Source of the DNA: Larkinella humicola
GTDB taxonomy: Bacteria > Bacteroidota > Bacteroidia > Cytophagales > Spirosomataceae
Reading direction: 5' to 3'
Length of the DNA stretch: 64,000 bases
NCBI RefSeq assembly: GCF_008727875.1
Contig: NZ_VTWS01000001.1
Coordinates: forward strand, 744,001 to 808,000
The translations under genes were made by a program, and so were the position numbers. This document shows, one piece after another, positions 1 through 64,000 of the stretch; the stretch's first letter is position 1; each line of letters opens with the position of its first letter. The notes under the pieces are model-generated. The model saw only the letters and a list, made by a program, of their open reading frames with translations, was not told where the DNA came from and did no database searches.

Positions 1-1
1 T

Positions 2-1759
2 TTTGACCGCTACAAACCCCGCACCATCTTCAACCTGGCGGCATACGGGGCCTACAGCAAACAGAAAAACGTCAACCTGACCTACGAAACCAACGTCAAC
101 GGTACGGTCAACATTCTCGAAAACTGCACGCCCGACACGGTGTATATTCACGCCGGCAGCAGCTCGGAATACGGTTTTAACTGCACTGCCCCGAAAGAAA
201 CCGACCGCGTCGAGCCCAACAGCCACTACGCCGTTTCGAAAGTTTCGGCGGCTTACATGCTGGAATTTTACGCCCGCGTCCACGGCCTCAAAACCCTGAA
301 CCTGCGGTTGTATTCGATTTATGGCGGCTGGGAAGAACCCGACCGGCTGATTCCCCGCCTGGTGGAAGAAGCCCGGAAAGACACCCTGCCTCCGCTGGTT
401 TCGCCCGACATCAGCCGCGATTTTGTTTACATCGACGATTGCGTGGAAGCCTTTGTTCAGGCCGCCCTGAAAGTCGACAAAACCATCAGCGGACGGTCGT
501 ATAACATCGCAACGGGTCAGAAAACAACCATGCGCGAGCTGGTTGACGAAACCCGCAACACATTTGGGTTGACCATCGATCCCGTCTGGGGCAGCATGGG
601 AAACCGGCAGTGGGACCTCAGCGACTGGTATGGCGATCCCGAAGCCGCCAACGCCGACCTGGGCTGGAAAGCCCGGACGCCCCTGGGCGTCGGACTCCGA
701 AAAACCGCCGACTGGCAGATCCAGCACGACTATGCCGAACGCGTGTTGCCTGCGTTTGCCAACCCGACGCTCAACCCCGTCATCACGGCCATCATTGCCT
801 GCTACAAAGACGCACAGGCCATTCCGTATATGTATGATCGGCTGGTCAAGACGTTCAACGAGATGAAGGTGCGGTACGAAATCATTTTCGTGAACGACAA
901 TTCACCGGACAACCAGGAAGAAGTCATCGACGGAATTTGCGCGAAAGATCCCAACGTGATCGGCATTACCCATTCGCGCAACTTCGGTTCGCAGTCGGCT
1001 TTTCTGAGCGGCATGGAAATTTCGTCGGGCGACGCCGTGGTGCTGATGGACGGCGATTTGCAGGACCCCCCCGAAATCATTCCCAGCTTCTACGAAAAAT
1101 GGCAGCAGGGTTTTGACGTCACGTACGGCGTTCGGGTGCAGCGCGAAATGCCACCCCACGTTCATTTCTTTTACCGGACATTCTACCGGCTGTTCAAGAA
1201 AATGTCGTACATCAACATTCCGGTCGATGCGGGAGATTTCTCGATGATCGATCAGAAAGTGGTGCGTGAACTCGTGGCCCTGCCCGAAACCGAGCAGTTT
1301 CTGCGTGGTCTGCGGGCCTGGGTGGGATTCAAGCAAACCGGCGTCGGTTACGTGCGGCCGGAGCGGATGTTCGGCGTATCGACCAACAATTGGACGAAAA
1401 ACATCTGGTGGGCCAAAAAAGCCATTTTCTCCTTCAGTTTTGCCCCGCTCGAACTGATGTCCTACGCCGGATTCCTGCTAACCGGGCTGTCGCTGCTGGG
1501 CATTCTCTGGCAGATTTTGGCTAAATTTGTGTTCTTCCCCAACACCCCCGCCGGTATCTCGACCATCATTGTGCTGGTTATGCTGTTCGGTGGCATCAAT
1601 TTGCTGGGGGTGTCATTTGTCGGCGAATACATCAGCAAGATTTTTGAAGAAACGAAAAAGCGACCCAAATTCATCCGCACCAAGGTTCGAAAAGGCGAGC
1701 ACCTCTACAAAACCGCATCCGAAATCCGGGCGCTGGTGGAAGCGAGAAAAACAAAATAG
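2..1759 (+). CDS. NAD-dependent sugar epimerase/dehydratase fused to a GtrB/ArnC-type glycosyltransferase 2 (5' end outside window)
   Basis: The frame is open from the left edge, so the gene starts upstream; 585 codons are visible. The first ~250 residues are an extended SDR: FNLAAYGAYSKQ near the N-terminal edge, the S-SSEYG segment, and catalytic YAVSK in NSHYAVSK. The Rossmann glycine motif must lie before the window. From about nt 775 a GT2 domain follows (ITAIIACYKD, IIFVNDNSPD, VVLMDGDLQDPPE with the metal-binding acidic motif). Two C-terminal membrane segments (about nt 1437-1500 and 1545-1640) and FVGEYISKIFEETKKRP are typical of ArnC/GtrB/DPM enzymes, which make polyprenyl-phosphate sugars at the inner membrane. 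The fusion suggests that one polypeptide both makes a nucleotide sugar and loads it on the lipid carrier. The families are firm; the substrate is unknown. Confidence 0.9.
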   Translation, partial: FDRYKPRTIFNLAAYGAYSKQKNVNLTYETNVNGTVNILENCTPDTVYIHAGSSSEYGFNCTAPKETDRVEPNSHYAVSKVSAAYMLEFYARVHGLKTLNLRLYSIYGGWEEPDRLIPRLVEEARKDTLPPLVSPDISRDFVYIDDCVEAFVQAALKVDKTISGRSYNIATGQKTTMRELVDETRNTFGLTIDPVWGSMGNRQWDLSDWYGDPEAANADLGWKARTPLGVGLRKTADWQIQHDYAERVLPAFANPTLNPVITAIIACYKDAQAIPYMYDRLVKTFNEMKVRYEIIFVNDNSPDNQEEVIDGICAKDPNVIGITHSRNFGSQSAFLSGMEISSGDAVVLMDGDLQDPPEIIPSFYEKWQQGFDVTYGVRVQREMPPHVHFFYRTFYRLFKKMSYINIPVDAGDFSMIDQKVVRELVALPETEQFLRGLRAWVGFKQTGVGYVRPERMFGVSTNNWTKNIWWAKKAIFSFSFAPLELMSYAGFLLTGLSLLGILWQILAKFVFFPNTPAGISTIIVLVMLFGGINLLGVSFVGEYISKIFEETKKRPKFIRTKVRKGEHLYKTASEIRALVEARKTK

Positions 1760-1772
1760 AGAAGTAAAAGTT

Positions 1773-1866
1773 GTTTCGCGGAGTTGAGCTGAGAAAAGAA
1801 GAGATAAGCGGAGAGGTATAAAAACTCCGCTTATCTCCCCCTTTTCTCAGCTCAACTCCGCGAAAC
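1773..1866. repeat. Long intergenic inverted repeat (~41-bp arms)
   Basis: The left arm 1773-1813 and right arm 1825-1866 are reverse complements except for a few bases in the middle (AAGAAG against CCCCCTT). The loop is about 11 nt. It fills most of the gap between the epimerase-GT fusion and the transketolase gene. No T-run follows the stem, so it is a poor Rho-independent terminator. It may be an attenuating hairpin or a dispersed palindromic element. Confidence 0.8.
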
Positions 1867-1881
1867 CAAAACCATACTAGC

Positions 1882-2793
1882 ATGCGTAAAGAATTTTCTG
1901 CTGCAATGGAACGGATTGCTGCGGCTGATGAGAAAATCATCTTCATCACGGGCGATCTGGGATATAATGCGCTTGAAAACGTGGCCGCCATCATGGGGCC
2001 GCGCTTCATCAACGCGGGGGTGGCCGAACAGAACATGGTCGGCGTGGCCGCCGGAATGGCTTACAAAGGGTATAAAGTGTTCTGTTACAGCATCGCGCCG
2101 TTTGCGGTGTATCGCTGTCTCGAACAGTTTCGCAACGATGCCTGTCTGCACAATTTGCCGGTTTTTCTGGTTGGCAACGGCGGAGGCTATGGCTACGGCA
2201 TCATGGGCTCCACGCACCACGCCATCGAAGATTTGGCCTGTCTGAGCGGTTTGCAGAACGTAAAAACCTGGATTCCGGCCTTTGCCGACGAGATCGATTC
2301 GATTGTTGATAGCATCGTCTCCGAAGGTCGCCCGGCCTATTTGCGGCTCGGCGCCGGAGCGAAAACCCCCGAAGGCAGCGAAACCACCGGATCGTTCAAG
2401 AAAGTGGTGAGCAGCGAAAATCCGAAAGGAACCGTTGTGGCCCTGGGGCCGGTTGCCGCCAATGTGCTGAAAGCCCTGCAAACGTCCGATGCTCTGGGCA
2501 ACCAGTTCGACGTCTATACTGCCCTCAATCTGCCACTGGACTTGCCGACGGGCCTGGGCCAGCAATGGGCGGAAGCAAAAAATCTTTTGGTTGTGGAAGA
2601 ACACGTCAGCATCGGCGGTCTGGCCCAGCAGTTGTCGGTTAAGCTGCTCGAAAACGGCCTGTCGTTCCGTCAGTTTGTCAGTTTGTCGGCGCAGGGTTAT
2701 CCCGACGGTTTGTATGGCGATCAGAGTTATCACCAGCAGCAATCCGGTCTGGATGCTACGTCTATTCAGGAAAAACTGGCGGCTTTTTTGTGA
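1882..2793 (+). CDS. Transketolase C-terminal subunit (pyrimidine-binding plus C-terminal domains)
   Basis: The 303-aa protein matches the separate C-terminal half of split transketolases and DXS-like enzymes. FINAGVAEQNMVGVAAGMA carries the conserved Glu that activates thiamine diphosphate. GYGYGIMGSTHHAIEDLACL is the usual continuation of the pyrimidine domain, and a transketolase C domain begins near residue 180. The N-terminal subunit that binds the diphosphate is not visible and probably lies left of the window. In glycan loci such split enzymes often accompany epimerases and may transfer a two-carbon unit to a keto-sugar; that role is inferred here. It follows the epimerase-GT fusion after a 120-bp gap containing a long hairpin. 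Confidence 0.85.
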   Translation: MRKEFSAAMERIAAADEKIIFITGDLGYNALENVAAIMGPRFINAGVAEQNMVGVAAGMAYKGYKVFCYSIAPFAVYRCLEQFRNDACLHNLPVFLVGNGGGYGYGIMGSTHHAIEDLACLSGLQNVKTWIPAFADEIDSIVDSIVSEGRPAYLRLGAGAKTPEGSETTGSFKKVVSSENPKGTVVALGPVAANVLKALQTSDALGNQFDVYTALNLPLDLPTGLGQQWAEAKNLLVVEEHVSIGGLAQQLSVKLLENGLSFRQFVSLSAQGYPDGLYGDQSYHQQQSGLDATSIQEKLAAFL

Positions 2794-2862
2794 TACGATC
2801 GTTACACAGGGTTGATCAGAGAACATCAGAGGGAATCAGAGAGGATTTGTTGAGTTGACCGT

Positions 2863-4563
2863 ATGGAATCGAAAACACAAGCGGGAGCGGTTCAGGAAAT
2901 CCGACCAAAAGCGGTTTCTCAACGATCCGTCTTCCTGGGCGGGCTGGTGTTGCTGATCCCGATCCTGGTCTATTTTTGGGTATTCAGCCGGTATGCCATC
3001 AATGTTCCGAAGTTTGAAGACCACATTTTGAAGACCTTTCTCTTCAATCTGAAGCAAGCCGACACGGTGCGCGACACGGTGTACGAATTTTTCCGGCAAC
3101 ACAACGAGCACCGCATCGTCTACGACCGGCTGATCACCTGGCTGGATTACAACCTGACCTGTAAGCTGAACTACATCCACCTCATGGTGGTGGGAAGCCT
3201 CAGCCTGGTTGTACTACTGATGGTGTTTGTCAAGGCCTTGCGAAAGGCCGATGCGCCTGTCTGGATGGCCCTGCCGGTTTCGCTGCTGCTTTTCAACCTG
3301 TCCCACTGGGAAAATATGTTCTGGGGCATGGCGGCCCTGCAAAATTTCACGGTGGTTGTGCTCGCCATTGCCGCCTTCTCCGATCTGGCGTTTAAAAACC
3401 GGGTGAGCTGGGTGGCCATTCTGCTGGCCGTTGCGGCCACGATCACCAGCGGCAATGGCCTGTTGATCTGGCCCGTGGGTCTGGTGATGATTTTTCTGCG
3501 GCAGGATTACGTGGGCGTTCTGCGCTGGCTGGCCGCACTGGCCGTCACCTTCCGGCTCTATTTTCTGAGCTACCAAAAACCGCCCGGCAATCCCGCCAAT
3601 CAGGGTACGTTGCTGGATCAGATTCACGGCTGGTTTCTTTTTAACGGCGCTTCCGCCGAGGCTTTCCCAATTCAGAATTTCATGCTCACCTGCCTGATTC
3701 TGGGCGTTGCGGTGGTCGGACTGGCCGTCTGGATGGGTTTTTCCATGCTTTGGCAACGTTTTCGCGGGATTAAACTGAGCCCGTGGCAGTTGTTTTTTTT
3801 GGGTGGTGTGGCCTTTCTGGTCGGAACGGGCCTCATTGTGGCCTTCAACCGCGTGGGGTTTGGCCTGGGCACGCTCACGACCAGTCGTTACAAAATCTAC
3901 TCCTTAACCCTGCTGGCTTTGCTGTTTTCGTTCTGGATCGCCAACGCCCGCCCTTCACGCCGGTTTCTGACGGCGGGTGTAGCTTCCGGTTTCAGTCTGC
4001 TGATCGCTTTTTTTTCTTATACGACCTATTTAGACGAAACCGTCAATTTGCGCAACTACCTGGCCACCATGCAATTCAACTGGACGTATACCCAAAACCG
4101 GCCGGTTTCAACTATCGATGCCCAAACCCGCGAATGGGTCGATAACGCTCCGGCTTTTTACGATGCGCAGTTGTCGGCTCTCTATCAGGAAACCAAACCG
4201 GCAGCCGTGATGCGGTTGGATACCCTTTACAAATCCGGAAACGAGTTTGTGATGCGGGTAGACTCCTTTCCGACGCTGGGAATTCGCGACCAGGGTGCCT
4301 ACCTGATTGTGCGGTCGCCCCGCCGGATCTATCTTTTTCCAACCCGTCAGAATCTTTCCGGCAGTCGCAAGCGATGGATTAAACCGGCGGCCACGTTCGG
4401 CTCCGGTTTTACGGCGCAATTTCTCGAAGCCGAACTGGAAGCGGGTACGTATGACCTCCAGATTCTGGCCGTCGGCCCCGATTCGGAGTGGCGGTTTTAT
4501 AGCACCGGACGCCAGGTTGTTTCGACTGGAAAACCGCTGGAATCCTTTAAGAAAAACTGGTAG
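2863..4563 (+). CDS. Polytopic membrane protein, GT-C-like, copy 1 of a tandem pair
   Basis: This 566-aa integral membrane protein has about 10-11 hydrophobic segments and a soluble C-terminal tail of ~170 residues. After the first membrane segment comes an acidic loop (NVPKFEDHILKT), then NEHRIVYDRLITW, HWENMFWGMAALQNF and SRYKIYSLTLLAL. The downstream gene has the same landmarks in the same order, so the two are paralogues. An acidic pair in the first extracytoplasmic loop of a polytopic protein next to a polyprenyl-phosphate GT2 is the usual GT-C arrangement. I infer a periplasmic glycosyltransferase or related glycan-modifying enzyme. No named family was recognised with certainty. Confidence 0.75.
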   Translation: MESKTQAGAVQEIRPKAVSQRSVFLGGLVLLIPILVYFWVFSRYAINVPKFEDHILKTFLFNLKQADTVRDTVYEFFRQHNEHRIVYDRLITWLDYNLTCKLNYIHLMVVGSLSLVVLLMVFVKALRKADAPVWMALPVSLLLFNLSHWENMFWGMAALQNFTVVVLAIAAFSDLAFKNRVSWVAILLAVAATITSGNGLLIWPVGLVMIFLRQDYVGVLRWLAALAVTFRLYFLSYQKPPGNPANQGTLLDQIHGWFLFNGASAEAFPIQNFMLTCLILGVAVVGLAVWMGFSMLWQRFRGIKLSPWQLFFLGGVAFLVGTGLIVAFNRVGFGLGTLTTSRYKIYSLTLLALLFSFWIANARPSRRFLTAGVASGFSLLIAFFSYTTYLDETVNLRNYLATMQFNWTYTQNRPVSTIDAQTREWVDNAPAFYDAQLSALYQETKPAAVMRLDTLYKSGNEFVMRVDSFPTLGIRDQGAYLIVRSPRRIYLFPTRQNLSGSRKRWIKPAATFGSGFTAQFLEAELEAGTYDLQILAVGPDSEWRFYSTGRQVVSTGKPLESFKKNW

Positions 4564-4564
4564 T

Positions 4565-6241
4565 ATGCAGGTATTCCGCAAATCGATCACGCTATTTTTA
4601 CTGCTGACGCCGGTTTTTCTGGTTGGCGCAACGGTTTTAAAATACGCCATCGACCTTCCGTACTGGGATGATTACCTGGTTCAGACGCATTTGATTTCCC
4701 TGAAAAGCGACACAGGAACCCTCCGCAAACTCAGTCGGCTGTTCGACCAGCACTGGGAACACCGGATTGTGTGGACCCGCAGCATTTTCTTTCTATATTA
4801 CAAACTCACTGGTCAACTCAACTACTATAACCTCACGCTGGTCGGGTTCAGCGGTCTGGTGGTTTTGCTGGGGGTGTTGTACGCGGTTTTCCGGAAAAAC
4901 CGCCTGCCGCTGTATTACTTTTTGCCGGTTCCGTTCCTGCTGTTCACGCTGCAATCGCACGAGAACCTGATCTGGGCGATGGCTTCCATCCAGAATTTTT
5001 ACATCCTGGTTTTCGCGCTGAGTGCCTTTTATCTACTCGCCTATCCATCGCGCCGGGCCTTTGGTGCGGCTTTGTGCGTCGCCACGCTTGCCAGTTTCAC
5101 CAGCGGAAACGGTTTTCTCCTCTTTCTGATCGGTGCGATGCTGCTGTTCGGGCAGCGGCATTTCCGCCGGGGAGCGCTCTGGCTGGTGGTCGGTTTGGCG
5201 TGTGTGGTCATCTACTTTTACAGCTACAACCGCATCACGTTTTTCCCTTCGCCCTACCTCTACGGTTTCGGGCAGTGGATCAAAGCCTTTTTTGTGTTCG
5301 TCGGCGGTTTTGTCGACACGTATCCTTACCCCAAACCCGTCGCCATTGGCTATGACAACCCGATCTGGCTGACCATTCTGGTGGGCGTTCTGTTCATCGG
5401 GTTTGCAGGCTGGCAACTGATCCGTCTTTTGCAGACGTATTTTCTTACCAACCGCCGTTCCATTCCGGCGATGCCATGGTTCTGGCCCGCTTTTTTTGGC
5501 GGCAGTTTGCTGTTTCTGCTGGCGACGGATGCCATGACGGTGTATGCCCGCGTGGGTTTCGGCGGGGCGGGATACATGCTCCAGAGCCGCTACAAAATTT
5601 ATTCGGGGCTGTTCATCAGCCTCTGTTACCTGTATGCCCTCTGGATGTATCAGAAGCAGGACTGGCTGCGGTTTGTCTGGGCCGTTGCGCTGGTGGTGAC
5701 CGTTCCGATTAGTCTGTATGCGGATTATCAATGTCTGGAAGGCATCATCAACCAGCGCCGGAAAACCGTGGCGTCGTACCTGACCTGGCGGCTGCAAACC
5801 CCGGTTCTTGAGCAACGGGCTTTTGAGTCGGTATATCACCCCCATCCGTTTTCTGATTCGTACCTTACTGCCGTACAAACCGCTCCCAGGGATACCACGG
5901 CGGTTTTCGATCGCATCAACGAAGCGCATTTTTTCCTGAACGTTTTCAAAAAGGATGCCGCGAACCCCACCCTGGAACGACCCGAAAATGGTTCTTATAT
6001 CGTGTTGCTGGGGGCTGACAGCAGTTATGTCTACCCGGCCCGGCCTCTTCGCCCTTATTCGGTGCAGGAGTCGGACCTGAAATCCAGCAAAACCGGCTAT
6101 TTTAGCCCGGCGTTTCTGGCGCAGGTTCCGAAAGAAGCCACCAGACCGGGTACGTACCGAATGGCACTGCTGACCAACCACAACGACTCGCTGCGGCTGG
6201 AAATGAGCCCGGTATTATTCCGTCACACCACTACGTATTAA
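4565..6241 (+). CDS. Polytopic membrane protein, GT-C-like, copy 2 of a tandem pair
   Basis: The start is the ATG at 4565, one base after the stop of copy 1; the longer frame from 4307 overlaps the real upstream gene. The 558-aa product has ~10 membrane segments and a soluble tail. Landmarks shared with copy 1 are IDLPYWDDYLVQT after the first segment (acidic pair), WEHRIVWTRSIFF, SHENLIWAMASIQNF, and SRYKIYSGLFISL. The order and spacing match copy 1, but identity is only moderate by eye, so the duplication is old. The two may form a heteromer or act on different acceptors. The glycosyltransferase role is inferred. Confidence 0.75.
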   Translation: MQVFRKSITLFLLLTPVFLVGATVLKYAIDLPYWDDYLVQTHLISLKSDTGTLRKLSRLFDQHWEHRIVWTRSIFFLYYKLTGQLNYYNLTLVGFSGLVVLLGVLYAVFRKNRLPLYYFLPVPFLLFTLQSHENLIWAMASIQNFYILVFALSAFYLLAYPSRRAFGAALCVATLASFTSGNGFLLFLIGAMLLFGQRHFRRGALWLVVGLACVVIYFYSYNRITFFPSPYLYGFGQWIKAFFVFVGGFVDTYPYPKPVAIGYDNPIWLTILVGVLFIGFAGWQLIRLLQTYFLTNRRSIPAMPWFWPAFFGGSLLFLLATDAMTVYARVGFGGAGYMLQSRYKIYSGLFISLCYLYALWMYQKQDWLRFVWAVALVVTVPISLYADYQCLEGIINQRRKTVASYLTWRLQTPVLEQRAFESVYHPHPFSDSYLTAVQTAPRDTTAVFDRINEAHFFLNVFKKDAANPTLERPENGSYIVLLGADSSYVYPARPLRPYSVQESDLKSSKTGYFSPAFLAQVPKEATRPGTYRMALLTNHNDSLRLEMSPVLFRHTTTY

Positions 6242-6244
6242 CCC

Positions 6245-7387
6245 ATGTCCCTTTTGACACCAGCGACCGAATCCCCATCGAAAGAGAAACTTTACCTCGT
6301 TCAGTTAGACGGACTGCGGTTTCTGGCCGTCACCCTGGTGATGCTCGATCATTGGCTGGGCGAGAAAAACAGCCTGCCGCTGGGGTATTTTGGCGTCAAC
6401 CTGTTTTTTGTGCTGAGCGGTTTTCTGATCACCCGCATCCTGATTCACAGCAAGCAGGCGGATGACCGGCTTCAGCGGACGCACGGGCATTCGCTGCGGC
6501 AGTTTTTCATCCGGCGGAGTTTGCGGATTTTTCCCATCTACTACCTGACCATCATTATTCTGGCAATCGTTGGCTTTCAGGCTGCCCGGGAGAATTTCGT
6601 CTGGTTTATGACCTACACGCAAAACTTCTGGATCATTATTCACCAGACCTGGTTTGGCGCGCTGGATCACCTCTGGTCGCTGGCGGTGGAAGAGCAGTAT
6701 TACATCTTTTTCCCGTTTCTGGTGCTGTTTCTGCCACTCCGCCGGTTGCCGGTGGTGTTGGCAACACTGGTGGGGCTGGCCTTTCTGTTGCGGGTGTACC
6801 TGTTTGCGACCGGAGCGCCCTGGATGGTGCAGTTCGTTTTCATGCCCGCGTGTCTGGATGCCTTCGGCCTGGGCGGTGTGCTGGCTTTTCTGATGGTTTT
6901 CCGCCGGGAGCTGTTCAACAAACTGGTTGGCAACACGGGTTTTCTGCTGGCAAGCCTGGCTTTGTACACCCTCAATGTATATTTGATGTCGACGACCTCG
7001 CCCTCCCGAAACGTTTATACGGACGTTTTCGACCGGTTTTTCACCTCCTTGTTCTGCTTTTTCATCATTGGAAAAAGCGTCGTAGGATACGGCGGTCTGG
7101 CCAAATGGGTGCTCGAACACCCGGTGAGCAACTACCTGGGCCGGATTAGTTATGGATTGTACTTATTTCATAATCTGGTTTTCAATTATTACCACACACC
7201 ACCCGATTTCATCACCGTTCGGGCCTGGAACCGGGTCCTGCGGGAGTTGCCCTTTCTGGTCGATACCGGAGCTGATACGACGCTTAAATTCCTGTTTTTT
7301 TACGGGCTTACGGTACTGTTAGCCACCGTTTCATGGTACGTAGTCGAAAAACCGTTTAATGCCTTAAAAGACCGTTTTTCCTATTGA
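6245..7387 (+). CDS. Acyltransferase 3 family membrane protein (OafA/YrhL type)
   Basis: The 380-aa protein begins with the family signature LDGLRFLAVTLVMLDHW, with the active-site His at residue 36, followed by FFVLSGFLITRIL, RSLRIFPIYYLTI and DHLWSLAVEEQYYIFFPF. It has about ten membrane segments. Family members O-acylate sugars on lipopolysaccharide, capsule or peptidoglycan. It starts three bases after the preceding stop and closes the run of genes from 2863, so it probably acylates the glycan handled by the two polytopic proteins. The acyl group and acceptor cannot be read from sequence. Confidence 0.92.
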   Translation: MSLLTPATESPSKEKLYLVQLDGLRFLAVTLVMLDHWLGEKNSLPLGYFGVNLFFVLSGFLITRILIHSKQADDRLQRTHGHSLRQFFIRRSLRIFPIYYLTIIILAIVGFQAARENFVWFMTYTQNFWIIIHQTWFGALDHLWSLAVEEQYYIFFPFLVLFLPLRRLPVVLATLVGLAFLLRVYLFATGAPWMVQFVFMPACLDAFGLGGVLAFLMVFRRELFNKLVGNTGFLLASLALYTLNVYLMSTTSPSRNVYTDVFDRFFTSLFCFFIIGKSVVGYGGLAKWVLEHPVSNYLGRISYGLYLFHNLVFNYYHTPPDFITVRAWNRVLRELPFLVDTGADTTLKFLFFYGLTVLLATVSWYVVEKPFNALKDRFSY

Positions 7388-7456
7388 TTTTTTGGAAACA
7401 AGCCCGTTGAATAAATCTAAGTGCGGGGGTAGGACAATTCCTACTTCCGATTTCCT

Positions 7457-7464
7457 TATCTTTG
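7457..7464 (+). promoter_or_regulatory. Bacteroidota -7 promoter element (TATCTTTG)
   Basis: This is a perfect match to the TAnnTTTG -7 consensus used by the Bacteroidota primary sigma factor. It lies about 75 bp before the GT2 gene at 7540 in the 152-bp gap after the acyltransferase. I see no clear TTG at the expected upstream distance, so it is a half-supported promoter. Confidence 0.45.
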
Positions 7465-7539
7465 CCTAATTAATTTCGTCAAACCGGCAATTCGAACGCA
7501 TTTGGTCAACGTTGCCACTTATAAGTCTGCTACCAGCTA

Positions 7540-8313
7540 ATGAGTTTACACCTATCAATAGTAATGCCGGCCTACAACGAGGAAGAGTGTATCCACGAGG
7601 TAGTAGAAACCTGGGTCGATCTGCTTACCCGGCAATTTCCAACTGAAAATACGCGTCTGATTGTGATCAACGACGGTTCCAAAGACCGCACCGGTGCCAT
7701 TTTAGATTCGCTCAAACCCAAATATCCGACCAAACTGGAGGTGGTTCATACGCCCAATGGCGGACACGGCAATGCCGTCGTTCGGGGATACCGCCACGCC
7801 GTCGCCATGGGATCGGAATACGTGTTTCAAACCGACAGCGACGACCAGTTTGTGACCGACGATTTTGCCAAGCTGTGGGCCAAACGCCATGAATCCCATT
7901 TCATTCTGGGCTACCGCCAGATTCGTTTCGATGCCCCCGCCCGGCTGGTCATCACCCGGATTCTGAAATTCAGCCTCTTTCTGATTTACGGAACCTACAT
8001 CAAAGACAGCAACATTCCGTTCCGGCTCATAAACGGAGCCTACCTCAAAAAACTGCTGGAACAACTGCCCGACCCGACGCCCTTCGCCCCCAACATCTTC
8101 CTGGCCGTCATGGCGCGGAAAGCCGGTCAGAAAACCTTCGACATTCCCATCGTTCACAAAGAACGACTGACGGGTACGGTTTCCATTTTACGCTGGAAAC
8201 TGATCAAAGTCTGTTTGCAAAGCTTCCGGGAACTGGCCGAGTTTCGCCTGGATCTGGGCGCGAAAGTGAAAGCCCTGAAAGCCGTGGATGTGAAACAGCC
8301 CGTTAAACTGTAA
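7540..8313 (+). CDS. Glycosyltransferase family 2 (dolichol-phosphate mannosyltransferase-like, no membrane anchor)
   Basis: The 257-aa soluble GT-A enzyme has LSIVMPAYNEEECI at the N-terminus, LIVINDGSKDRTG, and a DSDDQFV acidic motif for the metal-nucleotide sugar complex near residue 104. NIPFRLINGAYL and the domain layout resemble DPM1/GtrB catalytic domains. Unlike the GT2 at the left edge it lacks the C-terminal membrane pair. A promoter-like TATCTTTG precedes it, so it is probably transcribed separately from the 2863-7387 run. It probably belongs to the same glycan locus; donor and acceptor are unknown. Confidence 0.88.
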   Translation: MSLHLSIVMPAYNEEECIHEVVETWVDLLTRQFPTENTRLIVINDGSKDRTGAILDSLKPKYPTKLEVVHTPNGGHGNAVVRGYRHAVAMGSEYVFQTDSDDQFVTDDFAKLWAKRHESHFILGYRQIRFDAPARLVITRILKFSLFLIYGTYIKDSNIPFRLINGAYLKKLLEQLPDPTPFAPNIFLAVMARKAGQKTFDIPIVHKERLTGTVSILRWKLIKVCLQSFRELAEFRLDLGAKVKALKAVDVKQPVKL

Positions 8314-8425
8314 GCAATCCCCTGCCAGGAATGCGCCCGGTTGCCCCTGATGACGCAGATTGAACGGATCCCCCAGATTTTATCTGCGAAAATCCGCCCG
8401 GTCTGCGTTTTATTTTTTGACCGCT

Positions 8426-8470
8426 GACCATTGACGATCGACGGTGGTCAATGGCCGATCGTCAATGGTC
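8426..8470. repeat. Intergenic inverted repeat with GGTCAATGG units
   Basis: A 15-bp arm at 8426-8440 (GACCATTGACGATCG) is the exact reverse complement of 8456-8470. The same words recur as partial direct repeats of TCAATGG up to 8476. The sequence just before (about 8350-8420) contains ATCTGCGAAAATCCGC and CTGCGTTTTATTTTTTGACC, which I recall as a recurrent intergenic motif in related genomes. No terminator T-run follows the 15-bp stem. Confidence 0.65.
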
Positions 8471-8497
8471 AATGGTCTACAACTCAAACTCACCTAC

Positions 8498-11224
8498 ATG
8501 ACCAAAAAGCAGCTCTGGATTGGCATTGGCATTTTGGCGCTGATTCTCGGCGGCTACTTCGGGTACCGCTGGTGGAAAGCGCCCGCCCGTTCCACCTGGA
8601 TGCTGATTCCGTCGGATGCCTTGCTGGTTCTGGAAAGTGCGACTTTGCAGGATACGCTCTCCAAACTTGCCCGGCTGAACGAAATGGCCCTTCAGACTAC
8701 CCCGGTTTTTCAGGAAGCCGCCCACAGCCTCGAAAAATTCGTCTGGGCGCCCCTCGACACCGCCAGTGCCATTCAGTTCCTGAACGACAAACCGATCTGG
8801 TATTCGCTGCATCCCACGTCCAAAGACCGGCTGGGGTTTATCTTTTACATCCCCATTCGTTCGCTCCAGGATCAACCGTTTGTCAACCGCATCCTGAATC
8901 CCGACGCCAACCGCTTCCGGGTGCTCAGCCATCCGTACGAAGACACCCGGATTCATGAACTGCTCACCGTCCGCAACGAATCGCTCGGGTCGTTTGTGGT
9001 GCTGGACGATTACCTGATCGGCAGTCCTTCTACAATTCTGATGGAAAGCGTCGTCCGGCGGATGAAACAACCGTTTACGGAAACACCCCTGCAACGGGCC
9101 GACGTGTCGCTGATCCGGCCGGGCAATCTGGCGGGCATTTACGTTCGCAGTTCGGTGTTGTCGGCCATACTTTCGCCGAAGGAAGAAAGCACCGATTACC
9201 AGTCCAAATACATCAAAGCCCTGTTACCCACGGAGTTGCTAACCCGGTTTCGGCAGTCAGCTTCCCGCTCCCACCTTATTGGCCTGTCGACGGACGACAT
9301 CGGTTCCAAAAGCGCCCTGGCCAATCTCTTCGACCGGCAAACGCCTTTCCGAATCAACTGCGGTGCGCTGATTCCCGACCAGACGACCACGCTTTTTCAT
9401 TTCAGCCTGAGCGACGGCCCCCGGTTTGGCAAAGCCCTGACGGCTTTTATCAACTCCGAAGATGAAGAGGACACCCGCGAGGGTCGACGTAAACTCCGGC
9501 CCTTGTTGCAGAACGAGGAAAACGGCATCTATAAATACGTCGGCAACGAAATGGCGCTGCTACGGCTGGATGCCCCCAGCGCCGACCGGCGGCTGGTGAT
9601 GCTGATTCATTCGCCCAACGTCGATCGTTTGTGGGATCGCTACCAGCTTGCGGCCCTGCTGGCTTCCGGCACCGACCGCCTGTCGAGTTCCAAACCGTTT
9701 CTGCGCTACCGGATTTCGTCCATCGAAGCCCCGAACCTGCCCGCTTTTCTGTTTGGCGGTTTGTTTCGCGGTTTCGAGCAAAACTGGCTGGCTCAGGTGG
9801 GTGATTATCTCGTGATTGCGAACGGGCAGGGCGTTTTGCAGGAATACCTGCAATCCGTGGAGCAGCGAACGGTCTGGTCGGAATCGTTCCGCCAGCGGGA
9901 TTTACTGACCCAGACGCTGCGCCCCGCCAACTTTACGGCCTACACCCGTTTCAGCCGTGCGGGTGAATCGGTAACCGCCAACTGGCCGCAATCCTGGCAA
10001 CAGTTGCTGAACCACGACGAAACCGCGCTGGACAACGTTGAGAACCTCATTTACCAAAGTACTTACGGACGGGAGCGGATTTATTCGACGCTCATTCTGG
10101 GCCACACGACCCGGCGCGCCAGCGAAGCGGTTTTGAACCGGATTTTTCTCCAGCGAAAAATCGCCCTCAACGCGCCCCTGCTGAGTCAGCCGATGGTGAT
10201 CGGCGATTTTGTCGGTAGCTCCGGGGCCATCTGGGCGGTCGATCAATCCCAACAATTTCTGCTCATTACCCCCGAAGGCGAAAAACATCCGATGGGTTCG
10301 GTCAATGGCCCGGTGATCAGTCCGATGGTGCCGGTCGATTACCTGAGCAATGGACGTTTGCAATACGCGTTTGCAACGTCCCGTTCCTTATACATTGCCG
10401 ACCCGGTGAATGGCCTGGCCAAATTGCAGTCCATCCCATTGCCGGAAGGGCTCGACCCACGGACGATGATGGCCCCCCGACGCGATCAAAACCGCTCCCT
10501 GATTCTGCTGATGCTCCATACGAACGGCAGTGTATACGGTTTTGACCGGCAGCGGAAGCAGTTTGTCCGCCAATTTCCGGTGAATAATACCGCCGGAGAG
10601 AGCGTATCGGCTTTTCACGCAGCCGTTCGCAACCAGGCCCTTTCGGTGGCTTCGGTTCAGAAAGACGGCAAACTGTTTTACTGGAACGAAAATGGCGGTT
10701 TTGCTCCCGGCTTCCCGGTCGATTTGAAAGCGGAACTAACCGGACCGGCCTGGCTGGAAGGTGGTAATCCGACGACCATCTCGACATTAACACGGCAAGG
10801 TGAACTTCTCAGTATTTCGGCCGATGGAAAGGTTCTGGAACGAAATCAACTGGTCCGGCCCATCCGGCGGGGTTCTTTCCGGCTGCTGCCCGAAGTGAAT
10901 CAGAACGGGTATGTGTTGCTTCGGGCGTCGGATACCGAAGCGGCCATTCTCGATCGAAAAGGCAATTCGTTGTTTGAGGTGCGGGGATTGCGACCGGGCC
11001 AGACGACCATCCGATACCACATTCTGGGTTCCGGTGTCAATCTGATCAGCGTAAAATCCGGTAATTTTACCACGCTATACGACCTTGCGGGTCGTCCGGT
11101 AGGTGACCGACCCATTCCGGGGAATTTCCCGGTGGAGTTGCAGTTTTCGGCTACCCGTAATAAATTATTTGTCTACAGTACTGACAACAAAGCCGTTCAG
11201 ATCTGGTCGGTGAAGTTGCGTTAA
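8498..11224 (+). CDS. Membrane-anchored DUF3352-like protein with C-terminal beta-propeller-like region
   Basis: The start chosen is ATG 8498 (MTKKQLW); an upstream GTG at 8444 lies inside an inverted repeat. The 908-aa product has one N-terminal membrane segment (residues ~7-24) and then a long extracytoplasmic part. Residues ~35-560 resemble DUF3352-type proteins (PSDALLVLES, DDYLIGSPSTILMESVVRRM). Residues ~570-908 show short repeating strands such as GAIWAVDQSQQFLLI, GSVYGFDRQRKQFV and KLFYWNENGGF, as in a PQQ/WD-like propeller. No catalytic motif is visible. It may be an envelope scaffold or sensor. The next gene starts 10 bp downstream and is probably co-transcribed. Confidence 0.7.
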   Translation: MTKKQLWIGIGILALILGGYFGYRWWKAPARSTWMLIPSDALLVLESATLQDTLSKLARLNEMALQTTPVFQEAAHSLEKFVWAPLDTASAIQFLNDKPIWYSLHPTSKDRLGFIFYIPIRSLQDQPFVNRILNPDANRFRVLSHPYEDTRIHELLTVRNESLGSFVVLDDYLIGSPSTILMESVVRRMKQPFTETPLQRADVSLIRPGNLAGIYVRSSVLSAILSPKEESTDYQSKYIKALLPTELLTRFRQSASRSHLIGLSTDDIGSKSALANLFDRQTPFRINCGALIPDQTTTLFHFSLSDGPRFGKALTAFINSEDEEDTREGRRKLRPLLQNEENGIYKYVGNEMALLRLDAPSADRRLVMLIHSPNVDRLWDRYQLAALLASGTDRLSSSKPFLRYRISSIEAPNLPAFLFGGLFRGFEQNWLAQVGDYLVIANGQGVLQEYLQSVEQRTVWSESFRQRDLLTQTLRPANFTAYTRFSRAGESVTANWPQSWQQLLNHDETALDNVENLIYQSTYGRERIYSTLILGHTTRRASEAVLNRIFLQRKIALNAPLLSQPMVIGDFVGSSGAIWAVDQSQQFLLITPEGEKHPMGSVNGPVISPMVPVDYLSNGRLQYAFATSRSLYIADPVNGLAKLQSIPLPEGLDPRTMMAPRRDQNRSLILLMLHTNGSVYGFDRQRKQFVRQFPVNNTAGESVSAFHAAVRNQALSVASVQKDGKLFYWNENGGFAPGFPVDLKAELTGPAWLEGGNPTTISTLTRQGELLSISADGKVLERNQLVRPIRRGSFRLLPEVNQNGYVLLRASDTEAAILDRKGNSLFEVRGLRPGQTTIRYHILGSGVNLISVKSGNFTTLYDLAGRPVGDRPIPGNFPVELQFSATRNKLFVYSTDNKAVQIWSVKLR

Positions 11225-11234
11225 GCAGGAGTCT

Positions 11235-12275
11235 ATGAACATTGGCGTGATTGCCCGGTATTTGATTTTACTCGTTGGAATTCTCGTATACGTCGGGAGT
11301 TGTCATTCGGATGTTATGAATTCGGCCCAGAAAGAAGGGCTGATTCCCGACGATTACCGCTTTGGTGATCTCTACCGGATGGCAAATTTACCCCAGTTTA
11401 AAGCTGAACAGATTCCCTGTCCACCCGCCTACACAGCGAATGGCCCACGGAAACCCATTCACTTGTACATCATTGGCGATAGTTTTTCTGAACCCCCACG
11501 CGTTACGCTGAACGACTTCCCGATTGAATACTTTCACCGAACGAAGTGGGACACCCACCACCGGGTTCAGTTGGATACGACCAAAACCAACATCCTGATC
11601 ATCGAATCCGTTGAGCGCCATTTCCGGGATCAGTTTGGGAAACACATCGACGAACTGACGGTGGTATCAGACACCACCCAAGCCGAACCGACGCCCGAAA
11701 ACCGCCTGACCTGGCAAAGCATTACGAAGGAAATGGAAACGTTTTTTTCGCGGGATGCCGTTGAAGCCCGGTTGGAAACCATCCTGTTTTTTTCGGACTG
11801 GGCGCTGTGGTTCAAGGAATTGAAAGCCTGGCTGACGCTGGACTGGTTCGGCCGCGTGAATCCCAAAACGACCTTGTCGCCCGACGGAAAGTACCTGTTG
11901 TATTACCTCGATACGGATACATCGCTGACGAACTCATCGTTCAGGCCCCTGCCCGACACGCTCCTGAACCGCTACATCGATACCATCAATGTGGTGGCCG
12001 ACCGGTACCGGAAAGCCGGTTTTGATCAGGTGTTTCTGTCCGTTATTCCCAACAAAACCAGCATTTACGCACCGGGCATGGGACCGCTGCCCTATAACCA
12101 CCTCATCGAACGCGTTCAACAAAGCCCCCGGCTGGCCATTCCGGCAATCGATGTCTACACGCCCTATACGGCCAGTTCGGTTCCGCTGTTTGAAACCAGC
12201 GATGCGCACTGGAATTGCGCCGGTCGGGAAATCTGGATGCGGGAAGTAACAAAAAAGCTTACCACAGTCAAGTGA
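11235..12275 (+). CDS. SGNH-hydrolase-like exported lipoprotein (AlgJ/AlgX-like)
   Basis: The 346-aa product has an N-terminal hydrophobic segment ending YVGSC, a lipobox-like Cys at residue ~23. LYIIGDSFSE near residue 80 supplies the GDS serine, and ETSDAHWNCAGREIW near residue 322 supplies a D-x-H pair in the AlgJ/AlgX arrangement. These enzymes O-acetylate or deacetylate exported glycans in the periplasm. It lies 10 bp after the DUF3352-like gene, and the surface-glycan setting agrees with such a role. The two motifs are clear, but the rest of the sequence diverges from known O-acetyltransferases. Its last codons overlap the terminator of the convergent tRNA-Val. Confidence 0.7.
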   Translation: MNIGVIARYLILLVGILVYVGSCHSDVMNSAQKEGLIPDDYRFGDLYRMANLPQFKAEQIPCPPAYTANGPRKPIHLYIIGDSFSEPPRVTLNDFPIEYFHRTKWDTHHRVQLDTTKTNILIIESVERHFRDQFGKHIDELTVVSDTTQAEPTPENRLTWQSITKEMETFFSRDAVEARLETILFFSDWALWFKELKAWLTLDWFGRVNPKTTLSPDGKYLLYYLDTDTSLTNSSFRPLPDTLLNRYIDTINVVADRYRKAGFDQVFLSVIPNKTSIYAPGMGPLPYNHLIERVQQSPRLAIPAIDVYTPYTASSVPLFETSDAHWNCAGREIWMREVTKKLTTVK

Positions 12276-12282
12276 TAAGCTT
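12249..12282 (-). terminator. Rho-independent terminator of tRNA-Val, overlapping the end of the SGNH gene
   Basis: On the minus strand an 11-bp stem (AAGCTTATCAC paired with GTGGTAAGCTT, one mismatch) is followed by a run of T and lies 8 bases past the tRNA 3' end. On the plus strand it covers the last codons and stop of the convergent lipoprotein gene. Confidence 0.75.
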
Positions 12283-12289
12283 CGTGTTG

Positions 12290-12364
12290 TAGGACGTAGC
12301 GGGCTCGAACCGCTGACCTCCGCCCTGTCAAGGCGGCGCTCTGAACCAACTGAGCTAACATCCT
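12290..12364 (-). tRNA. tRNA-Val (anticodon GAC)
   Basis: Read on the minus strand, the acceptor AGGATGT pairs with ACGTCCT. The D-arm is GCTCAGTTGGTTCAGAGC, the anticodon stem is CCGCC/GGCGG around loop TTGACAG (anticodon GAC, valine), and the T-arm is AGCGG-TTCGAGC-CCGCT. CCA is not encoded. A good terminator follows. Confidence 0.95.
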
Positions 12365-12386
12365 GTCGTCGTTTCAGGCCACAAAA

Positions 12387-13706
12387 TTAGGAGATTTCTT
12401 CGGTTTCCAAACGAACGCGGTAAACTTTTTGTGAAGGAATTCGCCATAGCAGCAGTAATCCGGCCACAAAAAGCACCAGCAACGCCAAAACACTGTTGCG
12501 CATACTCCCCGTAATCTGCTCGATGAGTCCGTACATCAGCGTCCCGATCACGATGGACAATTTATCCGTTACATCGTAAAAACTGAAATACGAAGCCGTA
12601 TCCTGCGTACCATCCGGGATGAGTTTGGAATACGTCGCCCGCGACAACGCCTGAATGCCGCCCATCACCAACCCGACCACCACGGCCAGCGCGTAAAACT
12701 GGTTTTCACTCATTACGTAATACGCCCCGACGCAAATCCCGATCCAGACCGTTACAGCCATCATTAGCGCGTAAATGTTGCCAAACCGCCCCGACAAACG
12801 GGCAAACAGAATGGCTCCCGGAATGGCGATCAACTGAATGAGCAGAATGGTGATGATGAGACTTTGGGCGGGCAACTTCAGTTCGTCACTACCAAAAATG
12901 GTAGCGATGTACATCACCGTTTGGACGGCCATGTTGTAGATAAAAAAAGCCAGCAGAAACCGTTTTAGCAACGTTTGCGTCTGCACCTGCGCATAGACTT
13001 TCTTTAATTCCCGAAAACCGTTAAAAATCCAGTTGCCCGAGGTTTCGCTGCGAATCCGGCGCTCGGCGTTTGGTAAATACCGAAATGAAAGCTGCGCAAA
13101 CCCGAACCACCAGACGCCCACCGTCAGGAACGAAATCCGGGAAGCCATCGCGCTGGACAGTCCGCCGTACCACTGCGGAAACAAAATCATGGTCAGGTTG
13201 AACACCATCAACAACACACTCCCGATGTATCCCATCGTAAAACCGCGTGCGCTGACCCGGTCAATTTGGTCTTCGGTCACGATTTCAGGCAGGTATGAAT
13301 TGTAGAATACAATGCTGCCGCCCCAACCGACCAAACTGAGAATAAAACAAAAAACCGCAAAGGTCGTCGTCTCCTGTGTGAAGAAATACAACAGCGCACA
13401 ACTGATGGAACCCAGAATGCAGAAGAACTTCATGAACGATTTCTTCTGACCGCTGTAATCGGCCAGGGCGGACGAAAAAGGGCTTAAGAGTGCAATCAGG
13501 AGAAAGGAAACCGAAACGGAGTACGAAAAGAGGACTGAGTTTTTTACCGGAAATCCCAGAAAATCAATGACATTGCCACCCGCTTCGTTCAAGGCCGTAG
13601 CGCTGAAGTAGACCGGAAAAATACTGGAAACGATGACCAGCGAATGCACGGAATTCGCCCAGTCATACAGACACCAGGCGTTGACAATACGGGGGTTGTT
13701 TTTCAT
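12387..13706 (-). CDS. MFS transporter, UMF1/Atg22-like family
   Basis: The start chosen is the Met of MKNNPRIVNAWCLYDWANS (position 13706), because the UMF1 signature W-x-YDWANS directly follows it; a frame start at 13745 adds 13 poorly conserved residues. The 439-aa product has 12 predicted membrane helices in two six-helix halves separated by a basic loop near RRIRSETSGNW. The region LSRATYSKLIPDGTQDTASYFSFYDV is typical of this family. Bacterial UMF1 proteins are uncharacterised exporters related to yeast Atg22; the substrate is unknown. It is divergent from the YyaL-type gene across a 172-bp gap. Confidence 0.9.
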   Translation of the reverse strand: MKNNPRIVNAWCLYDWANSVHSLVIVSSIFPVYFSATALNEAGGNVIDFLGFPVKNSVLFSYSVSVSFLLIALLSPFSSALADYSGQKKSFMKFFCILGSISCALLYFFTQETTTFAVFCFILSLVGWGGSIVFYNSYLPEIVTEDQIDRVSARGFTMGYIGSVLLMVFNLTMILFPQWYGGLSSAMASRISFLTVGVWWFGFAQLSFRYLPNAERRIRSETSGNWIFNGFRELKKVYAQVQTQTLLKRFLLAFFIYNMAVQTVMYIATIFGSDELKLPAQSLIITILLIQLIAIPGAILFARLSGRFGNIYALMMAVTVWIGICVGAYYVMSENQFYALAVVVGLVMGGIQALSRATYSKLIPDGTQDTASYFSFYDVTDKLSIVIGTLMYGLIEQITGSMRNSVLALLVLFVAGLLLLWRIPSQKVYRVRLETEEIS

Positions 13707-13878
13707 AAAAAAGGGAGGAAGGCGTATTGGTGTAACCGAATGCAATCGACCGTAAAAATAAACGGAAATTTGGTGTCGTCAATAACTCCTTCACGGATAA
13801 AAAACCGGCCTGGCTAAACTTCTATCGGCTAAACCGGGTTAAAATGACAACCTTACCGCGCTTCCGAGCCACGCCCGT

Positions 13879-15945
13879 ATGAACCGACTTGCCCAAGAAA
13901 GTAGCCCTTATCTCCTGCAACACGCCCATAACCCGGTCGACTGGTTTCCCTGGGGACCCGAAGCGCTGCAAAAAGCACAGCAGGAGAACAAACCGATTCT
14001 GGTGAGCATTGGGTATTCGGCCTGCCACTGGTGCCACGTCATGGAACGAGAATCGTTTGAGAATGAGTCGGTTGCTTCGGTCATGAATGACAATTTTGTG
14101 TGCATTAAAGTGGATCGGGAGGAGCGCCCCGATGTCGATGCCATTTACATGGATGCCGTTCAGGCTATGGGGGTGCAGGGCGGCTGGCCTCTGAATGTGT
14201 TCCTGATGCCTGACGCCAAACCGTTCTACGGCCTGACGTATCTCCCGGCCCGTCAGTGGATGAACCTGCTGACCAGTGTGCGCTCGGCATTTGCCGAACA
14301 CCCGGATCAGTTGGCCGAATCGGCCGAGGGTTTTGCCAAACAACTGAATATGAGCGTCACGGAGCAGTATTACCTAACCGATGCGGCACCGGCCTTTACG
14401 CGGGAGTTGCTCGAAGCGATGTATCAAAAATTGGCCGGATCATTCGATTCGGTGAAAGGCGGTCCGCGTCGGGCACCCAAATTTCCGATGCCGAGCATCT
14501 ACGGTTTTCTGCTGCGGTATTACCACGTCACGAAAAACGAAGAGGCCCAGAACCACATTCGCCGGACGCTCGATTTTATGGCATTGGGCGGCATTTACGA
14601 CCAGATCGGGGGTGGATTTTCCCGTTATTCCGTTGACGACCAGTGGTTTGCTCCTCACTTCGAGAAAATGCTCTACGACAACGGCCAGTTGGTAACACTT
14701 TACTCCGAAGCCTACAGCCTGACCCAAAGCCCCTTGTATCGCCAGACGGTTTTTCAGACGATTGCCTTTCTCCAGCGGGAATTGACCAGTCCGGAAGGCG
14801 GTTTTTATTCGGCACTGGATGCCGACAGCGAAGGGGTCGAAGGCAAGTTTTACACCTGGACAACCGCCGAATTGCAGGCGATTCTGGAAGACGATTTCAA
14901 CTGGTTTAGTGAATTATACCACATTGCACCAGATGGCAACTGGGAGGAACACGCGGGCGTCGGGCGAAACATTCTTCACCGCGTGGTGCTGGATGAGGAT
15001 TTTGCCCGGAGACAGGGATGGACAAAGGAAGAATTGGCCGACAAGCTTTCCGCAGCGCACCAGAAATTGATGGTCGTTCGGGACCGGCGCATTCGACCCG
15101 GACTGGACGACAAGATGCTGTGTTCCTGGAACGGCCTGATGCTAAAAGGACTGGTGACGGCCTACCGGGTTTTCGGGGAAGTCTCCTTTCTGGATCTGGC
15201 CGAACGAAACGCCCGGTTTATTCTGGAAAAACTGACCCGTCCGGAAACCGGTCAGCTCTGGCACAGTTACAAATCCGGGGTGAGAGATCAGGAAGGTGTC
15301 GCAACAATTACGGCTTATCTGGAAGATTACGCGGCTGTCATCGACGGTTTTCTGGCACTCTACCAGGCCACATTCAAAGACGAATACCTGCTCGAAGCCG
15401 ACCGGCTCGCTCGCTATACCCTCGATTATTTCTGGGACGAAGAAGATCATCTGTTCTTTTTCACCGACCAGGCGGGGGAACCATTGATTGCCCGAAAAAA
15501 GGAGGTTTTTGACAACGTCATCCCGGCGTCCAATTCCATGATGGCCCATAACCTCTACACGCTCAGTCTGTTGCTGGAAAAACCGGTCGATGGCGCTCCG
15601 GCTTACACGGATCTGCTCACGGCCATGCTGGGGCGGGTGCAACCTCTGCTGCAACAAAACGCCGATTACCTGACGCACTGGGCCGCGCTTTACGCGATGC
15701 GGGTGCAGCCAACCGCTGAACTGGCTATTGTGGGGCCGGATGCGGAGCAGTTCCGTCGCGAAATCGACCAGCGGTTTTACCCCAATAAAATTCTGGCTGG
15801 AACCCTGACGGAAAGTGACCTCCCGCTGCTGGTAAACCGGACAACGGTAAACGGAAAAACCGCTATTTACGTCTGTTACAACCGCAGTTGCCAATTGCCG
15901 GTTACGAGTGTGGAAGCTGCGTTTAGCATTCTGGAGAACGAATAG
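13879..15945 (+). CDS. Thioredoxin-domain protein of the YyaL/SSP411 (DUF255) family
   Basis: The 688-aa length is normal for the family. The N-terminal signature is [19 protein letters not shown], followed by the thioredoxin-like [15 protein letters not shown] (C-x-x-C near residues 50-53) and [28 protein letters not shown]. The remainder is the alpha/alpha-toroid (six-hairpin glycosidase-like) domain, with [17 protein letters not shown] and [12 protein letters not shown], and [10 protein letters not shown] further on. It is cytosolic with no signal peptide. The biochemical role of the family is not established. It is monocistronic and ends in a strong palindromic repeat. Confidence 0.95.
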
Positions 15946-16000
15946 CGGGACTTTAGCTCGATGCCCCGTTCCTTTAAAGGGCAGTGCTGTTAAGTATTTA

Positions 16001-16084
16001 CGCTTGTTGCCCCTAAATCCCCTAACGGGGACTTTCAAATCCGGATGTTAAAGTCCCCGTTAGGGGATTTAGGGGCAACAAGCG
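16001..16084. repeat. Perfect 35-bp inverted repeat of the CCCCTAAATCCCC family
   Basis: The arms 16001-16035 and 16050-16084 are exact reverse complements around a 14-nt loop. The core CCCCTAAATCCCCTAA...GGGGACTTT recurs at 47729 and 55241 in this window. It lies between the convergent YyaL-type and PAAR genes, so it could stop transcription from both sides. Multi-copy use of the same palindrome points to a dispersed REP-like element. Confidence 0.9.
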
Positions 16085-16112
16085 TCCTAATGGAAACAAA
16101 TTGGGAAGCGTT

Positions 16113-16406
16113 TTAACCGCCAATCAAAACGGTGGGTAGACCTAACACGATGGTGCCGCCGTGGGCCGTCGTATCGCCTACGCGGGCGGCTGGTTTTCCG
16201 GCAATTAAAACCGTTGCCGATCCTTTGATGATGGAATCCGGAGGGCCTGAGCAGGTACACAAATCACCGACACAGGCAGCGGGCTGACCGCCAATCAGGA
16301 CGACAGCCTGACCGGGCGGCAGAATGGTGCCACCCACGTGGGGTACGGTGCCCGTTACCATTGGGCAAACGTGCAGATCTCCGACCCGGGCGGCTGGCAA
16401 TCCCAT
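16113..16406 (-). CDS. Stand-alone PAAR-domain protein
   Basis: The 97-aa protein is made only of PAAR repeats: PAARVGDLHVCPMVTG, GGQPAACVGDLCTC and GKPAARVGDTTAHGG, each followed by a VLIGG/VLIAG turn. PAAR proteins form the sharp tip on VgrG spikes of type VI secretion systems and related contractile machines, binding zinc through His/Cys residues. No VgrG, Hcp or sheath gene is in the window. The only partner is a small membrane protein seven bases upstream. The family call is firm; the machine it serves is unknown. Confidence 0.93.
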   Translation of the reverse strand: MGLPAARVGDLHVCPMVTGTVPHVGGTILPPGQAVVLIGGQPAACVGDLCTCSGPPDSIIKGSATVLIAGKPAARVGDTTAHGGTIVLGLPTVLIGG

Positions 16407-16413
16407 GGTCTAT

Positions 16414-16614
16414 TTAAATCACTTTGATCAATTTGAGTACCATGTACACACCACTGGGGCTGGCAGCGCCCTTTTTGTGGCTGAAGATGGTTTTGGAGTT
16501 GATGACGCCCAGATTTTTAGAACGCACCTGTTCCCGGCCCAGGGTGGTGAGTCCCAGTCCAACCAGCAGGTAAAAACCGGCTAACATCAATCGATTTCTG
16601 AATAGCTTTTTCAT
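16414..16614 (-). CDS. Small membrane protein of unknown function upstream of PAAR
   Basis: The 66-aa product has one hydrophobic segment (LMLAGFYLLVGLGLTTLG, residues ~9-26) preceded by basic residues, then a short polar tail ending VYMVLKLIKVI. It is immediately upstream of the PAAR gene with a 7-bp gap, so the two are probably one transcript. No known motif was recognised. It could be an inner-membrane accessory of the PAAR protein. Confidence 0.55.
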   Translation of the reverse strand: MKKLFRNRLMLAGFYLLVGLGLTTLGREQVRSKNLGVINSKTIFSHKKGAASPSGVYMVLKLIKVI

Positions 16615-16776
16615 TGGATCAGGTCAACTTTTTTCTCCCCATTCCCTGAAAAATCAGGATCAAAACCGGTGGAGAGAGCTCAGTCCGTTTCGATGCCCAA
16701 AAGTACACGGTTGTTCCGGAAGAATAATGCGTAGTTTCCCCTGTTTTGCGAAGTGAAAAGTACCTTTTTTACGTCG

Positions 16777-17376
16777 TCAGGAAATGCGGCCGGGATTTTC
16801 GTTGGCAAAAGCCGACCAGGCTCCTTTCTTCGATTTCTTACCCGTCGATTTGGTTCCCGGCAGCGCATTTTTGTGAAAATGATGGCAAATGGCAATCGCC
16901 AGGGCATCCGTCGCATCGAAAAACTCCGGATTGAGTTCGGCATGCAGCAAGTGGCCAACCATGTGGGAGACCTGCTCTTTGGACGCATTGCCGTTGCCTG
17001 TCACCGACTGCTTCACCTTCCGGGGGGAATATTCCACGATCGGAATGCCGCGTGACAGTGCTGCGGCCATGGCCACCCCCTGCGCGCGCCCCAGTTTCAG
17101 CATCGCCTGGACGTTTTTTCCGAAAAAGGGATCTTCGATCGCCATTTCATCGGGCAGGTGTTCCTCGATGAGCTGAATCATCCGATCAAAGAGCTTCTTC
17201 AATTTCAGTTCGTGGGTGCTATATTTGCTCAGGTGAATGACGCCGTATTGCAGCATACTCATCTGATCTTTCTGGATTCGGATGACGCCATAACCCGCAA
17301 TCTGCGTTCCGGGATCGACTCCCAGAATAATTTTGTCGTACGCTTCAAGTTCGGTAGCAGCAAGTGGAATGGGCAT
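16777..17376 (-). CDS. ruvC: Holliday junction resolvase RuvC
   Basis: The 199-aa protein carries the four acidic catalytic residues of RuvC: Asp21 in ILGVDPGT, Glu81 in MAIEDPFFG, and Asp154/Asp157 in FFDATDALAIAI. KQSVTGNGNASKEQV is the conserved DNA-contacting loop region. It resolves four-way junctions made by RuvAB during recombination repair. The C-terminal ~30 residues (Lys/Thr/Ser-rich, STGKKSKKGAWS) extend past the usual end and look disordered. No ruvA or ruvB lies nearby. It is divergent from the flippase-like gene, whose start lies 32 bp away. Confidence 0.97.
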   Translation of the reverse strand: MPIPLAATELEAYDKIILGVDPGTQIAGYGVIRIQKDQMSMLQYGVIHLSKYSTHELKLKKLFDRMIQLIEEHLPDEMAIEDPFFGKNVQAMLKLGRAQGVAMAAALSRGIPIVEYSPRKVKQSVTGNGNASKEQVSHMVGHLLHAELNPEFFDATDALAIAICHHFHKNALPGTKSTGKKSKKGAWSAFANENPGRIS

Positions 17377-17408
17377 GGAAGGTCGTACGGATTTTTAGCA
17401 AGGAAACT

Positions 17409-18395
17409 ATGCAAAGTAACGGGTTCGTCCCTCAAAGAACGTATTCCAGGACCAAAAAAATCGTTTTTTGGTCAAAAATCGGCATTCTTACCCTGATCGT
17501 CAGTTACATCGGCATTACCCTGAATCGCCAGCAACACGACCTGCAATCCGTCTTTACCTACTGGAAAACCGCCAACTGGCTCAGTCTCCCGGCTTTGTTG
17601 CTGCTGCTGTTGACCCCCGCCAACTGGCTGCTCGAAGCCCTGAAATGGAAGATTCTGGTGCAACGGGTCGAACCTATTTCCCTAAAAGAAGCGACCCAGG
17701 GTGTGCTGGCCGGTCTGGCGATGGGGTTTGCCCTGCCCGCCCAACTGGGCGACACCGCCGGCCGGCTGCTTTCGCTCCGCTCCGACCAACGCTGGCAGGG
17801 CATCGGTGCGGCCCTTGTTTCGGGCGGCATGCAGTTTCTGGCCGCCGTCTTTTTCGGGACCATCGCCCTCTTCGTGCAGCTTCAATTCGAGACGGAAGCC
17901 TGGCCCGTTGCGCAGGGCGTGCTGTTCTGGCTCCTGGTGCTGACGATGGGGCTGGCAGTTTTGGCGGCCTGGCAGCGGCACCGCCTGGTTCATTTGCCCG
18001 TTCGCTGGCTCCAACGCTGGGAAAAATACTGGTCGGTCGCTTCCTATTATACGACGAAGGAGTTGGTTCTGGCTTTCAGTGCGGCCTCGCTCCGCTACCT
18101 GACTTTTTCGCTGCAATTCTATTTTGCCCTGCTCATATTCGGCATTCAGTTACCGCTACGCGAAACCGCCACGGGGATCGGGCTGGTGTATCTGGGAAAA
18201 ACGATTATTCCGGCCTTTAACCTGCTCAGTGATCTGGGCGTCCGGGAAGCTACGTCCATGTGGGTGTTCGGCCAGTGGCAGGTTCCGGCTCCGCAAATTC
18301 TGTCGGCGACGCTCACGCTCTGGTTGTTCAACATTCTGGCCCCGGTGTTGGTCGGGCTGTTCTGGGTCTGGAAACTAAAGCTATCAACGCACTGA
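17409..18395 (+). CDS. Flippase-like integral membrane protein (LPG synthase TM / AglD family)
   Basis: I start at ATG 17409; an earlier ATG at 17364 would overlap the ruvC start. The ~328-aa product has about 8 membrane segments and the family landmarks NWLLEALKWKILVQ, LAMGFALPAQLGDTAGRLLSL (with the conserved G-D pair) and LIFGIQLPLRETATGIG. Members are related to the membrane half of lysylphosphatidylglycerol synthase and are thought to move lipid-linked sugars. It is the first gene of a tightly packed run with GT2, deacetylase and second GT2 genes, so flipping or supply of a lipid-linked glycan is plausible. Confidence 0.85.
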   Translation: MQSNGFVPQRTYSRTKKIVFWSKIGILTLIVSYIGITLNRQQHDLQSVFTYWKTANWLSLPALLLLLLTPANWLLEALKWKILVQRVEPISLKEATQGVLAGLAMGFALPAQLGDTAGRLLSLRSDQRWQGIGAALVSGGMQFLAAVFFGTIALFVQLQFETEAWPVAQGVLFWLLVLTMGLAVLAAWQRHRLVHLPVRWLQRWEKYWSVASYYTTKELVLAFSAASLRYLTFSLQFYFALLIFGIQLPLRETATGIGLVYLGKTIIPAFNLLSDLGVREATSMWVFGQWQVPAPQILSATLTLWLFNILAPVLVGLFWVWKLKLSTH

Positions 18396-18401
18396 CCGGC
18401 T

Positions 18402-19535
18402 ATGTTTTACATCCTCCTCTTCATCTCCATCAGTTACGCTTTCTTCACGCTTATTCTGGCCGTAACCTGGTGGCGAATGACCGCGTTTACGGCTCCCGCA
18501 ACGTCCCCAAACGCGAAATCACCCCGAATCAGTGTCATCATTCCGGTTCGCAACGAAGAACATACCCTGCCCCTGCTGCTGCGTGATCTGCAAAACCAGA
18601 CCTATAACACTGACGGTTTTGAAGTCATTGTTGCGGACGACTCGTCAACAGATAACACCCTAAAAATCACGCAGTCGCTGGTCGGGCAGATGCCCTATTC
18701 CCTCCGTCCGCTACCGCTGGACAATGAGCCGACCACCTCGCCGAAGAAGCGGGCGATTCGGCAAAGCATCGCGATGGCCACCGGCGACCTGATCGTAACG
18801 ACCGACGGCGATTGCAGAGTGGGGCCGAAGTGGCTCGAAGCAATTGCGGCTTTTTACCAGCAAACCGGTGCCCAACTCATCAGTGGCCCGATCAGTTTCA
18901 ATACCGATCATTCCGCTTTCGGCAACCTGCAAACCGTCGAGAGCAGCAGCCTCATCGGCGCGGGTGCCTGCACAATGGCGCTGGGCTTTCCGACGATGTG
19001 CAACGGAGCCAACCTGACCTACGAAAAACGGGCTTTTGAAGCCGTAGACGGTTTTGACGGCATCGACCATGTGGCTTCAGGCGACGATGAACTGCTCATG
19101 CACAAGATTGCCAGCCGCTATCCCGCGGGCGTAAAATTTCTGAAAAGCCCGGATGCGATTGTCCACACCGCCCCGCAGCCGACGCTGGAAGCATTCTACC
19201 ACCAGCGGAAGCGGTGGGCCAGCAAATGGCGCGCGTACCAGAGTGTATTGCCATCGATTTTGGCGGTTTTTATCTTTGCCAGTAACCTCGCACTGCCCGT
19301 CGCCCTGCTTGCGTATGGCTTCGGGAATCTGTCGGCGTCCAAACTTATCGGCATCGTAGCCTTGAAAGCTGTGCCGGAGTGGCTATTTTTGGGCTCCGTA
19401 TTGGTGTTCCTGGAAAAAAAACCGGTGCTTTTCTGGATTCCGGTCACGCAACTGGTGTATCCATTGTACGTGGTTTTTTTCGGGCTGGCGGCTCAACAAA
19501 AGGGATTCCGCTGGAAAGACCGGACGTTGCGTTAA
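18402..19535 (+). CDS. Membrane glycosyltransferase family 2
   Basis: The 377-aa protein has an N-terminal membrane segment (residues 1-22), then a GT-A domain: ISVIIPVRNEEHTL, EVIVADDSSTDNTL, VTTDGDCRVGPKWLEA (acidic metal motif). The processive-type HQRKRWASKW sits near residue 265 and three or four hydrophobic segments close the chain. This layout matches cellulose synthase/NodC-like and glycolipid GT2 enzymes. It begins 6 bp after the flippase-like gene. The Q-x-x-R-W motif suggests a beta-linked or processive product; the sugar is unknown. Confidence 0.88.
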   Translation: MFYILLFISISYAFFTLILAVTWWRMTAFTAPATSPNAKSPRISVIIPVRNEEHTLPLLLRDLQNQTYNTDGFEVIVADDSSTDNTLKITQSLVGQMPYSLRPLPLDNEPTTSPKKRAIRQSIAMATGDLIVTTDGDCRVGPKWLEAIAAFYQQTGAQLISGPISFNTDHSAFGNLQTVESSSLIGAGACTMALGFPTMCNGANLTYEKRAFEAVDGFDGIDHVASGDDELLMHKIASRYPAGVKFLKSPDAIVHTAPQPTLEAFYHQRKRWASKWRAYQSVLPSILAVFIFASNLALPVALLAYGFGNLSASKLIGIVALKAVPEWLFLGSVLVFLEKKPVLFWIPVTQLVYPLYVVFFGLAAQQKGFRWKDRTLR

Positions 19536-19568
19536 TCCCACCAAAAACCGCATCAGCGAACCGATTCT

Positions 19569-20216
19569 ATGTTTTTACATAAAACAAATTTCCTGCTTCG
19601 GGCCTTCTACCCCCGCTTTGAGTGGCGAATTCCGACCCGGGAGAAGGTGATTTACCTGACGTTTGACGATGGCCCTATCCCGGACGTCACCGAATTTGTA
19701 CTGGAAACGCTGCAAAACCACCAGGCCAAAGCGACGTTTTTTTGCATTGGCGACAACGTCAAAAAGCATCCCGGCATTTTTCAGCAGGTACACCAGGCAG
19801 GCCATTCCATTGGCAACCACACCTTTAATCACTTAAATGGCTGGAAAACCGAGAACGAACCGTATCTGGAAAACGTTCGGCAGTGTCAGCAGCAGTTGGA
19901 CCTGCCGACCCGGCTTTTTCGTCCGCCCTACGGCCGCATGAAACGCAGCCAGGGCCACGAAGTCCTCAAAACGCATGATGTCATCATGTGGGATGTACTG
20001 ACGGGCGATTTTTCGCTGTCGCTGCAGCCGGAAGTGGTGCTGCAGAAAACGTTGAAATACACCGAACCGGGTTCCATTATCCTGTTTCACGACAGCCTGA
20101 AAGCCTGGCCCCGCATGAGTTACGCCCTTCCGCGGGTTCTGTCCCATTTTTCAGAACGCGGGTATCGCTTTGACGGGCTGCCCCAAACGTCCGGTTTCAG
20201 GACTTCGGTGGCGTGA
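19569..20216 (+). CDS. Polysaccharide deacetylase (NodB/CE4 family)
   Basis: The 215-aa protein contains the CE4 motifs in order: TFDDGP (Asp33/Asp34, catalytic base and metal ligand), GNHTFNH (His84 and His88 metal ligands), FRPPYGRMKR, and SIILFHDSLK near the end. It removes N-acetyl groups from GlcNAc-containing polymers or lipids. There is no signal peptide, so it may act in the cytosol or use non-classical targeting. The last four bases overlap the GTG start of the next GT2, so the two are translationally coupled. Confidence 0.93.
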   Translation: MFLHKTNFLLRAFYPRFEWRIPTREKVIYLTFDDGPIPDVTEFVLETLQNHQAKATFFCIGDNVKKHPGIFQQVHQAGHSIGNHTFNHLNGWKTENEPYLENVRQCQQQLDLPTRLFRPPYGRMKRSQGHEVLKTHDVIMWDVLTGDFSLSLQPEVVLQKTLKYTEPGSIILFHDSLKAWPRMSYALPRVLSHFSERGYRFDGLPQTSGFRTSVA

Positions 20217-21205
20217 ACATCGACGTCAGCATTCTGATTGCCGCCCGCAACGAGGAGGACACGATTGTCCGTTGTCTTCAGGCCATTGAGCAACTTCGGT
20301 ATCCGCCGGATCGCTTCGAAGTGCTGATTGGCAATGACCAGTCGGAGGACCAAACCGGGGAACTGGTGGCCGGTTTTATTCGCAATAAACCGCGTTACCG
20401 GCTTTTCACCATCACGCAAAAAGTGGGAAAGCAGGCCGGAAAAGCCAATGTACTGGCCCAGCTAGCCCAGCACGCACAGGGCCGGATTCTGTTATTTACC
20501 GACGCCGATTGCGAAGTGTCGCCCGACTGGCTTTCCGGGATGGCACGACCGTTTGAGCAGGAACGACTCGGGATTTTGACGGGCTGTACGCAGATTGTCG
20601 GGCATACGGTTTTTCAGAAATTGCAGGCCGTCGACTGGTTTTATGGACAGTACCTGATCAAGCAATTGACCGATCTGAACGTTCCGGTGACGGCAATGGG
20701 CAATAACATGGCGGTGCGTCGAACGGCGTATGATGCCGTCGGCGGCTACGAAAATCTGCCCTTTTCGGTGGTGGAAGATTACCAACTGTTTACAGAAATT
20801 GTTCAGCGCGGTTTTTCGTTTGGCCACCTCTTCGATTGTGACGTCCTGGCGACCACATTACCGTTACCAAACTGGAGAAGCTGGCTGCACCAACGAAAAC
20901 GCTGGATGGTCGGGGCATTGCAGTTACCGCCGTACTTTATCGTCCTTTTTCTCCTGCAATTGCTTTTTTATCCTCTGCTGATCGTTCTGGCGTTCTGGTT
21001 TCCGACCGCAGCGGCAACGATCTGGCTTCTGAAGTTTGTTACCCAGACGGCCCAGCTGCTCTGGATTCTAAACCGGTTTCGCCGGTGGGACCTGTTGCCG
21101 TATTTGATCGGCTTCGAGTTTTACCTGCACATTGGCTATTTTATTTCACTCATTTATTATTGGTTACCCACGAAGCTGGTCTGGAAAGGCCGAACGTATT
21201 CATGA
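20213..21205 (+). CDS. Membrane glycosyltransferase family 2
   Basis: It starts at GTG 20213 overlapping the deacetylase stop (GTGA). The 330-aa product has VSILIAARNEEDTIV, EVLIGNDQSEDQTG, LFTDADCEVSPDWLSGM and HQRKRWMVGAL, followed by three C-terminal hydrophobic segments. The layout is like the GT2 at 18402, and the two are diverged paralogues of the same operon. Its stop overlaps the tatD ATG by four bases. It is likely to add a sugar that the deacetylase then modifies, or the reverse; specificity is unknown. Confidence 0.88.
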   Translation: MNIDVSILIAARNEEDTIVRCLQAIEQLRYPPDRFEVLIGNDQSEDQTGELVAGFIRNKPRYRLFTITQKVGKQAGKANVLAQLAQHAQGRILLFTDADCEVSPDWLSGMARPFEQERLGILTGCTQIVGHTVFQKLQAVDWFYGQYLIKQLTDLNVPVTAMGNNMAVRRTAYDAVGGYENLPFSVVEDYQLFTEIVQRGFSFGHLFDCDVLATTLPLPNWRSWLHQRKRWMVGALQLPPYFIVLFLLQLLFYPLLIVLAFWFPTAAATIWLLKFVTQTAQLLWILNRFRRWDLLPYLIGFEFYLHIGYFISLIYYWLPTKLVWKGRTYS

Positions 21206-21981
21206 TCGACACCCACGCCCATATTTACGATTTGCAGTTCGAGGACAAGGAAGCCATGCTGTCGGCGGCTGAAGCCCAGGGCGTTTCTCAAATCTGGATG
21301 CCCAATTGCGCCACCGAAACCATTGATGCCATGATGGCTCTGGCCGAGCGGTTTCCCGACCGCTGTTTGCCGATGATGGGACTTCACCCCTGTTATGTTA
21401 CTAAAACCGTTGAGGAGGAACTGGCAACCGTCGAAAGTTGGCTGAACCGCTATTCGTTTTTTGCCATCGGCGAAATTGGGCTGGATTTTTACTGGGATCT
21501 GACCCATGTAGACCGCCAGTTTGAAGCCTTCACGGTTCAGTTGCAATGGGCCTCGCAGCGAAATGTACCCATTTCCATTCATAGCCGTTCTGCCGCCAAC
21601 GGCGGGCGAAATGCCTTTGCCGAAGCCGCCGATCTCATTGAAAAACTGGCTTTGCCCAACCTGAACGGCATTTTCCACTGTTTCGTCGGAACCGTGGAGG
21701 AAGCGCACCGCGCCATTGAACTGGGTTTCAAATTAGGCATCGGGGGTGTTTCGACTTTTAAAAATGGTGGTTTGGATCAAGTGCTTCCCCACATCGATCT
21801 GGAACACCTGGTGCTCGAAACCGATGCGCCGTATCTGGCTCCCGTCCCTTACCGGGGCAAACGAAATGAACCAGCGTATCTGAAGCTGATTGCCCAGCGG
21901 GTCGCCGATTTGAAGCAGGTTCCGCTCGCACAGGTCGATGCGCAATCCACCCAAAATGCCCTACAGCTTTTAATCCGCTAA
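21202..21981 (+). CDS. tatD: TatD-family metal-dependent DNase/hydrolase
   Basis: I start at ATG 21202 (MIDTHAHIYD), which overlaps the previous stop as ATGA; a longer frame from 21085 lies inside the GT2 gene. The 259-aa amidohydrolase-fold enzyme shows DTHAH (metal ligands His5/His7), FFAIGEIGLDFYWD, PISIHSRSA, GIFHCFVGT and LVLETDAPYLAP, the full TatD series. TatD enzymes are 3'-5' exonucleases of DNA and RNA. It is probably co-expressed with the upstream glycan genes only through operon packing. Confidence 0.95.
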   Translation: MIDTHAHIYDLQFEDKEAMLSAAEAQGVSQIWMPNCATETIDAMMALAERFPDRCLPMMGLHPCYVTKTVEEELATVESWLNRYSFFAIGEIGLDFYWDLTHVDRQFEAFTVQLQWASQRNVPISIHSRSAANGGRNAFAEAADLIEKLALPNLNGIFHCFVGTVEEAHRAIELGFKLGIGGVSTFKNGGLDQVLPHIDLEHLVLETDAPYLAPVPYRGKRNEPAYLKLIAQRVADLKQVPLAQVDAQSTQNALQLLIR

Positions 21982-21982
21982 C

Positions 21983-23050
21983 ATGTATCGCACCATTCAT
22001 ATCAACCCGGTTTTACCGGGTCAGTCCCGATCCTCGGTTTTGGTCATCTACACTGGCGGTACGCTGGGCATGGTCTACGACCGCCAGAACGATCAGCTTG
22101 TCCCGTTCGATTTTGAGCAGATTCTGGATCGGGTTCCCGAAATCCGGCGGCTCGATTTTGAAGTAACGGTAATTGTGCTGAGCGAACTGATCGACTCTTC
22201 GAACATGAAACCGGGAAACTGGATTCATCTGGCCCGCATCATTCGGGACAATTACGAAGCGTACGACAGTTTTGTCATCCTGCACGGAACGGACACGATG
22301 GCCTATACAGCCTCGGCTCTCAGCTTTTTGCTCGAAGGACTGAACAAACCGGTGATTCTGACAGGCGCGCAACTGCCCATTGGTGTGGCCCGGTCGGATG
22401 CAAGGGAAAATTTTATCACGGCGATGGAAATTGCCGCTGCGCAGGAAAACGGTCGGCCACTGGTGCCGGAAGTGTGTATTTACTTCAATTCGATGCTGCT
22501 GCGGGGCAATCGGGCGAAGAAAAAGGAAAGTGTGCATTTCAACGCGTTTCATTCCGAAAACTACCCGCATCTGGCGATGGCCGGCGTTAACATCGAATAC
22601 AATACGCCGTTTATTCATCCGTTTATGCCGGAATCAACGCTGACGGTTTACGAGGAAATGGACACGCACGTGGTCGTCTTGCCGCTTTTTCCGGGTATCA
22701 ACCACCAGATTATCAGCGCCATTCTGGGCATTCCGGTTTTGAAAGGGCTGGTACTGGAAAGTTACGGTTCCGGAAATGCACCGACGGAAACCTGGTTTCT
22801 GAATGCGCTGGAAAGTGCCATCGAACGCGGCCTGGTCATTTTCAACGTTTCCCAGTGCGACGGCGGCCGGGTGACGCAGGGGCGCTACCACACCAGCAAA
22901 GCCCTGGACCGGATTGGGGTATTGAGCGGGAGCGACAGCACCGTTGAAGCCGCGATCACCAAATTGATGTTTCTGCTCGCCAACGAACCGGATCAGGACC
23001 GGTTGAAAAAACGCCTGGTTACACCGATTTGTGGAGAAATGAGCCTGTAA
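21983..23050 (+). CDS. ansA: Type I (cytoplasmic) L-asparaginase
   Basis: The 355-aa protein carries both asparaginase threonine motifs: VIYTGGTLGM (nucleophile Thr24) and ILHGTDTMAYTA (Thr103-Asp104). VILTGAQLPIG and SDARENFITAMEIAA are typical of the type I branch. It hydrolyses asparagine to aspartate and ammonia. There is no signal peptide, as expected for AnsA. It starts two bases after the tatD stop, ending the operon that begins with the flippase-like gene. Confidence 0.95.
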   Translation: MYRTIHINPVLPGQSRSSVLVIYTGGTLGMVYDRQNDQLVPFDFEQILDRVPEIRRLDFEVTVIVLSELIDSSNMKPGNWIHLARIIRDNYEAYDSFVILHGTDTMAYTASALSFLLEGLNKPVILTGAQLPIGVARSDARENFITAMEIAAAQENGRPLVPEVCIYFNSMLLRGNRAKKKESVHFNAFHSENYPHLAMAGVNIEYNTPFIHPFMPESTLTVYEEMDTHVVVLPLFPGINHQIISAILGIPVLKGLVLESYGSGNAPTETWFLNALESAIERGLVIFNVSQCDGGRVTQGRYHTSKALDRIGVLSGSDSTVEAAITKLMFLLANEPDQDRLKKRLVTPICGEMSL

Positions 23051-23064
23051 GGATCAAAAACTGG

Positions 23065-23095
23065 TTGTAAGTTTCAGGAATAACCCGCATCTTTG
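23065..23095 (+). promoter_or_regulatory. Promoter for tRNA-Ser
   Basis: TTG at 23065-23067 and CATCTTTG at 23088-23095 are separated by 20 bp. This matches the Bacteroidota TTG-N(19-21)-TAnnTTTG promoter with one mismatch in the -7 element. The tRNA begins 17 bases downstream. Confidence 0.65.
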
Positions 23096-23111
23096 CATCC
23101 CGTTTCGACCC

Positions 23112-23199
23112 AGAGAGATGTCCGAGTGGTTGAAGGAGCACGCCTGGAAAGTGTGTATACGTCTAAAGCGTATCGCGGGTTCGAATCCCGCTCTCTCTG
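23112..23199 (+). tRNA. tRNA-Ser (anticodon GGA)
   Basis: The gene is 88 nt with the long variable arm expected for serine. Acceptor AGAGAGA pairs with TCTCTCT, discriminator G. The anticodon stem CACGC/GTGTG encloses loop CTGGAAA (anticodon GGA), and the T-arm is GCGGG-TTCGAAT-CCCGC. CCA is not encoded. Confidence 0.96.
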
Positions 23200-23204
23200 C
23201 GAAA

Positions 23205-23240
23205 AATAACCCGCTCATTCTGAGCGGGTTATTTTATTTT
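23205..23240 (+). terminator. Rho-independent terminator after tRNA-Ser
   Basis: A perfect 13-bp stem (23205-23217 with 23221-23233, TTC loop) is followed by a T-rich tail. It lies six bases after the tRNA. Confidence 0.92.
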
Positions 23241-23273
23241 ATAAGGATCCGGTTTCTACGCCGGATTGATTCG

Positions 23274-24065
23274 TTACCGGCACGTATAGGTAAAATCTGT
23301 GATACGGTAATAGGGAACACTCACGCTGGTCTCCAGAAAATATCGGCGCTTGACGCGCCCGTTTTCGTCATACTCGTACTTATAATCATAGACGTGGACA
23401 AACGGATCGTTGGATTGGTCGTAGTTCTTTGTAGTCAGTTTGGTGGGTAGATTTTTACTGGTTTTCCCCTCCTGTGGTGCAATGTTGGGTAAATTCGGCC
23501 GGGTCAGGTCATACTCATACTCATAGACCATTTTCGATTGGGTCGGAACCGTACGGACTTCCTCATTGATCAGATTACCGTCAACAATCGTATAGATATA
23601 GACCAACCCAGGCGTTTCTTTTCGAATCAAATAGCCTTCCGCATTGTACGTATAATAGGTGGGAACCTGGGTGTTCGTGGTAATATCAGCCAGAAGTCCC
23701 TGATCGTTTAAGGCAATATCGGAATAGCCGCCTTTCATCAGACCCGGTTCATACGAATAATTTAAGGTAGTCGGCGAGAAATTACCTGTCGGATTACGAT
23801 AGTACTGACTCAAGCGGTTTTGCTCATCATAGGTGTATTTCTCGGTATACTTGGTTCCAATCTGGACGGGCTTGCCATCCAGCTGCGCGGTTTCATCCAG
23901 CGGTTGCCAATACGGGATTTCGGAGCGGGACGACTTTTCAATCGCTGTAAACGTCAGCACCCGACAACTAAGATCGGGGCCGGGTCGGTGATCCTGCACA
24001 GTACAGGCATCAAGAAACACAACAAGACTGATAGAAAGAAAGGCCAGGGAAGTACGAATTTTCAT
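23274..24065 (-). CDS. Lipoprotein with YD-like repeats, function unknown
   Basis: I start at 24065 (MKIRTSLAFL), since the next 25 residues form a lipoprotein signal peptide ending VFLDAC; the longer frame to 24128 adds an unlikely leader. The mature ~240 residues contain tyrosine-rich strand repeats such as YTYDEQNRLSQYYRN, YYTYNAEGYLIRKET and YKYEYDENGRVKRRYF. These resemble the YD/RHS-like repeats of many small Bacteroidota surface lipoproteins (DUF4595-like). No enzyme motif is visible. It is a single-gene unit. Confidence 0.75.
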   Translation of the reverse strand: MKIRTSLAFLSISLVVFLDACTVQDHRPGPDLSCRVLTFTAIEKSSRSEIPYWQPLDETAQLDGKPVQIGTKYTEKYTYDEQNRLSQYYRNPTGNFSPTTLNYSYEPGLMKGGYSDIALNDQGLLADITTNTQVPTYYTYNAEGYLIRKETPGLVYIYTIVDGNLINEEVRTVPTQSKMVYEYEYDLTRPNLPNIAPQEGKTSKNLPTKLTTKNYDQSNDPFVHVYDYKYEYDENGRVKRRYFLETSVSVPYYRITDFTYTCR

Positions 24066-24493
24066 AAGAGCAGGAATAAAAAAAGTTAATACTGATTTAC
24101 TAAGAGTATAGGAGCTATTCTTTGACAAAAAGGTTGCAAGAGAGAATGATAATATTATTAAACGTACTCGTTTTCATTTATGCCAATTAGTGACAGGATT
24201 GTTCCCAAATTAGACAGCTTTGATTTAGGAGGGTTCGTACTTTTAACCTATACATTAGGTTAATGAATTGGAAAGTCATTGTCTGGTTAGGCAGTGACTT
24301 TTTTGTTGGTACAATCGTTCTGCTTTTACGATCCATGAAGGTTGTTCGAAACCGAACAAAAGGGGTGATACCGAACTCATTCTGATGCTGTTTATTTCTG
24401 CGCTCTATTGAAATTTAATAACTTAGTATCTGGTATGATTTTCGTTGTTATACGATTGACCAAGCCCGTTTCTATCAAAATAACTAACCTCTT
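24066..24493. other. Gene-free stretch with palindrome and orphan terminator-like hairpin
   Basis: There is no coding frame. It holds an 8-bp palindrome with five-base loop at 24243-24263 (TTAACCTA/TAGGTTAA). Then comes a hairpin 24272-24301 (AAAGTCATTG with CAGTGACTTT, one mismatch) followed by T residues, which would end a plus-strand transcript starting nearby. No gene for it to terminate is seen. The rest is AT-rich leader for the PD40 gene at 24494. Confidence 0.5.
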
Positions 24494-25390
24494 ATGACTG
24501 GTTTTCAAACTGGAATTTCACTACTCCTCATTTTTTCGGGTACGCTACATGCGCAATTGACCACTCCGTATTTAAATCAGAATCCGCCCGGCATGGTCCC
24601 CAGCATATTTGCCCCTGATTTGGTTTCCTTAAAAGATCATTACGAATACGGGTCGGTTTTTTCGAGCGACGGTACGGAATTTTATTACGCAGTCATCATC
24701 AATAAAAAGCCTCAGATTCGGTGCATACGGTTTGAAAAAAACGCCTGGACCGCGCCCAAAATCGTCATTGGCAGTGATCAATATGAATACAATGATCCCT
24801 TTCTATCGCCGGATGAAAAGCGCCTGTATTTCATCTCGGATCGGGCCGTCGACGGGAAGGGAGAGAAGAAAGATTTTGACATCTGGTACATCGAGCGGAG
24901 AAAAAACGGCTGGTCGACTGTACCGGTGAATGCCGGGCCCGGCATCAACACCAGCAAGAATGAGTATTACATGTCCTTTACGAAAACAGGTACGATGTAC
25001 TTTTCATCGAATGGCGGGTCCGACCAATCTACCGATAAGAAGTATGACATCCGGTTTTCCAGGTATGCCAGAGGAAAATTCCAGCCTTCCCGGTCACTCC
25101 CCTCTACCATCAATACCGAACATTACGAAGCCGATGTTTTCGTGTCACCGGATGAGCAATACGTCATTTTCTGCGCCGAGCGCCCGGACGGATTTGGGAA
25201 AGGCGATTTATACATCAGCTTCAAAAGCAAAACCGGTGAGTGGCAAAAAGCAAAAAACATGGGTTCTGTGATCAATAGCGATGCCTACGAGTTTTGCCCC
25301 TTCATAACCACCGATGGCAAATACCTGTTCTTCTCCAGAGACGGTGATATTTTCTGGGTGAAAGCAGCGGTGCTTGACGGATTGAAATAA
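24494..25390 (+). CDS. Exported PD40 (WD40-like) beta-propeller protein
   Basis: The 298-aa product has a signal peptide (residues 1-20, ending LHAQ) and at least four PD40/TolB-like blades: YGSVFSSDGTEFYYAV, NDPFLSPDEKRLYFISDR, YYMSFTKTGTMYFSSN, EADVFVSPDEQYVIFCA and FCPFITTDGKYLFFSRDGD. Such proteins bind partners or peptidoglycan-associated complexes at the outer membrane or periplasm, and some are peptidase-associated. No catalytic domain follows. It stands alone with long gaps on both sides. Confidence 0.85.
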   Translation: MTGFQTGISLLLIFSGTLHAQLTTPYLNQNPPGMVPSIFAPDLVSLKDHYEYGSVFSSDGTEFYYAVIINKKPQIRCIRFEKNAWTAPKIVIGSDQYEYNDPFLSPDEKRLYFISDRAVDGKGEKKDFDIWYIERRKNGWSTVPVNAGPGINTSKNEYYMSFTKTGTMYFSSNGGSDQSTDKKYDIRFSRYARGKFQPSRSLPSTINTEHYEADVFVSPDEQYVIFCAERPDGFGKGDLYISFKSKTGEWQKAKNMGSVINSDAYEFCPFITTDGKYLFFSRDGDIFWVKAAVLDGLK

Positions 25391-25871
25391 TGGCGATGAT
25401 TCCTCCAAAAGCCCCTGAAATCGATTCATTGGCCGCATAAAAAAGGGATTAATCCGTCAAAGTCGGGACAAAACAAAATCCACCGGATGCACATGCCGCG
25501 CTGGTCAAAGCGTAATACCAGCGATCTTAACCGTTCGCTCAATACAACGCACAATCTTTAAAAAGTTTTTGTACGTTTAACCGTGATCATCAAACGGACA
25601 TGAATTATACGGACAAACGCAATCGTTATTCTGATTTTATCCGATAAAAATTACCAAATTAAAAGAATAAGATCCCGGTTAACGACTGTCACCTTACTGC
25701 TACGCATTCACTTTTCAAATACGGTTAACCCGTTCATTTCTTTTAAAAAATCTGCAGTACTCAACGTTATTTTTCACTACACTATTCCAGCCTCGTACGT
25801 TCAAACCGGGCCAATTTCTGTGTAGTTGATGCCTGCAAGGGTGTTTCGACTATTCTTCAACCTCTTATACC
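25391..25871. other. Gene-free AT-rich stretch
   Basis: No frame with coding character was seen on either strand. One copy of AACGTTATTTTT at 25763-25774 matches the motif that flanks the parA locus about 3 kb downstream. Otherwise I see nothing definite; the last ~100 bp presumably carry the promoter of the M15 peptidase gene. Confidence 0.4.
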
Positions 25872-26654
25872 ATGCAAGTTCTCAAACAAAATAGCAAAGG
25901 AGCCGATGTTAAAAAGTGGCAGTTATTTCTGATCGGGCAGGGTTTTGAACCCGGCGTGGCCGATGGCAAGTTTGGCCTGCGGACGCACGAAGCGACGGTT
26001 GCTTTTCAGAAGAAAAATAACCTGCTGGACGATGGCGTTGTCGGCAACAAAACCGTCGGTGTTGCCATGCAACTGGGCTTCCCGGTTTTGACCAACTCCG
26101 ACCCGGCCAAAGAAGGGCCCAATTGGCCTCAGAAACCCGATTTCTCCCCACTGGTTGGCCTTGCCGCCCGGCAATCGCTGTTCGGGAAGTTTAAATTCGC
26201 GGCTGCCCCCATTCCCGGAAACCCGGAGAACATCAAGATTCTGGACGACTGGGAATCCAAAAACATTGTCAAAGTGACCATACCGCAACTGATCGGAAAA
26301 ACCGGTGCTCCGGCCAATGGCACCATTCGATTCCACCATCTGGCTACTCCCCAACTCGTGTCGATGTGGGCCGAATGGGAAGATTCAGGCCTGCTCGATC
26401 TGGTGTTGAGTTATGCCGGATCGTTTGTGCCCCGGTTTGTTCGCGGCAGCCGCACCGAGTTGAGCAACCACGCTTTCGGTACGGCTTTCGATATCAATGT
26501 GCCTCAGAATATGCTGTCGACCATGCCCGCGCTGGTCGGGAAAAAAGGGAGTGTACGTGAACTGGTGCCGATCGCCAACAAACACGGTTTTTACTGGGGC
26601 GGCCACTTCACCCGGCTCGACGGCATGCACTTTGAAATAGCCAGGCTGATGTAA
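25872..26654 (+). CDS. Peptidoglycan-binding domain plus M15-type D,D/L,D-carboxypeptidase
   Basis: The 260-aa protein has an N-terminal PG_binding_1 domain (residues 1-70: GADVKKWQLFL, GLRTHEATVAFQKKN, DGVVGNKTV). The C-terminal peptidase M15/VanY-like domain has zinc ligands His200 and Asp207 in LSNHAFGTAFDINV and His253 in DGMHFEIA. It should trim peptidoglycan stems or act as an endolysin. There is no signal peptide, which together with the architecture is reminiscent of phage-type endolysins; export by another route or release at lysis is possible. Confidence 0.9.
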   Translation: MQVLKQNSKGADVKKWQLFLIGQGFEPGVADGKFGLRTHEATVAFQKKNNLLDDGVVGNKTVGVAMQLGFPVLTNSDPAKEGPNWPQKPDFSPLVGLAARQSLFGKFKFAAAPIPGNPENIKILDDWESKNIVKVTIPQLIGKTGAPANGTIRFHHLATPQLVSMWAEWEDSGLLDLVLSYAGSFVPRFVRGSRTELSNHAFGTAFDINVPQNMLSTMPALVGKKGSVRELVPIANKHGFYWGGHFTRLDGMHFEIARLM

Positions 26655-26670
26655 AAACCACTCCCAGACT

Positions 26671-28113
26671 TTATTTCCGGTAATCCAGCGGTGGTTTTCG
26701 ATCACCGGCCAGCGATTTATACACAAATCCTTCACCTCTCGCTTTGTTCAATTCAACTTTGGCCTGCCCGATGACAGCCGGTTGCTGAAAAAGATCGATG
26801 GCGGTCAGCGAAATGGTTTTGGCCGCCACCAGCATGCCTTTGAAACCGATCGACATGCCATCGCAGGCCACCGCCTGCCAGCTATGCGCCGGTACGCCCG
26901 GCACCCAGGTAGCCGTCGACAGCCCGACCGTTGGCAACACCCAACTGACATCTCCGACATCGGTGGACGCCGAACCCACGCCATTCAGGGCATACGGCTG
27001 AATATCGGAAGCGCGACTCAACGGCGGCAGACTTTCCGAATTGACGGTTTTCCGGATTTTGTTAGCGAATTCCGTTTCGGCGGCTGTATACTTGTTGCCC
27101 CCCACCTGCTCCAAATTCTTTTGCATGAGCTTTGCCAGGGTTTCGTTTGGCAGCAGGTTATAGAGTCCCGCCATCACTTCGTGGGTCATCGTCGTTTCGG
27201 TGCCGAGCGCAGCCGCCTGAGCGGTTTTCATCAATCGCGCCCACACTTCCTCCAGGCCTTTCGCCGACGGGTGGCGAATGGTGTATTCTACCTCGGCGTA
27301 GTCGGGAACGATGTTGGACGTCAGACCGCCTTTCTTGATAACGTAGTGAATCCGGGTGCTGGACGTCACGTGTTCACGCATCATGTTGACCATGTAGTTC
27401 ATCGCTTCGACGGCATCGAGGGCCGACCGGCCTTTTTCGGGTGCGGCCGCGGCATGAGCGGCCAATCCGTTGAACTGAAAGGTCGCCACGCGGTAGGCCA
27501 GCGAGGACGACGGACTCGCGCTGTTGTTATCGCCCGGATGCCAGTGTAGCACCGCGTCGACCTTATCGAAAAGACCCGCCTTGACCAGATACGTTTTACC
27601 ACCGCCCGCGCCTTCTTCGGCCGGAGTACCCACCAACTGAATCGTGCCGGTTTTACCGGACTGCTGCAAGTAGTTTTTGGCCGCAATGGCCGCAGCCACC
27701 GACCCCACCCCGAACAGATTGTGCCCACAGGCATGACCGTAGGCATTCGGTACGAGCGGTTTGCGAACCGGCACGGAATCCTGCGACAAACCGGGCAGGG
27801 CATCCATCTCGGCCAGAATGCTGACCACCGGTGCCCCTTTCCCGAAACTGGCCACAAAGGCCGTAGGCATATCTGCCACGCCCGTCGTAATGCTGAAACC
27901 CTGATCCTGTAGTTCTTTTTGGAGCAGTTTGCTGGTTTCATTCTCCAGGTAACCGGGTTCAGCCAGTTTCCAGATTCGCTGCGCGAGAGCTGAATAATGG
28001 GAATATTGTTTGTCTAAATGAGAAATGGCCGCAGCTTTTTCTTTTTGAGCGACAACCGATTGCCCCAATAAAAATACCACTAACAGCACAAATACTAACC
28101 TTACCTGAAACAT
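26671..28113 (-). CDS. Exported M20-family amidohydrolase (AbgB-like)
   Basis: The 480-aa product begins with a signal peptide (FVLLVVFLLGQSVVAQ, cut near residue 22). The M20D fold shows ILAEMDALPGLS, NAYGHACGHNLFG (metal ligands), GTPAEEGAGGGKTYLV (catalytic Glu pair) and VLHWHPGDNN. The sequence is closest to p-aminobenzoyl-glutamate hydrolase subunit B and related amide hydrolases. Because it is exported it probably cleaves N-acyl amino acids or peptides in the periplasm. It is convergent with the M15 peptidase, stops 16 bp apart. Confidence 0.9.
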   Translation of the reverse strand: MFQVRLVFVLLVVFLLGQSVVAQKEKAAAISHLDKQYSHYSALAQRIWKLAEPGYLENETSKLLQKELQDQGFSITTGVADMPTAFVASFGKGAPVVSILAEMDALPGLSQDSVPVRKPLVPNAYGHACGHNLFGVGSVAAAIAAKNYLQQSGKTGTIQLVGTPAEEGAGGGKTYLVKAGLFDKVDAVLHWHPGDNNSASPSSSLAYRVATFQFNGLAAHAAAAPEKGRSALDAVEAMNYMVNMMREHVTSSTRIHYVIKKGGLTSNIVPDYAEVEYTIRHPSAKGLEEVWARLMKTAQAAALGTETTMTHEVMAGLYNLLPNETLAKLMQKNLEQVGGNKYTAAETEFANKIRKTVNSESLPPLSRASDIQPYALNGVGSASTDVGDVSWVLPTVGLSTATWVPGVPAHSWQAVACDGMSIGFKGMLVAAKTISLTAIDLFQQPAVIGQAKVELNKARGEGFVYKSLAGDRKPPLDYRK

Positions 28114-28203
28114 AAATAGAAATTTTAGATGGAAAATTTGGAGGTAGCACCAAAAATCAAAATAATCAATTGAATCACGTTCAATATAAAAGGTTAAGGT
28201 AAC

Positions 28204-28590
28204 ATTGACAACAAAAAAGTTCTCTGGCTCTTCTTTCTGACTACCTTTTCTACAGCCATCACCTTTGCAAGTCGTGCGTCAGATTTCAGCCGTTCTCCCG
28301 CCCCGGAAAGAGTACGACCGCGAGCTGATGGTACTTCCGTTTACTATGACCACAAGCCGCTCAGTGGTTGAATACGAAGATTTGATCAGGGAAATGCACA
28401 ACCCGAGAACAAAACCGATCCGAAGGAAACACCGTAGGTCATTTCGGGCAGGGTGCGAAACGAACAGACGCTTACCGAACAAGGCACGGTTTCCAACGTT
28501 CGGGTGTCCGCTTAGGGTCATTCCATTCCCGTTCGGTCTCCTGAACCGGTACTCAAACGCCGGCGATACTTCGTTGGCTTAAAGTACCTT
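28204..28590 (+). pseudogene. Remnant of a small secreted protein gene
   Basis: From 28204 the frame reads IDNKKVLWLFFLTTFSTAITFASRA, a convincing signal peptide but with ATT where ATG is expected. It continues ADGTSVYYDHKPLSG and then hits a stop at 28369-28371. Coding-like sequence resumes in another frame (EGNTVGHFGQGAKRTDAYRT, about 28421-28480) before further stops. This pattern fits a decayed gene with frameshifts. I do not recognise the ancestral family. An alternative is a chance arrangement, but the signal peptide makes that less likely. Confidence 0.45.
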
Positions 28591-28654
28591 AGCTCATTTA
28601 GTATCAGTTCACTAAAACGTGAATTTACCGTTAAAAACAACGTTAATTTCATAC

Positions 28655-28678
28655 ATCGTTTTTGACGTCAAAAATGAT
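28655..28678. promoter_or_regulatory. 24-bp palindrome upstream of parA (operator or parS-like candidate)
   Basis: ATC-G-TTTTTGACGTCAAAAA-T-GAT is symmetric over 24 bp with a single mismatched pair; the central 16 bp are perfect. It is 176 bp before the parA ATG. Function is inferred from symmetry and position only. Confidence 0.5.
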
Positions 28679-28854
28679 CACATTTTATAAACGTTTCATC
28701 CACATTGCCACTTTCGCGGATAGGCGAAAGTGACGGCATCAGGCGTGTTGACTGGCCTTGGTTTCACCTTCATTTTAACGTTAAATAAGACGCTTTTTAT
28801 AAGGTGATTCTTTACAGTATATTTGACGTTTTAATCAACGTTAACCAGAACAGT

Positions 28855-29520
28855 ATGATTTTTACTTTAGGCGGAATCAAGGGCGGAAGCGGCAAGTCCA
28901 CCATTGCTACGAACCTCACCGTATGGTTGTCTAAACAGGGCTTCGATGTTTTGCTGGTGGATGCCGACGAACAACAGACGGCCACTAAATTCACCAAATG
29001 GAGGGAGATGAACACCGACGGAAATGGCGGTTATACCGCAACCGTGCTAACCGGTGATGCCGTCCGTCAGCAGGTGACAAAATTCAAACCCAAGTTCGAT
29101 CACATCGTTATCGACTCCGGTGGACGCGATACGATGAGCCAGCGGGCGGCTCTCTTCGTGTCGGATGCGCTTCTGGTTCCTTTCAACCCGCGCAGTTTCG
29201 ATTTATGGACCATCACCGACGTCGAAAATCTGGTGAGAGAAGTCCGCGCGCTGAAACCGACCGACCTGCACGCGTTTGCCCTCCTGAACCGTGCCGATCC
29301 GAAAGGCACCGACAACAAAGACTCGGCCGAACTGCTCCAGGAAAGCAGCGTCATCGAATACGTGGGCCCGCCCATCGTCTCGCGCAAAAGCTTTGCCAAT
29401 GCTGCTACCAACGGCCTTGGGGTAATCGAAAACCAGCCTGCCGATCAGAAAGCCATTCACGAAATCACCCTGGTTTTTAAACTCATTATGGAAAAATTAG
29501 GCACAAAAATGAACGTCTGA
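28855..29520 (+). CDS. ParA-family partition ATPase
   Basis: I start at ATG 28855 (MIFTLGGIKGG); a GTG frame start at 28804 adds 17 residues that cross the AACGTT repeats. The 221-aa product carries the deviant Walker A GIKGGSGKST with signature Lys9 and Lys14, LLVDADEQQTA, and Walker B-like HIVIDSGGRDT. The short length without an N-terminal HTH is typical of type Ib plasmid ParA or MinD-like island-borne proteins. A small basic protein follows 49 bp later. It probably segregates or positions DNA, or is a remnant of an integrated plasmid or mobile element. Confidence 0.92.
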   Translation: MIFTLGGIKGGSGKSTIATNLTVWLSKQGFDVLLVDADEQQTATKFTKWREMNTDGNGGYTATVLTGDAVRQQVTKFKPKFDHIVIDSGGRDTMSQRAALFVSDALLVPFNPRSFDLWTITDVENLVREVRALKPTDLHAFALLNRADPKGTDNKDSAELLQESSVIEYVGPPIVSRKSFANAATNGLGVIENQPADQKAIHEITLVFKLIMEKLGTKMNV

Positions 29521-29523
29521 AAT

Positions 29524-29547
29524 AACGTTGAAAAATACGTTATTTTT
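29524..29547. promoter_or_regulatory. AACGTT-type sites between parA and its partner gene
   Basis: AACGTT at 29524-29529 and AAAAATACGTTATTTTT at 29531-29547 lie in the 49-bp gap between the two genes. They resemble the copies before parA and after the partner (AATAACGTCATTTTT near 29911 and GTAACGTTATTCC near 29936). Confidence 0.5.
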
Positions 29548-29569
29548 AACCTCATAAAAAACGTCCGTT

Positions 29570-29890
29570 ATGGCTATATCAAAAGCGCCGGAACCACCGA
29601 AACCGGAGCAACCAACCCGAAAAGTTTCCGAGAAAAAGATCCAGCAATTCATCAGCCAGGGAGGCAGTCCAACCGCAAAAAACCGGATGGATCAGGACAT
29701 TCCGGATGAGATGAAGAGCATCAAACTCATTATGACCGCCACCGAAATGGAGACCATCAAACAACTCCGCGACAAACGCCCCCGGAGCCGCAGCCGGAAA
29801 ATTACGATCTCCGTTCACGACTGGGTGATCGAAGCCATTCAGGAGAAGATCGAACGCGAAAAAAAGAAGTATAGTTTGACGTCCATTTAG
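29570..29890 (+). CDS. Small basic protein, probable ParA partner (RHH-like C-terminus)
   Basis: The 106-aa protein has a Pro/Lys/Glu-rich, probably disordered first ~55 residues. Its C-terminal segment SIKLIMTATEMETIKQLRDKRP then RKITISVHDWVIEAIQEKIEREKKK has a strand-helix-helix pattern like ribbon-helix-helix DNA-binding proteins. Position after parA and AACGTT-type sites on both sides (29524, 29909, 29936) fit a centromere-binding partner and autoregulator. No ParB or HTH motif is visible. The function is inferred from context. Confidence 0.7.
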   Translation: MAISKAPEPPKPEQPTRKVSEKKIQQFISQGGSPTAKNRMDQDIPDEMKSIKLIMTATEMETIKQLRDKRPRSRSRKITISVHDWVIEAIQEKIEREKKKYSLTSI

Positions 29891-29949
29891 ACCTCTTTTT
29901 CAACACCGAAAATAACGTCATTTTTAGCTCTCAAAGTAACGTTATTCCT

Positions 29950-30018
29950 AGTGCTTTGCAACAACTTGAATCAGGCAAAGTGAAAAATCCTGCCTGGTTC
30001 AAGTTGTTGCAAAGCACT
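29950..30018. repeat. 28-bp inverted repeat downstream of the parA pair
   Basis: Arms 29950-29977 and 29991-30018 (AGTGCTTTGCAACAACTTGA...) are reverse complements with one mismatch, with a 13-nt A-rich loop. No T-run follows. It could be a strong transcription stop, a small MITE-like element, or the scar of a lost mobile element at the island boundary. Confidence 0.8.
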
Positions 30019-30724
30019 TACCCACCCGTTTAGTGGGTACTCCATTCGGCAGCCCGCCTTCCATTTCATTGCCCAAACCGGGTGAACCGACCAGCCCCGA
30101 ACACTACGCGCTTTTTTACGGGCCAACCAAAGTCTTGCATCCCATTAAAATGATCCTTCTGAATAGCCCCTTTTTCTTGCTTCTCAGGCCGATCCATTTA
30201 GTACAATCTCCTACAATTTAGATTTCACACAGGTTAAATAGGATTAATCCAACGACCCATGGTTGATTTCGAATGGGATAGCCTCAGACCATGAATTCAT
30301 CCATGACCTTGTGTCTGGTATTTCTACAAAAGCTCCAGGCAACATAGGGGTGCGATATGAGGAAAAATACTTAATTTGTTGAAAATAATTTACAAGTAAT
30401 CGTGTGAATTATTTTAATTACTATTTAATTTGCATTCTCATGATTTTTATTAGACGAAATCCTGATATCTCCTTGAGATTACCACACGGGTGCAATCTCA
30501 TTCGAGATAAAAGATTTGCTTTATAACACGCTCGTCCTGTGCCATCTACAAATCGCATGGTTTGTATGTGCATCTCATTTTTATGAACACCTCTGCCGTT
30601 TAAAAATAGCATTCGAGCTTATATCCATTAACTTTATCATCTTAATCTTACCCCTAAGAAAGTATAGGATTACCTTCATTTAGGGCGATTACTGTACATT
30701 ACTGAACGTTAAAAAAAATATTAA
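30019..30724. other. Gene-free, partly AT-rich stretch before the NRPS genes
   Basis: No convincing gene is seen. A stop-free segment without ATG at about 30248-30381 reads SNDPWLISNGIASDHEFIHD and onward, and may be the tail of a lost gene. A 63-codon minus-strand frame at 30421-30612 exists but has no recognisable features. Base composition becomes clearly AT-rich from ~30380 to 30724. AACGTTAAAA at 30705-30714 lies just before the NRPS start. The NRPS promoter should be here, but no clear TAnnTTTG was found. Confidence 0.45.
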
Positions 30725-33700
30725 ATGGAACGATATGATCCTGAAGCCATCGAGATTGTTCTATTGCAACAGACCGGTATTCAGCAGGCTGTCGTACTAA
30801 CGCGGGAGAATCAAGTAGCTCATAAGATGTTAGTTGCTTATTTGGTAACGACTGAAACCGAACTGGAAATTTCCGCCATTCGGGCAGCTATCGAACAGCA
30901 GTTACCTGATTTTATGCCCCCCTCCCATTTTATTTGGATGAAAGAACTCCCCAGAACGGTTACGGGGGAAATTGATAAAACGGCTTTGCCCGCTCCTGAT
31001 TTTATGATTCCCTTTCCTAAAGATAAAACGATCATTACCTTATTTCGTGAGCAGGTTCAAAGAACGCCGGATAAGGTAGCTATGCGTTTCAATGATCACT
31101 ACATAACGTACCAAGAACTGGACGATAAATCCAGTCAATTGGCTAATTATCTTAAAAAAAAGGGTGTAAAAGCCAGCACACTGGTCCCCATTTGCATGAA
31201 TCGCTCTCTGGAGTTGCTGGTAGGCATTCTGGGGATTCTGAAGGCTGGCGGTGCCTATGTACCTATTGATCCGGAATACCCGCAGGACCGGGTTGCGTAT
31301 ATGCTTTCTGATAGCGATAGCTGTCTGGCAGTTACGGATGTTCCCTCCAGTGTTTTGTTGAAAGGCCGGGAGAAATTGGAACCGGTGTTTATAGACCGGG
31401 ACTGGGAAATGATTGCCCGGGAATCCAGCCAGCCACCTTCCAATGCCTTTACTCCTCAGGATCTGGCTTACGTCCTCTACACCTCAGGCTCCACGGGCAA
31501 ACCCAAGGGCGTACTGATTGAACACCACAACCTGGTGAATTTCCTTTGGAGCATGATCGACCAGCCCGGCATCACTGCGAACGATACCATTCTGGCGGTC
31601 ACGACCATTTCCTTCGATATTGCCGGCCTCGATCTGTTCCTGCCCCTGATTGTGGGAGCCTCCGTACGGCTGACCGATCTGACTACGGCCCGCGACGGCC
31701 GCGCTTTGCTCAACCTGATCGAGAACCAGAACATCACCATCATGCAAGCTACTCCGTTCACGTGGCGGATGATGCTCGATTCGGGCTGGAAGAAGTCCCT
31801 GCCGCTGAAAGTGCTCTGCGGGGGCGAACCCATGGCTCAGGATCTGGTGGAGAAGCTTACCGGCAAAGCGGCTGAAATATGGAACCTGTATGGCCCTACA
31901 GAAACAACCGTTTGGGCCACCGTGAAACACATCCGGGCGGGCGAAACGATTACCGTGGGCCGTCCGATCCATAACACCCTGGTTTACATCCTGGATGAGC
32001 ACCAACAGCCGGTAGCGGAAGGCGAGGTCGGGGAATTGTGGATTGGGGGAGCGGGGGTCGCGCGGGGGTATCTGAACCGCCCCGAATTGACCCGGGAACG
32101 GTTTGTGGCCGATCCGTTTGCCGGAACAGCAGGCGGGCGGATGTACCGTACCGGCGATCTGGGGCGGTTTCTGGAAAACGGCGAAATTCTCTGCCTGGGC
32201 CGCATCGATCATCAGGTCAAAATCAGAGGCTATCGGATTGAACTCGGCGAAATTGACAACGTCCTGCATCAGTTTCCCGGCGTCAAACAGTGTGTCGTCG
32301 ATGCCAAGGAAGGGCCGGGCGGAGACAAACGCCTGATCGGATACATTCTTCCCGAAGGCGAATTTAATAAACAGGAAGCGATCCGGTTTTTGCAATCCAA
32401 GCTGCCGGACTACATGGTTCCGCAATTGTTGATGGAACTGGCTGAAATTCCGTTGACCAGCAATGGCAAGGTCGACCGCAAGGCGTTACCCAACCCCGAT
32501 GCCTCCGAGCTGCTAACGAGGGCATTCATATCGCCGGGTACGAAAGTTGAAAACAACCTGGTAGACCTCTGGATAGAACTCCTGAAAGTAAGCCATGTCA
32601 GCATTCAGGATAACTTTTTCGAGTTAGGCGGCAATTCGTTTCTGGCATTGCGGATGGTGCTCAGTCTGAAAGAAAAGTATGCCTATGACTTGCCCGTTAC
32701 GACCATTTATCAATACCCGACGGTGGCCGGGCTGGCCGGTTTTCTGGAAGGCAAAAAAGGGAACACCGCCAAAAAACGAAAGACCGTAAACCGCTCGGGT
32801 AGCACGGGCGACATCGCCGTCATCGGCATGGCCGGGCGTTTTCCCGGCGCCAACACGATTGAAGAGTTGTGGACGGTTTTGAAAGAAGGCCGGGAAACCA
32901 TTTCTTTTTTCACCAATGAAGAACTGGACCACTCGTTGCCCGCCGAACTGACGCAGGACGCAAACTACGTGAAAGCCCGGGGCGTCGTTACAGGCGCCAG
33001 TCAGTTCGACCCCCGCTTTTTTGGCCTGAATCCGAAACTGGTAGAACTCATGGACCCCCAGCAACGGATTTTCCTTGAAATTGCCTGGGAAGCCCTGGAG
33101 CATGGCGGTTATTTACCCCAAAAGTATGACGGATTGATTGGGGTGTATGCGGGCTGTGGCAACAACACCTATTACTACAACCATGTGCTGACCAATCCAT
33201 TCCTGATGAATCAGGTCGGTAGCTATCAGGTGATGACCGCGAATGAAAAAGATTACATCGCCACCCGGACGGCCTACCAGCTGAATTTGACGGGTCCGGC
33301 GGTCAGCGTTCATTCCGCCTGTTCAACGTCGCTGTTGGCGATCGCGCAGGCCGTCGACAGCCTTCGCAACGGCCAGTGCGATGTTGCCCTGGCGGGCGGC
33401 TCCAGTATTCGGGCTCCATTGAACAGTGGTCATCTCTACGAGGAAGGGTCCATTTACAGCCGCGACGGGCATTGCCGCTCGTTCGATTCGGATGCACAGG
33501 GCACGGTTTTCAGCGACGGTGCGGGCGTAGTATTGCTAAAAAATGCCGAAACCGCCCGACAGGACGGCGACACCATCTACGCCCTCATCAAAGGAACCGG
33601 CGTCAACAACGACGGAAGCGGCAAGGGGAGTTTTACGGCTCCCAGTGCTGAAGGCCAGGCAGGGGCCATCCGAATGGCGATCGACGATGCCCGCGTCGAT

Positions 33701-36214
33701 CCGGCGACCATCAGCTACGTTGAAGCCCACGGAACGGCCACCCCAATCGGCGATCCCATCGAAATTGAAGGGTTAAAAATGGCTTTTGGGAATCAGGTCC
33801 CCACCCAATATTGCGCCATCGGTTCCATCAAAAGCAACATGGGACACCTGGACGCTGCCGCCGGAGTAGCCGGATTTATCAAAACGGCCCTGGCGTTGCA
33901 TCACAAACAGATTCCGCCTTCACTCCATTTCTCGACGCCGAATCCGGCCATTGATTTCGCCAACAGCCCGTTTTTTATGAATACTGCGTTTGGTGCCTGG
34001 CCAGCGTCGGTTTCAAATCCTGACCAGCCCCGCCGGGCAGGCGTCAGCTCTTTCGGGGTAGGCGGAACGAATGTTCATATCGTACTGGAAGAGTTTGTCA
34101 ATGAGGGAGTAACGCCCGCGACCGATTCGGCAGAACCGCAACGCCCGGTTCAATTGATCACCTGGTCGGCCAAATCGACGGCCAGCCGGGAAGCGTATGG
34201 CTCGCTTCTGGCAGCGCACCTGCAGCAAAACCGGTCTTTGAATTTGGCGGATGTGGCGTTTACCCTGCAAACGGCCCGGGCGGATTTTAACCACCGGCGG
34301 TTTGTGACCGCCCCGTCGGTGGAAGTACTGATCGAGCAATTAAGAATTGAAACCATCCCGGGCGCAAACCAGAAAACGCTGCAGGAGCCACCGGGCGATG
34401 TCGTCTTTCTTTTTCCGGGGCAGGGCGCGCAATACCTCAACATGGGCCGTGACCTGTATGAGAACGAACCGGTGTACAAACAGGCCGTGGACCACTGTGC
34501 CGACTTGCTTCGCGAACACCTGGAGATCGATATTCGACAGGTTCTGTTTCCCGACGAAACCAACCGCGAATCGGAAGAACGACTCAAAAACACGCGGTTT
34601 ACGCAGCCCGCTATTTTTGTTACTGAATATGCTCTGGCAAGGGTATGGCTGAGTTGGGGCATCGAACCCACGGTTTTCTGTGGCCACAGCATTGGTGAAT
34701 ATGTCGGAGCGCATCTGGCCGGTATCTTTTCGCTGGAAGATGCCATCCGGCTGATTGCGGTTCGTGGCCGGCTGGTGAGCGAACTTCCTACGGGCAGTAT
34801 GCTTTCGGTACGCGCCAGCGCAGAGCAAATGGCTACTTTGATTCCCGAAACCTTGTCTGTGGCGGCTTTCAACAGCCACTCCCTGTGTGTCGTTGCTGGT
34901 GAAGATGAAGAAATTGCCTGTTTTGCCCGCCTGTTGGATCAAAAAGAAATCCCAAATCGGGTGCTGGCAACGAGCCATGCGTTTCACTCGAACATGATGG
35001 ATTCAGTTGTTCCGGTTTTTGAGAAAACCGTTCAGCAGGTTCGTTTGCACCAACCCCGAAAACCGGTCATTTCGACGGTGAGCGGCACCTGGATGACGGA
35101 TGCTCAGGCGACGGATCCGGCCTACTGGGCCACCCACCTGCGCCTGCCTGTGCGCTTTGCCGATGCCCTGGACTCTCTTTTTGAATTGAACCGACCGGTT
35201 CTGCTGGAAGTTGGACCCGGCAGTGGATTGACCACCCTGGCCCGTCAGCAGGCGGGTTCCAGACCAGCCACTCTGGTGACCAGCCTGGACCGAAAAGGGG
35301 TGCCAACCGATTATCAGGCGTTGCTCAACGGTCTGGGTCAGGTGTGGCTCAACGGCCTGGAACCCGACTGGGAAGCATTCTACCGCCATCAAACCCGGTT
35401 AAAAGCTGACCTGCCCACGTATGCTTTCGATCGAAAACGGTATTGGGTCGATCCCCCAAAAACCGCTGCGCCCGGAATCAGCCCGCTACCTGGTTCGGAT
35501 GAGCAGGCGCCACTTCGACCGGAGGCCGCACAGCCCCAAACCACGAGCCGCAAAGAAGTTCTTCTCCACATCGTGCGGGAGAAGCTAAAAAACGCATCCG
35601 GCCTGGCGGTGGACCAGATGCGACCGGAACTGAGCTTTTATGAAATGGGGCTCGATTCGTTGCTGCTGACCCAGGTTTCTTCTACCCTGAAAAAAGAGTT
35701 TGGGTTGCCCATTACGTTCCGCCAACTGAACGAACAATACGGCACGCTGGATGCCCTGGTGGCCTACCTCGACCGGGACTTGCCGGCGGGAGCTTATGAG
35801 CCTCAGCCATCCGCTCCGGGGTCCCAACCGGCTCCGGCTCCCTCCCATCCGGGAACTCCCGTTTTGAGTAACGATCCTGCCCTGGATCAAATGGCCAGGC
35901 AGTTGCAGCTCCTGACCGAAAAAATTGAATACCTCCAGAGTACCCTTCAGAACCTGCCCTCCCTGGCTTCGCAGGCTGTTCTGCCGGGCCTGAATGGAGC
36001 CGCTAAACCCAGTTCCGTCAAAACTGTGGAAGCGATCGTGGAACGGCCAAAATCCGTACTAAAAATGCCCCGATCCGAGCGGCCGGTTCCGGATTATGCC
36101 TTCAGCGAACCGCCCGTTCCGGGGGCTCGTCTAGGCAAAGACCGGGATGGAAATCCAGCCTGGTTCATTTCAGACCCCGAGAAACCCGGGAGCTATTTAC
36201 AGATTATACTCTAA
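30725..36214 (+). CDS. Hybrid NRPS-PKS: orphan A-subdomain, A, PCP, KS, AT, ACP
   Basis: The 1829-aa megasynthase has this order. Residues 1-95 are a lone C-terminal adenylation subdomain (DPEAIEIVLLQQTGIQQAVV to TGEIDKTALP). A full A domain follows, 100-590 (TSGSTGKPKG at 253, YGPTETT, GELWIGGAGVARGYLN). The PCP has Ser638 in ELGGNSF. The KS runs 696-1120 with Cys866, His1002 and His1041. The AT runs 1225-1520 with Ser1322 in GHSIGEYVG and HAFHS, indicating malonyl-CoA. The ACP has Ser1645 in GLDSLL. The tail is Pro-rich with a short coiled coil. There is no KR, DH or ER, so the beta-keto group should remain. My pocket reading D-I-L-Q-L-G-L-V-W matches glycine-type codes. No C domain precedes A, so it acts as the loading unit. 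It is followed after 5 bp by the C-A-PCP-TE gene. Confidence 0.95.
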   Translation: MERYDPEAIEIVLLQQTGIQQAVVLTRENQVAHKMLVAYLVTTETELEISAIRAAIEQQLPDFMPPSHFIWMKELPRTVTGEIDKTALPAPDFMIPFPKDKTIITLFREQVQRTPDKVAMRFNDHYITYQELDDKSSQLANYLKKKGVKASTLVPICMNRSLELLVGILGILKAGGAYVPIDPEYPQDRVAYMLSDSDSCLAVTDVPSSVLLKGREKLEPVFIDRDWEMIARESSQPPSNAFTPQDLAYVLYTSGSTGKPKGVLIEHHNLVNFLWSMIDQPGITANDTILAVTTISFDIAGLDLFLPLIVGASVRLTDLTTARDGRALLNLIENQNITIMQATPFTWRMMLDSGWKKSLPLKVLCGGEPMAQDLVEKLTGKAAEIWNLYGPTETTVWATVKHIRAGETITVGRPIHNTLVYILDEHQQPVAEGEVGELWIGGAGVARGYLNRPELTRERFVADPFAGTAGGRMYRTGDLGRFLENGEILCLGRIDHQVKIRGYRIELGEIDNVLHQFPGVKQCVVDAKEGPGGDKRLIGYILPEGEFNKQEAIRFLQSKLPDYMVPQLLMELAEIPLTSNGKVDRKALPNPDASELLTRAFISPGTKVENNLVDLWIELLKVSHVSIQDNFFELGGNSFLALRMVLSLKEKYAYDLPVTTIYQYPTVAGLAGFLEGKKGNTAKKRKTVNRSGSTGDIAVIGMAGRFPGANTIEELWTVLKEGRETISFFTNEELDHSLPAELTQDANYVKARGVVTGASQFDPRFFGLNPKLVELMDPQQRIFLEIAWEALEHGGYLPQKYDGLIGVYAGCGNNTYYYNHVLTNPFLMNQVGSYQVMTANEKDYIATRTAYQLNLTGPAVSVHSACSTSLLAIAQAVDSLRNGQCDVALAGGSSIRAPLNSGHLYEEGSIYSRDGHCRSFDSDAQGTVFSDGAGVVLLKNAETARQDGDTIYALIKGTGVNNDGSGKGSFTAPSAEGQAGAIRMAIDDARVDPATISYVEAHGTATPIGDPIEIEGLKMAFGNQVPTQYCAIGSIKSNMGHLDAAAGVAGFIKTALALHHKQIPPSLHFSTPNPAIDFANSPFFMNTAFGAWPASVSNPDQPRRAGVSSFGVGGTNVHIVLEEFVNEGVTPATDSAEPQRPVQLITWSAKSTASREAYGSLLAAHLQQNRSLNLADVAFTLQTARADFNHRRFVTAPSVEVLIEQLRIETIPGANQKTLQEPPGDVVFLFPGQGAQYLNMGRDLYENEPVYKQAVDHCADLLREHLEIDIRQVLFPDETNRESEERLKNTRFTQPAIFVTEYALARVWLSWGIEPTVFCGHSIGEYVGAHLAGIFSLEDAIRLIAVRGRLVSELPTGSMLSVRASAEQMATLIPETLSVAAFNSHSLCVVAGEDEEIACFARLLDQKEIPNRVLATSHAFHSNMMDSVVPVFEKTVQQVRLHQPRKPVISTVSGTWMTDAQATDPAYWATHLRLPVRFADALDSLFELNRPVLLEVGPGSGLTTLARQQAGSRPATLVTSLDRKGVPTDYQALLNGLGQVWLNGLEPDWEAFYRHQTRLKADLPTYAFDRKRYWVDPPKTAAPGISPLPGSDEQAPLRPEAAQPQTTSRKEVLLHIVREKLKNASGLAVDQMRPELSFYEMGLDSLLLTQVSSTLKKEFGLPITFRQLNEQYGTLDALVAYLDRDLPAGAYEPQPSAPGSQPAPAPSHPGTPVLSNDPALDQMARQLQLLTEKIEYLQSTLQNLPSLASQAVLPGLNGAAKPSSVKTVEAIVERPKSVLKMPRSERPVPDYAFSEPPVPGARLGKDRDGNPAWFISDPEKPGSYLQIIL

Positions 36215-36219
36215 CACGA

Positions 36220-39200
36220 ATGGTAGCAAATTTTACGATGCCTAAAACGATAGCGGTTGATTTTGACCCCTTTGCCGGTCCAGAAATTGCACAAATAGCA
36301 CCGTCTACCGGGCCGCAAACCGAGATCTGGATCGCTTGTCTGTTAGGGGGAGATCATGCGAACCGATCCTATAATCTGACGAACTCGCTGCGACTGGAAG
36401 GGGCTTTTGATCGGTTGGCCATGATGCAGGCAATACAGGCGGTTGTAGACCGGCACGATGCTTTACGATCCGTCGTTAGTCCTAACGGCGAACACCTGTA
36501 TGTTTATAAAGAACTGCGGGTTGATATTCCCTACCAGGATCTTTCCCGAAACCCGGCGGACCAAAAAGACCGCGTGTTCGCGGCCTATCTGGAACAGGAC
36601 ACGATGCATGTATTTGACCTGGTGCAGGGTCCCTTGCTGAAAGTGGGTCTGTTCAAGGTATCGGAACAGGTGCATGAATTGGTGCTGACCACGCACCACA
36701 TCATCAGTGATGGCTGGTCGATGGGCGTCATTCTGCACGATTTGAGCGTCTTTTATTCCAGTTTTGTCACCGGCACCCTTCCCGAACTACCCGAAGCGCC
36801 TTCGTTTGCGGAATTTGCCACCCGCCAGTTTCAGTATTTGAGCAGTGAAGACTACCTTCAGACGGAAGCATTCTGGGTGAATCTGTACAAAAAGAAGATT
36901 CCGGTTTTTGATTTGCCCACCGATTTTCCCAGACCGGCATCCCGCACCTTCGACTGCCACCGCCTGGATTATACCCTCGAACAGGCTCTGGTGACCGCCG
37001 TTCGGAAAGTGGCCGCAAAGGCCGGCTGCAGCTTTGCCACTACCCTGCTGGCGGCTTTCGAGGTATTGATCCACCGGCTGACCGGGCAGGACGACGTCAT
37101 CATCGGTTTGCCGACAGCCGGACAATCCATCACAGATTACCAGCAATTGGCGGGGCATTGTGTCAATTTGTTACCCTTACGCAGCCAGATCGAAACGGGT
37201 CTCGGTTTTTCTGACTTTTTAAAACACTGTAAAAAATCGGTTCTCGATGCGCATGAGCACCAGCGCCTGACGTTTGGCAGCTTACTGAGAAAATTAAACG
37301 TTCCCAGAGATATTTCCAGGGTGCCGCTTGTGCCGATCATCTTTAATTTCAATCGGAAAGACGGCGATTTCAGCTTCCACGGACTCTCCCACCGGGTCGT
37401 GTACCAGCCCAAAAAGTACGAAAATTTCGAGCTGTTTCTGGATGTCAGTGGCGACGATCAGGCACTCATGCTGAATTGGACGTATAATACCCAATTGTAT
37501 AAGGCGGAGACCATCGACCGGATGATGACCGGACTGGTACGGATTCTGGAAACCGTGGTGGCCGATGCTTCCATTGCCATACGCGACATCGATTTGAAAC
37601 CGGAGAAGACCCGGAAGAAAAACTGGGTCCCTTTAACTTACACGGAAACAGATTACCCTTTCCATACGCCGACGCAAACCCTGATTGCCCAAATCGCCCG
37701 GCAGTATCCAACCAAAACAGCCCTCTACTTTAACCGGCAGGAACTAAGCTACCGGCTATTGAACGAAACGGCCAACCAACTCTCCCGCTTCCTGACCCAA
37801 AAGGGGGTTCGGCGTGGAGACATTGTTGGCATTATGCTGGATCGTTCGCCCGAAATGGTCATGATCCTGCTGGCGGTTCTGAAAGCCGGTGCCGCCTACC
37901 TGCCGCTGGACCCCGATTATCCTGCGGATCGTTTGCAGTTTATGCTCGAGGATGCGTCGGCCAAAACGCTGATTACCTCTGAAAAATACCACCACTACCT
38001 GAACACGGACACGCCTGAAATTCACCTGGAGACCGCGTTACAAGAGTCCAAAAACCACTCGAAGGAGGAGCCTGAACAGGTTGTGGAAGGAAATGACCTG
38101 GCGTACGTGCTCTATACATCGGGTTCCACCGGCAAACCCAAGGGTGTGCTCATCGAACACCACAACCTGGTGAATTTCCTCTGGAGCATGATCCAGCAGC
38201 CCGGCATCGCACCCAGCGATATCGTCCTGGCGATCACCACCATTTCCTTCGACATTGCCGGCCTTGAACTGTTTCTGCCCCTGATCGTGGGAGCCTCCAT
38301 CCGGCTGGCCGATCAGGCCACCGCCCGCGATGGCCGCGCTTTGCTCGACCTCCTGGAGAACCAGCCCATTACCATCATGCAAGCCACTCCCGCCACCTGG
38401 CGGATGGTGCTCGATTCGGGCTGGGACAAGCCCCTGCCGCTGAAAGTGCTCTGCGGGGGCGAACCGCTGTCACCGGATCTGGCCGACAAGCTCCTCGAAA
38501 AAACCGATGAGCTCTGGAACGTGTACGGCCCCACCGAAACCACGGTCTGGGGCACCCTGAAACACATCCAAAAAAACGAGCCGATTACGATTGGCCGTCC
38601 CATCCACAACACCTGGGTTTACATCCTGGATGAACAGCAGCAGCCGGTGGCCGACGGCGAAATCGGGGAACTGTGGATTGGTGGCGCGGGGGTGGCGCGG
38701 GGGTATCTGAACCGCCCCGAGTTGACCCGGGAGCGATTTGTGGCCGATCCGTTTGTGGCGACGCCGGGAGGCCGGATGTACCGCACCGGCGATCTGGGGC
38801 GGTTACTGGACAACGGCGAAATCCTGTGCCTGGGCCGCATCGATCATCAGGTAAAAATCAGAGGACACCGCATCGAACTCGGCGAAATTGAGAATACCAT
38901 CCACAAAATTGCGGAAATCAAAGAAGTGGTGGTCATCGCCCGGGAAGACCGCCCCGGCGACCAGCAGTTGGTGGCCTATGTCGTGCCCGAATCCCCGCAA
39001 GACGATCTGGCCCTCCCAAAAGAGCGCGTTCAGCAGTGGAAACAGCAACTCCGGCAGCAGCTTCCAGACTACATGATTCCCCGCGCTTTTGTGGCGCTGG
39101 CGAAATTCCCGATCACCGCCAACGGAAAAGTAGACCGGAAGGTGTTGCCCGTGCCCTCTGTGACCGAACGGGACAGTGAAACCGGTTTTATGAGTCCGCG

Positions 39201-40248
39201 AACGGATGTAGAAAAACTGGTAGCCGAAATCTGGACCGAGTGTTTGAAGATTGAAAACATCAGTGTGTTCGATAATTTTTTTGAACTGGGGGGCCATTCG
39301 CTGACGGCGGTGCAGGTGATGAGCCTTCTGGAGAAAAAAACCGGCAAGCACCTGCCACTGGCGACCCTCTTCGAATACTCGACCATCGAAAAACTGGCGT
39401 CGATCCTGCACATGAATGGCCGGTCGGTTACCTGGGATTCACTGGTTCCAATCAAACCGCACGGCAGCAAAATTCCGCTATACATCGTCCACGGTGCGGG
39501 CCTGCACGTGCTGTTGTTCAACACGCTGGCCTTGAGCATGGATCCCGATCAACCGGTTTATGGCTTGCAGGCCAAGGGAATCAACAGTGAGGATCAGCCG
39601 CTTGAGAGTATCGAAGAAATTGCGGCCTATTACATCGACGCCATCAGGGCCCAGAATCCGGAAGGCCCGTATGCCTTAGCCGGGTATTCATTTGGGGGGA
39701 TCATCGCCTATGAAATGAGCAAACAACTCCTGAAAATGGGGAAAGAGGTGAAAATGCTGGCGATGTTCGATACGTATGCGTATCAGTCTAATTTTTACGA
39801 TCCCTGGCCCGCCAAAGCCTGGCAGAACACCATCACCGCGATTAAAGAGCGGCTGTTTGTGCTGACGCTCTTAAAAGAGAATCCCCGGGAAACCGTAATC
39901 ACCATAACCCGGTCGCTACAGAAAAAAGCAACCCGGCTGTATCGAAAAATTCGTTACAACGAAGACCATCTCAAAGTGTTTCATGGCAACTATTACAAAG
40001 TAAATGAAGCCAACGAAATAGCGTCCCGGAAGTACCAGCTGGAGCCCCAGGAGGTAACAGTAACGTTATTTCGAGCCAAAAAGCACAGCTACTACGTAGA
40101 TGACTTTGAACACCTGGGCTGGAAACCGTTCGCTTTGAAAGGGATTACCATTCACGAAGTACCCGGCGACCATTTCAATTTGTTTACGTCGCCCAACGAC
40201 AAAGAATTTGCCCGGATCTTACAGGAAGTTCTGGATCGCTTACCTTAA
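36220..40248 (+). CDS. NRPS terminal module: C, A, PCP, TE
   Basis: The 1342-aa protein has a condensation domain (residues ~30-450) with HHIISDGWS, His159-His160 and Asp164-Gly165, and an A domain ~480-985 (TSGSTGKPKG at 633, YGPTETT). The PCP follows with Ser1027 in LGGHSL. A type I thioesterase ~1060-1340 has Ser1157 in AGYSFGG and His1318 in PGDHFNLF. The pocket residues I read, D-I-L-Q-L-G-V-V-W, again match glycine-type codes. It should condense the beta-ketoacyl chain from the upstream protein with a second glycine and release it. Release by Dieckmann cyclisation to a tetramic acid is possible but unproven. No epimerase or MbtH protein is seen, and the window has no phosphopantetheinyl transferase. 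Confidence 0.95.
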   Translation: MVANFTMPKTIAVDFDPFAGPEIAQIAPSTGPQTEIWIACLLGGDHANRSYNLTNSLRLEGAFDRLAMMQAIQAVVDRHDALRSVVSPNGEHLYVYKELRVDIPYQDLSRNPADQKDRVFAAYLEQDTMHVFDLVQGPLLKVGLFKVSEQVHELVLTTHHIISDGWSMGVILHDLSVFYSSFVTGTLPELPEAPSFAEFATRQFQYLSSEDYLQTEAFWVNLYKKKIPVFDLPTDFPRPASRTFDCHRLDYTLEQALVTAVRKVAAKAGCSFATTLLAAFEVLIHRLTGQDDVIIGLPTAGQSITDYQQLAGHCVNLLPLRSQIETGLGFSDFLKHCKKSVLDAHEHQRLTFGSLLRKLNVPRDISRVPLVPIIFNFNRKDGDFSFHGLSHRVVYQPKKYENFELFLDVSGDDQALMLNWTYNTQLYKAETIDRMMTGLVRILETVVADASIAIRDIDLKPEKTRKKNWVPLTYTETDYPFHTPTQTLIAQIARQYPTKTALYFNRQELSYRLLNETANQLSRFLTQKGVRRGDIVGIMLDRSPEMVMILLAVLKAGAAYLPLDPDYPADRLQFMLEDASAKTLITSEKYHHYLNTDTPEIHLETALQESKNHSKEEPEQVVEGNDLAYVLYTSGSTGKPKGVLIEHHNLVNFLWSMIQQPGIAPSDIVLAITTISFDIAGLELFLPLIVGASIRLADQATARDGRALLDLLENQPITIMQATPATWRMVLDSGWDKPLPLKVLCGGEPLSPDLADKLLEKTDELWNVYGPTETTVWGTLKHIQKNEPITIGRPIHNTWVYILDEQQQPVADGEIGELWIGGAGVARGYLNRPELTRERFVADPFVATPGGRMYRTGDLGRLLDNGEILCLGRIDHQVKIRGHRIELGEIENTIHKIAEIKEVVVIAREDRPGDQQLVAYVVPESPQDDLALPKERVQQWKQQLRQQLPDYMIPRAFVALAKFPITANGKVDRKVLPVPSVTERDSETGFMSPRTDVEKLVAEIWTECLKIENISVFDNFFELGGHSLTAVQVMSLLEKKTGKHLPLATLFEYSTIEKLASILHMNGRSVTWDSLVPIKPHGSKIPLYIVHGAGLHVLLFNTLALSMDPDQPVYGLQAKGINSEDQPLESIEEIAAYYIDAIRAQNPEGPYALAGYSFGGIIAYEMSKQLLKMGKEVKMLAMFDTYAYQSNFYDPWPAKAWQNTITAIKERLFVLTLLKENPRETVITITRSLQKKATRLYRKIRYNEDHLKVFHGNYYKVNEANEIASRKYQLEPQEVTVTLFRAKKHSYYVDDFEHLGWKPFALKGITIHEVPGDHFNLFTSPNDKEFARILQEVLDRLP

Positions 40249-40281
40249 TACCCGGTTTTTACCTTTTTATTCCGGTATACG

Positions 40282-40497
40282 ATGGCAATCATTACGAATC
40301 TTGATCCCGAACGAAGAATTCTACCCCACGGAACCCTTTTAGTCGAAGAGGTTTCCATGGACGAGGAGGTTTGGTGTGCGGTGGAAGAATTTCTGGAAAA
40401 AAACGGAAAAGTCAATGAACTGTATTTGAATACGAATTTTCACATCAACACCGAAGGCAAATGCATCGTACGTTTGTCGAAGAAAACCTCGGTCTGA
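40282..40497 (+). CDS. 71-aa protein of unknown function in the NRPS operon
   Basis: It begins 33 bp after the TE stop and is probably co-transcribed. The product is acidic in the middle (VSMDEEVWCAVEEFLEKNG) and ends with a predicted strand pair (VNELYLNTNFHINTEGKCIVRLSKK). It lacks the MbtH signatures, so I do not call it MbtH. It could be an accessory subunit, immunity or tailoring factor. No homologous family was recognised. Confidence 0.65.
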   Translation: MAIITNLDPERRILPHGTLLVEEVSMDEEVWCAVEEFLEKNGKVNELYLNTNFHINTEGKCIVRLSKKTSV

Positions 40498-40535
40498 AGG
40501 GGAAGAAGCAAGCCGTTTTTCCCCGGTCCTCTCTT

Positions 40536-41249
40536 TTACCGCCACTGCATCAACGCCGAATTCAGGGCATCCTCGACCCGTCTGCGGGGTTTGTGAAAAT
40601 AGATCATGCCGTGACCGGGCAGCATCAGATCGGTGTCCACTTTGGCAAACCGGCGCAGCGATTCCGTGTAGCTCTTTTTATCGAAATCAATGGATCCACT
40701 CCAGCCAAAATCCCCGCTCAACAGCGTCCCGATCACATCGCCACTGACGACAACCCGCTTCTGCTCCCAGTTGAACAAATAGGCTGTGCAACCCCGGCTG
40801 TGGCCGGGCAGGTGCATCACGTCGATTTCCAGTCCCAGTAGCGATAATTTCTGGCGGTCTGCCACCCGTTGATCTACCGTAAAAGGTTGAAACGTTTTGT
40901 GGTAAAGATACCCGCAGCATCGTTCATCGCCGGAACCAACGGCATCCGCCGTTTCGCCCAGGGCAATGATCGGAATGCCCCGCTGTTTCAGAAGGTGTCC
41001 ACCTCCGGCGTGGTCGAAATGGGCGTGGGTCAGGAGGCAGTAGCGAATGTCGTCCGGCGAAAGATTCCAATACCGCAGGTTGGCAAATATCTGCTCCATC
41101 GTGTCTCCGCAGCCACAATCGAACAGAATCAACCCCTGCTCCGTCTTTAAAACGTACGAATTGGCATCGTTCCACAGCGCCCCCGGCTGATCGAAGGTGA
41201 TGCCGTTCAGGTCACCCCCGACCTGAAATAAATTCTTTAGGATTTGCAT
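40536..41249 (-). CDS. Metallo-beta-lactamase-fold hydrolase
   Basis: The 237-aa protein has the HxHxDH zinc motif THAHFDHAGG (His75, His77, Asp79, His80), the later ligands in LPGHSRGC and VVSGDVIG, and LPGHGMIYF near the end. There is no signal peptide. The set matches the glyoxalase II/MBL branch of thioester and lactone hydrolases. It is convergent with the NRPS operon, 38 bp apart. A role in hydrolysing stalled or released thioester or lactone products of the line is a guess; it may simply be an unrelated housekeeping MBL. Confidence 0.9.
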   Translation of the reverse strand: MQILKNLFQVGGDLNGITFDQPGALWNDANSYVLKTEQGLILFDCGCGDTMEQIFANLRYWNLSPDDIRYCLLTHAHFDHAGGGHLLKQRGIPIIALGETADAVGSGDERCCGYLYHKTFQPFTVDQRVADRQKLSLLGLEIDVMHLPGHSRGCTAYLFNWEQKRVVVSGDVIGTLLSGDFGWSGSIDFDKKSYTESLRRFAKVDTDLMLPGHGMIYFHKPRRRVEDALNSALMQWR

Positions 41250-41461
41250 AGCACTTGGTTTGTCGTGTTCGAACCTGCCAGAACGTAATACGGTTTTGCC
41301 ACGCCATTAGGGCTATTCAGGATGTTTGAAAAACGGATCTTTAGCCAACATTCCACTCTGTCCTGTGAAGTCTGTATTATTTTTAGGCCAAAGCCTAAGT
41401 TAGTTGCCGGGCTGTCCGCAAGATTTCTTACTTTCCCGGCTTAAACACAAACATCCACTTT

Positions 41462-41884
41462 ATGGAAATCAAACGCAATGCCACCGCCCATTGGGAAGGT
41501 TCAGGCAAAGACGGTAAAGGTACCGTCAGCACCGCCAGCACCGTTCTGGACGGAACCCAATATTCCTTCAACACCCGGTTTGCCGATGGCGTAGGGACCA
41601 ATCCCGAAGAACTGGCGGCTGCCGCTCACGCGGGCTGTTTTGCGATGCAACTCGCTTTTAACATTCAGGGTGCCGGTTTTACGGCTACGTTCATCGACGC
41701 CAAAGCCGTTGTTTCGCTCGACACCGCCAGCAGCAGCATCAGCAGTTCGAAGTTAACCGTGAAGGCCAGTGTTCCGGGTCTTGAAAAAGAAAAATTTGAC
41801 GAACTGGTCGAGCATGCTGAAAAAAACTGCCCGATTTCAAAATTATTCAACACGGCCATCAGCGTAGACGCAACGCTGGAATAA
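41462..41884 (+). CDS. osmC: OsmC-family peroxiredoxin
   Basis: The 140-aa protein has the two redox cysteines of OsmC/Ohr enzymes, Cys59 in [10 protein letters not shown] and Cys123 in [10 protein letters not shown], and the N-terminal strand [31 protein letters not shown] is the OsmC rather than Ohr pattern. It reduces organic hydroperoxides in the cytosol. It is monocistronic, with a 212-bp gap upstream that should hold its promoter. Confidence 0.93.
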
Positions 41885-42070
41885 GCCCTTCGGTTGCATC
41901 GGAGTTCCAGCCCTTCGGGATTCCGATGCAGCGAAACAATTCATCGAATATTCCCATTTTTGGCGTATCATTTGCAGTGGAATATATTAGATAGGCGATC
42001 CATTTCGTTCTATACCGAAATGACCTATTATCTATCTATTTTTCAACCGTTGAAAAACCTAAAGGGCACA

Positions 42071-42529
42071 ATGAGACTCATCGTCGTTTTTTTCATCCTC
42101 GTAGTGGGTATATCTTCCTGTAAAAAAAGCGATTCTGAAGCCGGGAATGTTGATCCAAGAGAACAGTATTACGGAACCTACGACATTGATTATTCCTCAA
42201 AAACCATCATCGGATCCATCGATTTTAATGAAGACAGCGGAAAAGGAGTCCTGACCTTCAGCAAGGGAGACGCTTCGAATGAACTGAAAATGACCACCGA
42301 ATTTCCGGGTTTCAGCACGGCAATGGATGTTGTCAAATTAGACGGAACCAAGTTTACGCTCAACCGGACCCGCGACCAGATGACGCTGGGCAACAAACAG
42401 TATGATGCCGAATTCCTGGGTACAGGTCTGTTTGAAGGCAAGCTGGTCACCGTTACCTCAGTCACGACCCTGAACCAAAATGGCACCGTAGCCAAATGGA
42501 CGCGCTCCTATAAAGGAATGAGACGCTAA
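42071..42529 (+). CDS. Small lipoprotein of unknown function
   Basis: I start at ATG 42071 because the next 18 residues form a lipoprotein signal (IVVFFILVVGISSC, lipid Cys at ~18); the frame extends upstream to 41894 without a signal. The mature ~134 residues are strand-rich (YGTYDIDYSSKTIIGSIDF, ELKMTTEFPGFSTAMDVVKL), like small beta-sandwich surface lipoproteins. No named domain was recognised. It ends just before a strong terminator. Confidence 0.75.
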   Translation: MRLIVVFFILVVGISSCKKSDSEAGNVDPREQYYGTYDIDYSSKTIIGSIDFNEDSGKGVLTFSKGDASNELKMTTEFPGFSTAMDVVKLDGTKFTLNRTRDQMTLGNKQYDAEFLGTGLFEGKLVTVTSVTTLNQNGTVAKWTRSYKGMRR

Positions 42530-42547
42530 CCCCGGTTCATTTTACAG

Positions 42548-42588
42548 AAAGTCCACCCGGTATAAATCGAACCGGGTGGACTTTTTTG
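42548..42588 (+). terminator. Rho-independent terminator after the small lipoprotein gene
   Basis: A perfect 14-bp stem (AAAGTCCACCCGGT at 42548-42561 with 42571-42584) has a 9-nt loop and is followed by T residues. It lies 18 bp after the lipoprotein stop. Confidence 0.92.
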
Positions 42589-42647
42589 TTTACCGTCGTT
42601 TTTAGCGGTATTTTTACTTCCATCAGAACCTTAACCTCACCGACTCA

Positions 42648-44132
42648 GTGGCTGTTTATACCGACCATATCCGCCTGCTTTTTGGACTGAAATTAAAACA
42701 GATTCGGTTGGATAAGGGATTATCGATCAGTGAACTGGGCCAGATCTCGGGGCTTTCGGTTTCGTATCTAACCGAAATCGAAAAAGGCCGGAAATACCCG
42801 AAAACGGATAAGATTGCAGCCCTCGCCAAGGCGATGGACGTGGATTACGACACGCTGGTATCCCTCAAACTCAGCAAGAAACTCGAACCCATTTCCGAAC
42901 TGCTGCGCTCCCGGTTTTTGACGGAAATCCCGCTCGAACTGCTGGGCATCGACCCCTCCGATCTGCTGGAATTGCTGGCCGAAGCCCCCGCCAAAGTCAG
43001 TGCCATGATTTCGACGGTCATGAACATCGGGCGGAGTTACCACGTCAGTGTCGAACGGCTCTACATGGCGGTGTTGCGGTCGTACCAGGAAATGCACGAT
43101 AACTATTTTGAAGACATCGAGCAGGACGGCGACCGTTTCTTGACGGAGTTTGCTTCGAGCCATTCGCTGGTCGATGAGAACCTGTTAAGCAGCCTCTTAC
43201 GAACCCGGTATAATTATAAATTGGTGAACTTTAGCCGGGAGAGCCACCCGGAACTGGCGGCCCTGCGCTCTGTTTTCCGACCGGAATCCGGCACGCTTTA
43301 CCTCAACAGCCATTTGTCGGTTGAGCAAAGAACATTCATTCTGGCCCGCGAAGTGGGATTTCAGTACCTCAACCTGAAAATCCGGCCCTACACGTATTCC
43401 TACGTGGAAGTGGAGTCGTTCGAGCAGATTCTTAACAATTACAAAGCGTCTTATTTTGCCGGAACCATTCTGATTCGCCGGACGGATCTGATTACTCGCC
43501 TGCAGGCCATTTTCGACCAGACCAACTGGAGCAACGATGCCTTTCTCAACCTGATTCAGTCCTTCAACGCCACGCCCGAGCGGTTTTTCTACCGACTTAG
43601 CAATCTGCTTCCCAAATACTTCGGCATCGATCAGTTGTTCTTTTACCGGTTTAACAATACCGCCGGGCAAACCAACTTCCACCTGACCAAAGAAATGCAC
43701 CTGACCCGCCAGCAGGGTCCGAAAAGCATGGTCGATGAGCATTACTGCCGCCGTTGGGTGGCCCTGACCATTCTGCAGGAACTGGCGTTTCTGCAAAAAA
43801 ACAAAAACCACGTGGGGGCCTTATGCCAGGCTCAGCTTTCGACCTACGCCGATACCGGCAACACCTTCCTGATTGTGTCGGTCGCCCAGCCCTACCAGCC
43901 GCACCAGCAACAGAACATGAGTGTGTCGATGTGTTTTAAAATGACCGACACACTCAAAAGTAAAATGCGGTTTTTGAACCCCTTATCCCCCAACATCTCC
44001 CAGCGCATCGTCAACGAAGCCTGTGAACGCTGCGGGATTTTCGACTGCCGCGAACGCGTGGCCGCCCCCACCGGATTGCAGAAAAAACGCCAAGTCGATG
44101 CCATGAAAAAGGCGCTGGAGGAGTTGAAATAG
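42648..44132 (+). CDS. XRE-family regulator with IrrE/ScfR-like C-terminal domain
   Basis: It starts at GTG 42648. The 494-aa product has an N-terminal XRE helix-turn-helix (residues ~10-70: LKQIRLDKGLSISELGQISGLSVSYLTEIEKGRKYPK). The long C-terminal part resembles RamB/ScfR acyl-CoA-responsive regulators. The ImmA/IrrE zinc motif HExxH is degenerate (ILAREVGFQYL), so protease activity is unlikely. A C-terminal block with two spaced cysteines (NEACERCGIFDCRERV) matches the family end. It is convergent with glutaryl-CoA dehydrogenase, consistent with a regulator of short-chain acyl-CoA metabolism, though the target is not shown. Confidence 0.85.
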   Translation: MAVYTDHIRLLFGLKLKQIRLDKGLSISELGQISGLSVSYLTEIEKGRKYPKTDKIAALAKAMDVDYDTLVSLKLSKKLEPISELLRSRFLTEIPLELLGIDPSDLLELLAEAPAKVSAMISTVMNIGRSYHVSVERLYMAVLRSYQEMHDNYFEDIEQDGDRFLTEFASSHSLVDENLLSSLLRTRYNYKLVNFSRESHPELAALRSVFRPESGTLYLNSHLSVEQRTFILAREVGFQYLNLKIRPYTYSYVEVESFEQILNNYKASYFAGTILIRRTDLITRLQAIFDQTNWSNDAFLNLIQSFNATPERFFYRLSNLLPKYFGIDQLFFYRFNNTAGQTNFHLTKEMHLTRQQGPKSMVDEHYCRRWVALTILQELAFLQKNKNHVGALCQAQLSTYADTGNTFLIVSVAQPYQPHQQQNMSVSMCFKMTDTLKSKMRFLNPLSPNISQRIVNEACERCGIFDCRERVAAPTGLQKKRQVDAMKKALEELK

Positions 44133-44216
44133 TGAAGAATTAAGAGTTAAGAGTTAAGCCTTAAAAGTAGAATGCGTCAGCCAACTCTTCACTCATAACT
44201 CTTCACTCCTCTCTCA
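44132..44216. repeat. Imperfect inverted repeat between convergent genes
   Basis: GTGAAGAATTAAGAGTTAAG at 44132-44151 is partly complementary to CTTCACTCATAACTCTTCAC about 40 bp later, with TAAGAGT/ACTCTT words repeated on each side. It sits between the convergent regulator and gcdH genes and could act as a two-way stop. Confidence 0.5.
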
Positions 44217-44223
44217 TAAGTCT

Positions 44224-45414
44224 TCACTTATAAGCCGCTATTCCCGTGATTTCGTTGCCCAGAATCAGGAGGTGAATGTCGTGCGTGCCTTCATAAGTAA
44301 CCACGGATTCCAGGTTCATGAGGTGTCGCATGATCGGATAGTCGCCCGAAATACCCATCGCACCGTGAATCTGCCGGGCTTCCCGAACCACGTTCAGGGC
44401 CATTTCGACGTTGTTCCGCTTGGCCATCGAAATCTGCGCCGTAGTCGCTTTTCCTTCGTTTTTCAACACGCCCAACCGCCAGCAAATCAACTGCGCCTTC
44501 GTGATTTCGGTGAGCATTTCGGCCAGTTTTTTCTGCACCAGTTGAAAAGCCGCAATGGGTTTTCCGAACTGCTGCCGTTCCAGGGCATACCGTCGGGCAG
44601 AGTCGTAACAATCCATTGCCGCGCCGATCACGCCCCAGGCAATTCCGTACCGCGCCTGATCGAGGCAGCGCAGCGGACTTTTCATGCCGTCACTGCCGGG
44701 CATCAGGTTCTCTTTCGGCACTTTCACATCCTGAAACACCAGTTCACCCGTCGCACTGGCGCGCAGCGACCATTTGTGGTGGATTTCGGGCGTCGAAAAG
44801 CCTTCCATTCCGCGTTCGACCAGCAAGCCCCGGACGCGCCCCTGTTCGTTTTTCGCCCACACCACGGCCAGATCAGCTACCGGCGAATTGGTGATCCACA
44901 ATTTGGAACCGTTGAGTAAATAATGGTCGCTGTGTTCCGTGAAAGCGGTTTGCATCCCGGCGGGGTTGGAACCGTGGTCGGGTTCGGTCAGGCCAAAACA
45001 GCCCAGCCATTCGCCCGTCGCCAGTTTCGGCAAATACTTCCGCTTTTGTTCTTCGGAGCCAAACGCATAAATCGGCCACATTACCAGCGAGCTTTGCACC
45101 GAAACACACGACCGCATGCCCGAATCGCCCCGCTCGATTTCCTGCATCATCAGACCGTACGAAATGGCATCAAGCCCGCCCCCGCCGTATTCGGCCGGAA
45201 TGGTGGGGCCGAACGCACCGATTTCGCCAAACTTCCGGGGCATATCGGCCGGAAAAACCGCCCGCTGGGCGCAGTCTTCGATGATCGGACTGATTTCCCG
45301 ATTCACGAAAGCCCGCATGGTTGACCGGACGAGCTTCTGGTCGTCCGTCAGCAGTTCGTCGATCCCGTAAAAATCCGGTGCTTCAAAACCGGTGGCGTTG
45401 TGAATTGCTGCCAT
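44224..45414 (-). CDS. gcdH: Glutaryl-CoA dehydrogenase (acyl-CoA dehydrogenase family)
   Basis: The 396-aa flavoenzyme matches GcdH along its length. It has MRSCVSVQSSLVMWPIYAFGS (the substrate-carboxylate arginine block), WLGCFGLTEPDHGSNP (FAD-binding), LWITNSPVADLAVVWAK, RYGIAWGVIGAAMDCYD and the catalytic Glu375 in TYEGTHDIH. It oxidises and decarboxylates glutaryl-CoA to crotonyl-CoA in lysine/tryptophan breakdown, passing electrons to ETF. The convergent ScfR-like regulator may govern it. Confidence 0.95.
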   Translation of the reverse strand: MAAIHNATGFEAPDFYGIDELLTDDQKLVRSTMRAFVNREISPIIEDCAQRAVFPADMPRKFGEIGAFGPTIPAEYGGGGLDAISYGLMMQEIERGDSGMRSCVSVQSSLVMWPIYAFGSEEQKRKYLPKLATGEWLGCFGLTEPDHGSNPAGMQTAFTEHSDHYLLNGSKLWITNSPVADLAVVWAKNEQGRVRGLLVERGMEGFSTPEIHHKWSLRASATGELVFQDVKVPKENLMPGSDGMKSPLRCLDQARYGIAWGVIGAAMDCYDSARRYALERQQFGKPIAAFQLVQKKLAEMLTEITKAQLICWRLGVLKNEGKATTAQISMAKRNNVEMALNVVREARQIHGAMGISGDYPIMRHLMNLESVVTYEGTHDIHLLILGNEITGIAAYK

Positions 45415-45432
45415 AGTGTGTCTTGACTCATA

Positions 45433-45463
45433 AACCTGTCAGGTCTTGAAGACCTGACAGGTT
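45433..45463. repeat. 31-bp near-perfect palindrome (AACCTGTCAGGTCTT)
   Basis: A 15-bp arm, single central G and exact complementary arm lie in the gap between the fucosidase stop and gcdH start. No T-run follows in either direction. I recall the same CCTGTCAGGTCTTGAAGACC word as an intergenic repeat in other Bacteroidota genomes. Confidence 0.8.
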
Positions 45464-45505
45464 AAGGGGGGACCAAACAGGTTTTACGTTTTCGATATCG
45501 TCACC

Positions 45506-47584
45506 TTACTTGACGATGACCCCAACTTCAGCCGCCGAAGCCCAGTGTTCGTTTTCATTCACCGACGAAAGCGCCACCAGTTTGATGAATTTTGCGGTCT
45601 GAGGAGCCGGAAAAGCCACCTCCTGTTTTACCGGACTGTTTTTAATGTTGGCAAACGAACGGTTTTCCAACACCGGTTTCCAGTCGATTCCGTTTTCACT
45701 TACGTAAAAGCTGTATTGGTAAATCGTCCCGCCCGACTGGCCATCCTGCCGGGGCGTGTAGGTAAACCCTTTCATCGTCAGGCTTTCGCCCAGATTGACA
45801 ACCAGCTCGTGCGGATGTTTCCGGCTGCCCTCCTGCCGGGCGGTTTGCCAGACGGTGCCGGGGTTCGAATCAATGGCCCGGCTGGCCGAATTCCGGCTGC
45901 TTTCATCACCGACGACCGACCAGTTGGCGGGTGCCAGGTCGAACGAAACCGGGATGGTTTCCGAGGATTCTGCGCCATTTTTGATGAAGGCTTTTGCCTT
46001 GATCGTACCACCTTTGGCATAGTTGAACGGTGCCGAATACCGCGCCGATGCCAGCGTTGGCTCTGTTCCGTCCGTGGTATACCGAATGACCGGATCGGCA
46101 ACTTCCGAGATGATCGTCACCATTCCCTGTTTGCTCCGGGCAATCTGGGGGTTCGACAACAACTCCGGCGCTTTGTAAATACCGACCGACGACAGCACCG
46201 GGCAAGCGTTGGCGTCGAGAATCGTGACCCGCACTTTGGCGGTTTTCAGCGTCGGGAAAACCAGAATCCGTTTGTAGCCAATGGTCGTTTGCTGGTCGAT
46301 GGTTTCGAACCGGCTGCCGTTCCAGGCTTCCACTTTGAACGACTTGACGCGTTGCCCGAGCGGAATGTATTCCTGCAACACCACGCGGTTGATTTCGGTT
46401 GGTTTCCCCAAATCGACCACAAAGGAAGCCTGCCGAACGGCGTCATCCGTCGTCCAGTAGGTGTCGTAGTTGCCATCCAGCAAATTACCGGCGGCAAACT
46501 GCTTATCCTTTCCCCGGAATGTAGAAGCGGTTACGGTTTTTCCAAGAGCCAGGTTCGTCTTGAAAGAAGCATCGACGATTTTCCGGAATTCCATCAGCCG
46601 CGTCGAATCGTTGGGATGAATCAGGCCTTCGCGCGAAACCGGCACATTCAACAGCAAATTGCCATTACGGCCTACTGACGAGTAATAAATCTTCATCAGG
46701 TGCGTCAGGGTTTTGACCCGGTCGTCGGTGTCGGGGCTATAAAACCAGCCCGGCCGAATCGACACGTCGACTTCCGCCGGAATCCAGTATTTCCCGTTTT
46801 CATTGCCGGTATTCAAGACCTGCGTGGAGGGCGCGGCACTGCCCATGCCAAAACCGTCGGTGTTCAGCGTCGACCAGTTGGTTTCACCGGCAATACCGGA
46901 TTCGTTCCCCATCCACCGGCAACCCGGACCTATGTCACTGAAAATGATGGCTTTCGGCTGGTGTTTGAACACCACGCCCCGGAACAGATTCCAGTCGTAT
47001 TCGTGTCGTTTTCCATTCGGACCTTCGCCATTGGCCCCATCAAACCATTGTTCGAACACATCGCCGTAACTGCTCAGTACCTCATCGAGCGTGTTGGCAA
47101 AAATCTGGTTATATTCCGGTGTGCCATAGGCGGGATGGTTGCGGTCCCAGGGCGAGAGGTAGACGCCAAATTTCAACCCGTATTCCTTGCAGGCATTCGA
47201 TAGTTCACGCAAGACATCGCCCTGGCCGTTTTTCCAGGCACTCTCGCGAACCGTGTGTGTGCTGAATTTGCTCGGCCACAGGCAAAAACCGTCGTGGTGT
47301 TTGGCCGTGATGATGATCGCTTTCATGCCAGCCGCTTTGGCGGTTTTGGCCCATTGGCGGGCATCCAGACGCGACGGATTGAAGACTTTCGGATCTTCGT
47401 CGCCGTGCCCCCATTCTTTGTTGGTAAACGTGTTCGGACCAAAATGGATGAACATGTAATATTCCATTTTCTGCCACTGCACCTGCTGGGGAGTCGGCAG
47501 GGCACCGTAGGGAGCGGGGGGCGCGGTCTTTTGCGCGTTGACGCTTAACGCACTGAGTAATCCTAAATAAAGGAATTTTTTCAT
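45506..47584 (-). CDS. Exported GH29 alpha-L-fucosidase with discoidin-like domains
   Basis: The 692-aa product has a signal peptide (residues 1-17). The GH29 catalytic domain (~25-345) has YYMFIHFGPNTFTNKEWG, IITAKHHDGFCLWPS (His96-His97) and nucleophile Asp182 in FEQWFDGANG. An F5/8-type C domain (~350-470), a chitobiase-C-like strand set (IRYTTDGTEPT, ~490-540) and a second F5/8-type C domain (~555-692) follow. It should remove fucose from host or plant glycans in the periplasm. No SusCD pair adjoins it. The acid/base is not identifiable by eye. Confidence 0.92.
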   Translation of the reverse strand: MKKFLYLGLLSALSVNAQKTAPPAPYGALPTPQQVQWQKMEYYMFIHFGPNTFTNKEWGHGDEDPKVFNPSRLDARQWAKTAKAAGMKAIIITAKHHDGFCLWPSKFSTHTVRESAWKNGQGDVLRELSNACKEYGLKFGVYLSPWDRNHPAYGTPEYNQIFANTLDEVLSSYGDVFEQWFDGANGEGPNGKRHEYDWNLFRGVVFKHQPKAIIFSDIGPGCRWMGNESGIAGETNWSTLNTDGFGMGSAAPSTQVLNTGNENGKYWIPAEVDVSIRPGWFYSPDTDDRVKTLTHLMKIYYSSVGRNGNLLLNVPVSREGLIHPNDSTRLMEFRKIVDASFKTNLALGKTVTASTFRGKDKQFAAGNLLDGNYDTYWTTDDAVRQASFVVDLGKPTEINRVVLQEYIPLGQRVKSFKVEAWNGSRFETIDQQTTIGYKRILVFPTLKTAKVRVTILDANACPVLSSVGIYKAPELLSNPQIARSKQGMVTIISEVADPVIRYTTDGTEPTLASARYSAPFNYAKGGTIKAKAFIKNGAESSETIPVSFDLAPANWSVVGDESSRNSASRAIDSNPGTVWQTARQEGSRKHPHELVVNLGESLTMKGFTYTPRQDGQSGGTIYQYSFYVSENGIDWKPVLENRSFANIKNSPVKQEVAFPAPQTAKFIKLVALSSVNENEHWASAAEVGVIVK

Positions 47585-48050
47585 TGAAAAGAGATTGACA
47601 GCATACCCACCCGGTCAGTATCCTGGATGGCTGACCGGGTGGGTTAACTTGGTAACTTGTTTTTCCAATAACAATGGAGCTTTTGATTATAGAACTTACG
47701 TCTGACAATTCTAATTCACTGAAACATTGCCCCTAAATCCCCTAAAGGACGGTCGGCCGCTGCCGGACTTTAGGGGATTTAGAGACTATGAGCGGAAGTC
47801 CTAGATTAATCAAACACTCCTGAAAGGTTGGTAAAAGTAGTGCGGTTTTCTTCAATTGATTACTCAAGTGGCTGGTTTTTTCAATGCGGCATTATGGATC
47901 ATAAAAGCCACCACGGTCAGGGTCTTCGACCGCTGACCGGGTTACATTCAGTTATTTGACTAATTTTACCAAAAAATACCTAAATAATATAAGAAATACC
48001 TGCGAACCCGGAACACGGTGGTGTTGTTGATAAAGCAGGAATTTTCATGT
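47585..48050. other. Divergent intergenic region with two inverted repeats and one dispersed palindrome
   Basis: No gene is seen. ACCCACCCGGTCAG at 47605-47618 pairs with 47631-47644, directly in the leader of the fucosidase gene. A second, imperfect repeat (GGTCAGGGTC/GACCGCTGACC) lies near 47918-47941. The dispersed palindrome is at 47729-47781. The last ~100 bp before the COG2509 gene are AT-rich and probably hold its promoter. Confidence 0.6.
47729..47781. repeat. Dispersed CCCCTAAATCCCC palindrome, second copy
   Basis: GCCCCTAAATCCCCTAAAGG at 47729-47748 is matched by the inverted word CTTTAGGGGATTTA ending at 47781, with a GC-rich middle. It shares its core with the copies at 16001 and 55241. 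Confidence 0.85.
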
Positions 48051-49640
48051 ATGATTCATTCGCTTTCGTTAACCCTCGAACCCGATATTGCCCTGGATGA
48101 TGCGGCTTTCGAGCGGGAAGTCTATAACCGTTTATTGATTCCGTCGGATCTGCTGACCGGAGCGGAACCCGAACGCCCTGTTGTTCGGAAACTCCGCCAG
48201 TCCATCGACGCCCGATCCCGGCACGTCAAAGTGCACATCGACGCCGAAGTGTACATTGGCGAAAAACCGCACCCCCTGATTGCCTACCAACGCACCTATC
48301 CGAACGTCAGCAATGCCCGGCAGGCGGTGGTGGTTGGCGCCGGTCCGGCGGGGTTGTTTGCCGCCCTGCGGCTGGTCGAACTGGGGATCAAACCGGTGGT
48401 GCTGGAACGCGGCAGCGATGTCCGGACTCGTCGGCGCGACCTGGCGGCCATTAACAAAGACCACGTTGTCAATCCCGAATCCAACTACTGCTTTGGCGAA
48501 GGCGGTGCCGGAACCTATTCCGATGGTAAGCTCTATACCCGCTCCAAAAAACGGGGCGATGTTCGCCGGATTCTCGAAATTCTGGTCGCCCACGGAGCCA
48601 CGGAACAGATTCTGGTCGATGCCCATCCGCACATTGGCACCAACAAATTACCCGATGTGGTGATGGCGCTTCGGCACAGCATTCTCGATGCAGGGGGCGA
48701 AATCCGGTTTGATACCCGTATGGTCGATTTGCTGGTTGAACAAAACGAAATCAAGGGCGTTGTTACTGACCGGGGTGAAGAAATATCCGGACTGGGGGTC
48801 ATTCTGGCCACCGGCCATTCCGCGCGGGATGTGTTTGCGCTCTTGCAGCAGAAAGGAATCACCATTGAGAGCAAACCGTTTGCGATGGGCGTCCGGATTG
48901 AGCACCAGCAGTCGTTCATCGACCAGGTGCAGTACCACCGCCCGAATCGGGGGGATTACCTGCCAGCGGCTTCGTACAGTCTGGTCACACAAACGCGGCA
49001 TAAGGGCATCGAGCGGGGCGTTTTTTCGTTCTGCATGTGTCCGGGTGGCTTCATTGTGCCTGCCGCCACCGCGCCGGGCGAACTGGTGGTCAATGGCATG
49101 TCGCCTTCGCGTCGGGATTCAAAATTCGCGAATTCGGGCCTGGTGGTAGCCATCCACGAAAACGATTTGAAAAAATACCGGGACCACGGCCCGCTGGCCG
49201 GTTTGCAATACCAGAAAGAACTCGAACAACGCGCCTGTCGGCTGGCCGGGGGTGATCAAACCGCACCGGCCCAGCGGGTTTCGGATTTCGTCAACGAGCG
49301 GGTTTCGGCTAGCCTGTTACCAACGTCATACCAACCCGGCCTGAAACCGGCCGACATGAGTACGATATTGCCGGAAGCCATTGCTGGCCCCCTGAAAGCC
49401 GGTTTGAAACAGTTCGGCCTGTCGATGCGTGGGTATGTGACGAATGAAGCCCAGCTCATTGGGGTGGAAAGCCGCACCTCGTCGCCCGTCCGGATTCCGC
49501 GGCAACCCGACACGCTCGAACACGTGCAGATCCGGCGGCTGTTTCCGTGTAGCGAAGGAGCCGGGTACGCGGGCGGGATTGTGTCGGCGGCCATGGACGG
49601 TGAAAAATGTGCTGAACAACTGATAAAATGCTATGGTTGA
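48051..49640 (+). CDS. FAD-dependent oxidoreductase, COG2509 family
   Basis: I start at ATG 48051 (MIHSLSLTLEP), which matches the family N-terminus; an in-frame GTG at 48018 is less likely. The 529-aa product has a ~90-residue N-terminal domain, then the dinucleotide motif VVVGAGPAGLFAA (96-101). ESNYCFGEGGAGTYSDGKLYTRSKKRGD and VESRTSSPVRIPR follow, and the chain ends in GEGAGYAGGIVSAAMDG, all characteristic. These are uncharacterised oxidoreductases related to geranylgeranyl-reductase-type flavoproteins. It overlaps the Nudix gene by 8 bp, implying coupled translation. Confidence 0.92.
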   Translation: MIHSLSLTLEPDIALDDAAFEREVYNRLLIPSDLLTGAEPERPVVRKLRQSIDARSRHVKVHIDAEVYIGEKPHPLIAYQRTYPNVSNARQAVVVGAGPAGLFAALRLVELGIKPVVLERGSDVRTRRRDLAAINKDHVVNPESNYCFGEGGAGTYSDGKLYTRSKKRGDVRRILEILVAHGATEQILVDAHPHIGTNKLPDVVMALRHSILDAGGEIRFDTRMVDLLVEQNEIKGVVTDRGEEISGLGVILATGHSARDVFALLQQKGITIESKPFAMGVRIEHQQSFIDQVQYHRPNRGDYLPAASYSLVTQTRHKGIERGVFSFCMCPGGFIVPAATAPGELVVNGMSPSRRDSKFANSGLVVAIHENDLKKYRDHGPLAGLQYQKELEQRACRLAGGDQTAPAQRVSDFVNERVSASLLPTSYQPGLKPADMSTILPEAIAGPLKAGLKQFGLSMRGYVTNEAQLIGVESRTSSPVRIPRQPDTLEHVQIRRLFPCSEGAGYAGGIVSAAMDGEKCAEQLIKCYG

Positions 49641-50271
49641 TCCTTCGTTTCATAGCTTCGCCAGCTCCCTTCGGGAACGACTGGCCGAACCCTTGCCCGG
49701 CCCGGATGCCCACCTGAAAATGGCAGCCCGGTCGCGCTTGCGAATGGCGATGCAACCGAACGAACGAACCCGGCGTAGCGCCGTCCTGATTGTTTTTTAT
49801 CCCTACCAGAATTCGATTTTTTTACCACTGATTCTCCGTCCCCAGTACGACGGTGTTCATGCCGGGCAAATGGCCTTTCCCGGTGGCCGCATGGAACGCA
49901 CCGACGAAAATCTGATTCGGACGGCCCTGCGGGAAGCGCAGGAAGAAGTCGGCATTCGGGTAACGGATGTAAAGGTGTTGGGCAAACTGACCGAGATCTA
50001 CATTCCCCCCAGTAATTTTTACGTCCAGCCCGTGGTGGGCATCCTACCCTATCGCCCGGATTTTTACCCCGACCCACGCGAAGTCGAACACGTTGTCGAG
50101 GTATCGTTAGATGAACTGATGGACGAAAGCATCATCGGTGAAAACGGAATTGAAGTCAAAGGCACCCTCATCGACGCGCCCTTTTACCAGATTCAGGGTT
50201 TCAAAGTGTGGGGCGCAACCGCCATGATGATCAGCGAATTGCTGACGGTTATTCATTCCGTTCCGAAGTAA
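49633..50271 (+). CDS. Nudix hydrolase, CoA pyrophosphatase type
   Basis: The 212-aa protein contains the Nudix helix with REAQEEVG (residues 100-107) after GQMAFPGGRMERTDENL. The preceding NERTRRSAVLIVFYP segment is typical of the NudL/Nudt7 CoA diphosphatase group (UPF0035 motif region). It likely hydrolyses CoA or acyl-CoA to phosphopantetheine species and 3',5'-ADP. It overlaps the FAD oxidoreductase end and may act on a related cofactor. Confidence 0.88.
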   Translation: MVDPSFHSFASSLRERLAEPLPGPDAHLKMAARSRLRMAMQPNERTRRSAVLIVFYPYQNSIFLPLILRPQYDGVHAGQMAFPGGRMERTDENLIRTALREAQEEVGIRVTDVKVLGKLTEIYIPPSNFYVQPVVGILPYRPDFYPDPREVEHVVEVSLDELMDESIIGENGIEVKGTLIDAPFYQIQGFKVWGATAMMISELLTVIHSVPK

Positions 50272-50310
50272 ATTAGTAAAATCAGCTCTGGGATTCTATT
50301 TGAAAATTAT

Positions 50311-50318
50311 TATATTTG
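50311..50318 (+). promoter_or_regulatory. -7 promoter element TATATTTG
   Basis: A perfect TAnnTTTG element lies 32 bp before a 15-codon ORF and ~300 bp before topoisomerase IV subunit A. No TTG at the standard spacing is evident. Confidence 0.45.
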
Positions 50319-50350
50319 TGATACAAGTATCATATACCCTGGATCGCACA

Positions 50351-50398
50351 ATGAATACGACCAAACCCGTAGAAAAACCGGAAACGGTGCCTTTTTAG
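50351..50398 (+). CDS. Candidate 15-codon leader peptide upstream of topoisomerase IV
   Basis: The short frame reads MNTTKPVEKPETVPF then TAG. It starts 32 bp after a perfect TATATTTG element and ends inside a sequence with GGTGCC/GGCACC complementarity and T-runs. It could be a real small ORF or leader before parC. Evidence is only promoter position and frame, so confidence is low. Confidence 0.25.
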   Translation: MNTTKPVEKPETVPF

Positions 50399-50613
50399 GC
50401 CTGACTGAAAAACCGGCACCTCTTTTGTTCTTTTTTTGCCCGGCGACGTAAAGACACCTCACGAAAACCGTCCAAATCCCGCATTTTGCTCCAATCTGGC
50501 CTGTTTTCTTGAAAACTATTGTATCTTTATGAAGCTATCGACGGAGCCATTCCACCCGCCGACCCAATCAAAACGATAGCGTTTACCATTGATTTTTATC
50601 CGTATCCATTCGA

Positions 50614-53274
50614 ATGAGCGAAATTCTGGACCCAACTGATTTACCGGAAGATCAAAATGAAAACACCCTCCACCAGCAAACCGTGGTGTCGGGTCTCTAC
50701 GAAAACTGGTTTTTAGAGTACGCATCCTACGTCATCCTGGAGCGGGCCGTTCCGGCCGTTGAAGACGGTCTGAAACCGGTGCAACGCCGGATTCTGCACG
50801 CCCTGAAGGAAATGGACGATGGGCGCTTTAACAAAGTGGCCAACGTCATCGGCCAGACCATGCAGTATCACCCCCACGGTGATGCCTCGATTGGTGATGC
50901 GCTGACCACCATCGGCCAGAAAAATCTGGTGTTCGACACGCAGGGCAACTGGGGCGACATTCGTACCGGCGACGGGGCTGCGGCTCCCCGCTACATCGAA
51001 GTCCGGTTGTCGAAGTTTGGCAACGACGTCATATTTAATCCGCAAACCACCGAGTGGCAATTGTCGTACGACGGCCGGAAAAAAGAGCCGGTGACCCTGC
51101 CCGTTAAATTCCCTCTGTTGCTGGCGATGGGCGTGGAAGGGATTGCCGTGGGCCTTTCGACCAAAATTCTGCCCCATAACTTCATTGAACTGGTTGAAGC
51201 GTCGATCAACATATTGAAAGACAAACCGGTTACGTTATATCCCGACTTTTTAACCGGCGGTTACATCGACGTCAGCAATTACAACGACGGTGGCCGTGGT
51301 GGTAAAGCCCGCATCCGGGCAAAAATTGAGGAATTTGACAAGAAAACGCTGATCATTCGCGAAATACCGTTCGGCACCACGACGACGTCGATCAAGGATT
51401 CGATCATCAAAGCCAACGACGACGGAAAGATCAAGATCAAGAAAGTGGAAGATCTGACGTCGAAAGATGTCGAAATTCACGTTCACCTCGCCCCCGGCGT
51501 TTCCCCCGATATTACCATCGACGCGCTCTATGCCTTCACCGAGTGTGAGGTGTCGGCATCGCCCAATGCCTGCGTCATTATCAAAGACAAACCGCACTTT
51601 GTGACGGTGACCGACATTCTGCGGGTGAACACCCTCCAGACGGTCGACTTGCTGGAACGGGAACTGCAAATCCGGCGGGCAGAACTGTTGGAAAAACTGC
51701 TGTACAGCTCCCTCGAAAAGATTTTCATCGAAAACCGGATTTATCGCAAAATCGAAGAGTGCGAAACGTTCGAGGCCGTGCTGGAAACCATCGACAAAGG
51801 GCTGAAACCGTTCAAGAAGCAATTTTACCGCGAAATTACGCAGGACGACCTGCTGCGACTGACCGAAATCCGGATCAAGCGGATTTCGAAATACGACGGT
51901 TTCAAAGCGGAGGAATTGATGCGGAGACTGGAGCAGGAACTGGCCGAAGTAGACGACAACCTGGCCAACCTGACCCGCTACGCCATCAACTATTACCGGG
52001 ATTTGCTGAAAAAATACGGCAAAGGCCGCGAGCGGAAAACCGAAATCCGGGCTTTTAACACCATTTCGGCCAACGTCGTGGCGGCTGCCAATGCCAAGCT
52101 CTACGTCGACCGCGAAGGCGGTTTTGTCGGTTCCGGTTTGAAAAAGGATGAGTTTGTGTCCGACTGTTCCGACATCGACGACATCATTGTTTTCCGGCGC
52201 GACGGCAAATGTCTGGTGACCAAAATCCAGGACAAAACCTTCGTCGGCAAAGACATCATTTACTGCGCCGTTTTCAAAAAGAACGACGAGCGCAAGGTTT
52301 ATAACCTGCTTTACCTCGATGGCAAATCAGGGATTACCATGGCCAAACGGTTCAGTGTTACCGCCGTGACCCGCGACCGGGAATACGATCTGACGATGGG
52401 CAATCCGAAGTCGAAAGTGTTGTGGTTTACGGCCAACGACAACGGCGAAGCGGAAGTCGTAACGATCAACCTGACGGCGCAGAGTACGGCCAAAATCAAG
52501 CAGTTCGACTACAATTTTGCGGAAGTTGGCATCAAAAACCGCTCCGCACAGGGCAATATCCTGACGAAGTATCCGGTGCGAAAGGTGAGCCTGAAATCGG
52601 GCGGGGTTTCCACCCTCGGGGGCGTCGACATCTGGTATGACGAACACCTCGGCCGGTTGAACCGCGACGAACGCGGAAAATATTTAGGAAATTTCGACAA
52701 CGGAATGAGCATTTTGGTGGTCTATAAAGATGGGCAGTACGAACTGACCAATTATAACCTGACCAACCGCTACGAACCGTCCGAAATTGCGGTTCTGGAA
52801 AAGTTCGACAGCGAGCGAATTCTGTCGGCCATCTATTACGAAGTCAACCAGAAATCGCATTACGTGAAGCGGTTTAAGGTTGAAACCACGACGCAGGACA
52901 AGAAATTCAGCTTTATTGGCGACACAAAAGGCTCAAAGCTGATGGCGGTTACGGCCGACCGGTTTCCGCGTTTCGAAATCGCCCACCAGATGAAAGACAA
53001 GGGACCGCTCGAAAAAATGGTGCTGGAGCCTGAGGGGTTCATCGATGTGCGGGGTTGGAAGGCTCTGGGGGCGAAATTGCCATTTGCCAAGGTGAAAGAA
53101 GTGAAATTGCTCCCTCCCCGGCGCAATAATGAGCGGGATATAGCGGAAAATACCGCGATAACGCCTAACTTAATCGTCGTGGATGCGGAAACGGACGAAC
53201 CAATGGATGATACACCCGAAACGGAAGACAACGGAAGCGAGCCATCCGCCAAACAATTAGGCTTGTTTTCATGA
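50614..53274 (+). CDS. parC: DNA topoisomerase IV subunit A
   Basis: The 886-aa protein starts at ATG 50614. The N-terminal winged-helix region is FLEYASYVILERAVPAVEDGLKPVQRRILHAL, then QTMQYHPHGDASIGDAL and the active-site Tyr127 in AAPRYIEVRL. The tower and coiled-coil gate follow, then a C-terminal beta-pinwheel from ~530. Bacteroidota carry this ParC form beside a distinct GyrA. It works with ParE, absent here, to decatenate chromosomes. The last ~45 residues are acidic and unstructured. It starts ~340 bp after the Nudix gene, and a SanA-like gene follows one base later. Confidence 0.95.
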   Translation: MSEILDPTDLPEDQNENTLHQQTVVSGLYENWFLEYASYVILERAVPAVEDGLKPVQRRILHALKEMDDGRFNKVANVIGQTMQYHPHGDASIGDALTTIGQKNLVFDTQGNWGDIRTGDGAAAPRYIEVRLSKFGNDVIFNPQTTEWQLSYDGRKKEPVTLPVKFPLLLAMGVEGIAVGLSTKILPHNFIELVEASINILKDKPVTLYPDFLTGGYIDVSNYNDGGRGGKARIRAKIEEFDKKTLIIREIPFGTTTTSIKDSIIKANDDGKIKIKKVEDLTSKDVEIHVHLAPGVSPDITIDALYAFTECEVSASPNACVIIKDKPHFVTVTDILRVNTLQTVDLLERELQIRRAELLEKLLYSSLEKIFIENRIYRKIEECETFEAVLETIDKGLKPFKKQFYREITQDDLLRLTEIRIKRISKYDGFKAEELMRRLEQELAEVDDNLANLTRYAINYYRDLLKKYGKGRERKTEIRAFNTISANVVAAANAKLYVDREGGFVGSGLKKDEFVSDCSDIDDIIVFRRDGKCLVTKIQDKTFVGKDIIYCAVFKKNDERKVYNLLYLDGKSGITMAKRFSVTAVTRDREYDLTMGNPKSKVLWFTANDNGEAEVVTINLTAQSTAKIKQFDYNFAEVGIKNRSAQGNILTKYPVRKVSLKSGGVSTLGGVDIWYDEHLGRLNRDERGKYLGNFDNGMSILVVYKDGQYELTNYNLTNRYEPSEIAVLEKFDSERILSAIYYEVNQKSHYVKRFKVETTTQDKKFSFIGDTKGSKLMAVTADRFPRFEIAHQMKDKGPLEKMVLEPEGFIDVRGWKALGAKLPFAKVKEVKLLPPRRNNERDIAENTAITPNLIVVDAETDEPMDDTPETEDNGSEPSAKQLGLFS

Positions 53275-53275
53275 T

Positions 53276-53983
53276 ATGAATCCAATGTCGTACACGACTG
53301 ACCGGGAATCCGGCGATTACAAAGGAGTCAGACCCCGGGTTCGGGTGTCGCGGATGAAGCGTCTCGTGAAGGGAAGCATCACCCTGGCGTTTGCAGGGGT
53401 GACCATCGTGCTCCTTTGTAATTTCTGGGTTGTCTACAGCACCCGGAGTCAGGTCTATTTCGACATGGATTCCCTGCCTTCCAATGAAGTCGGTCTGGTG
53501 CTGGGAACCAGCAAGTCTGTGAAAAGTGGAAACGAAAATCTGTTTTTCCGCTATCGGATGGAAGCCACCGCCCGGCTCTGGAAAGTGGGCAAAATCAAAC
53601 ACATCATCCTGAGCGGCAACAACGACTCGGAATATTATAACGAACCCTCCGACATGAAAAAAGCCCTGCTGCGGATGGGCATTCCGGAGGCTGACATGAC
53701 CCTCGATTACGCCGGTTACCGCACGTTCGACTCGGTAGTTCGCTGTAAACAGGTGTTCAATCAGGACAAGATAACCATTATCTCCCAGAATTTTCACAAC
53801 GCCCGCGCCCTCTACATTGGCAACCACCAGGGCATCGACGCCATTGCCTTTGCCGCCCAGGACATTCCAGGCGGTTATTCCTTCCGCACCCTGATTCGCG
53901 AGTACCTGGCCCGCCCCCTGGCCGTTCTGGATGTGTACGTCGTGCATCCACAACCCGAAATGGAAAATAAGGAGATTCGCTAG
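53276..53983 (+). CDS. SanA/YdcF-like (DUF218) membrane-anchored protein
   Basis: The 235-aa product has a single membrane segment near residues 34-54 and a periplasmic DUF218 domain. Landmarks are VGLVLGTSKSVKSGN, RMEATARLWKVGKIKHIILSGNN, GIPEADMTLDYAGYRTFDSVVRCK and IISQNFHNARALYIG. SanA proteins affect envelope permeability and vancomycin resistance at high temperature; their chemistry is not established. It begins one base after parC and may be co-transcribed. Confidence 0.9.
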   Translation: MNPMSYTTDRESGDYKGVRPRVRVSRMKRLVKGSITLAFAGVTIVLLCNFWVVYSTRSQVYFDMDSLPSNEVGLVLGTSKSVKSGNENLFFRYRMEATARLWKVGKIKHIILSGNNDSEYYNEPSDMKKALLRMGIPEADMTLDYAGYRTFDSVVRCKQVFNQDKITIISQNFHNARALYIGNHQGIDAIAFAAQDIPGGYSFRTLIREYLARPLAVLDVYVVHPQPEMENKEIR

Positions 53984-54113
53984 AGACGATCGTCTCTCGA
54001 CCTGACCGGCAAAACCTGCAAGTTATCCGCCCAATCCCACCGGCTGTTCATTCCAACTAGGCGAACCGTCAAAGCAACTCTACCTTTGAAGGGTTTTCAA
54101 CTACACACCAGAA

Positions 54114-55226
54114 ATGAAATTCGTCTATTTGATCCTGTCGGTCCTGGGTTTCAGTTTCCTGCTCTCCTGCAAGAAATCCGGCTATGAAACCAAGAACGGA
54201 GCCGTCTACTACAAAGGCAACAAGGTCAACCTGGAAGACCTTGATTCGTTTGAGGAACTGAACTCCGTTTATGCCCGGGATGCCGTTGCGGCTTATTATC
54301 GGGGAAGTTACATCGAAGCCCACGGAGCTAGTTTTGTTGCATTGGACGAGCATTATGCTAAAGATAAATCCACGGTTTATTACTGCGATAATTCATTGGA
54401 TGGCCAAACGTATTTTACCTCCCGGAAAAATAGCATCAAGCGATTACCAAAAGCAGATGCCGCTTCTTTTGAACTGTTATTGAATGGCTATGCCAAAGAT
54501 AAACTACATGGCTATTCGAATGGCGTGCTGTTTCCGGTACAGGATATTGCCACCCTCCAGCCCCTTGATTACAGTTTTTGTAAAGATAAAATATTCGGTT
54601 ATTACGCCCTCACGATGATTTCGAACAGTGACGGACCTTCCTTTGAAGTCGTAGGAAACAGTTTTGCCAAAGACCGAAACCGGGTATATTATTGCTGGAT
54701 CAATTACGCCGATCCGAAGGTCCGCAACTTGCCGGTAGCACAGGTCATTCCCGAAGCAGACCCCGAAACATTTGCGGTTTTAGACCTCGATTATTCCAAA
54801 GATAAAAACCGGGTATACTACAAAAATCAACCGCTAAACGGCGCAGACCCGCTCACCGCCCGACTAACGGAGCCAAACTACCATGACTATCTGTCGGATA
54901 CGACACAGGTTTTTTACCAGCACAAACCCATTTCAGGAGCCGATGTAGCCTCTTTTGAGTTACTGAATGACTCTTATGCCCGGGATCAGAAAACCGTGTT
55001 TTACCAGGATAAGCCGCTAAAGAACAGTGACCGAGCCACCTTCACCGTCCTGGAATCTGGTTATGCAAAAGACAATAGACACGTTTATTTCGATGGGAAA
55101 GAAGTAAAAGGAGCCGATGCGGCCAGTTTTAAACTGGTTGAAAACGTGTATAACCAGGATGCGGCTGATGCAAAACACGCGTATCATACGGGGAAATTAA
55201 AAAAAGCCGGTGATGACGAATTGTGA
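54114..55226 (+). CDS. DKNYY-repeat lipoprotein
   Basis: The 370-aa product has a lipoprotein signal ending SFLLSC (Cys ~19). The rest is about nine copies of a ~30-residue repeat centred on Y/F-A-K-D-K/R-N/x-x-V-Y-Y, as in YAKDKSTVYYC, FAKDRNRVYYCW, YSKDKNRVYYKN, YARDQKTVFYQD and YAKDNRHVYFDG. Each is joined by D-x-x-S-F-x-x-L linkers. This is the DKNYY family, of unknown function, found on the surface of many Bacteroidota. It probably forms an elongated beta-repeat structure. Confidence 0.9.
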   Translation: MKFVYLILSVLGFSFLLSCKKSGYETKNGAVYYKGNKVNLEDLDSFEELNSVYARDAVAAYYRGSYIEAHGASFVALDEHYAKDKSTVYYCDNSLDGQTYFTSRKNSIKRLPKADAASFELLLNGYAKDKLHGYSNGVLFPVQDIATLQPLDYSFCKDKIFGYYALTMISNSDGPSFEVVGNSFAKDRNRVYYCWINYADPKVRNLPVAQVIPEADPETFAVLDLDYSKDKNRVYYKNQPLNGADPLTARLTEPNYHDYLSDTTQVFYQHKPISGADVASFELLNDSYARDQKTVFYQDKPLKNSDRATFTVLESGYAKDNRHVYFDGKEVKGADAASFKLVENVYNQDAADAKHAYHTGKLKKAGDDEL

Positions 55227-55240
55227 ATTGGATACTTTCA

Positions 55241-55321
55241 CTTTCGCCCCTAAATCCCCTAAAGGGGACTTTATGCACACTTCGGTGTCCAAGTCCCCTT
55301 TAGGGAATTTAGGGACGAAAG
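55241..55321. repeat. Dispersed CCCCTAAATCCCC palindrome, third copy
   Basis: Arms 55241-55271 and 55291-55321 (CTTTCGCCCCTAAATCCCCT core) are complementary with a few mismatches. The loop itself contains ACACTTCGGTGT. It lies between the convergent DKNYY and DUF2490 genes, as the 16001 copy lies between convergent genes. Confidence 0.88.
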
Positions 55322-55346
55322 CGTAAGAACTAAAATTATTCCATCT

Positions 55347-56081
55347 CTACTTTTTTCTTTTATATCCGAATTTAACTTTATACGTTACGCCAATTACCGT
55401 CCCGCTGCTTTCGTCAGAGTCACTCATAGCCACATCTTTAAATACCGACAAATCCAGGCTTTGCACTTTGGTTAAATCCATCGTAACTCCCGCTTTATAG
55501 CGGATTTGGTCAAATTCAACGCCGACCAGATAAAATACATCAGCGGAGATAAAAGGGGTCAATCGGGAGGAGTTTTTATACGATAATTCAACTTTATTCC
55601 GCAAATAACTTCCAGCCGCTACCAGCCCCTCGGTATCATCTTTAAACTGATTTTGGTACCGAAGCCGGTAGTCCAGTTTCAGGTTTCTCCAGATTTTATG
55701 ATCGTATGTAATCTGCCCGTAAAACCGGTGATAGGGACGGTAATAATACGCATCGGTTTCTTTGTTCCATTTCCTGCGACCCGTATAGCGGTAAAAACCG
55801 CTGATTTCCCAGGATTTGCTGAGTTTGTAGGATAGCCCCGCTTCGCCCAGGAACGCCCGGGTGACCGATACATTTTCACTAAAACGAAGCTGCGTATTGA
55901 CTTGCAGGGCAACCTTTTTTGTAAATTTTTTCTCCAGACTCACCCCCGACCAGAGCCCCAAACCCGTGCTTTGTGACCAGCCCAACACGGGTAACACGAT
56001 CAGCCAGACAATCAGGCCGGCCTGAAGCTGGTTAGCGGAGAAGCGAAGCGGCTGCTTTTTGAACGGATTCGTGTTTTGCAT
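55347..56081 (-). CDS. DUF2490 outer-membrane beta-barrel protein
   Basis: The 244-aa product has a long signal sequence (residues ~20-36, ending GWSQ). Amphipathic strands follow, such as VALQVNTQLRFSENVSV, SYKLSKSWEISGFYRYTGRR, KLDYRLRYQNQFKD and VIGVTYKVKFGYKRKK; a C-terminal aromatic or Phe-like strand is present. It matches DUF2490. It is the last gene of the CotH-VTC-DUF4956 run and overlaps the DUF4956 gene by 50 bp, so it is probably co-translated. A barrel in this operon may export or anchor the product. Confidence 0.85.
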   Translation of the reverse strand: MQNTNPFKKQPLRFSANQLQAGLIVWLIVLPVLGWSQSTGLGLWSGVSLEKKFTKKVALQVNTQLRFSENVSVTRAFLGEAGLSYKLSKSWEISGFYRYTGRRKWNKETDAYYYRPYHRFYGQITYDHKIWRNLKLDYRLRYQNQFKDDTEGLVAAGSYLRNKVELSYKNSSRLTPFISADVFYLVGVEFDQIRYKAGVTMDLTKVQSLDLSVFKDVAMSDSDESSGTVIGVTYKVKFGYKRKK

Positions 56082-56700
56082 CGTCCTGGTAATAATAGAT
56101 GGTGATTTGAGCGGAATCTTTTAGAAAGTCAATACCCTGAATGTCAACCCGGTGAATATCCAGCCCCGTACGGTTTTCCAGGTCCAGCAACAGATCCGGT
56201 CGCCGACCCGGCACGATCAGATCCACCCGGTCGTAGAAGACGGTTTTGCTGAATTCGCGCCGAAAAAGCCAGTTTCCCTCCAGAAGTTGCACACAAAGCA
56301 GGATCAAGCCGTTGATAACCGCCAGTTGGTACCCGCTTCCCTGACTGACTGCCGAAATCAGACCGACCGCAATCACCACGAACAGGTACGTCATGTCTTT
56401 GGCCGAAAGTCCCTCGGTTCGGTAGCGGAGCATCGAAAAAACCGCAAACAGCCCAAAAGCCGCCCCAATCGACATCTGGACCTGATTCAGTAGAAAGGTA
56501 ATCAGGAAAATGATGAGGTTGAACGTAAAAAAAGTCAGGAACAGATCGGTTTTTCGGTAAATGCGGTAGTAGACCAGCCGGATCAGGACAACCACCGTAA
56601 ACAGATCGAGGCCCAATCGGGTGAAAACGCCATCCGGCAGGTTGGCGAATCCCGGGGTGTCAGGCGTAGAGAGGTGTTGCAACAGGAGCGTCATCGGCAA
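56032..56700 (-). CDS. DUF4956 integral membrane protein
   Basis: The 222-aa product has four membrane helices in the first ~150 residues. The conserved block is QMSIGAAFGLFAVFSMLRYRTEGLSAKDMTYLFVVIAVGLI, and a soluble ferredoxin-like C-terminus follows. DUF4956 proteins occur next to VTC polyphosphate polymerases in many bacteria and are thought to form a channel or partner for the polymer. Here it overlaps the VTC gene by 41 bp and the DUF2490 gene by 50 bp, so the three are translationally linked. Confidence 0.92.
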   Translation of the reverse strand: MPMTLLLQHLSTPDTPGFANLPDGVFTRLGLDLFTVVVLIRLVYYRIYRKTDLFLTFFTFNLIIFLITFLLNQVQMSIGAAFGLFAVFSMLRYRTEGLSAKDMTYLFVVIAVGLISAVSQGSGYQLAVINGLILLCVQLLEGNWLFRREFSKTVFYDRVDLIVPGRRPDLLLDLENRTGLDIHRVDIQGIDFLKDSAQITIYYYQDDAKHESVQKAAASLLR

Positions 56701-57466
56701 GGAGTTTGTGTAATTGTTTTAGTTTCGGTTTGAAAAGATTTTGCTTCAGGGTGTGGTCAAGACTGATCAGGCCGAGGCAGTATTTGCTCAGCGAGCCTTC
56801 CCGCAGCCGGTATTGCTTCATCAGTTTCAGAAATTCCGACGCTTTCAGCGCATCCTGTTTCAGTTCGGCAATCACGACCTGCGGATAGCCGCGCTGCTGC
56901 GTTCCATTCCGAAAGCGGACGTCCAGATCAATCGTCAGGCGCTCAGCCGTCGTCTGGCTGACGAGCGTCAGACGGGTATAATTCACCCACAAAACCGGCC
57001 TCAGATGGGCGGTTTCATATCCGGTATTTTGCATCAGAAAAGCCGCACTCGCTTCGTCGAAACCCATGCCGGGGCGGCTGGCGTTCGGAATGCGGGTTTT
57101 GATGGTCCGTCCCTTGTTGTTTTTTAGCTTGACTTCCGTGAATGTGAGGTTCGACTGCACATAATGCCGTTGCCGGATTTTGTAGCGGTTGAGCCGCCGG
57201 GTGCGATGGTCATGGTAAAACCGCAACTCATCGGTGTCGAAATACAGCGTTTCGTAGGTGCAAAGCCGGTTGCCATCAATCTCAAGCCAGGCATAATGGG
57301 GCTGTAACGCCGTCAGCAACCGGGGCAACTGGTGCAGGGGCAGCATGAATTTGGTATCCGTGCGGTTCATCAGCCGGACGCCCTCCATGTCGGCCAGCGC
57401 AATGGGTGCAAACGAACTCGCCCGGGCTTCAATTTCCCGGACATCAACTTGAAAAGGGGTTCGCAT
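56660..57466 (-). CDS. VTC-domain polyphosphate polymerase
   Basis: The 268-aa protein has the VTC tunnel-fold motifs: RTDTKFMLPLHQL, YETLYFDTDELRFYHDHRTRR, NRYKIRQRHYVQSN, and FTEVKLKNNKGRTIKTRI. These give the basic, metal-binding interior that makes polyphosphate from ATP. No signal peptide is present, so it acts on the cytosolic face. It lies 8 bp after CotH and overlaps DUF4956. The family assignment is firm; the polymer made may be polyphosphate or a phosphorylated product handed to the membrane protein. Confidence 0.92.
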   Translation of the reverse strand: MRTPFQVDVREIEARASSFAPIALADMEGVRLMNRTDTKFMLPLHQLPRLLTALQPHYAWLEIDGNRLCTYETLYFDTDELRFYHDHRTRRLNRYKIRQRHYVQSNLTFTEVKLKNNKGRTIKTRIPNASRPGMGFDEASAAFLMQNTGYETAHLRPVLWVNYTRLTLVSQTTAERLTIDLDVRFRNGTQQRGYPQVVIAELKQDALKASEFLKLMKQYRLREGSLSKYCLGLISLDHTLKQNLFKPKLKQLHKLLADDAPVATPLYA

Positions 57467-57474
57467 GGACGCGG

Positions 57475-58887
57475 TTATTTTAAAAACGTACTGACTTCCT
57501 GGTTGCGGGTGACCACGTGGGCTTTCAGGACACCTAGCGCACTGATAAAGTTGGCCGAACTGCTCAGATTCGAATATTTACCGGTCTCGGTAGCCTGCGG
57601 GCCGATGACATACGGCGAAATGAGGCTGGTATTTTTCTCAAAAAGCGCGTTCATGTTGGCGGGTGTGAATACGGTTTCCAGAAACGTCTTGGCGTGTTCT
57701 TTGTAGCGGGCGTAATAAACCGGATCATTGGCTACGTAACGGAGCAGCGGCCAGCTACTGGTCACTTCGGACATGGAAATCGAAACCGCCCGCATACCCC
57801 CGCCCCCGCCATTGCCCGGGTTGCCGCCCCCGCCCACAGTGCTGGTCATCGACATGTTGTGATCCCACGGAATCCAGGTCAGTTTGCCGGCCGGGGCGTT
57901 GTAGAGGTAATAATTGTGTGCCATCGCGCCGTAGGTATCCCAGTTGACGATGGTATTGTTGACTGCCAAAAACTTTAGGTAATGGTCGACGTTGAACGTT
58001 TTTTCGAGGTTGGCCCGCCATTCGGCGGCATTGGTGGTGCGGGTGGTGGCATTGAGGGCCGTCACGAAAGCCTGGGCATCGGACCAGTCGGCCGCCGTTT
58101 CGTTGTTTTTCTTTTCAAACTGGCTTTGCGTAAACTGCTGAAAGGTCGATTCCGGTTTGTAGATGTTGCCGTCGTCTTCGCCAAACTGTTCCTCGACCAT
58201 CGTGTCGTCGATCACTTCGACCATCGTATAAACCCCACAGTATTTCTGGCCTTCGCCGAAATCGATGTACACTTTGTAAAAAGCCGTTTGGGCCGCCGGA
58301 ACACCGGCACTGCGAAAAATATCGGCCACCACTTTCTCCCGAATCAGTGAATTATCACTGTAGGCAGGCGACATCGACAGTTCCTTAAAACCGTAGAACC
58401 GCTGATTTTTGATGTCAGGGAAGTCGTCTTCAAATTTATCGAAGTGCAACCGGAACGGGAGTTTGTAGATGCCGGATCGCCAGGTCGACGATAAACTCGA
58501 GTTGCCTTTCAGCCGAAAACCAACCTTGTTCCAGACTTTTCCGTTAAATTTGACCGGCAGGGCAACATAATCGGGGTCATCGGAACCAAAACCGCCTGCC
58601 CCTCCCATGCCTCCGCCGGTTGTGCCACTGCTGCCGAAATCGCTGCCAAACTTGGTTTTCATGTCCGCGCGGATCGCGGTCCATTCGGCCGCAGTCATGG
58701 TTATTTCCAGGGTATTGACCTGATCCTGCGGAAAAACGACGACATAATTGGGATCGACCTCGTTGCTGTGTGATTCGGTGGTCCAATCCGAATTGGTCGA
58801 GCCCGGCTCAATGTCGATGGCTTTTTGCTGGCAGGAAAACCCGGTACCAACCAAAGCGAGAAGAAGAAGAAGGCGAGATGGTGTCAT
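57475..58887 (-). CDS. CotH-kinase-family lipoprotein
   Basis: I start at 58887 (MTPSRLLLLLALVG), which gives a lipoprotein signal ending GTGFSC; frame extension to 58929 adds a poor leader. The ~470-aa product has the CotH fold: NKVGFRLKGNSSLSS, SDNSLIREKVVADIFRSAGVPA, YIDFGEGQKYCGVYTMVEVIDD, DDGNIYKPE, AVNNTIVNWDTYGAMAHNYYLYN and LTWIPWDHNMSM (metal Asp). Two Gly-rich inserts (GGGMGGAGGFGS and GGGGNPGNGGGGG) are surface loops. CotH proteins are atypical protein kinases. Here it leads the VTC-DUF4956-DUF2490 operon, so ATP use outside the membrane or a polymer phosphate donor is worth considering. Confidence 0.92.
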   Translation of the reverse strand: MTPSRLLLLLALVGTGFSCQQKAIDIEPGSTNSDWTTESHSNEVDPNYVVVFPQDQVNTLEITMTAAEWTAIRADMKTKFGSDFGSSGTTGGGMGGAGGFGSDDPDYVALPVKFNGKVWNKVGFRLKGNSSLSSTWRSGIYKLPFRLHFDKFEDDFPDIKNQRFYGFKELSMSPAYSDNSLIREKVVADIFRSAGVPAAQTAFYKVYIDFGEGQKYCGVYTMVEVIDDTMVEEQFGEDDGNIYKPESTFQQFTQSQFEKKNNETAADWSDAQAFVTALNATTRTTNAAEWRANLEKTFNVDHYLKFLAVNNTIVNWDTYGAMAHNYYLYNAPAGKLTWIPWDHNMSMTSTVGGGGNPGNGGGGGMRAVSISMSEVTSSWPLLRYVANDPVYYARYKEHAKTFLETVFTPANMNALFEKNTSLISPYVIGPQATETGKYSNLSSSANFISALGVLKAHVVTRNQEVSTFLK

Positions 58888-59100
58888 GCACATGTACGGT
58901 TGAGAATCATTATTTGACCGTACGTACAAATTTCTGAAAGCGTTGCAAGGGTATTTCGCTAATTTTGTCCGCTCACGAAACTACTTTGGCGGTTCACTCC
59001 CCTTGTTCGTCGCTTCGTAGGATTGGACTGGGAACCGTATTTTCCTGGAATTAAATTGCGGGCAGCATTGTCATGTTAACCAATCCAGTACCGTGACGCT

Positions 59101-60429
59101 ATGACCTTTGTTTACCACAAAAAAGAGAAGCCTGAAATCAGTCCGTATTTTCACCTGGCTTTTGCGCAGGAAAACCTGCGACGCGAAAAACAACGGGCGG
59201 GTTTGCTGGCCAGTGTTTTCGGTGTTGGCGTGCTGATTGCCTCGTTTTTTCACTCGTTCATTCCCGAGTCAGCCTTTCCACACCAAGCCAAGATGGACGT
59301 CCTGCGGGTGGTCTTCAGCTTTATGCTCTTCATGGGCCTGTATGAACTGAGCATCTGGAACCTGTTCCGCCGATGGCTGCAAAAAGGCATTCACATGCCT
59401 CAATTCACCAAATTCCTGAACGCGACGTTTGAAGTGACCTCCATTTCGCTGTTGATGTATTTGATTTCGGACAAGTTCGACCATCCGATTCTGGTCATGC
59501 TGTCACCCTTTGCCACGCTCTATTACTTTTTCATAATTCTTTCCACCCTCCGGCTCAACTTCTGGATTTCGTTTTATACTGGTCTGGTGGCGGGTTCCGA
59601 GTATCTGCTGCTGAGTGTGTATCTGCTGGAACAGCCGTCGCTGGTGGCCGACTCGCTTGATCTGTACATGTCCGTAGCGTTTGCCTACGGGGTGAAAGCG
59701 GGCATTCTGGTGTTGTGCGGGGCGTGTGCCGGTTTTGTTTCCCGGCAAATCCAGAAAAGTATCAAAACCTCCATCGAAGGCAACGAAACGCATAATCAAT
59801 TGATTACCTTCTTCGGCCAGCAGGTTTCCCCCGAAATTGCCGACCTGATCATCAAAGAAAAGGGGATGCTGAAAAGCCAGCACATGAAGGTCAGCGTGCT
59901 GTTTCTGGACATTCGAAATTTTACCAAATACGCCGATAAGCACACCGCCGATGAGGTCGTCGCCTATCAAAATTCGTTCTTCAGAATTATTGTCGACGTC
60001 GTCAACCGCCACGGCGGCATTGTCAACCAGTTTCTGGGCGACGGCTGCATGATTACCTTTGGCGCCCCGATTCCGCTGGACAACCCCGCCGAAAATGCGG
60101 TCAAAGCCGGTCTGGAAATCATCGATGAAATTAAAAAAGCCGTCTTTGCGGATCTGATTATTCCCACCAGCGTCGGCATTGGCGTGCACGTAGGCGATGC
60201 GGTAATCGGCAACATCGGCACCGAAACCCGGCAACAATTCTCCATTACCGGCAACGTGGTCATTCTGGCCGCCCGCATTGAACAACTCAACAAAGTCTAC
60301 GGCACCAACATGCTGGTGTCGCAGGATGTCATCAACGAACTGTCCGAATACCCGGCCCTGACCGAACTGCTGGGCGTGGTCGATGTCAAAGGCATGGAAG
60401 ATGGCGTTGAATTGTATAAACTTTCCTGA
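59101..60429 (+). CDS. Membrane-bound class III adenylate/guanylate cyclase
   Basis: The 442-aa product has about six membrane segments in residues ~30-220 and a C-terminal catalytic CHD domain. The two metal-binding Asp are in VLFLDIRNFTKY and FLGDGCMITFGAP. VGIGVHVGDAVIGNIG and NVVILAARIEQLN carry the transition-state Asn and Arg. It should make cAMP (or cGMP) at the inner membrane. The membrane part may sense a ligand or lipid state. It is convergent with the large phosphatase-barrel gene, two bases apart. Confidence 0.93.
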   Translation: MTFVYHKKEKPEISPYFHLAFAQENLRREKQRAGLLASVFGVGVLIASFFHSFIPESAFPHQAKMDVLRVVFSFMLFMGLYELSIWNLFRRWLQKGIHMPQFTKFLNATFEVTSISLLMYLISDKFDHPILVMLSPFATLYYFFIILSTLRLNFWISFYTGLVAGSEYLLLSVYLLEQPSLVADSLDLYMSVAFAYGVKAGILVLCGACAGFVSRQIQKSIKTSIEGNETHNQLITFFGQQVSPEIADLIIKEKGMLKSQHMKVSVLFLDIRNFTKYADKHTADEVVAYQNSFFRIIVDVVNRHGGIVNQFLGDGCMITFGAPIPLDNPAENAVKAGLEIIDEIKKAVFADLIIPTSVGIGVHVGDAVIGNIGTETRQQFSITGNVVILAARIEQLNKVYGTNMLVSQDVINELSEYPALTELLGVVDVKGMEDGVELYKLS

Positions 60430-60431
60430 CC

Positions 60432-63400
60432 TCAGAACAGGAAACCGACCCGCAGCATCGGCAGTTTTTCTTCTTCCGAAAGGGCATACAGAAACGAGAT
60501 AACGGTCTGCTTATACGGCGACAGCCAAACACCCCCGCCGTAGCCGTGGTGCCAGGTTTTTGAGTTTTCGCCTTTTACCCATACCCGGCCCACATCATTG
60601 AACGCCAGCACGCCCAGATAAGCCGGGAAAAGATACGTCCGGATGGTCGCCACTTTCAGCCGAAGTTCGGTATTGTTATAGAGCGTGCTCCCCCCCGCAA
60701 AACGCGTTCGCCGGAAACCGCGCAGGTTCGACAGACCGCCCAGCGTGTTGGCCTGAAAAAATTCGTAGTCCGAGAAATTCACCCCGCCCCCCACGCGCGA
60801 AGCGATGGTCAATGTGGTTGGTAACCGCAGACTGGCATAGAACGCCAGATCCGACTGGATCCGCGTGAGATCCTGTGAGTGGGTTGAAATGCCTTCGTAC
60901 AATCGTAGCTCAGTTTTCCAGTAGGTGCCTCGGGTTGGCAGGATTTTGCTATCGCGGTTGTCGATGAGAAAACCGGCTTTTAGTCCGGCATACCACCGTC
61001 GGCTATACAGATCCGGTCCATCGGGTAGCGTATTGTCAAATTCCTGGATATACCGTCGGGGATTTTCCTCCACCTCAATACTTTCCACCGCCGGACCGTA
61101 ATACACGTTCAAACTGCCGATCTTGTGCTGAAACAGGGCACTGACTGCCATGTTTTCAAACCGCGTTCGGTAATACTTGATGCCTTGCCGTTTATCAAAA
61201 ACCGTATTGTTACCCAGCCCAAAAAAGTTATAAACGTAGTTCGGAGCCTGCAAATCAGCATCCAGGCGAAGGTCGGCTTTGCCTATCACATCCGTAAAGA
61301 TTCCGTCGTAATTGAAATTATAGGCTTCGGTTGCAAACGCATGATTGACCACAAACCGGTGCTGCTGGGCATACGGTTCTTTCCGAAAACCGTGTCTGGT
61401 ATATAAAAAACCGCCCCCCAGAAAAAGACCATCATCGGGGTTGTACTGCACCGAAACCTGCGGAAACAGAACGTCGTACTGGAACGATTTCCGGTCGTAG
61501 GCATTAATTTTTGATTTTCCCGATAGCCGCACCCGCGTTTCGGAGCCGGGGTCTACCACCGTTTTTTTCGAATCGTACACCACCGTTTCCCGCCGAAGCC
61601 CCGACGCCGAGGAGCTGTCCGTCACCTGATCGCGACCTTTGCCACCAATGATTCGCAGCAAAATTCCGTCGTTGGTTTTTCCTTTTACGATAAACTCATC
61701 GTCGCCCCCCAGGCCAAACAACCGCACTTCGCGGGTTTCGTCCGCCTTGAAAACCCGCCGGTAGAGTTGTTCACCGGTTTCTCCCGCTTTTTTTAGCTTG
61801 GACACCACCACCGTCATTGGCCCGTCCGGTTGCCGCTCTACTTCAAACCGTTCTTTTTTGTCGCTGCCGGTCACCTCGACGGTTTTGGCCAGAAAGCGGT
61901 AAAGTTCCTCCGCATAACGCGCCAGATCGGTCCGGCGGCTTTGCAGTTTGGCTTTGATGGTGGCTGCTGTTTCCTCGTACGCGGCTTTGGGCAATTGCTT
62001 CAATGCCGTATCGATGACGGCATCCGTGAGTTGCCGGGATAAACTGTCAGCGGTTTGCAGCCATTCTTCCAGCGACGGTTCGGTCAGGAAACTGCGGTCG
62101 AAATACCGGGCGTTGAACGCCAGACCGGGAACATCCCGGATGGTTTGACTGAATCCCTGGAACTTCGGCATGGCCCATTTCCGGCTGACCACCTTCGGAA
62201 TGATTCCCATGTTCACGAAGAAAGCCTGATCGCGGTCGCGCGGAATGGGTTTGAATTGCAATCCCCTATCGGTTTTGAAACTCGCCCAGCGCCACTGGTC
62301 ATCGTGACGATCCCAGTCGCCCAGCCAGATGTCGAAGAGTCGCGCCTTCAAAACCGCCAGCTGGTCGACCTGGTTGTCATTGTCGTCCGCCAGTTTCTCG
62401 AGTAACTTGGTGGTGCTGAGTATTTTTTTGGTCCCGCCAAACTGCGAACTGTTGGCGTAATTGCCATCTACCCGTTCTTCAAACAGTGCCAGCGACCGGG
62501 CGAACGTCCGGCGATACGGCCCCAGCAGCGAGTCGTCGGGAACAATAACCAGTTTGGGATTCGTATGAAAAACACCCACGGCATCGGCCAGCGGTGGCAC
62601 CACCAGGGCCGCAAACGGGTGCGATGCCGAAATCTGATCCTGCACCAGATCATTGACAAAACCGCTGCGTAACGCTTTCGGAATGGCATTTTCGGCGTAC
62701 TTTTCAACGGATCGCAGCACGTATTCCTTGCCGTCCTGCCCAGCCATCCGCAGCGAGAACGTCTGCATGCCGCCCCCGCGCTGCAAGGGTTTGAGCCCGC
62801 CCGCTTCCTGCCGCAGATTCAGCACCGGAACCGAAACCGGGCTTTGCCAGACATCACGGTAGTTTTCACCCAAAAGCATCCGGTGCAAGGGCGATGCGGC
62901 ATACTGGCCACTGGCAATGACATTCTGCTCCGTGGGTGCCGTCGTAGACGCGGGCGTTGGCAGGGGCTTTACGGGCAACGTAAAGGCCGTTTCGAACAAG
63001 AGTATACCGGTTTCCGATCCGCCGTCGGGGGCAAAAAACCGCACCCGCGTCTTTCCATTTTCTTCAAAATCGAGCCGGGCGAATCCTTTCGCCGATGAAG
63101 CAAATAAACTGTGCCGCCCCTTTTTAACCGATACGGATTTGGAACCGCTGCCGCTGGTGACGTAATAGATGGAATCCCGCAGAATCAACTGCTCGTTGTG
63201 GTCATGTCCGTTGACATACACGACATTCCGGTATTTTTTCAGCAGCGAAACTATGCCGTTCCGCATCAGTTTGTACTTCGGATGCTGAATGTCCTGAATA
63301 TTGCCAATCAACGAGCGATAAACCGGGTAGATCGATCCCAAAACCGGCAAGGGAATGTAGAGAGACGGATTGAGGTCGGTTAATGGAAAAAGATGGTCCT

Positions 63401-64000
63401 TAAGTGTAAAATACCCCCCGTGTTCGCCGTGGCTATACATCGGGTGATGGCCGGCCAGCACCACTTTTTTGTTCTGATTTCGGGCCAGCACATCGTCCAG
63501 CAACAGCAGAAAAGAAGGCAGATCTTTCGCTTCGCAATCCGATTCTTCACCCGGTTTGTCCCAGGGATGAAGCCACCATTGGGTATCGATCAAAACCAGG
63601 GTAATCTCGTCATTCAACGCTACTTCGACCGGTCCCGGACAGCCGTCTTTCGGAAAAAACACGTCTTCACGACCCAGTTCGGCGGTTACGAAGGCGGCCT
63701 GGTTCCGCACCCGGTCCCAGCCTTCCCGCTTACCCTGCTGCCAGTCGTGGTTGCCCGGAATGACGAAAGCACGTCCTTTAAAACCCGACAGGATGGCGAG
63801 TTGATCTCGCATCCGGCGTTCGGCATCGCCACGGTCAGCATGAGACGAGTCGGGTAAGCCCCGGGGATAAATGTTATCGCCGAGGTAAATCAAACTGCTG
63901 TTGGCCCCGCTGGTCAGCAACTGGCTTCGAACGGTTTTCAAAACCACATCCCCTTCCGGCTGGGGTTCGCCCGCGTCGCCCAACAGAAAAACCGTATAGG
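60432..64000 (-). CDS. Metallophosphatase / kinase-like / outer-membrane beta-barrel fusion (5' end outside window)
   Basis: The frame is open to the right edge (FLLGDAGEPQPEGD), so the true start lies beyond. At least 1183 residues are visible. The N-terminal ~300 are calcineurin-like: GDAGE, YLGDNIYPRG, PGNHDW, LAGHHPMYSHGEHGG and VNGHDHN. The middle (~380-720) has DIWLGDWDRHDDQWRW (near residue 553) and PIPRDRDQAFF (near 581), which look like the catalytic and metal loops of CotH/Fam20/HipA-type kinases, with KEYVLRSVEKY earlier. From ~830 to the end a D15/BamA-like barrel follows (GLFLGGGFLYTRHGF, GLSNLRGFRRTRFAGGSTLYNN, PMLRVGFLF). It is probably an outer-membrane enzyme. The kinase-like reading is my inference. 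Confidence 0.85.
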   Translation of the reverse strand, partial: YTVFLLGDAGEPQPEGDVVLKTVRSQLLTSGANSSLIYLGDNIYPRGLPDSSHADRGDAERRMRDQLAILSGFKGRAFVIPGNHDWQQGKREGWDRVRNQAAFVTAELGREDVFFPKDGCPGPVEVALNDEITLVLIDTQWWLHPWDKPGEESDCEAKDLPSFLLLLDDVLARNQNKKVVLAGHHPMYSHGEHGGYFTLKDHLFPLTDLNPSLYIPLPVLGSIYPVYRSLIGNIQDIQHPKYKLMRNGIVSLLKKYRNVVYVNGHDHNEQLILRDSIYYVTSGSGSKSVSVKKGRHSLFASSAKGFARLDFEENGKTRVRFFAPDGGSETGILLFETAFTLPVKPLPTPASTTAPTEQNVIASGQYAASPLHRMLLGENYRDVWQSPVSVPVLNLRQEAGGLKPLQRGGGMQTFSLRMAGQDGKEYVLRSVEKYAENAIPKALRSGFVNDLVQDQISASHPFAALVVPPLADAVGVFHTNPKLVIVPDDSLLGPYRRTFARSLALFEERVDGNYANSSQFGGTKKILSTTKLLEKLADDNDNQVDQLAVLKARLFDIWLGDWDRHDDQWRWASFKTDRGLQFKPIPRDRDQAFFVNMGIIPKVVSRKWAMPKFQGFSQTIRDVPGLAFNARYFDRSFLTEPSLEEWLQTADSLSRQLTDAVIDTALKQLPKAAYEETAATIKAKLQSRRTDLARYAEELYRFLAKTVEVTGSDKKERFEVERQPDGPMTVVVSKLKKAGETGEQLYRRVFKADETREVRLFGLGGDDEFIVKGKTNDGILLRIIGGKGRDQVTDSSSASGLRRETVVYDSKKTVVDPGSETRVRLSGKSKINAYDRKSFQYDVLFPQVSVQYNPDDGLFLGGGFLYTRHGFRKEPYAQQHRFVVNHAFATEAYNFNYDGIFTDVIGKADLRLDADLQAPNYVYNFFGLGNNTVFDKRQGIKYYRTRFENMAVSALFQHKIGSLNVYYGPAVESIEVEENPRRYIQEFDNTLPDGPDLYSRRWYAGLKAGFLIDNRDSKILPTRGTYWKTELRLYEGISTHSQDLTRIQSDLAFYASLRLPTTLTIASRVGGGVNFSDYEFFQANTLGGLSNLRGFRRTRFAGGSTLYNNTELRLKVATIRTYLFPAYLGVLAFNDVGRVWVKGENSKTWHHGYGGGVWLSPYKQTVISFLYALSEEEKLPMLRVGFLF

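What the first reader, a model, noticed from the sequence alone, without database searches (positions are those of the whole stretch)
30725..40248. Compact two-protein NRPS-PKS-NRPS line predicted to make a Gly-malonate-Gly product
Domain order, read directly, is A-PCP-KS-AT-ACP then C-A-PCP-TE in two adjacent genes 5 bp apart. Aligning both A domains to the known pocket positions gives DILQLGLVW and DILQLGVVW, which match glycine-type codes as I recall them. The AT has HAFHS (malonyl) and no reductive domains are present. The predicted intermediate is a beta-keto-acyl-glycyl thioester. A Dieckmann-type release would give a small 3-acyl tetramic acid bearing an aminomethyl group; simple hydrolysis would give a linear keto-dipeptide. 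I know of no described Bacteroidota pathway with this exact architecture. No tailoring enzyme, transporter, MbtH or phosphopantetheinyl transferase is in the window.
Basis: partly seen in the sequence, partly recalled or inferred. Interest (0 to 1): 0.75.

Follow-up and report, generated by a model that had tools for sequence, protein, structure and literature searches.

The report
Stripped-down glycine-malonate-glycine assembly line
A Larkinella bacterium carries a small two-protein enzyme line, predicted to join glycine, a two-carbon unit and another glycine, which seems to have arisen from a widespread Bacteroidota line by losing its amino-group-adding part and by copying one of its own glycine-selecting segments over another.

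Summary
In detail: two genes 5 bp apart encode A-PCP-KS-AT-ACP and C-A-PCP-TE, with the tested catalytic motifs intact. The A2 code (DILQLGVVW) is identical to that of AB3403, solved with glycine; A1 (DILQLGLVW) is one residue from glycine-loading DhbF.

The line does not stand alone. Of 52 related loci fetched from its GTDB family, 50 carry an aminotransferase (AMT) after the ACP; 43 of 52 also hold a C-domain protein. The two without AMT are the window line's own orthologues. The window KS nests inside the AMT-bearing clade, so AMT was lost, in frame, keeping the tail behind it; two lines in another family lost it separately.

A1 is a mosaic: its A3-A8 core is 82% identical to the line's own A2, its flanks are not, and an extra A-subdomain remnant without the catalytic lysine sits at the N-terminus. 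dN/dS indicates that the line is maintained.

Most likely product: an unaminated beta-keto Gly-C2-Gly chain. Whether it leaves linear or as a tetramic acid is undetermined, and no product or role is known.

The parts
30725..31000 (+). Protein 1 aa 1-92: orphan A-domain C-terminal subdomain (Asub), likely remnant of an earlier KS-side A domain; A10 Lys replaced (TGEIDK)
   Evidence: AMP-binding_C, 2 stretches in protein 1; 20 of the top 20 hits outside the orthologues are KS-side A domains, best 57%; dN/dS 0.28-0.30 against 0.01-0.23 in the other regions; motif; also in L035 at 49%
31013..31462 (+). A1 N-terminal part (aa 97-246), KS-side lineage
   Evidence: 15 of top 20 hits KS-side, 4 C-side, 1 unassigned; best six 52-57%
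31469..32239 (+). A1 A3-A8 core with substrate pocket (aa 249-505), inferred to be converted from A2; code DILQLGLVW
   Evidence: 82% aa identity to own A2 with sharp edges; DNA repeats 84-85%; 20 of 20 top hits outside the orthologues C-side; code
32252..32524 (+). A1 C-terminal part (aa 510-600)
   Evidence: 12 KS-side, 7 C-side, 1 unassigned of top 20; the single best hit is C-side (L080, 67%); A10 SNGKVDR
32558..32746 (+). PCP1 (aa 612-674)
   Evidence: PF00550; GGNSF
32810..33931 (+). KS (aa 696-1069)
   Evidence: PF00109 and PF02801; Cys/His/His motifs
34403..35296 (+). AT (aa 1227-1524), GHSIG/HAFHS
   Evidence: PF00698; motifs
35585..35854 (+). ACP (aa 1621-1710, limits approximate)
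   Evidence: second PP-binding stretch; GLDSL at aa 1642
36050..36106 (+). Approximate site of the in-frame loss of the class III aminotransferase domain present in relatives
   Evidence: alignment of the ACP-to-tail region of the window, two orthologues and six relatives
36107..36211 (+). C-terminal tail (aa 1795-1829, EPPVPGARLG...YLQIIL) that follows the AMT in relatives; inferred linker to the next C domain
36220..40248 (+). Protein 2, C-A-PCP-TE, 1342 aa, without the methyltransferase insert
   Evidence: the insert is in 16 of 41 related proteins counted
36292..37617 (+). C domain
   Evidence: PF00668, HHIISDG
37690..39129 (+). A2, code DILQLGVVW; inferred donor core 38104-38874
39217..39402 (+). 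PCP2
   Evidence: PF00550
39475..40221 (+). Type I thioesterase
   Evidence: PF00975; alignment of 53 TEs
28804..29520 (+). ParA/MipZ-like ATPase; 93-94% orthologues only in the other two of 9 Larkinella genomes that have the line; context, not shown to act in the pathway
23250..40530 (.). Variable segment (about 17 kb) holding the line; absent in G058 and G071, and in G082 an interval of 5.5 kb in which only one gene-sized stretch matches

Best explanation
A maintained NRPS-PKS-NRPS line that has been reprogrammed naturally. A1 loads glycine on PCP1; KS and a malonyl AT extend it to 4-amino-3-oxobutanoyl-ACP; because the aminotransferase that follows the ACP in relatives has been deleted, the chain is passed on as the beta-ketone; C joins it to glycine on PCP2; the serine TE releases it. 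The simplest product is 4-amino-3-oxobutanoyl-glycine (C6H10N2O4, [M+H]+ 175.0713), or after cyclisation 3-(aminoacetyl)tetramic acid (C6H8N2O3, [M+H]+ 157.0608). Shown by sequence: domain order, pocket codes, motifs, absence of AMT, A1 mosaic, purifying selection. Inferred: direction of the A2-to-A1 copy, substrates, transfer of the ketone, release chemistry. Unknown: biological role.
For: Domains and motifs. Glycine codes read off the printed alignment with 4zxh and 5u89 and from my own alignment; PMC11253843 (passages) lists 4ZXH/4ZXI (printed there as AB3404) with ligands Gly and AMP and 5U89 (DhbF) with Gly, and describes a Trp that closes the DhbF pocket and hydrogen-bonds a Gln. AMT in 50 of 52 fetched family loci, missing in the two window orthologues; Aminotran_3 at 5e-43 in the relative L030. 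Window KS nested in the AMT-bearing clade; the KS-AT tree needs two AMT losses. A1 core 82% identical to A2, outside 8-64%; the A tree puts A1 with C-side A domains; of the 52 KS-side A domains of relatives read, only the two orthologues have a DILQ code. dN/dS 0.01-0.23 in the domains and tail among three species. No close free-standing AMT in nine Larkinella genomes: fused copies 80-100%, the rest 28-37%.
Against: No product or expression data. The same genome holds a full AMT line (L025) whose AMT might act in trans. A free gamma-amine on a beta-keto thioester may cyclise off the ACP by itself (general chemistry, not tested). The C domain descends from C domains that presumably receive beta-amino chains. 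Codes predict substrates, they do not prove them; PMC6668435 calls AB3403 uncharacterised (passage). Trees are quick ones with SH-aLRT only, and flags long branches among the outgroups and L136/L137.
Confidence: 0.62

Rival explanations
1. The aminotransferase of the paralogous line on contig C14 (or another class III aminotransferase) works in trans, so the product is still a beta-amino compound, 3,4-diaminobutanoyl-glycine ([M+H]+ 176.1030).
For: The three genomes with the AMT-less line each carry a fused AMT line too; PF00202 has nine hits in the own genome.
Against: The AMT is fused inside another protein; five of the six Larkinella genomes without the AMT-less line also have a fused AMT, so co-occurrence says little.
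Confidence: 0.13
2. A decaying relic, partly non-productive: the orphan subdomain, mosaic A1 and lost AMT are signs of decay.
For: The orphan Asub has lost its A10 Lys and shows relaxed constraint.
Against: Tested catalytic motifs intact, open frames in three species, dN/dS 0.01-0.23 in the other regions.
Confidence: 0.08
3. 4-Amino-3-oxobutanoyl-ACP cyclises by itself to pyrrolidine-2,4-dione ([M+H]+ 100.0393), so the second protein works little or only on other donors.
For: General chemistry of gamma-amino-beta-keto thioesters (recalled); no domain in the line acylates the first amine.
Against: Protein 2 is under purifying selection like protein 1, and the tail before the C domain is kept.
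Confidence: 0.08
4. One or both A domains take a small non-glycine substrate such as alanine or beta-alanine.
For: Codes alone are predictive only; the glycine references rest on crystal ligands and assignments in print, and I tested no substrate.
Against: Identity of the A2 code with AB3403, and the Q and W positions described as shaping the DhbF glycine pocket.
Confidence: 0.09

Closest known systems
Bacteroidota A-PCP-KS-AT-ACP-AMT // C-A(-NMT)-PCP-TE lines (Larkinella and other genera of its GTDB family; Ferruginibacter, Mariniflexile, Flavobacterium, Mucilaginibacter, Gelidibacter)
   Same: Same order, homologous domains, same C-terminal tail; 16 of 48 C-side A domains read have a DILQ[LI]GxxW code, two of them the window orthologues
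   Different: Window lacks AMT and NMT, has a glycine-type mosaic A1 and an orphan Asub. My paper searches gave no description of these lines.
AB3403 (4ZXH/4ZXI), C-A-PCP-TE
   Same: Best match spans aa 120-1333 of protein 2; identical nine-residue code
   Different: No PKS part in the solved chain
DhbF (5U89), glycine-loading A1
   Same: Code differs at one position; Q and W pocket residues shared
   Different: Bacillibactin NRPS crystallised with an MbtH-like protein; no MbtH hit in this genome
Desotamide/wollamide A-domain recombination (PMC9205934)
   Same: Intragenomic exchange of an A-domain core with an ornithine/glycine change (passages)
   Different: There between two NRPS loci of a Streptomyces, motifs A2 to A5/A6; here within one line, A3 to A8, in a line that also lost an aminotransferase
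Microcystin/iturin-type PKS modules with an aminotransferase (recalled); embedded PLP domains surveyed in PMC3870968 (passages)
   Same: AMT after the ACP in the relatives of the window line
   Different: AMT deleted here

Membership tests
Bacteroidota A-PCP-KS-AT-ACP-AMT // C-A-PCP-TE line | Shared core domain order | tested here: met
Bacteroidota A-PCP-KS-AT-ACP-AMT // C-A-PCP-TE line | KS within the family clade | tested here: met
   SH-aLRT 100 for the clade of 57 rows that holds it; quick tree, midpoint root
Bacteroidota A-PCP-KS-AT-ACP-AMT // C-A-PCP-TE line | Conserved ARLGxDxxGNPAWF tail before the C domain | tested here: met
Bacteroidota A-PCP-KS-AT-ACP-AMT // C-A-PCP-TE line | Class III aminotransferase after the ACP | tested here: not met
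   hence an AMT-less derivative, not a typical member
Glycine-activating A domain | Pocket residues of structures assigned to glycine | tested here: met
   A2 identical to 4zxh, A1 one residue from 5u89
Glycine-activating A domain | Glycine-dependent ATP-PPi exchange | not testable with these tools
   needs purified protein
Tetramic-acid (Dieckmann) PKS-NRPS | Unreduced beta-ketoacyl donor and a terminal amino acid | tested here: met
   by domain content only: no reductive or AMT domain, glycine-type A2
Tetramic-acid (Dieckmann) PKS-NRPS | Release domain with known Dieckmann activity | tested here: inconclusive
   TE shares Ser, Asp, His with AMT-bearing lines, no diagnostic residue
Malonyl-specific AT | GHSxG and HAFH motifs | tested here: met
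   the meaning of the motif is recalled

The most novel reading that the evidence does not exclude
Deleting the aminotransferase and copying the glycine pocket from A2 into A1 together switched the line from beta-amino dipeptides to a new minimal scaffold: an N-(beta-ketoacyl)glycyl thioester is a suitable Dieckmann substrate, so the line makes 3-(aminoacetyl)tetramic acid. The separate loss of AMT in a second family, also with a glycine-type A2, would make this a repeated natural route from beta-amino to beta-keto products. (The AMT-bearing relative of that second case has a glycine-type A2 too, so A2 did not change with the loss.)
Probability: 0.25. Interest if true: 0.68.

Novelty: new variant of a known kind. 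Interest (0 to 1): 0.5.

Why it matters
It is a compact natural example of assembly-line reprogramming for which related unaltered lines are at hand: a domain deletion that kept linker and tail, and an A3-A8 exchange whose edges can be read from sequence, both in a line that stayed under purifying selection. Such junctions are of interest for NRPS-PKS engineering. It also points to a large family of hybrid lines in Bacteroidota, many of them beside polysaccharide genes, for which I found no described product.

Tried and rejected
Isolated architecture: rejected. Assembly artefact: rejected, three genomes agree. Frameshifted upstream A domain as source of the N-terminal Asub: I saw none in the stop-to-stop frames (by eye). 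MBL-fold gene 40536-41249 as a tailoring enzyme: it occurs in 6 of 9 Larkinella genomes, three of them without the line, so taken as a flanking gene. LgrA as glycine reference: it ranked first but its A2 did not give this code by eye, so I used a 119-residue pocket query. Repeats around ParA as a partition-type site: WAACGTTA has 6 matches, which are 3 palindromic sites read on both strands, against 3.56 expected; 15 of 100 shuffles reach 6. TE residues specific to AMT-less lines: none. Structure prediction was not run.

Rows left out and limits. In one search, 44 of 150 genomes matched, but at most three candidates a genome were scored, so lines are undercounted. I fetched 57 loci, of which 52 hold a KS protein of this kind. 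Not fetched: weaker or partial matches (G016:C7, G046:C14, G056:C64, G058:C7, G067, G068:C20, G077, G137, G130:C1:4.78 Mb with two stops). The hit counts leave out the window and its orthologues. The 41 proteins leave out L035 and L080, whose second A domain matched A1 better. In one search, 52 of 390 genomes matched with at most two candidates scored each; outside the window's family I fetched five lines (three with AMT, two without); the others were not inspected, among them short frames in G177, G239, G267, G320 and G415. The TE set of 53 includes one unrelated NRPS of the own genome (L026).
Full report
What is there. Pfam confirms A-PCP-KS-AT-ACP and C-A-PCP-TE without reductive domains, and the tested motifs are intact. 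Beyond the finding, aa 1-92 of protein 1 are an additional A-domain C-terminal subdomain. The window lies in a 7.86-Mb genome.

Substrates. Recomputing the codes by alignment gives DILQLGLVW and DILQLGVVW. A query with the 119-residue A1 pocket region finds four solved sequences at E up to 1e-8; the two best are 4zxh and the DhbF cross-module 5u89. Reading the code positions off that alignment, 4zxh (AB3403) gives DILQLGVVW and DhbF DILQLGLIW. PMC11253843 (passages seen) lists both with substrate Gly, printing the first as AB3404, and describes the DhbF pocket as closed by a Trp that hydrogen-bonds a Gln, the W and Q of both window codes. Against this, PMC6668435 calls AB3403 uncharacterised (passage). 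The AT has GHSIG and HAFHS, read as malonyl-specific from recall.

Relatives. A search of 150 genomes of the GTDB family, the own one included, gave matches in 44 at E up to 1e-100. Of 57 loci fetched, 52 hold a KS protein of this kind; 50 carry an aminotransferase after the ACP, and the two that do not are the window orthologues L027 and L028 (L080 is split over two frames and its AMT lies on the second). 43 of the 52 loci also hold a C-domain protein, fused to the KS protein in two. In the relative L030 Pfam names the extra domain Aminotran_3 (5e-43) and the insert in A2 a methyltransferase. Of 41 C-A2-TE proteins counted, 16 have that insert; the window does not. Five named genomes of other Bacteroidota families carry an AMT line of the same order, one of them cut by the contig end.

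Loss of the aminotransferase. The window trio lies, with SH-aLRT 100 for the enclosing clade of 57 rows, among AMT-bearing Bacteroidota lines, and lines of Ruegeria, a Pseudomonadales and an Oligoflexia genome, outside that clade, also carry AMT. Aligned against six relatives, the region between the ACP linker and the EPPxPxARLG tail is missing in frame. In 390 genomes of the order, 52 matched the KS-AT-ACP part; two of the short frames, in G341 and G400, proved to be further AMT-less lines, while three other lines fetched with them have AMT. The KS-AT tree of 66 rows (61 with AMT, 5 without) needs two changes, and starred branches force both; it is a quick tree that flags long branches. The second pair has A1 code DVLYSSAVN and A2 code DILQLGVIW.

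A1 is a mosaic. In 25-residue steps A1 and A2 of the window are 64-100% identical from aa 249 to 498 of protein 1 and 8-64% outside; aa 249-505 against 629-885 of protein 2 is 82%, and two 300-base stretches at one spacing of 6635 bases are 84 and 85% identical. Outside the orthologues, the top 20 hits of the core are all C-side A domains, those of the N-part 15 KS-side and 4 C-side, those of the orphan Asub all KS-side, those of the C-part 12 KS-side and 7 C-side with a C-side best hit. The A tree places A1 beside the C-side domains, and among the 52 KS-side A domains read only the two orthologues share a DILQ code. The simplest reading is that an A2 core was written into a KS-side A domain; the origin of the C-part is open. 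A known precedent for intragenomic exchange with an ornithine/glycine change is the wollamide/desotamide case (PMC9205934, passages seen). An orphan Asub with a similar start also stands in L035 of another genus (49%), so it may be older than the trio; the A10 lysine is replaced by Glu in all three.

Maintenance and context. dN/dS among the three species is 0.01-0.23 in the domains and the tail; the orphan Asub is 0.28-0.30. The line sits in a 17-kb variable segment: in G058 and G071 the sequences matching window 23.2 kb and 40.54 kb lie within about 80 and 170 bases of each other; in G082 they are 5.5 kb apart and only the M15-peptidase stretch in between matches the window. A ParA-like gene has 93-94% orthologues only in the other two genomes of the trio. 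Two PPTase-family genes lie on other contigs; no MbtH was found; no close free-standing AMT exists in nine Larkinella genomes. Of the other window genes scanned none looks dedicated to the line; there is an MFS-type gene at 12387-13745 and an acyltransferase at 6245-7387, both far off.

Mechanism. Gly-PCP1, malonyl extension, unreduced and unaminated ketone, condensation with Gly, TE release. The first three steps follow from domain content and codes; transfer and release are inferred. The TE keeps the Ser, Asp and His found in all 53 aligned TEs and has no residue specific to AMT-less lines, so hydrolysis is at least as likely as Dieckmann closure.

Literature. The one held paper with Larkinella and an NRPS is, by its listing, on a Bacillus. 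Searches listed no paper that I recognised as describing these lines; I opened only a few. PMC7272551 (passages) reports antiSMASH PKS and NRPS clusters in two Spirosoma genomes, without architecture in the passages seen. PMC9248904 (passages), a 600-genome survey of Bacteroidetes clusters, names neither Larkinella nor Spirosoma in its main text. Only the open-licence library was searched, so this is weak evidence of absence.

Noticed in passing
L038, L042, L055, L057-L060, L062-L064, L067, L068, L070, L071, L074, L075, L077: 17 of 59 neighbour-analysed loci carry an outer-membrane efflux protein and a large protein that looks by eye like a polysaccharide chain-length determinant (no Pfam hit) near the hybrid line; 12 of these 17 also a family-2 glycosyltransferase, 10 a polysaccharide flippase. 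Eight other loci have a family-1 glycosyltransferase. One representative of each cluster was scanned. The lines may serve polysaccharide loci.
   Followed up: partly
L043, L044, L048, L051, L054, L056, L061: A-PCP-KS-AT-ACP-AMT proteins with code DFWNIGMVH (Thr-like from recall), a GNAT acetyltransferase gene upstream and no C-domain gene in the fetched stretch.
   Followed up: no
L033, L034, L040, L041, L047, L052, L053, L065, L078-L080, L085-L088: A PPTase-type gene lies in the same locus as the line (15 loci; one representative scanned).
   Followed up: no
L134 (G400) protein 1, near its C-terminus: A short stretch before the tail looks by eye like the last helix of the lost aminotransferase; not tested.
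   Followed up: no
L035, L080: C-side A domains with codes DPEHIGKIS and DFWSIGIIY that fall among KS-side A domains in the tree: further swaps, in the other direction.
   Followed up: partly
window 29950-30018: Hairpin with arms of about 28 bases, -48.5 kcal/mol, z -11.8, after the small gene behind ParA; no other copy in the genome; the two orthologous loci have strong hairpins of other sequence in the same stretch.
   Followed up: partly
L026 (G000:C8) 4877-12582: A separate NRPS pair in the same genome with codes DIVQMCLIY and DAFFLGVTF.
   Followed up: no
L030 17829-19601: Two similar genes directly downstream of the AMT line; the first is cupin/JmjC-type, a possible hydroxylase.
   Followed up: no
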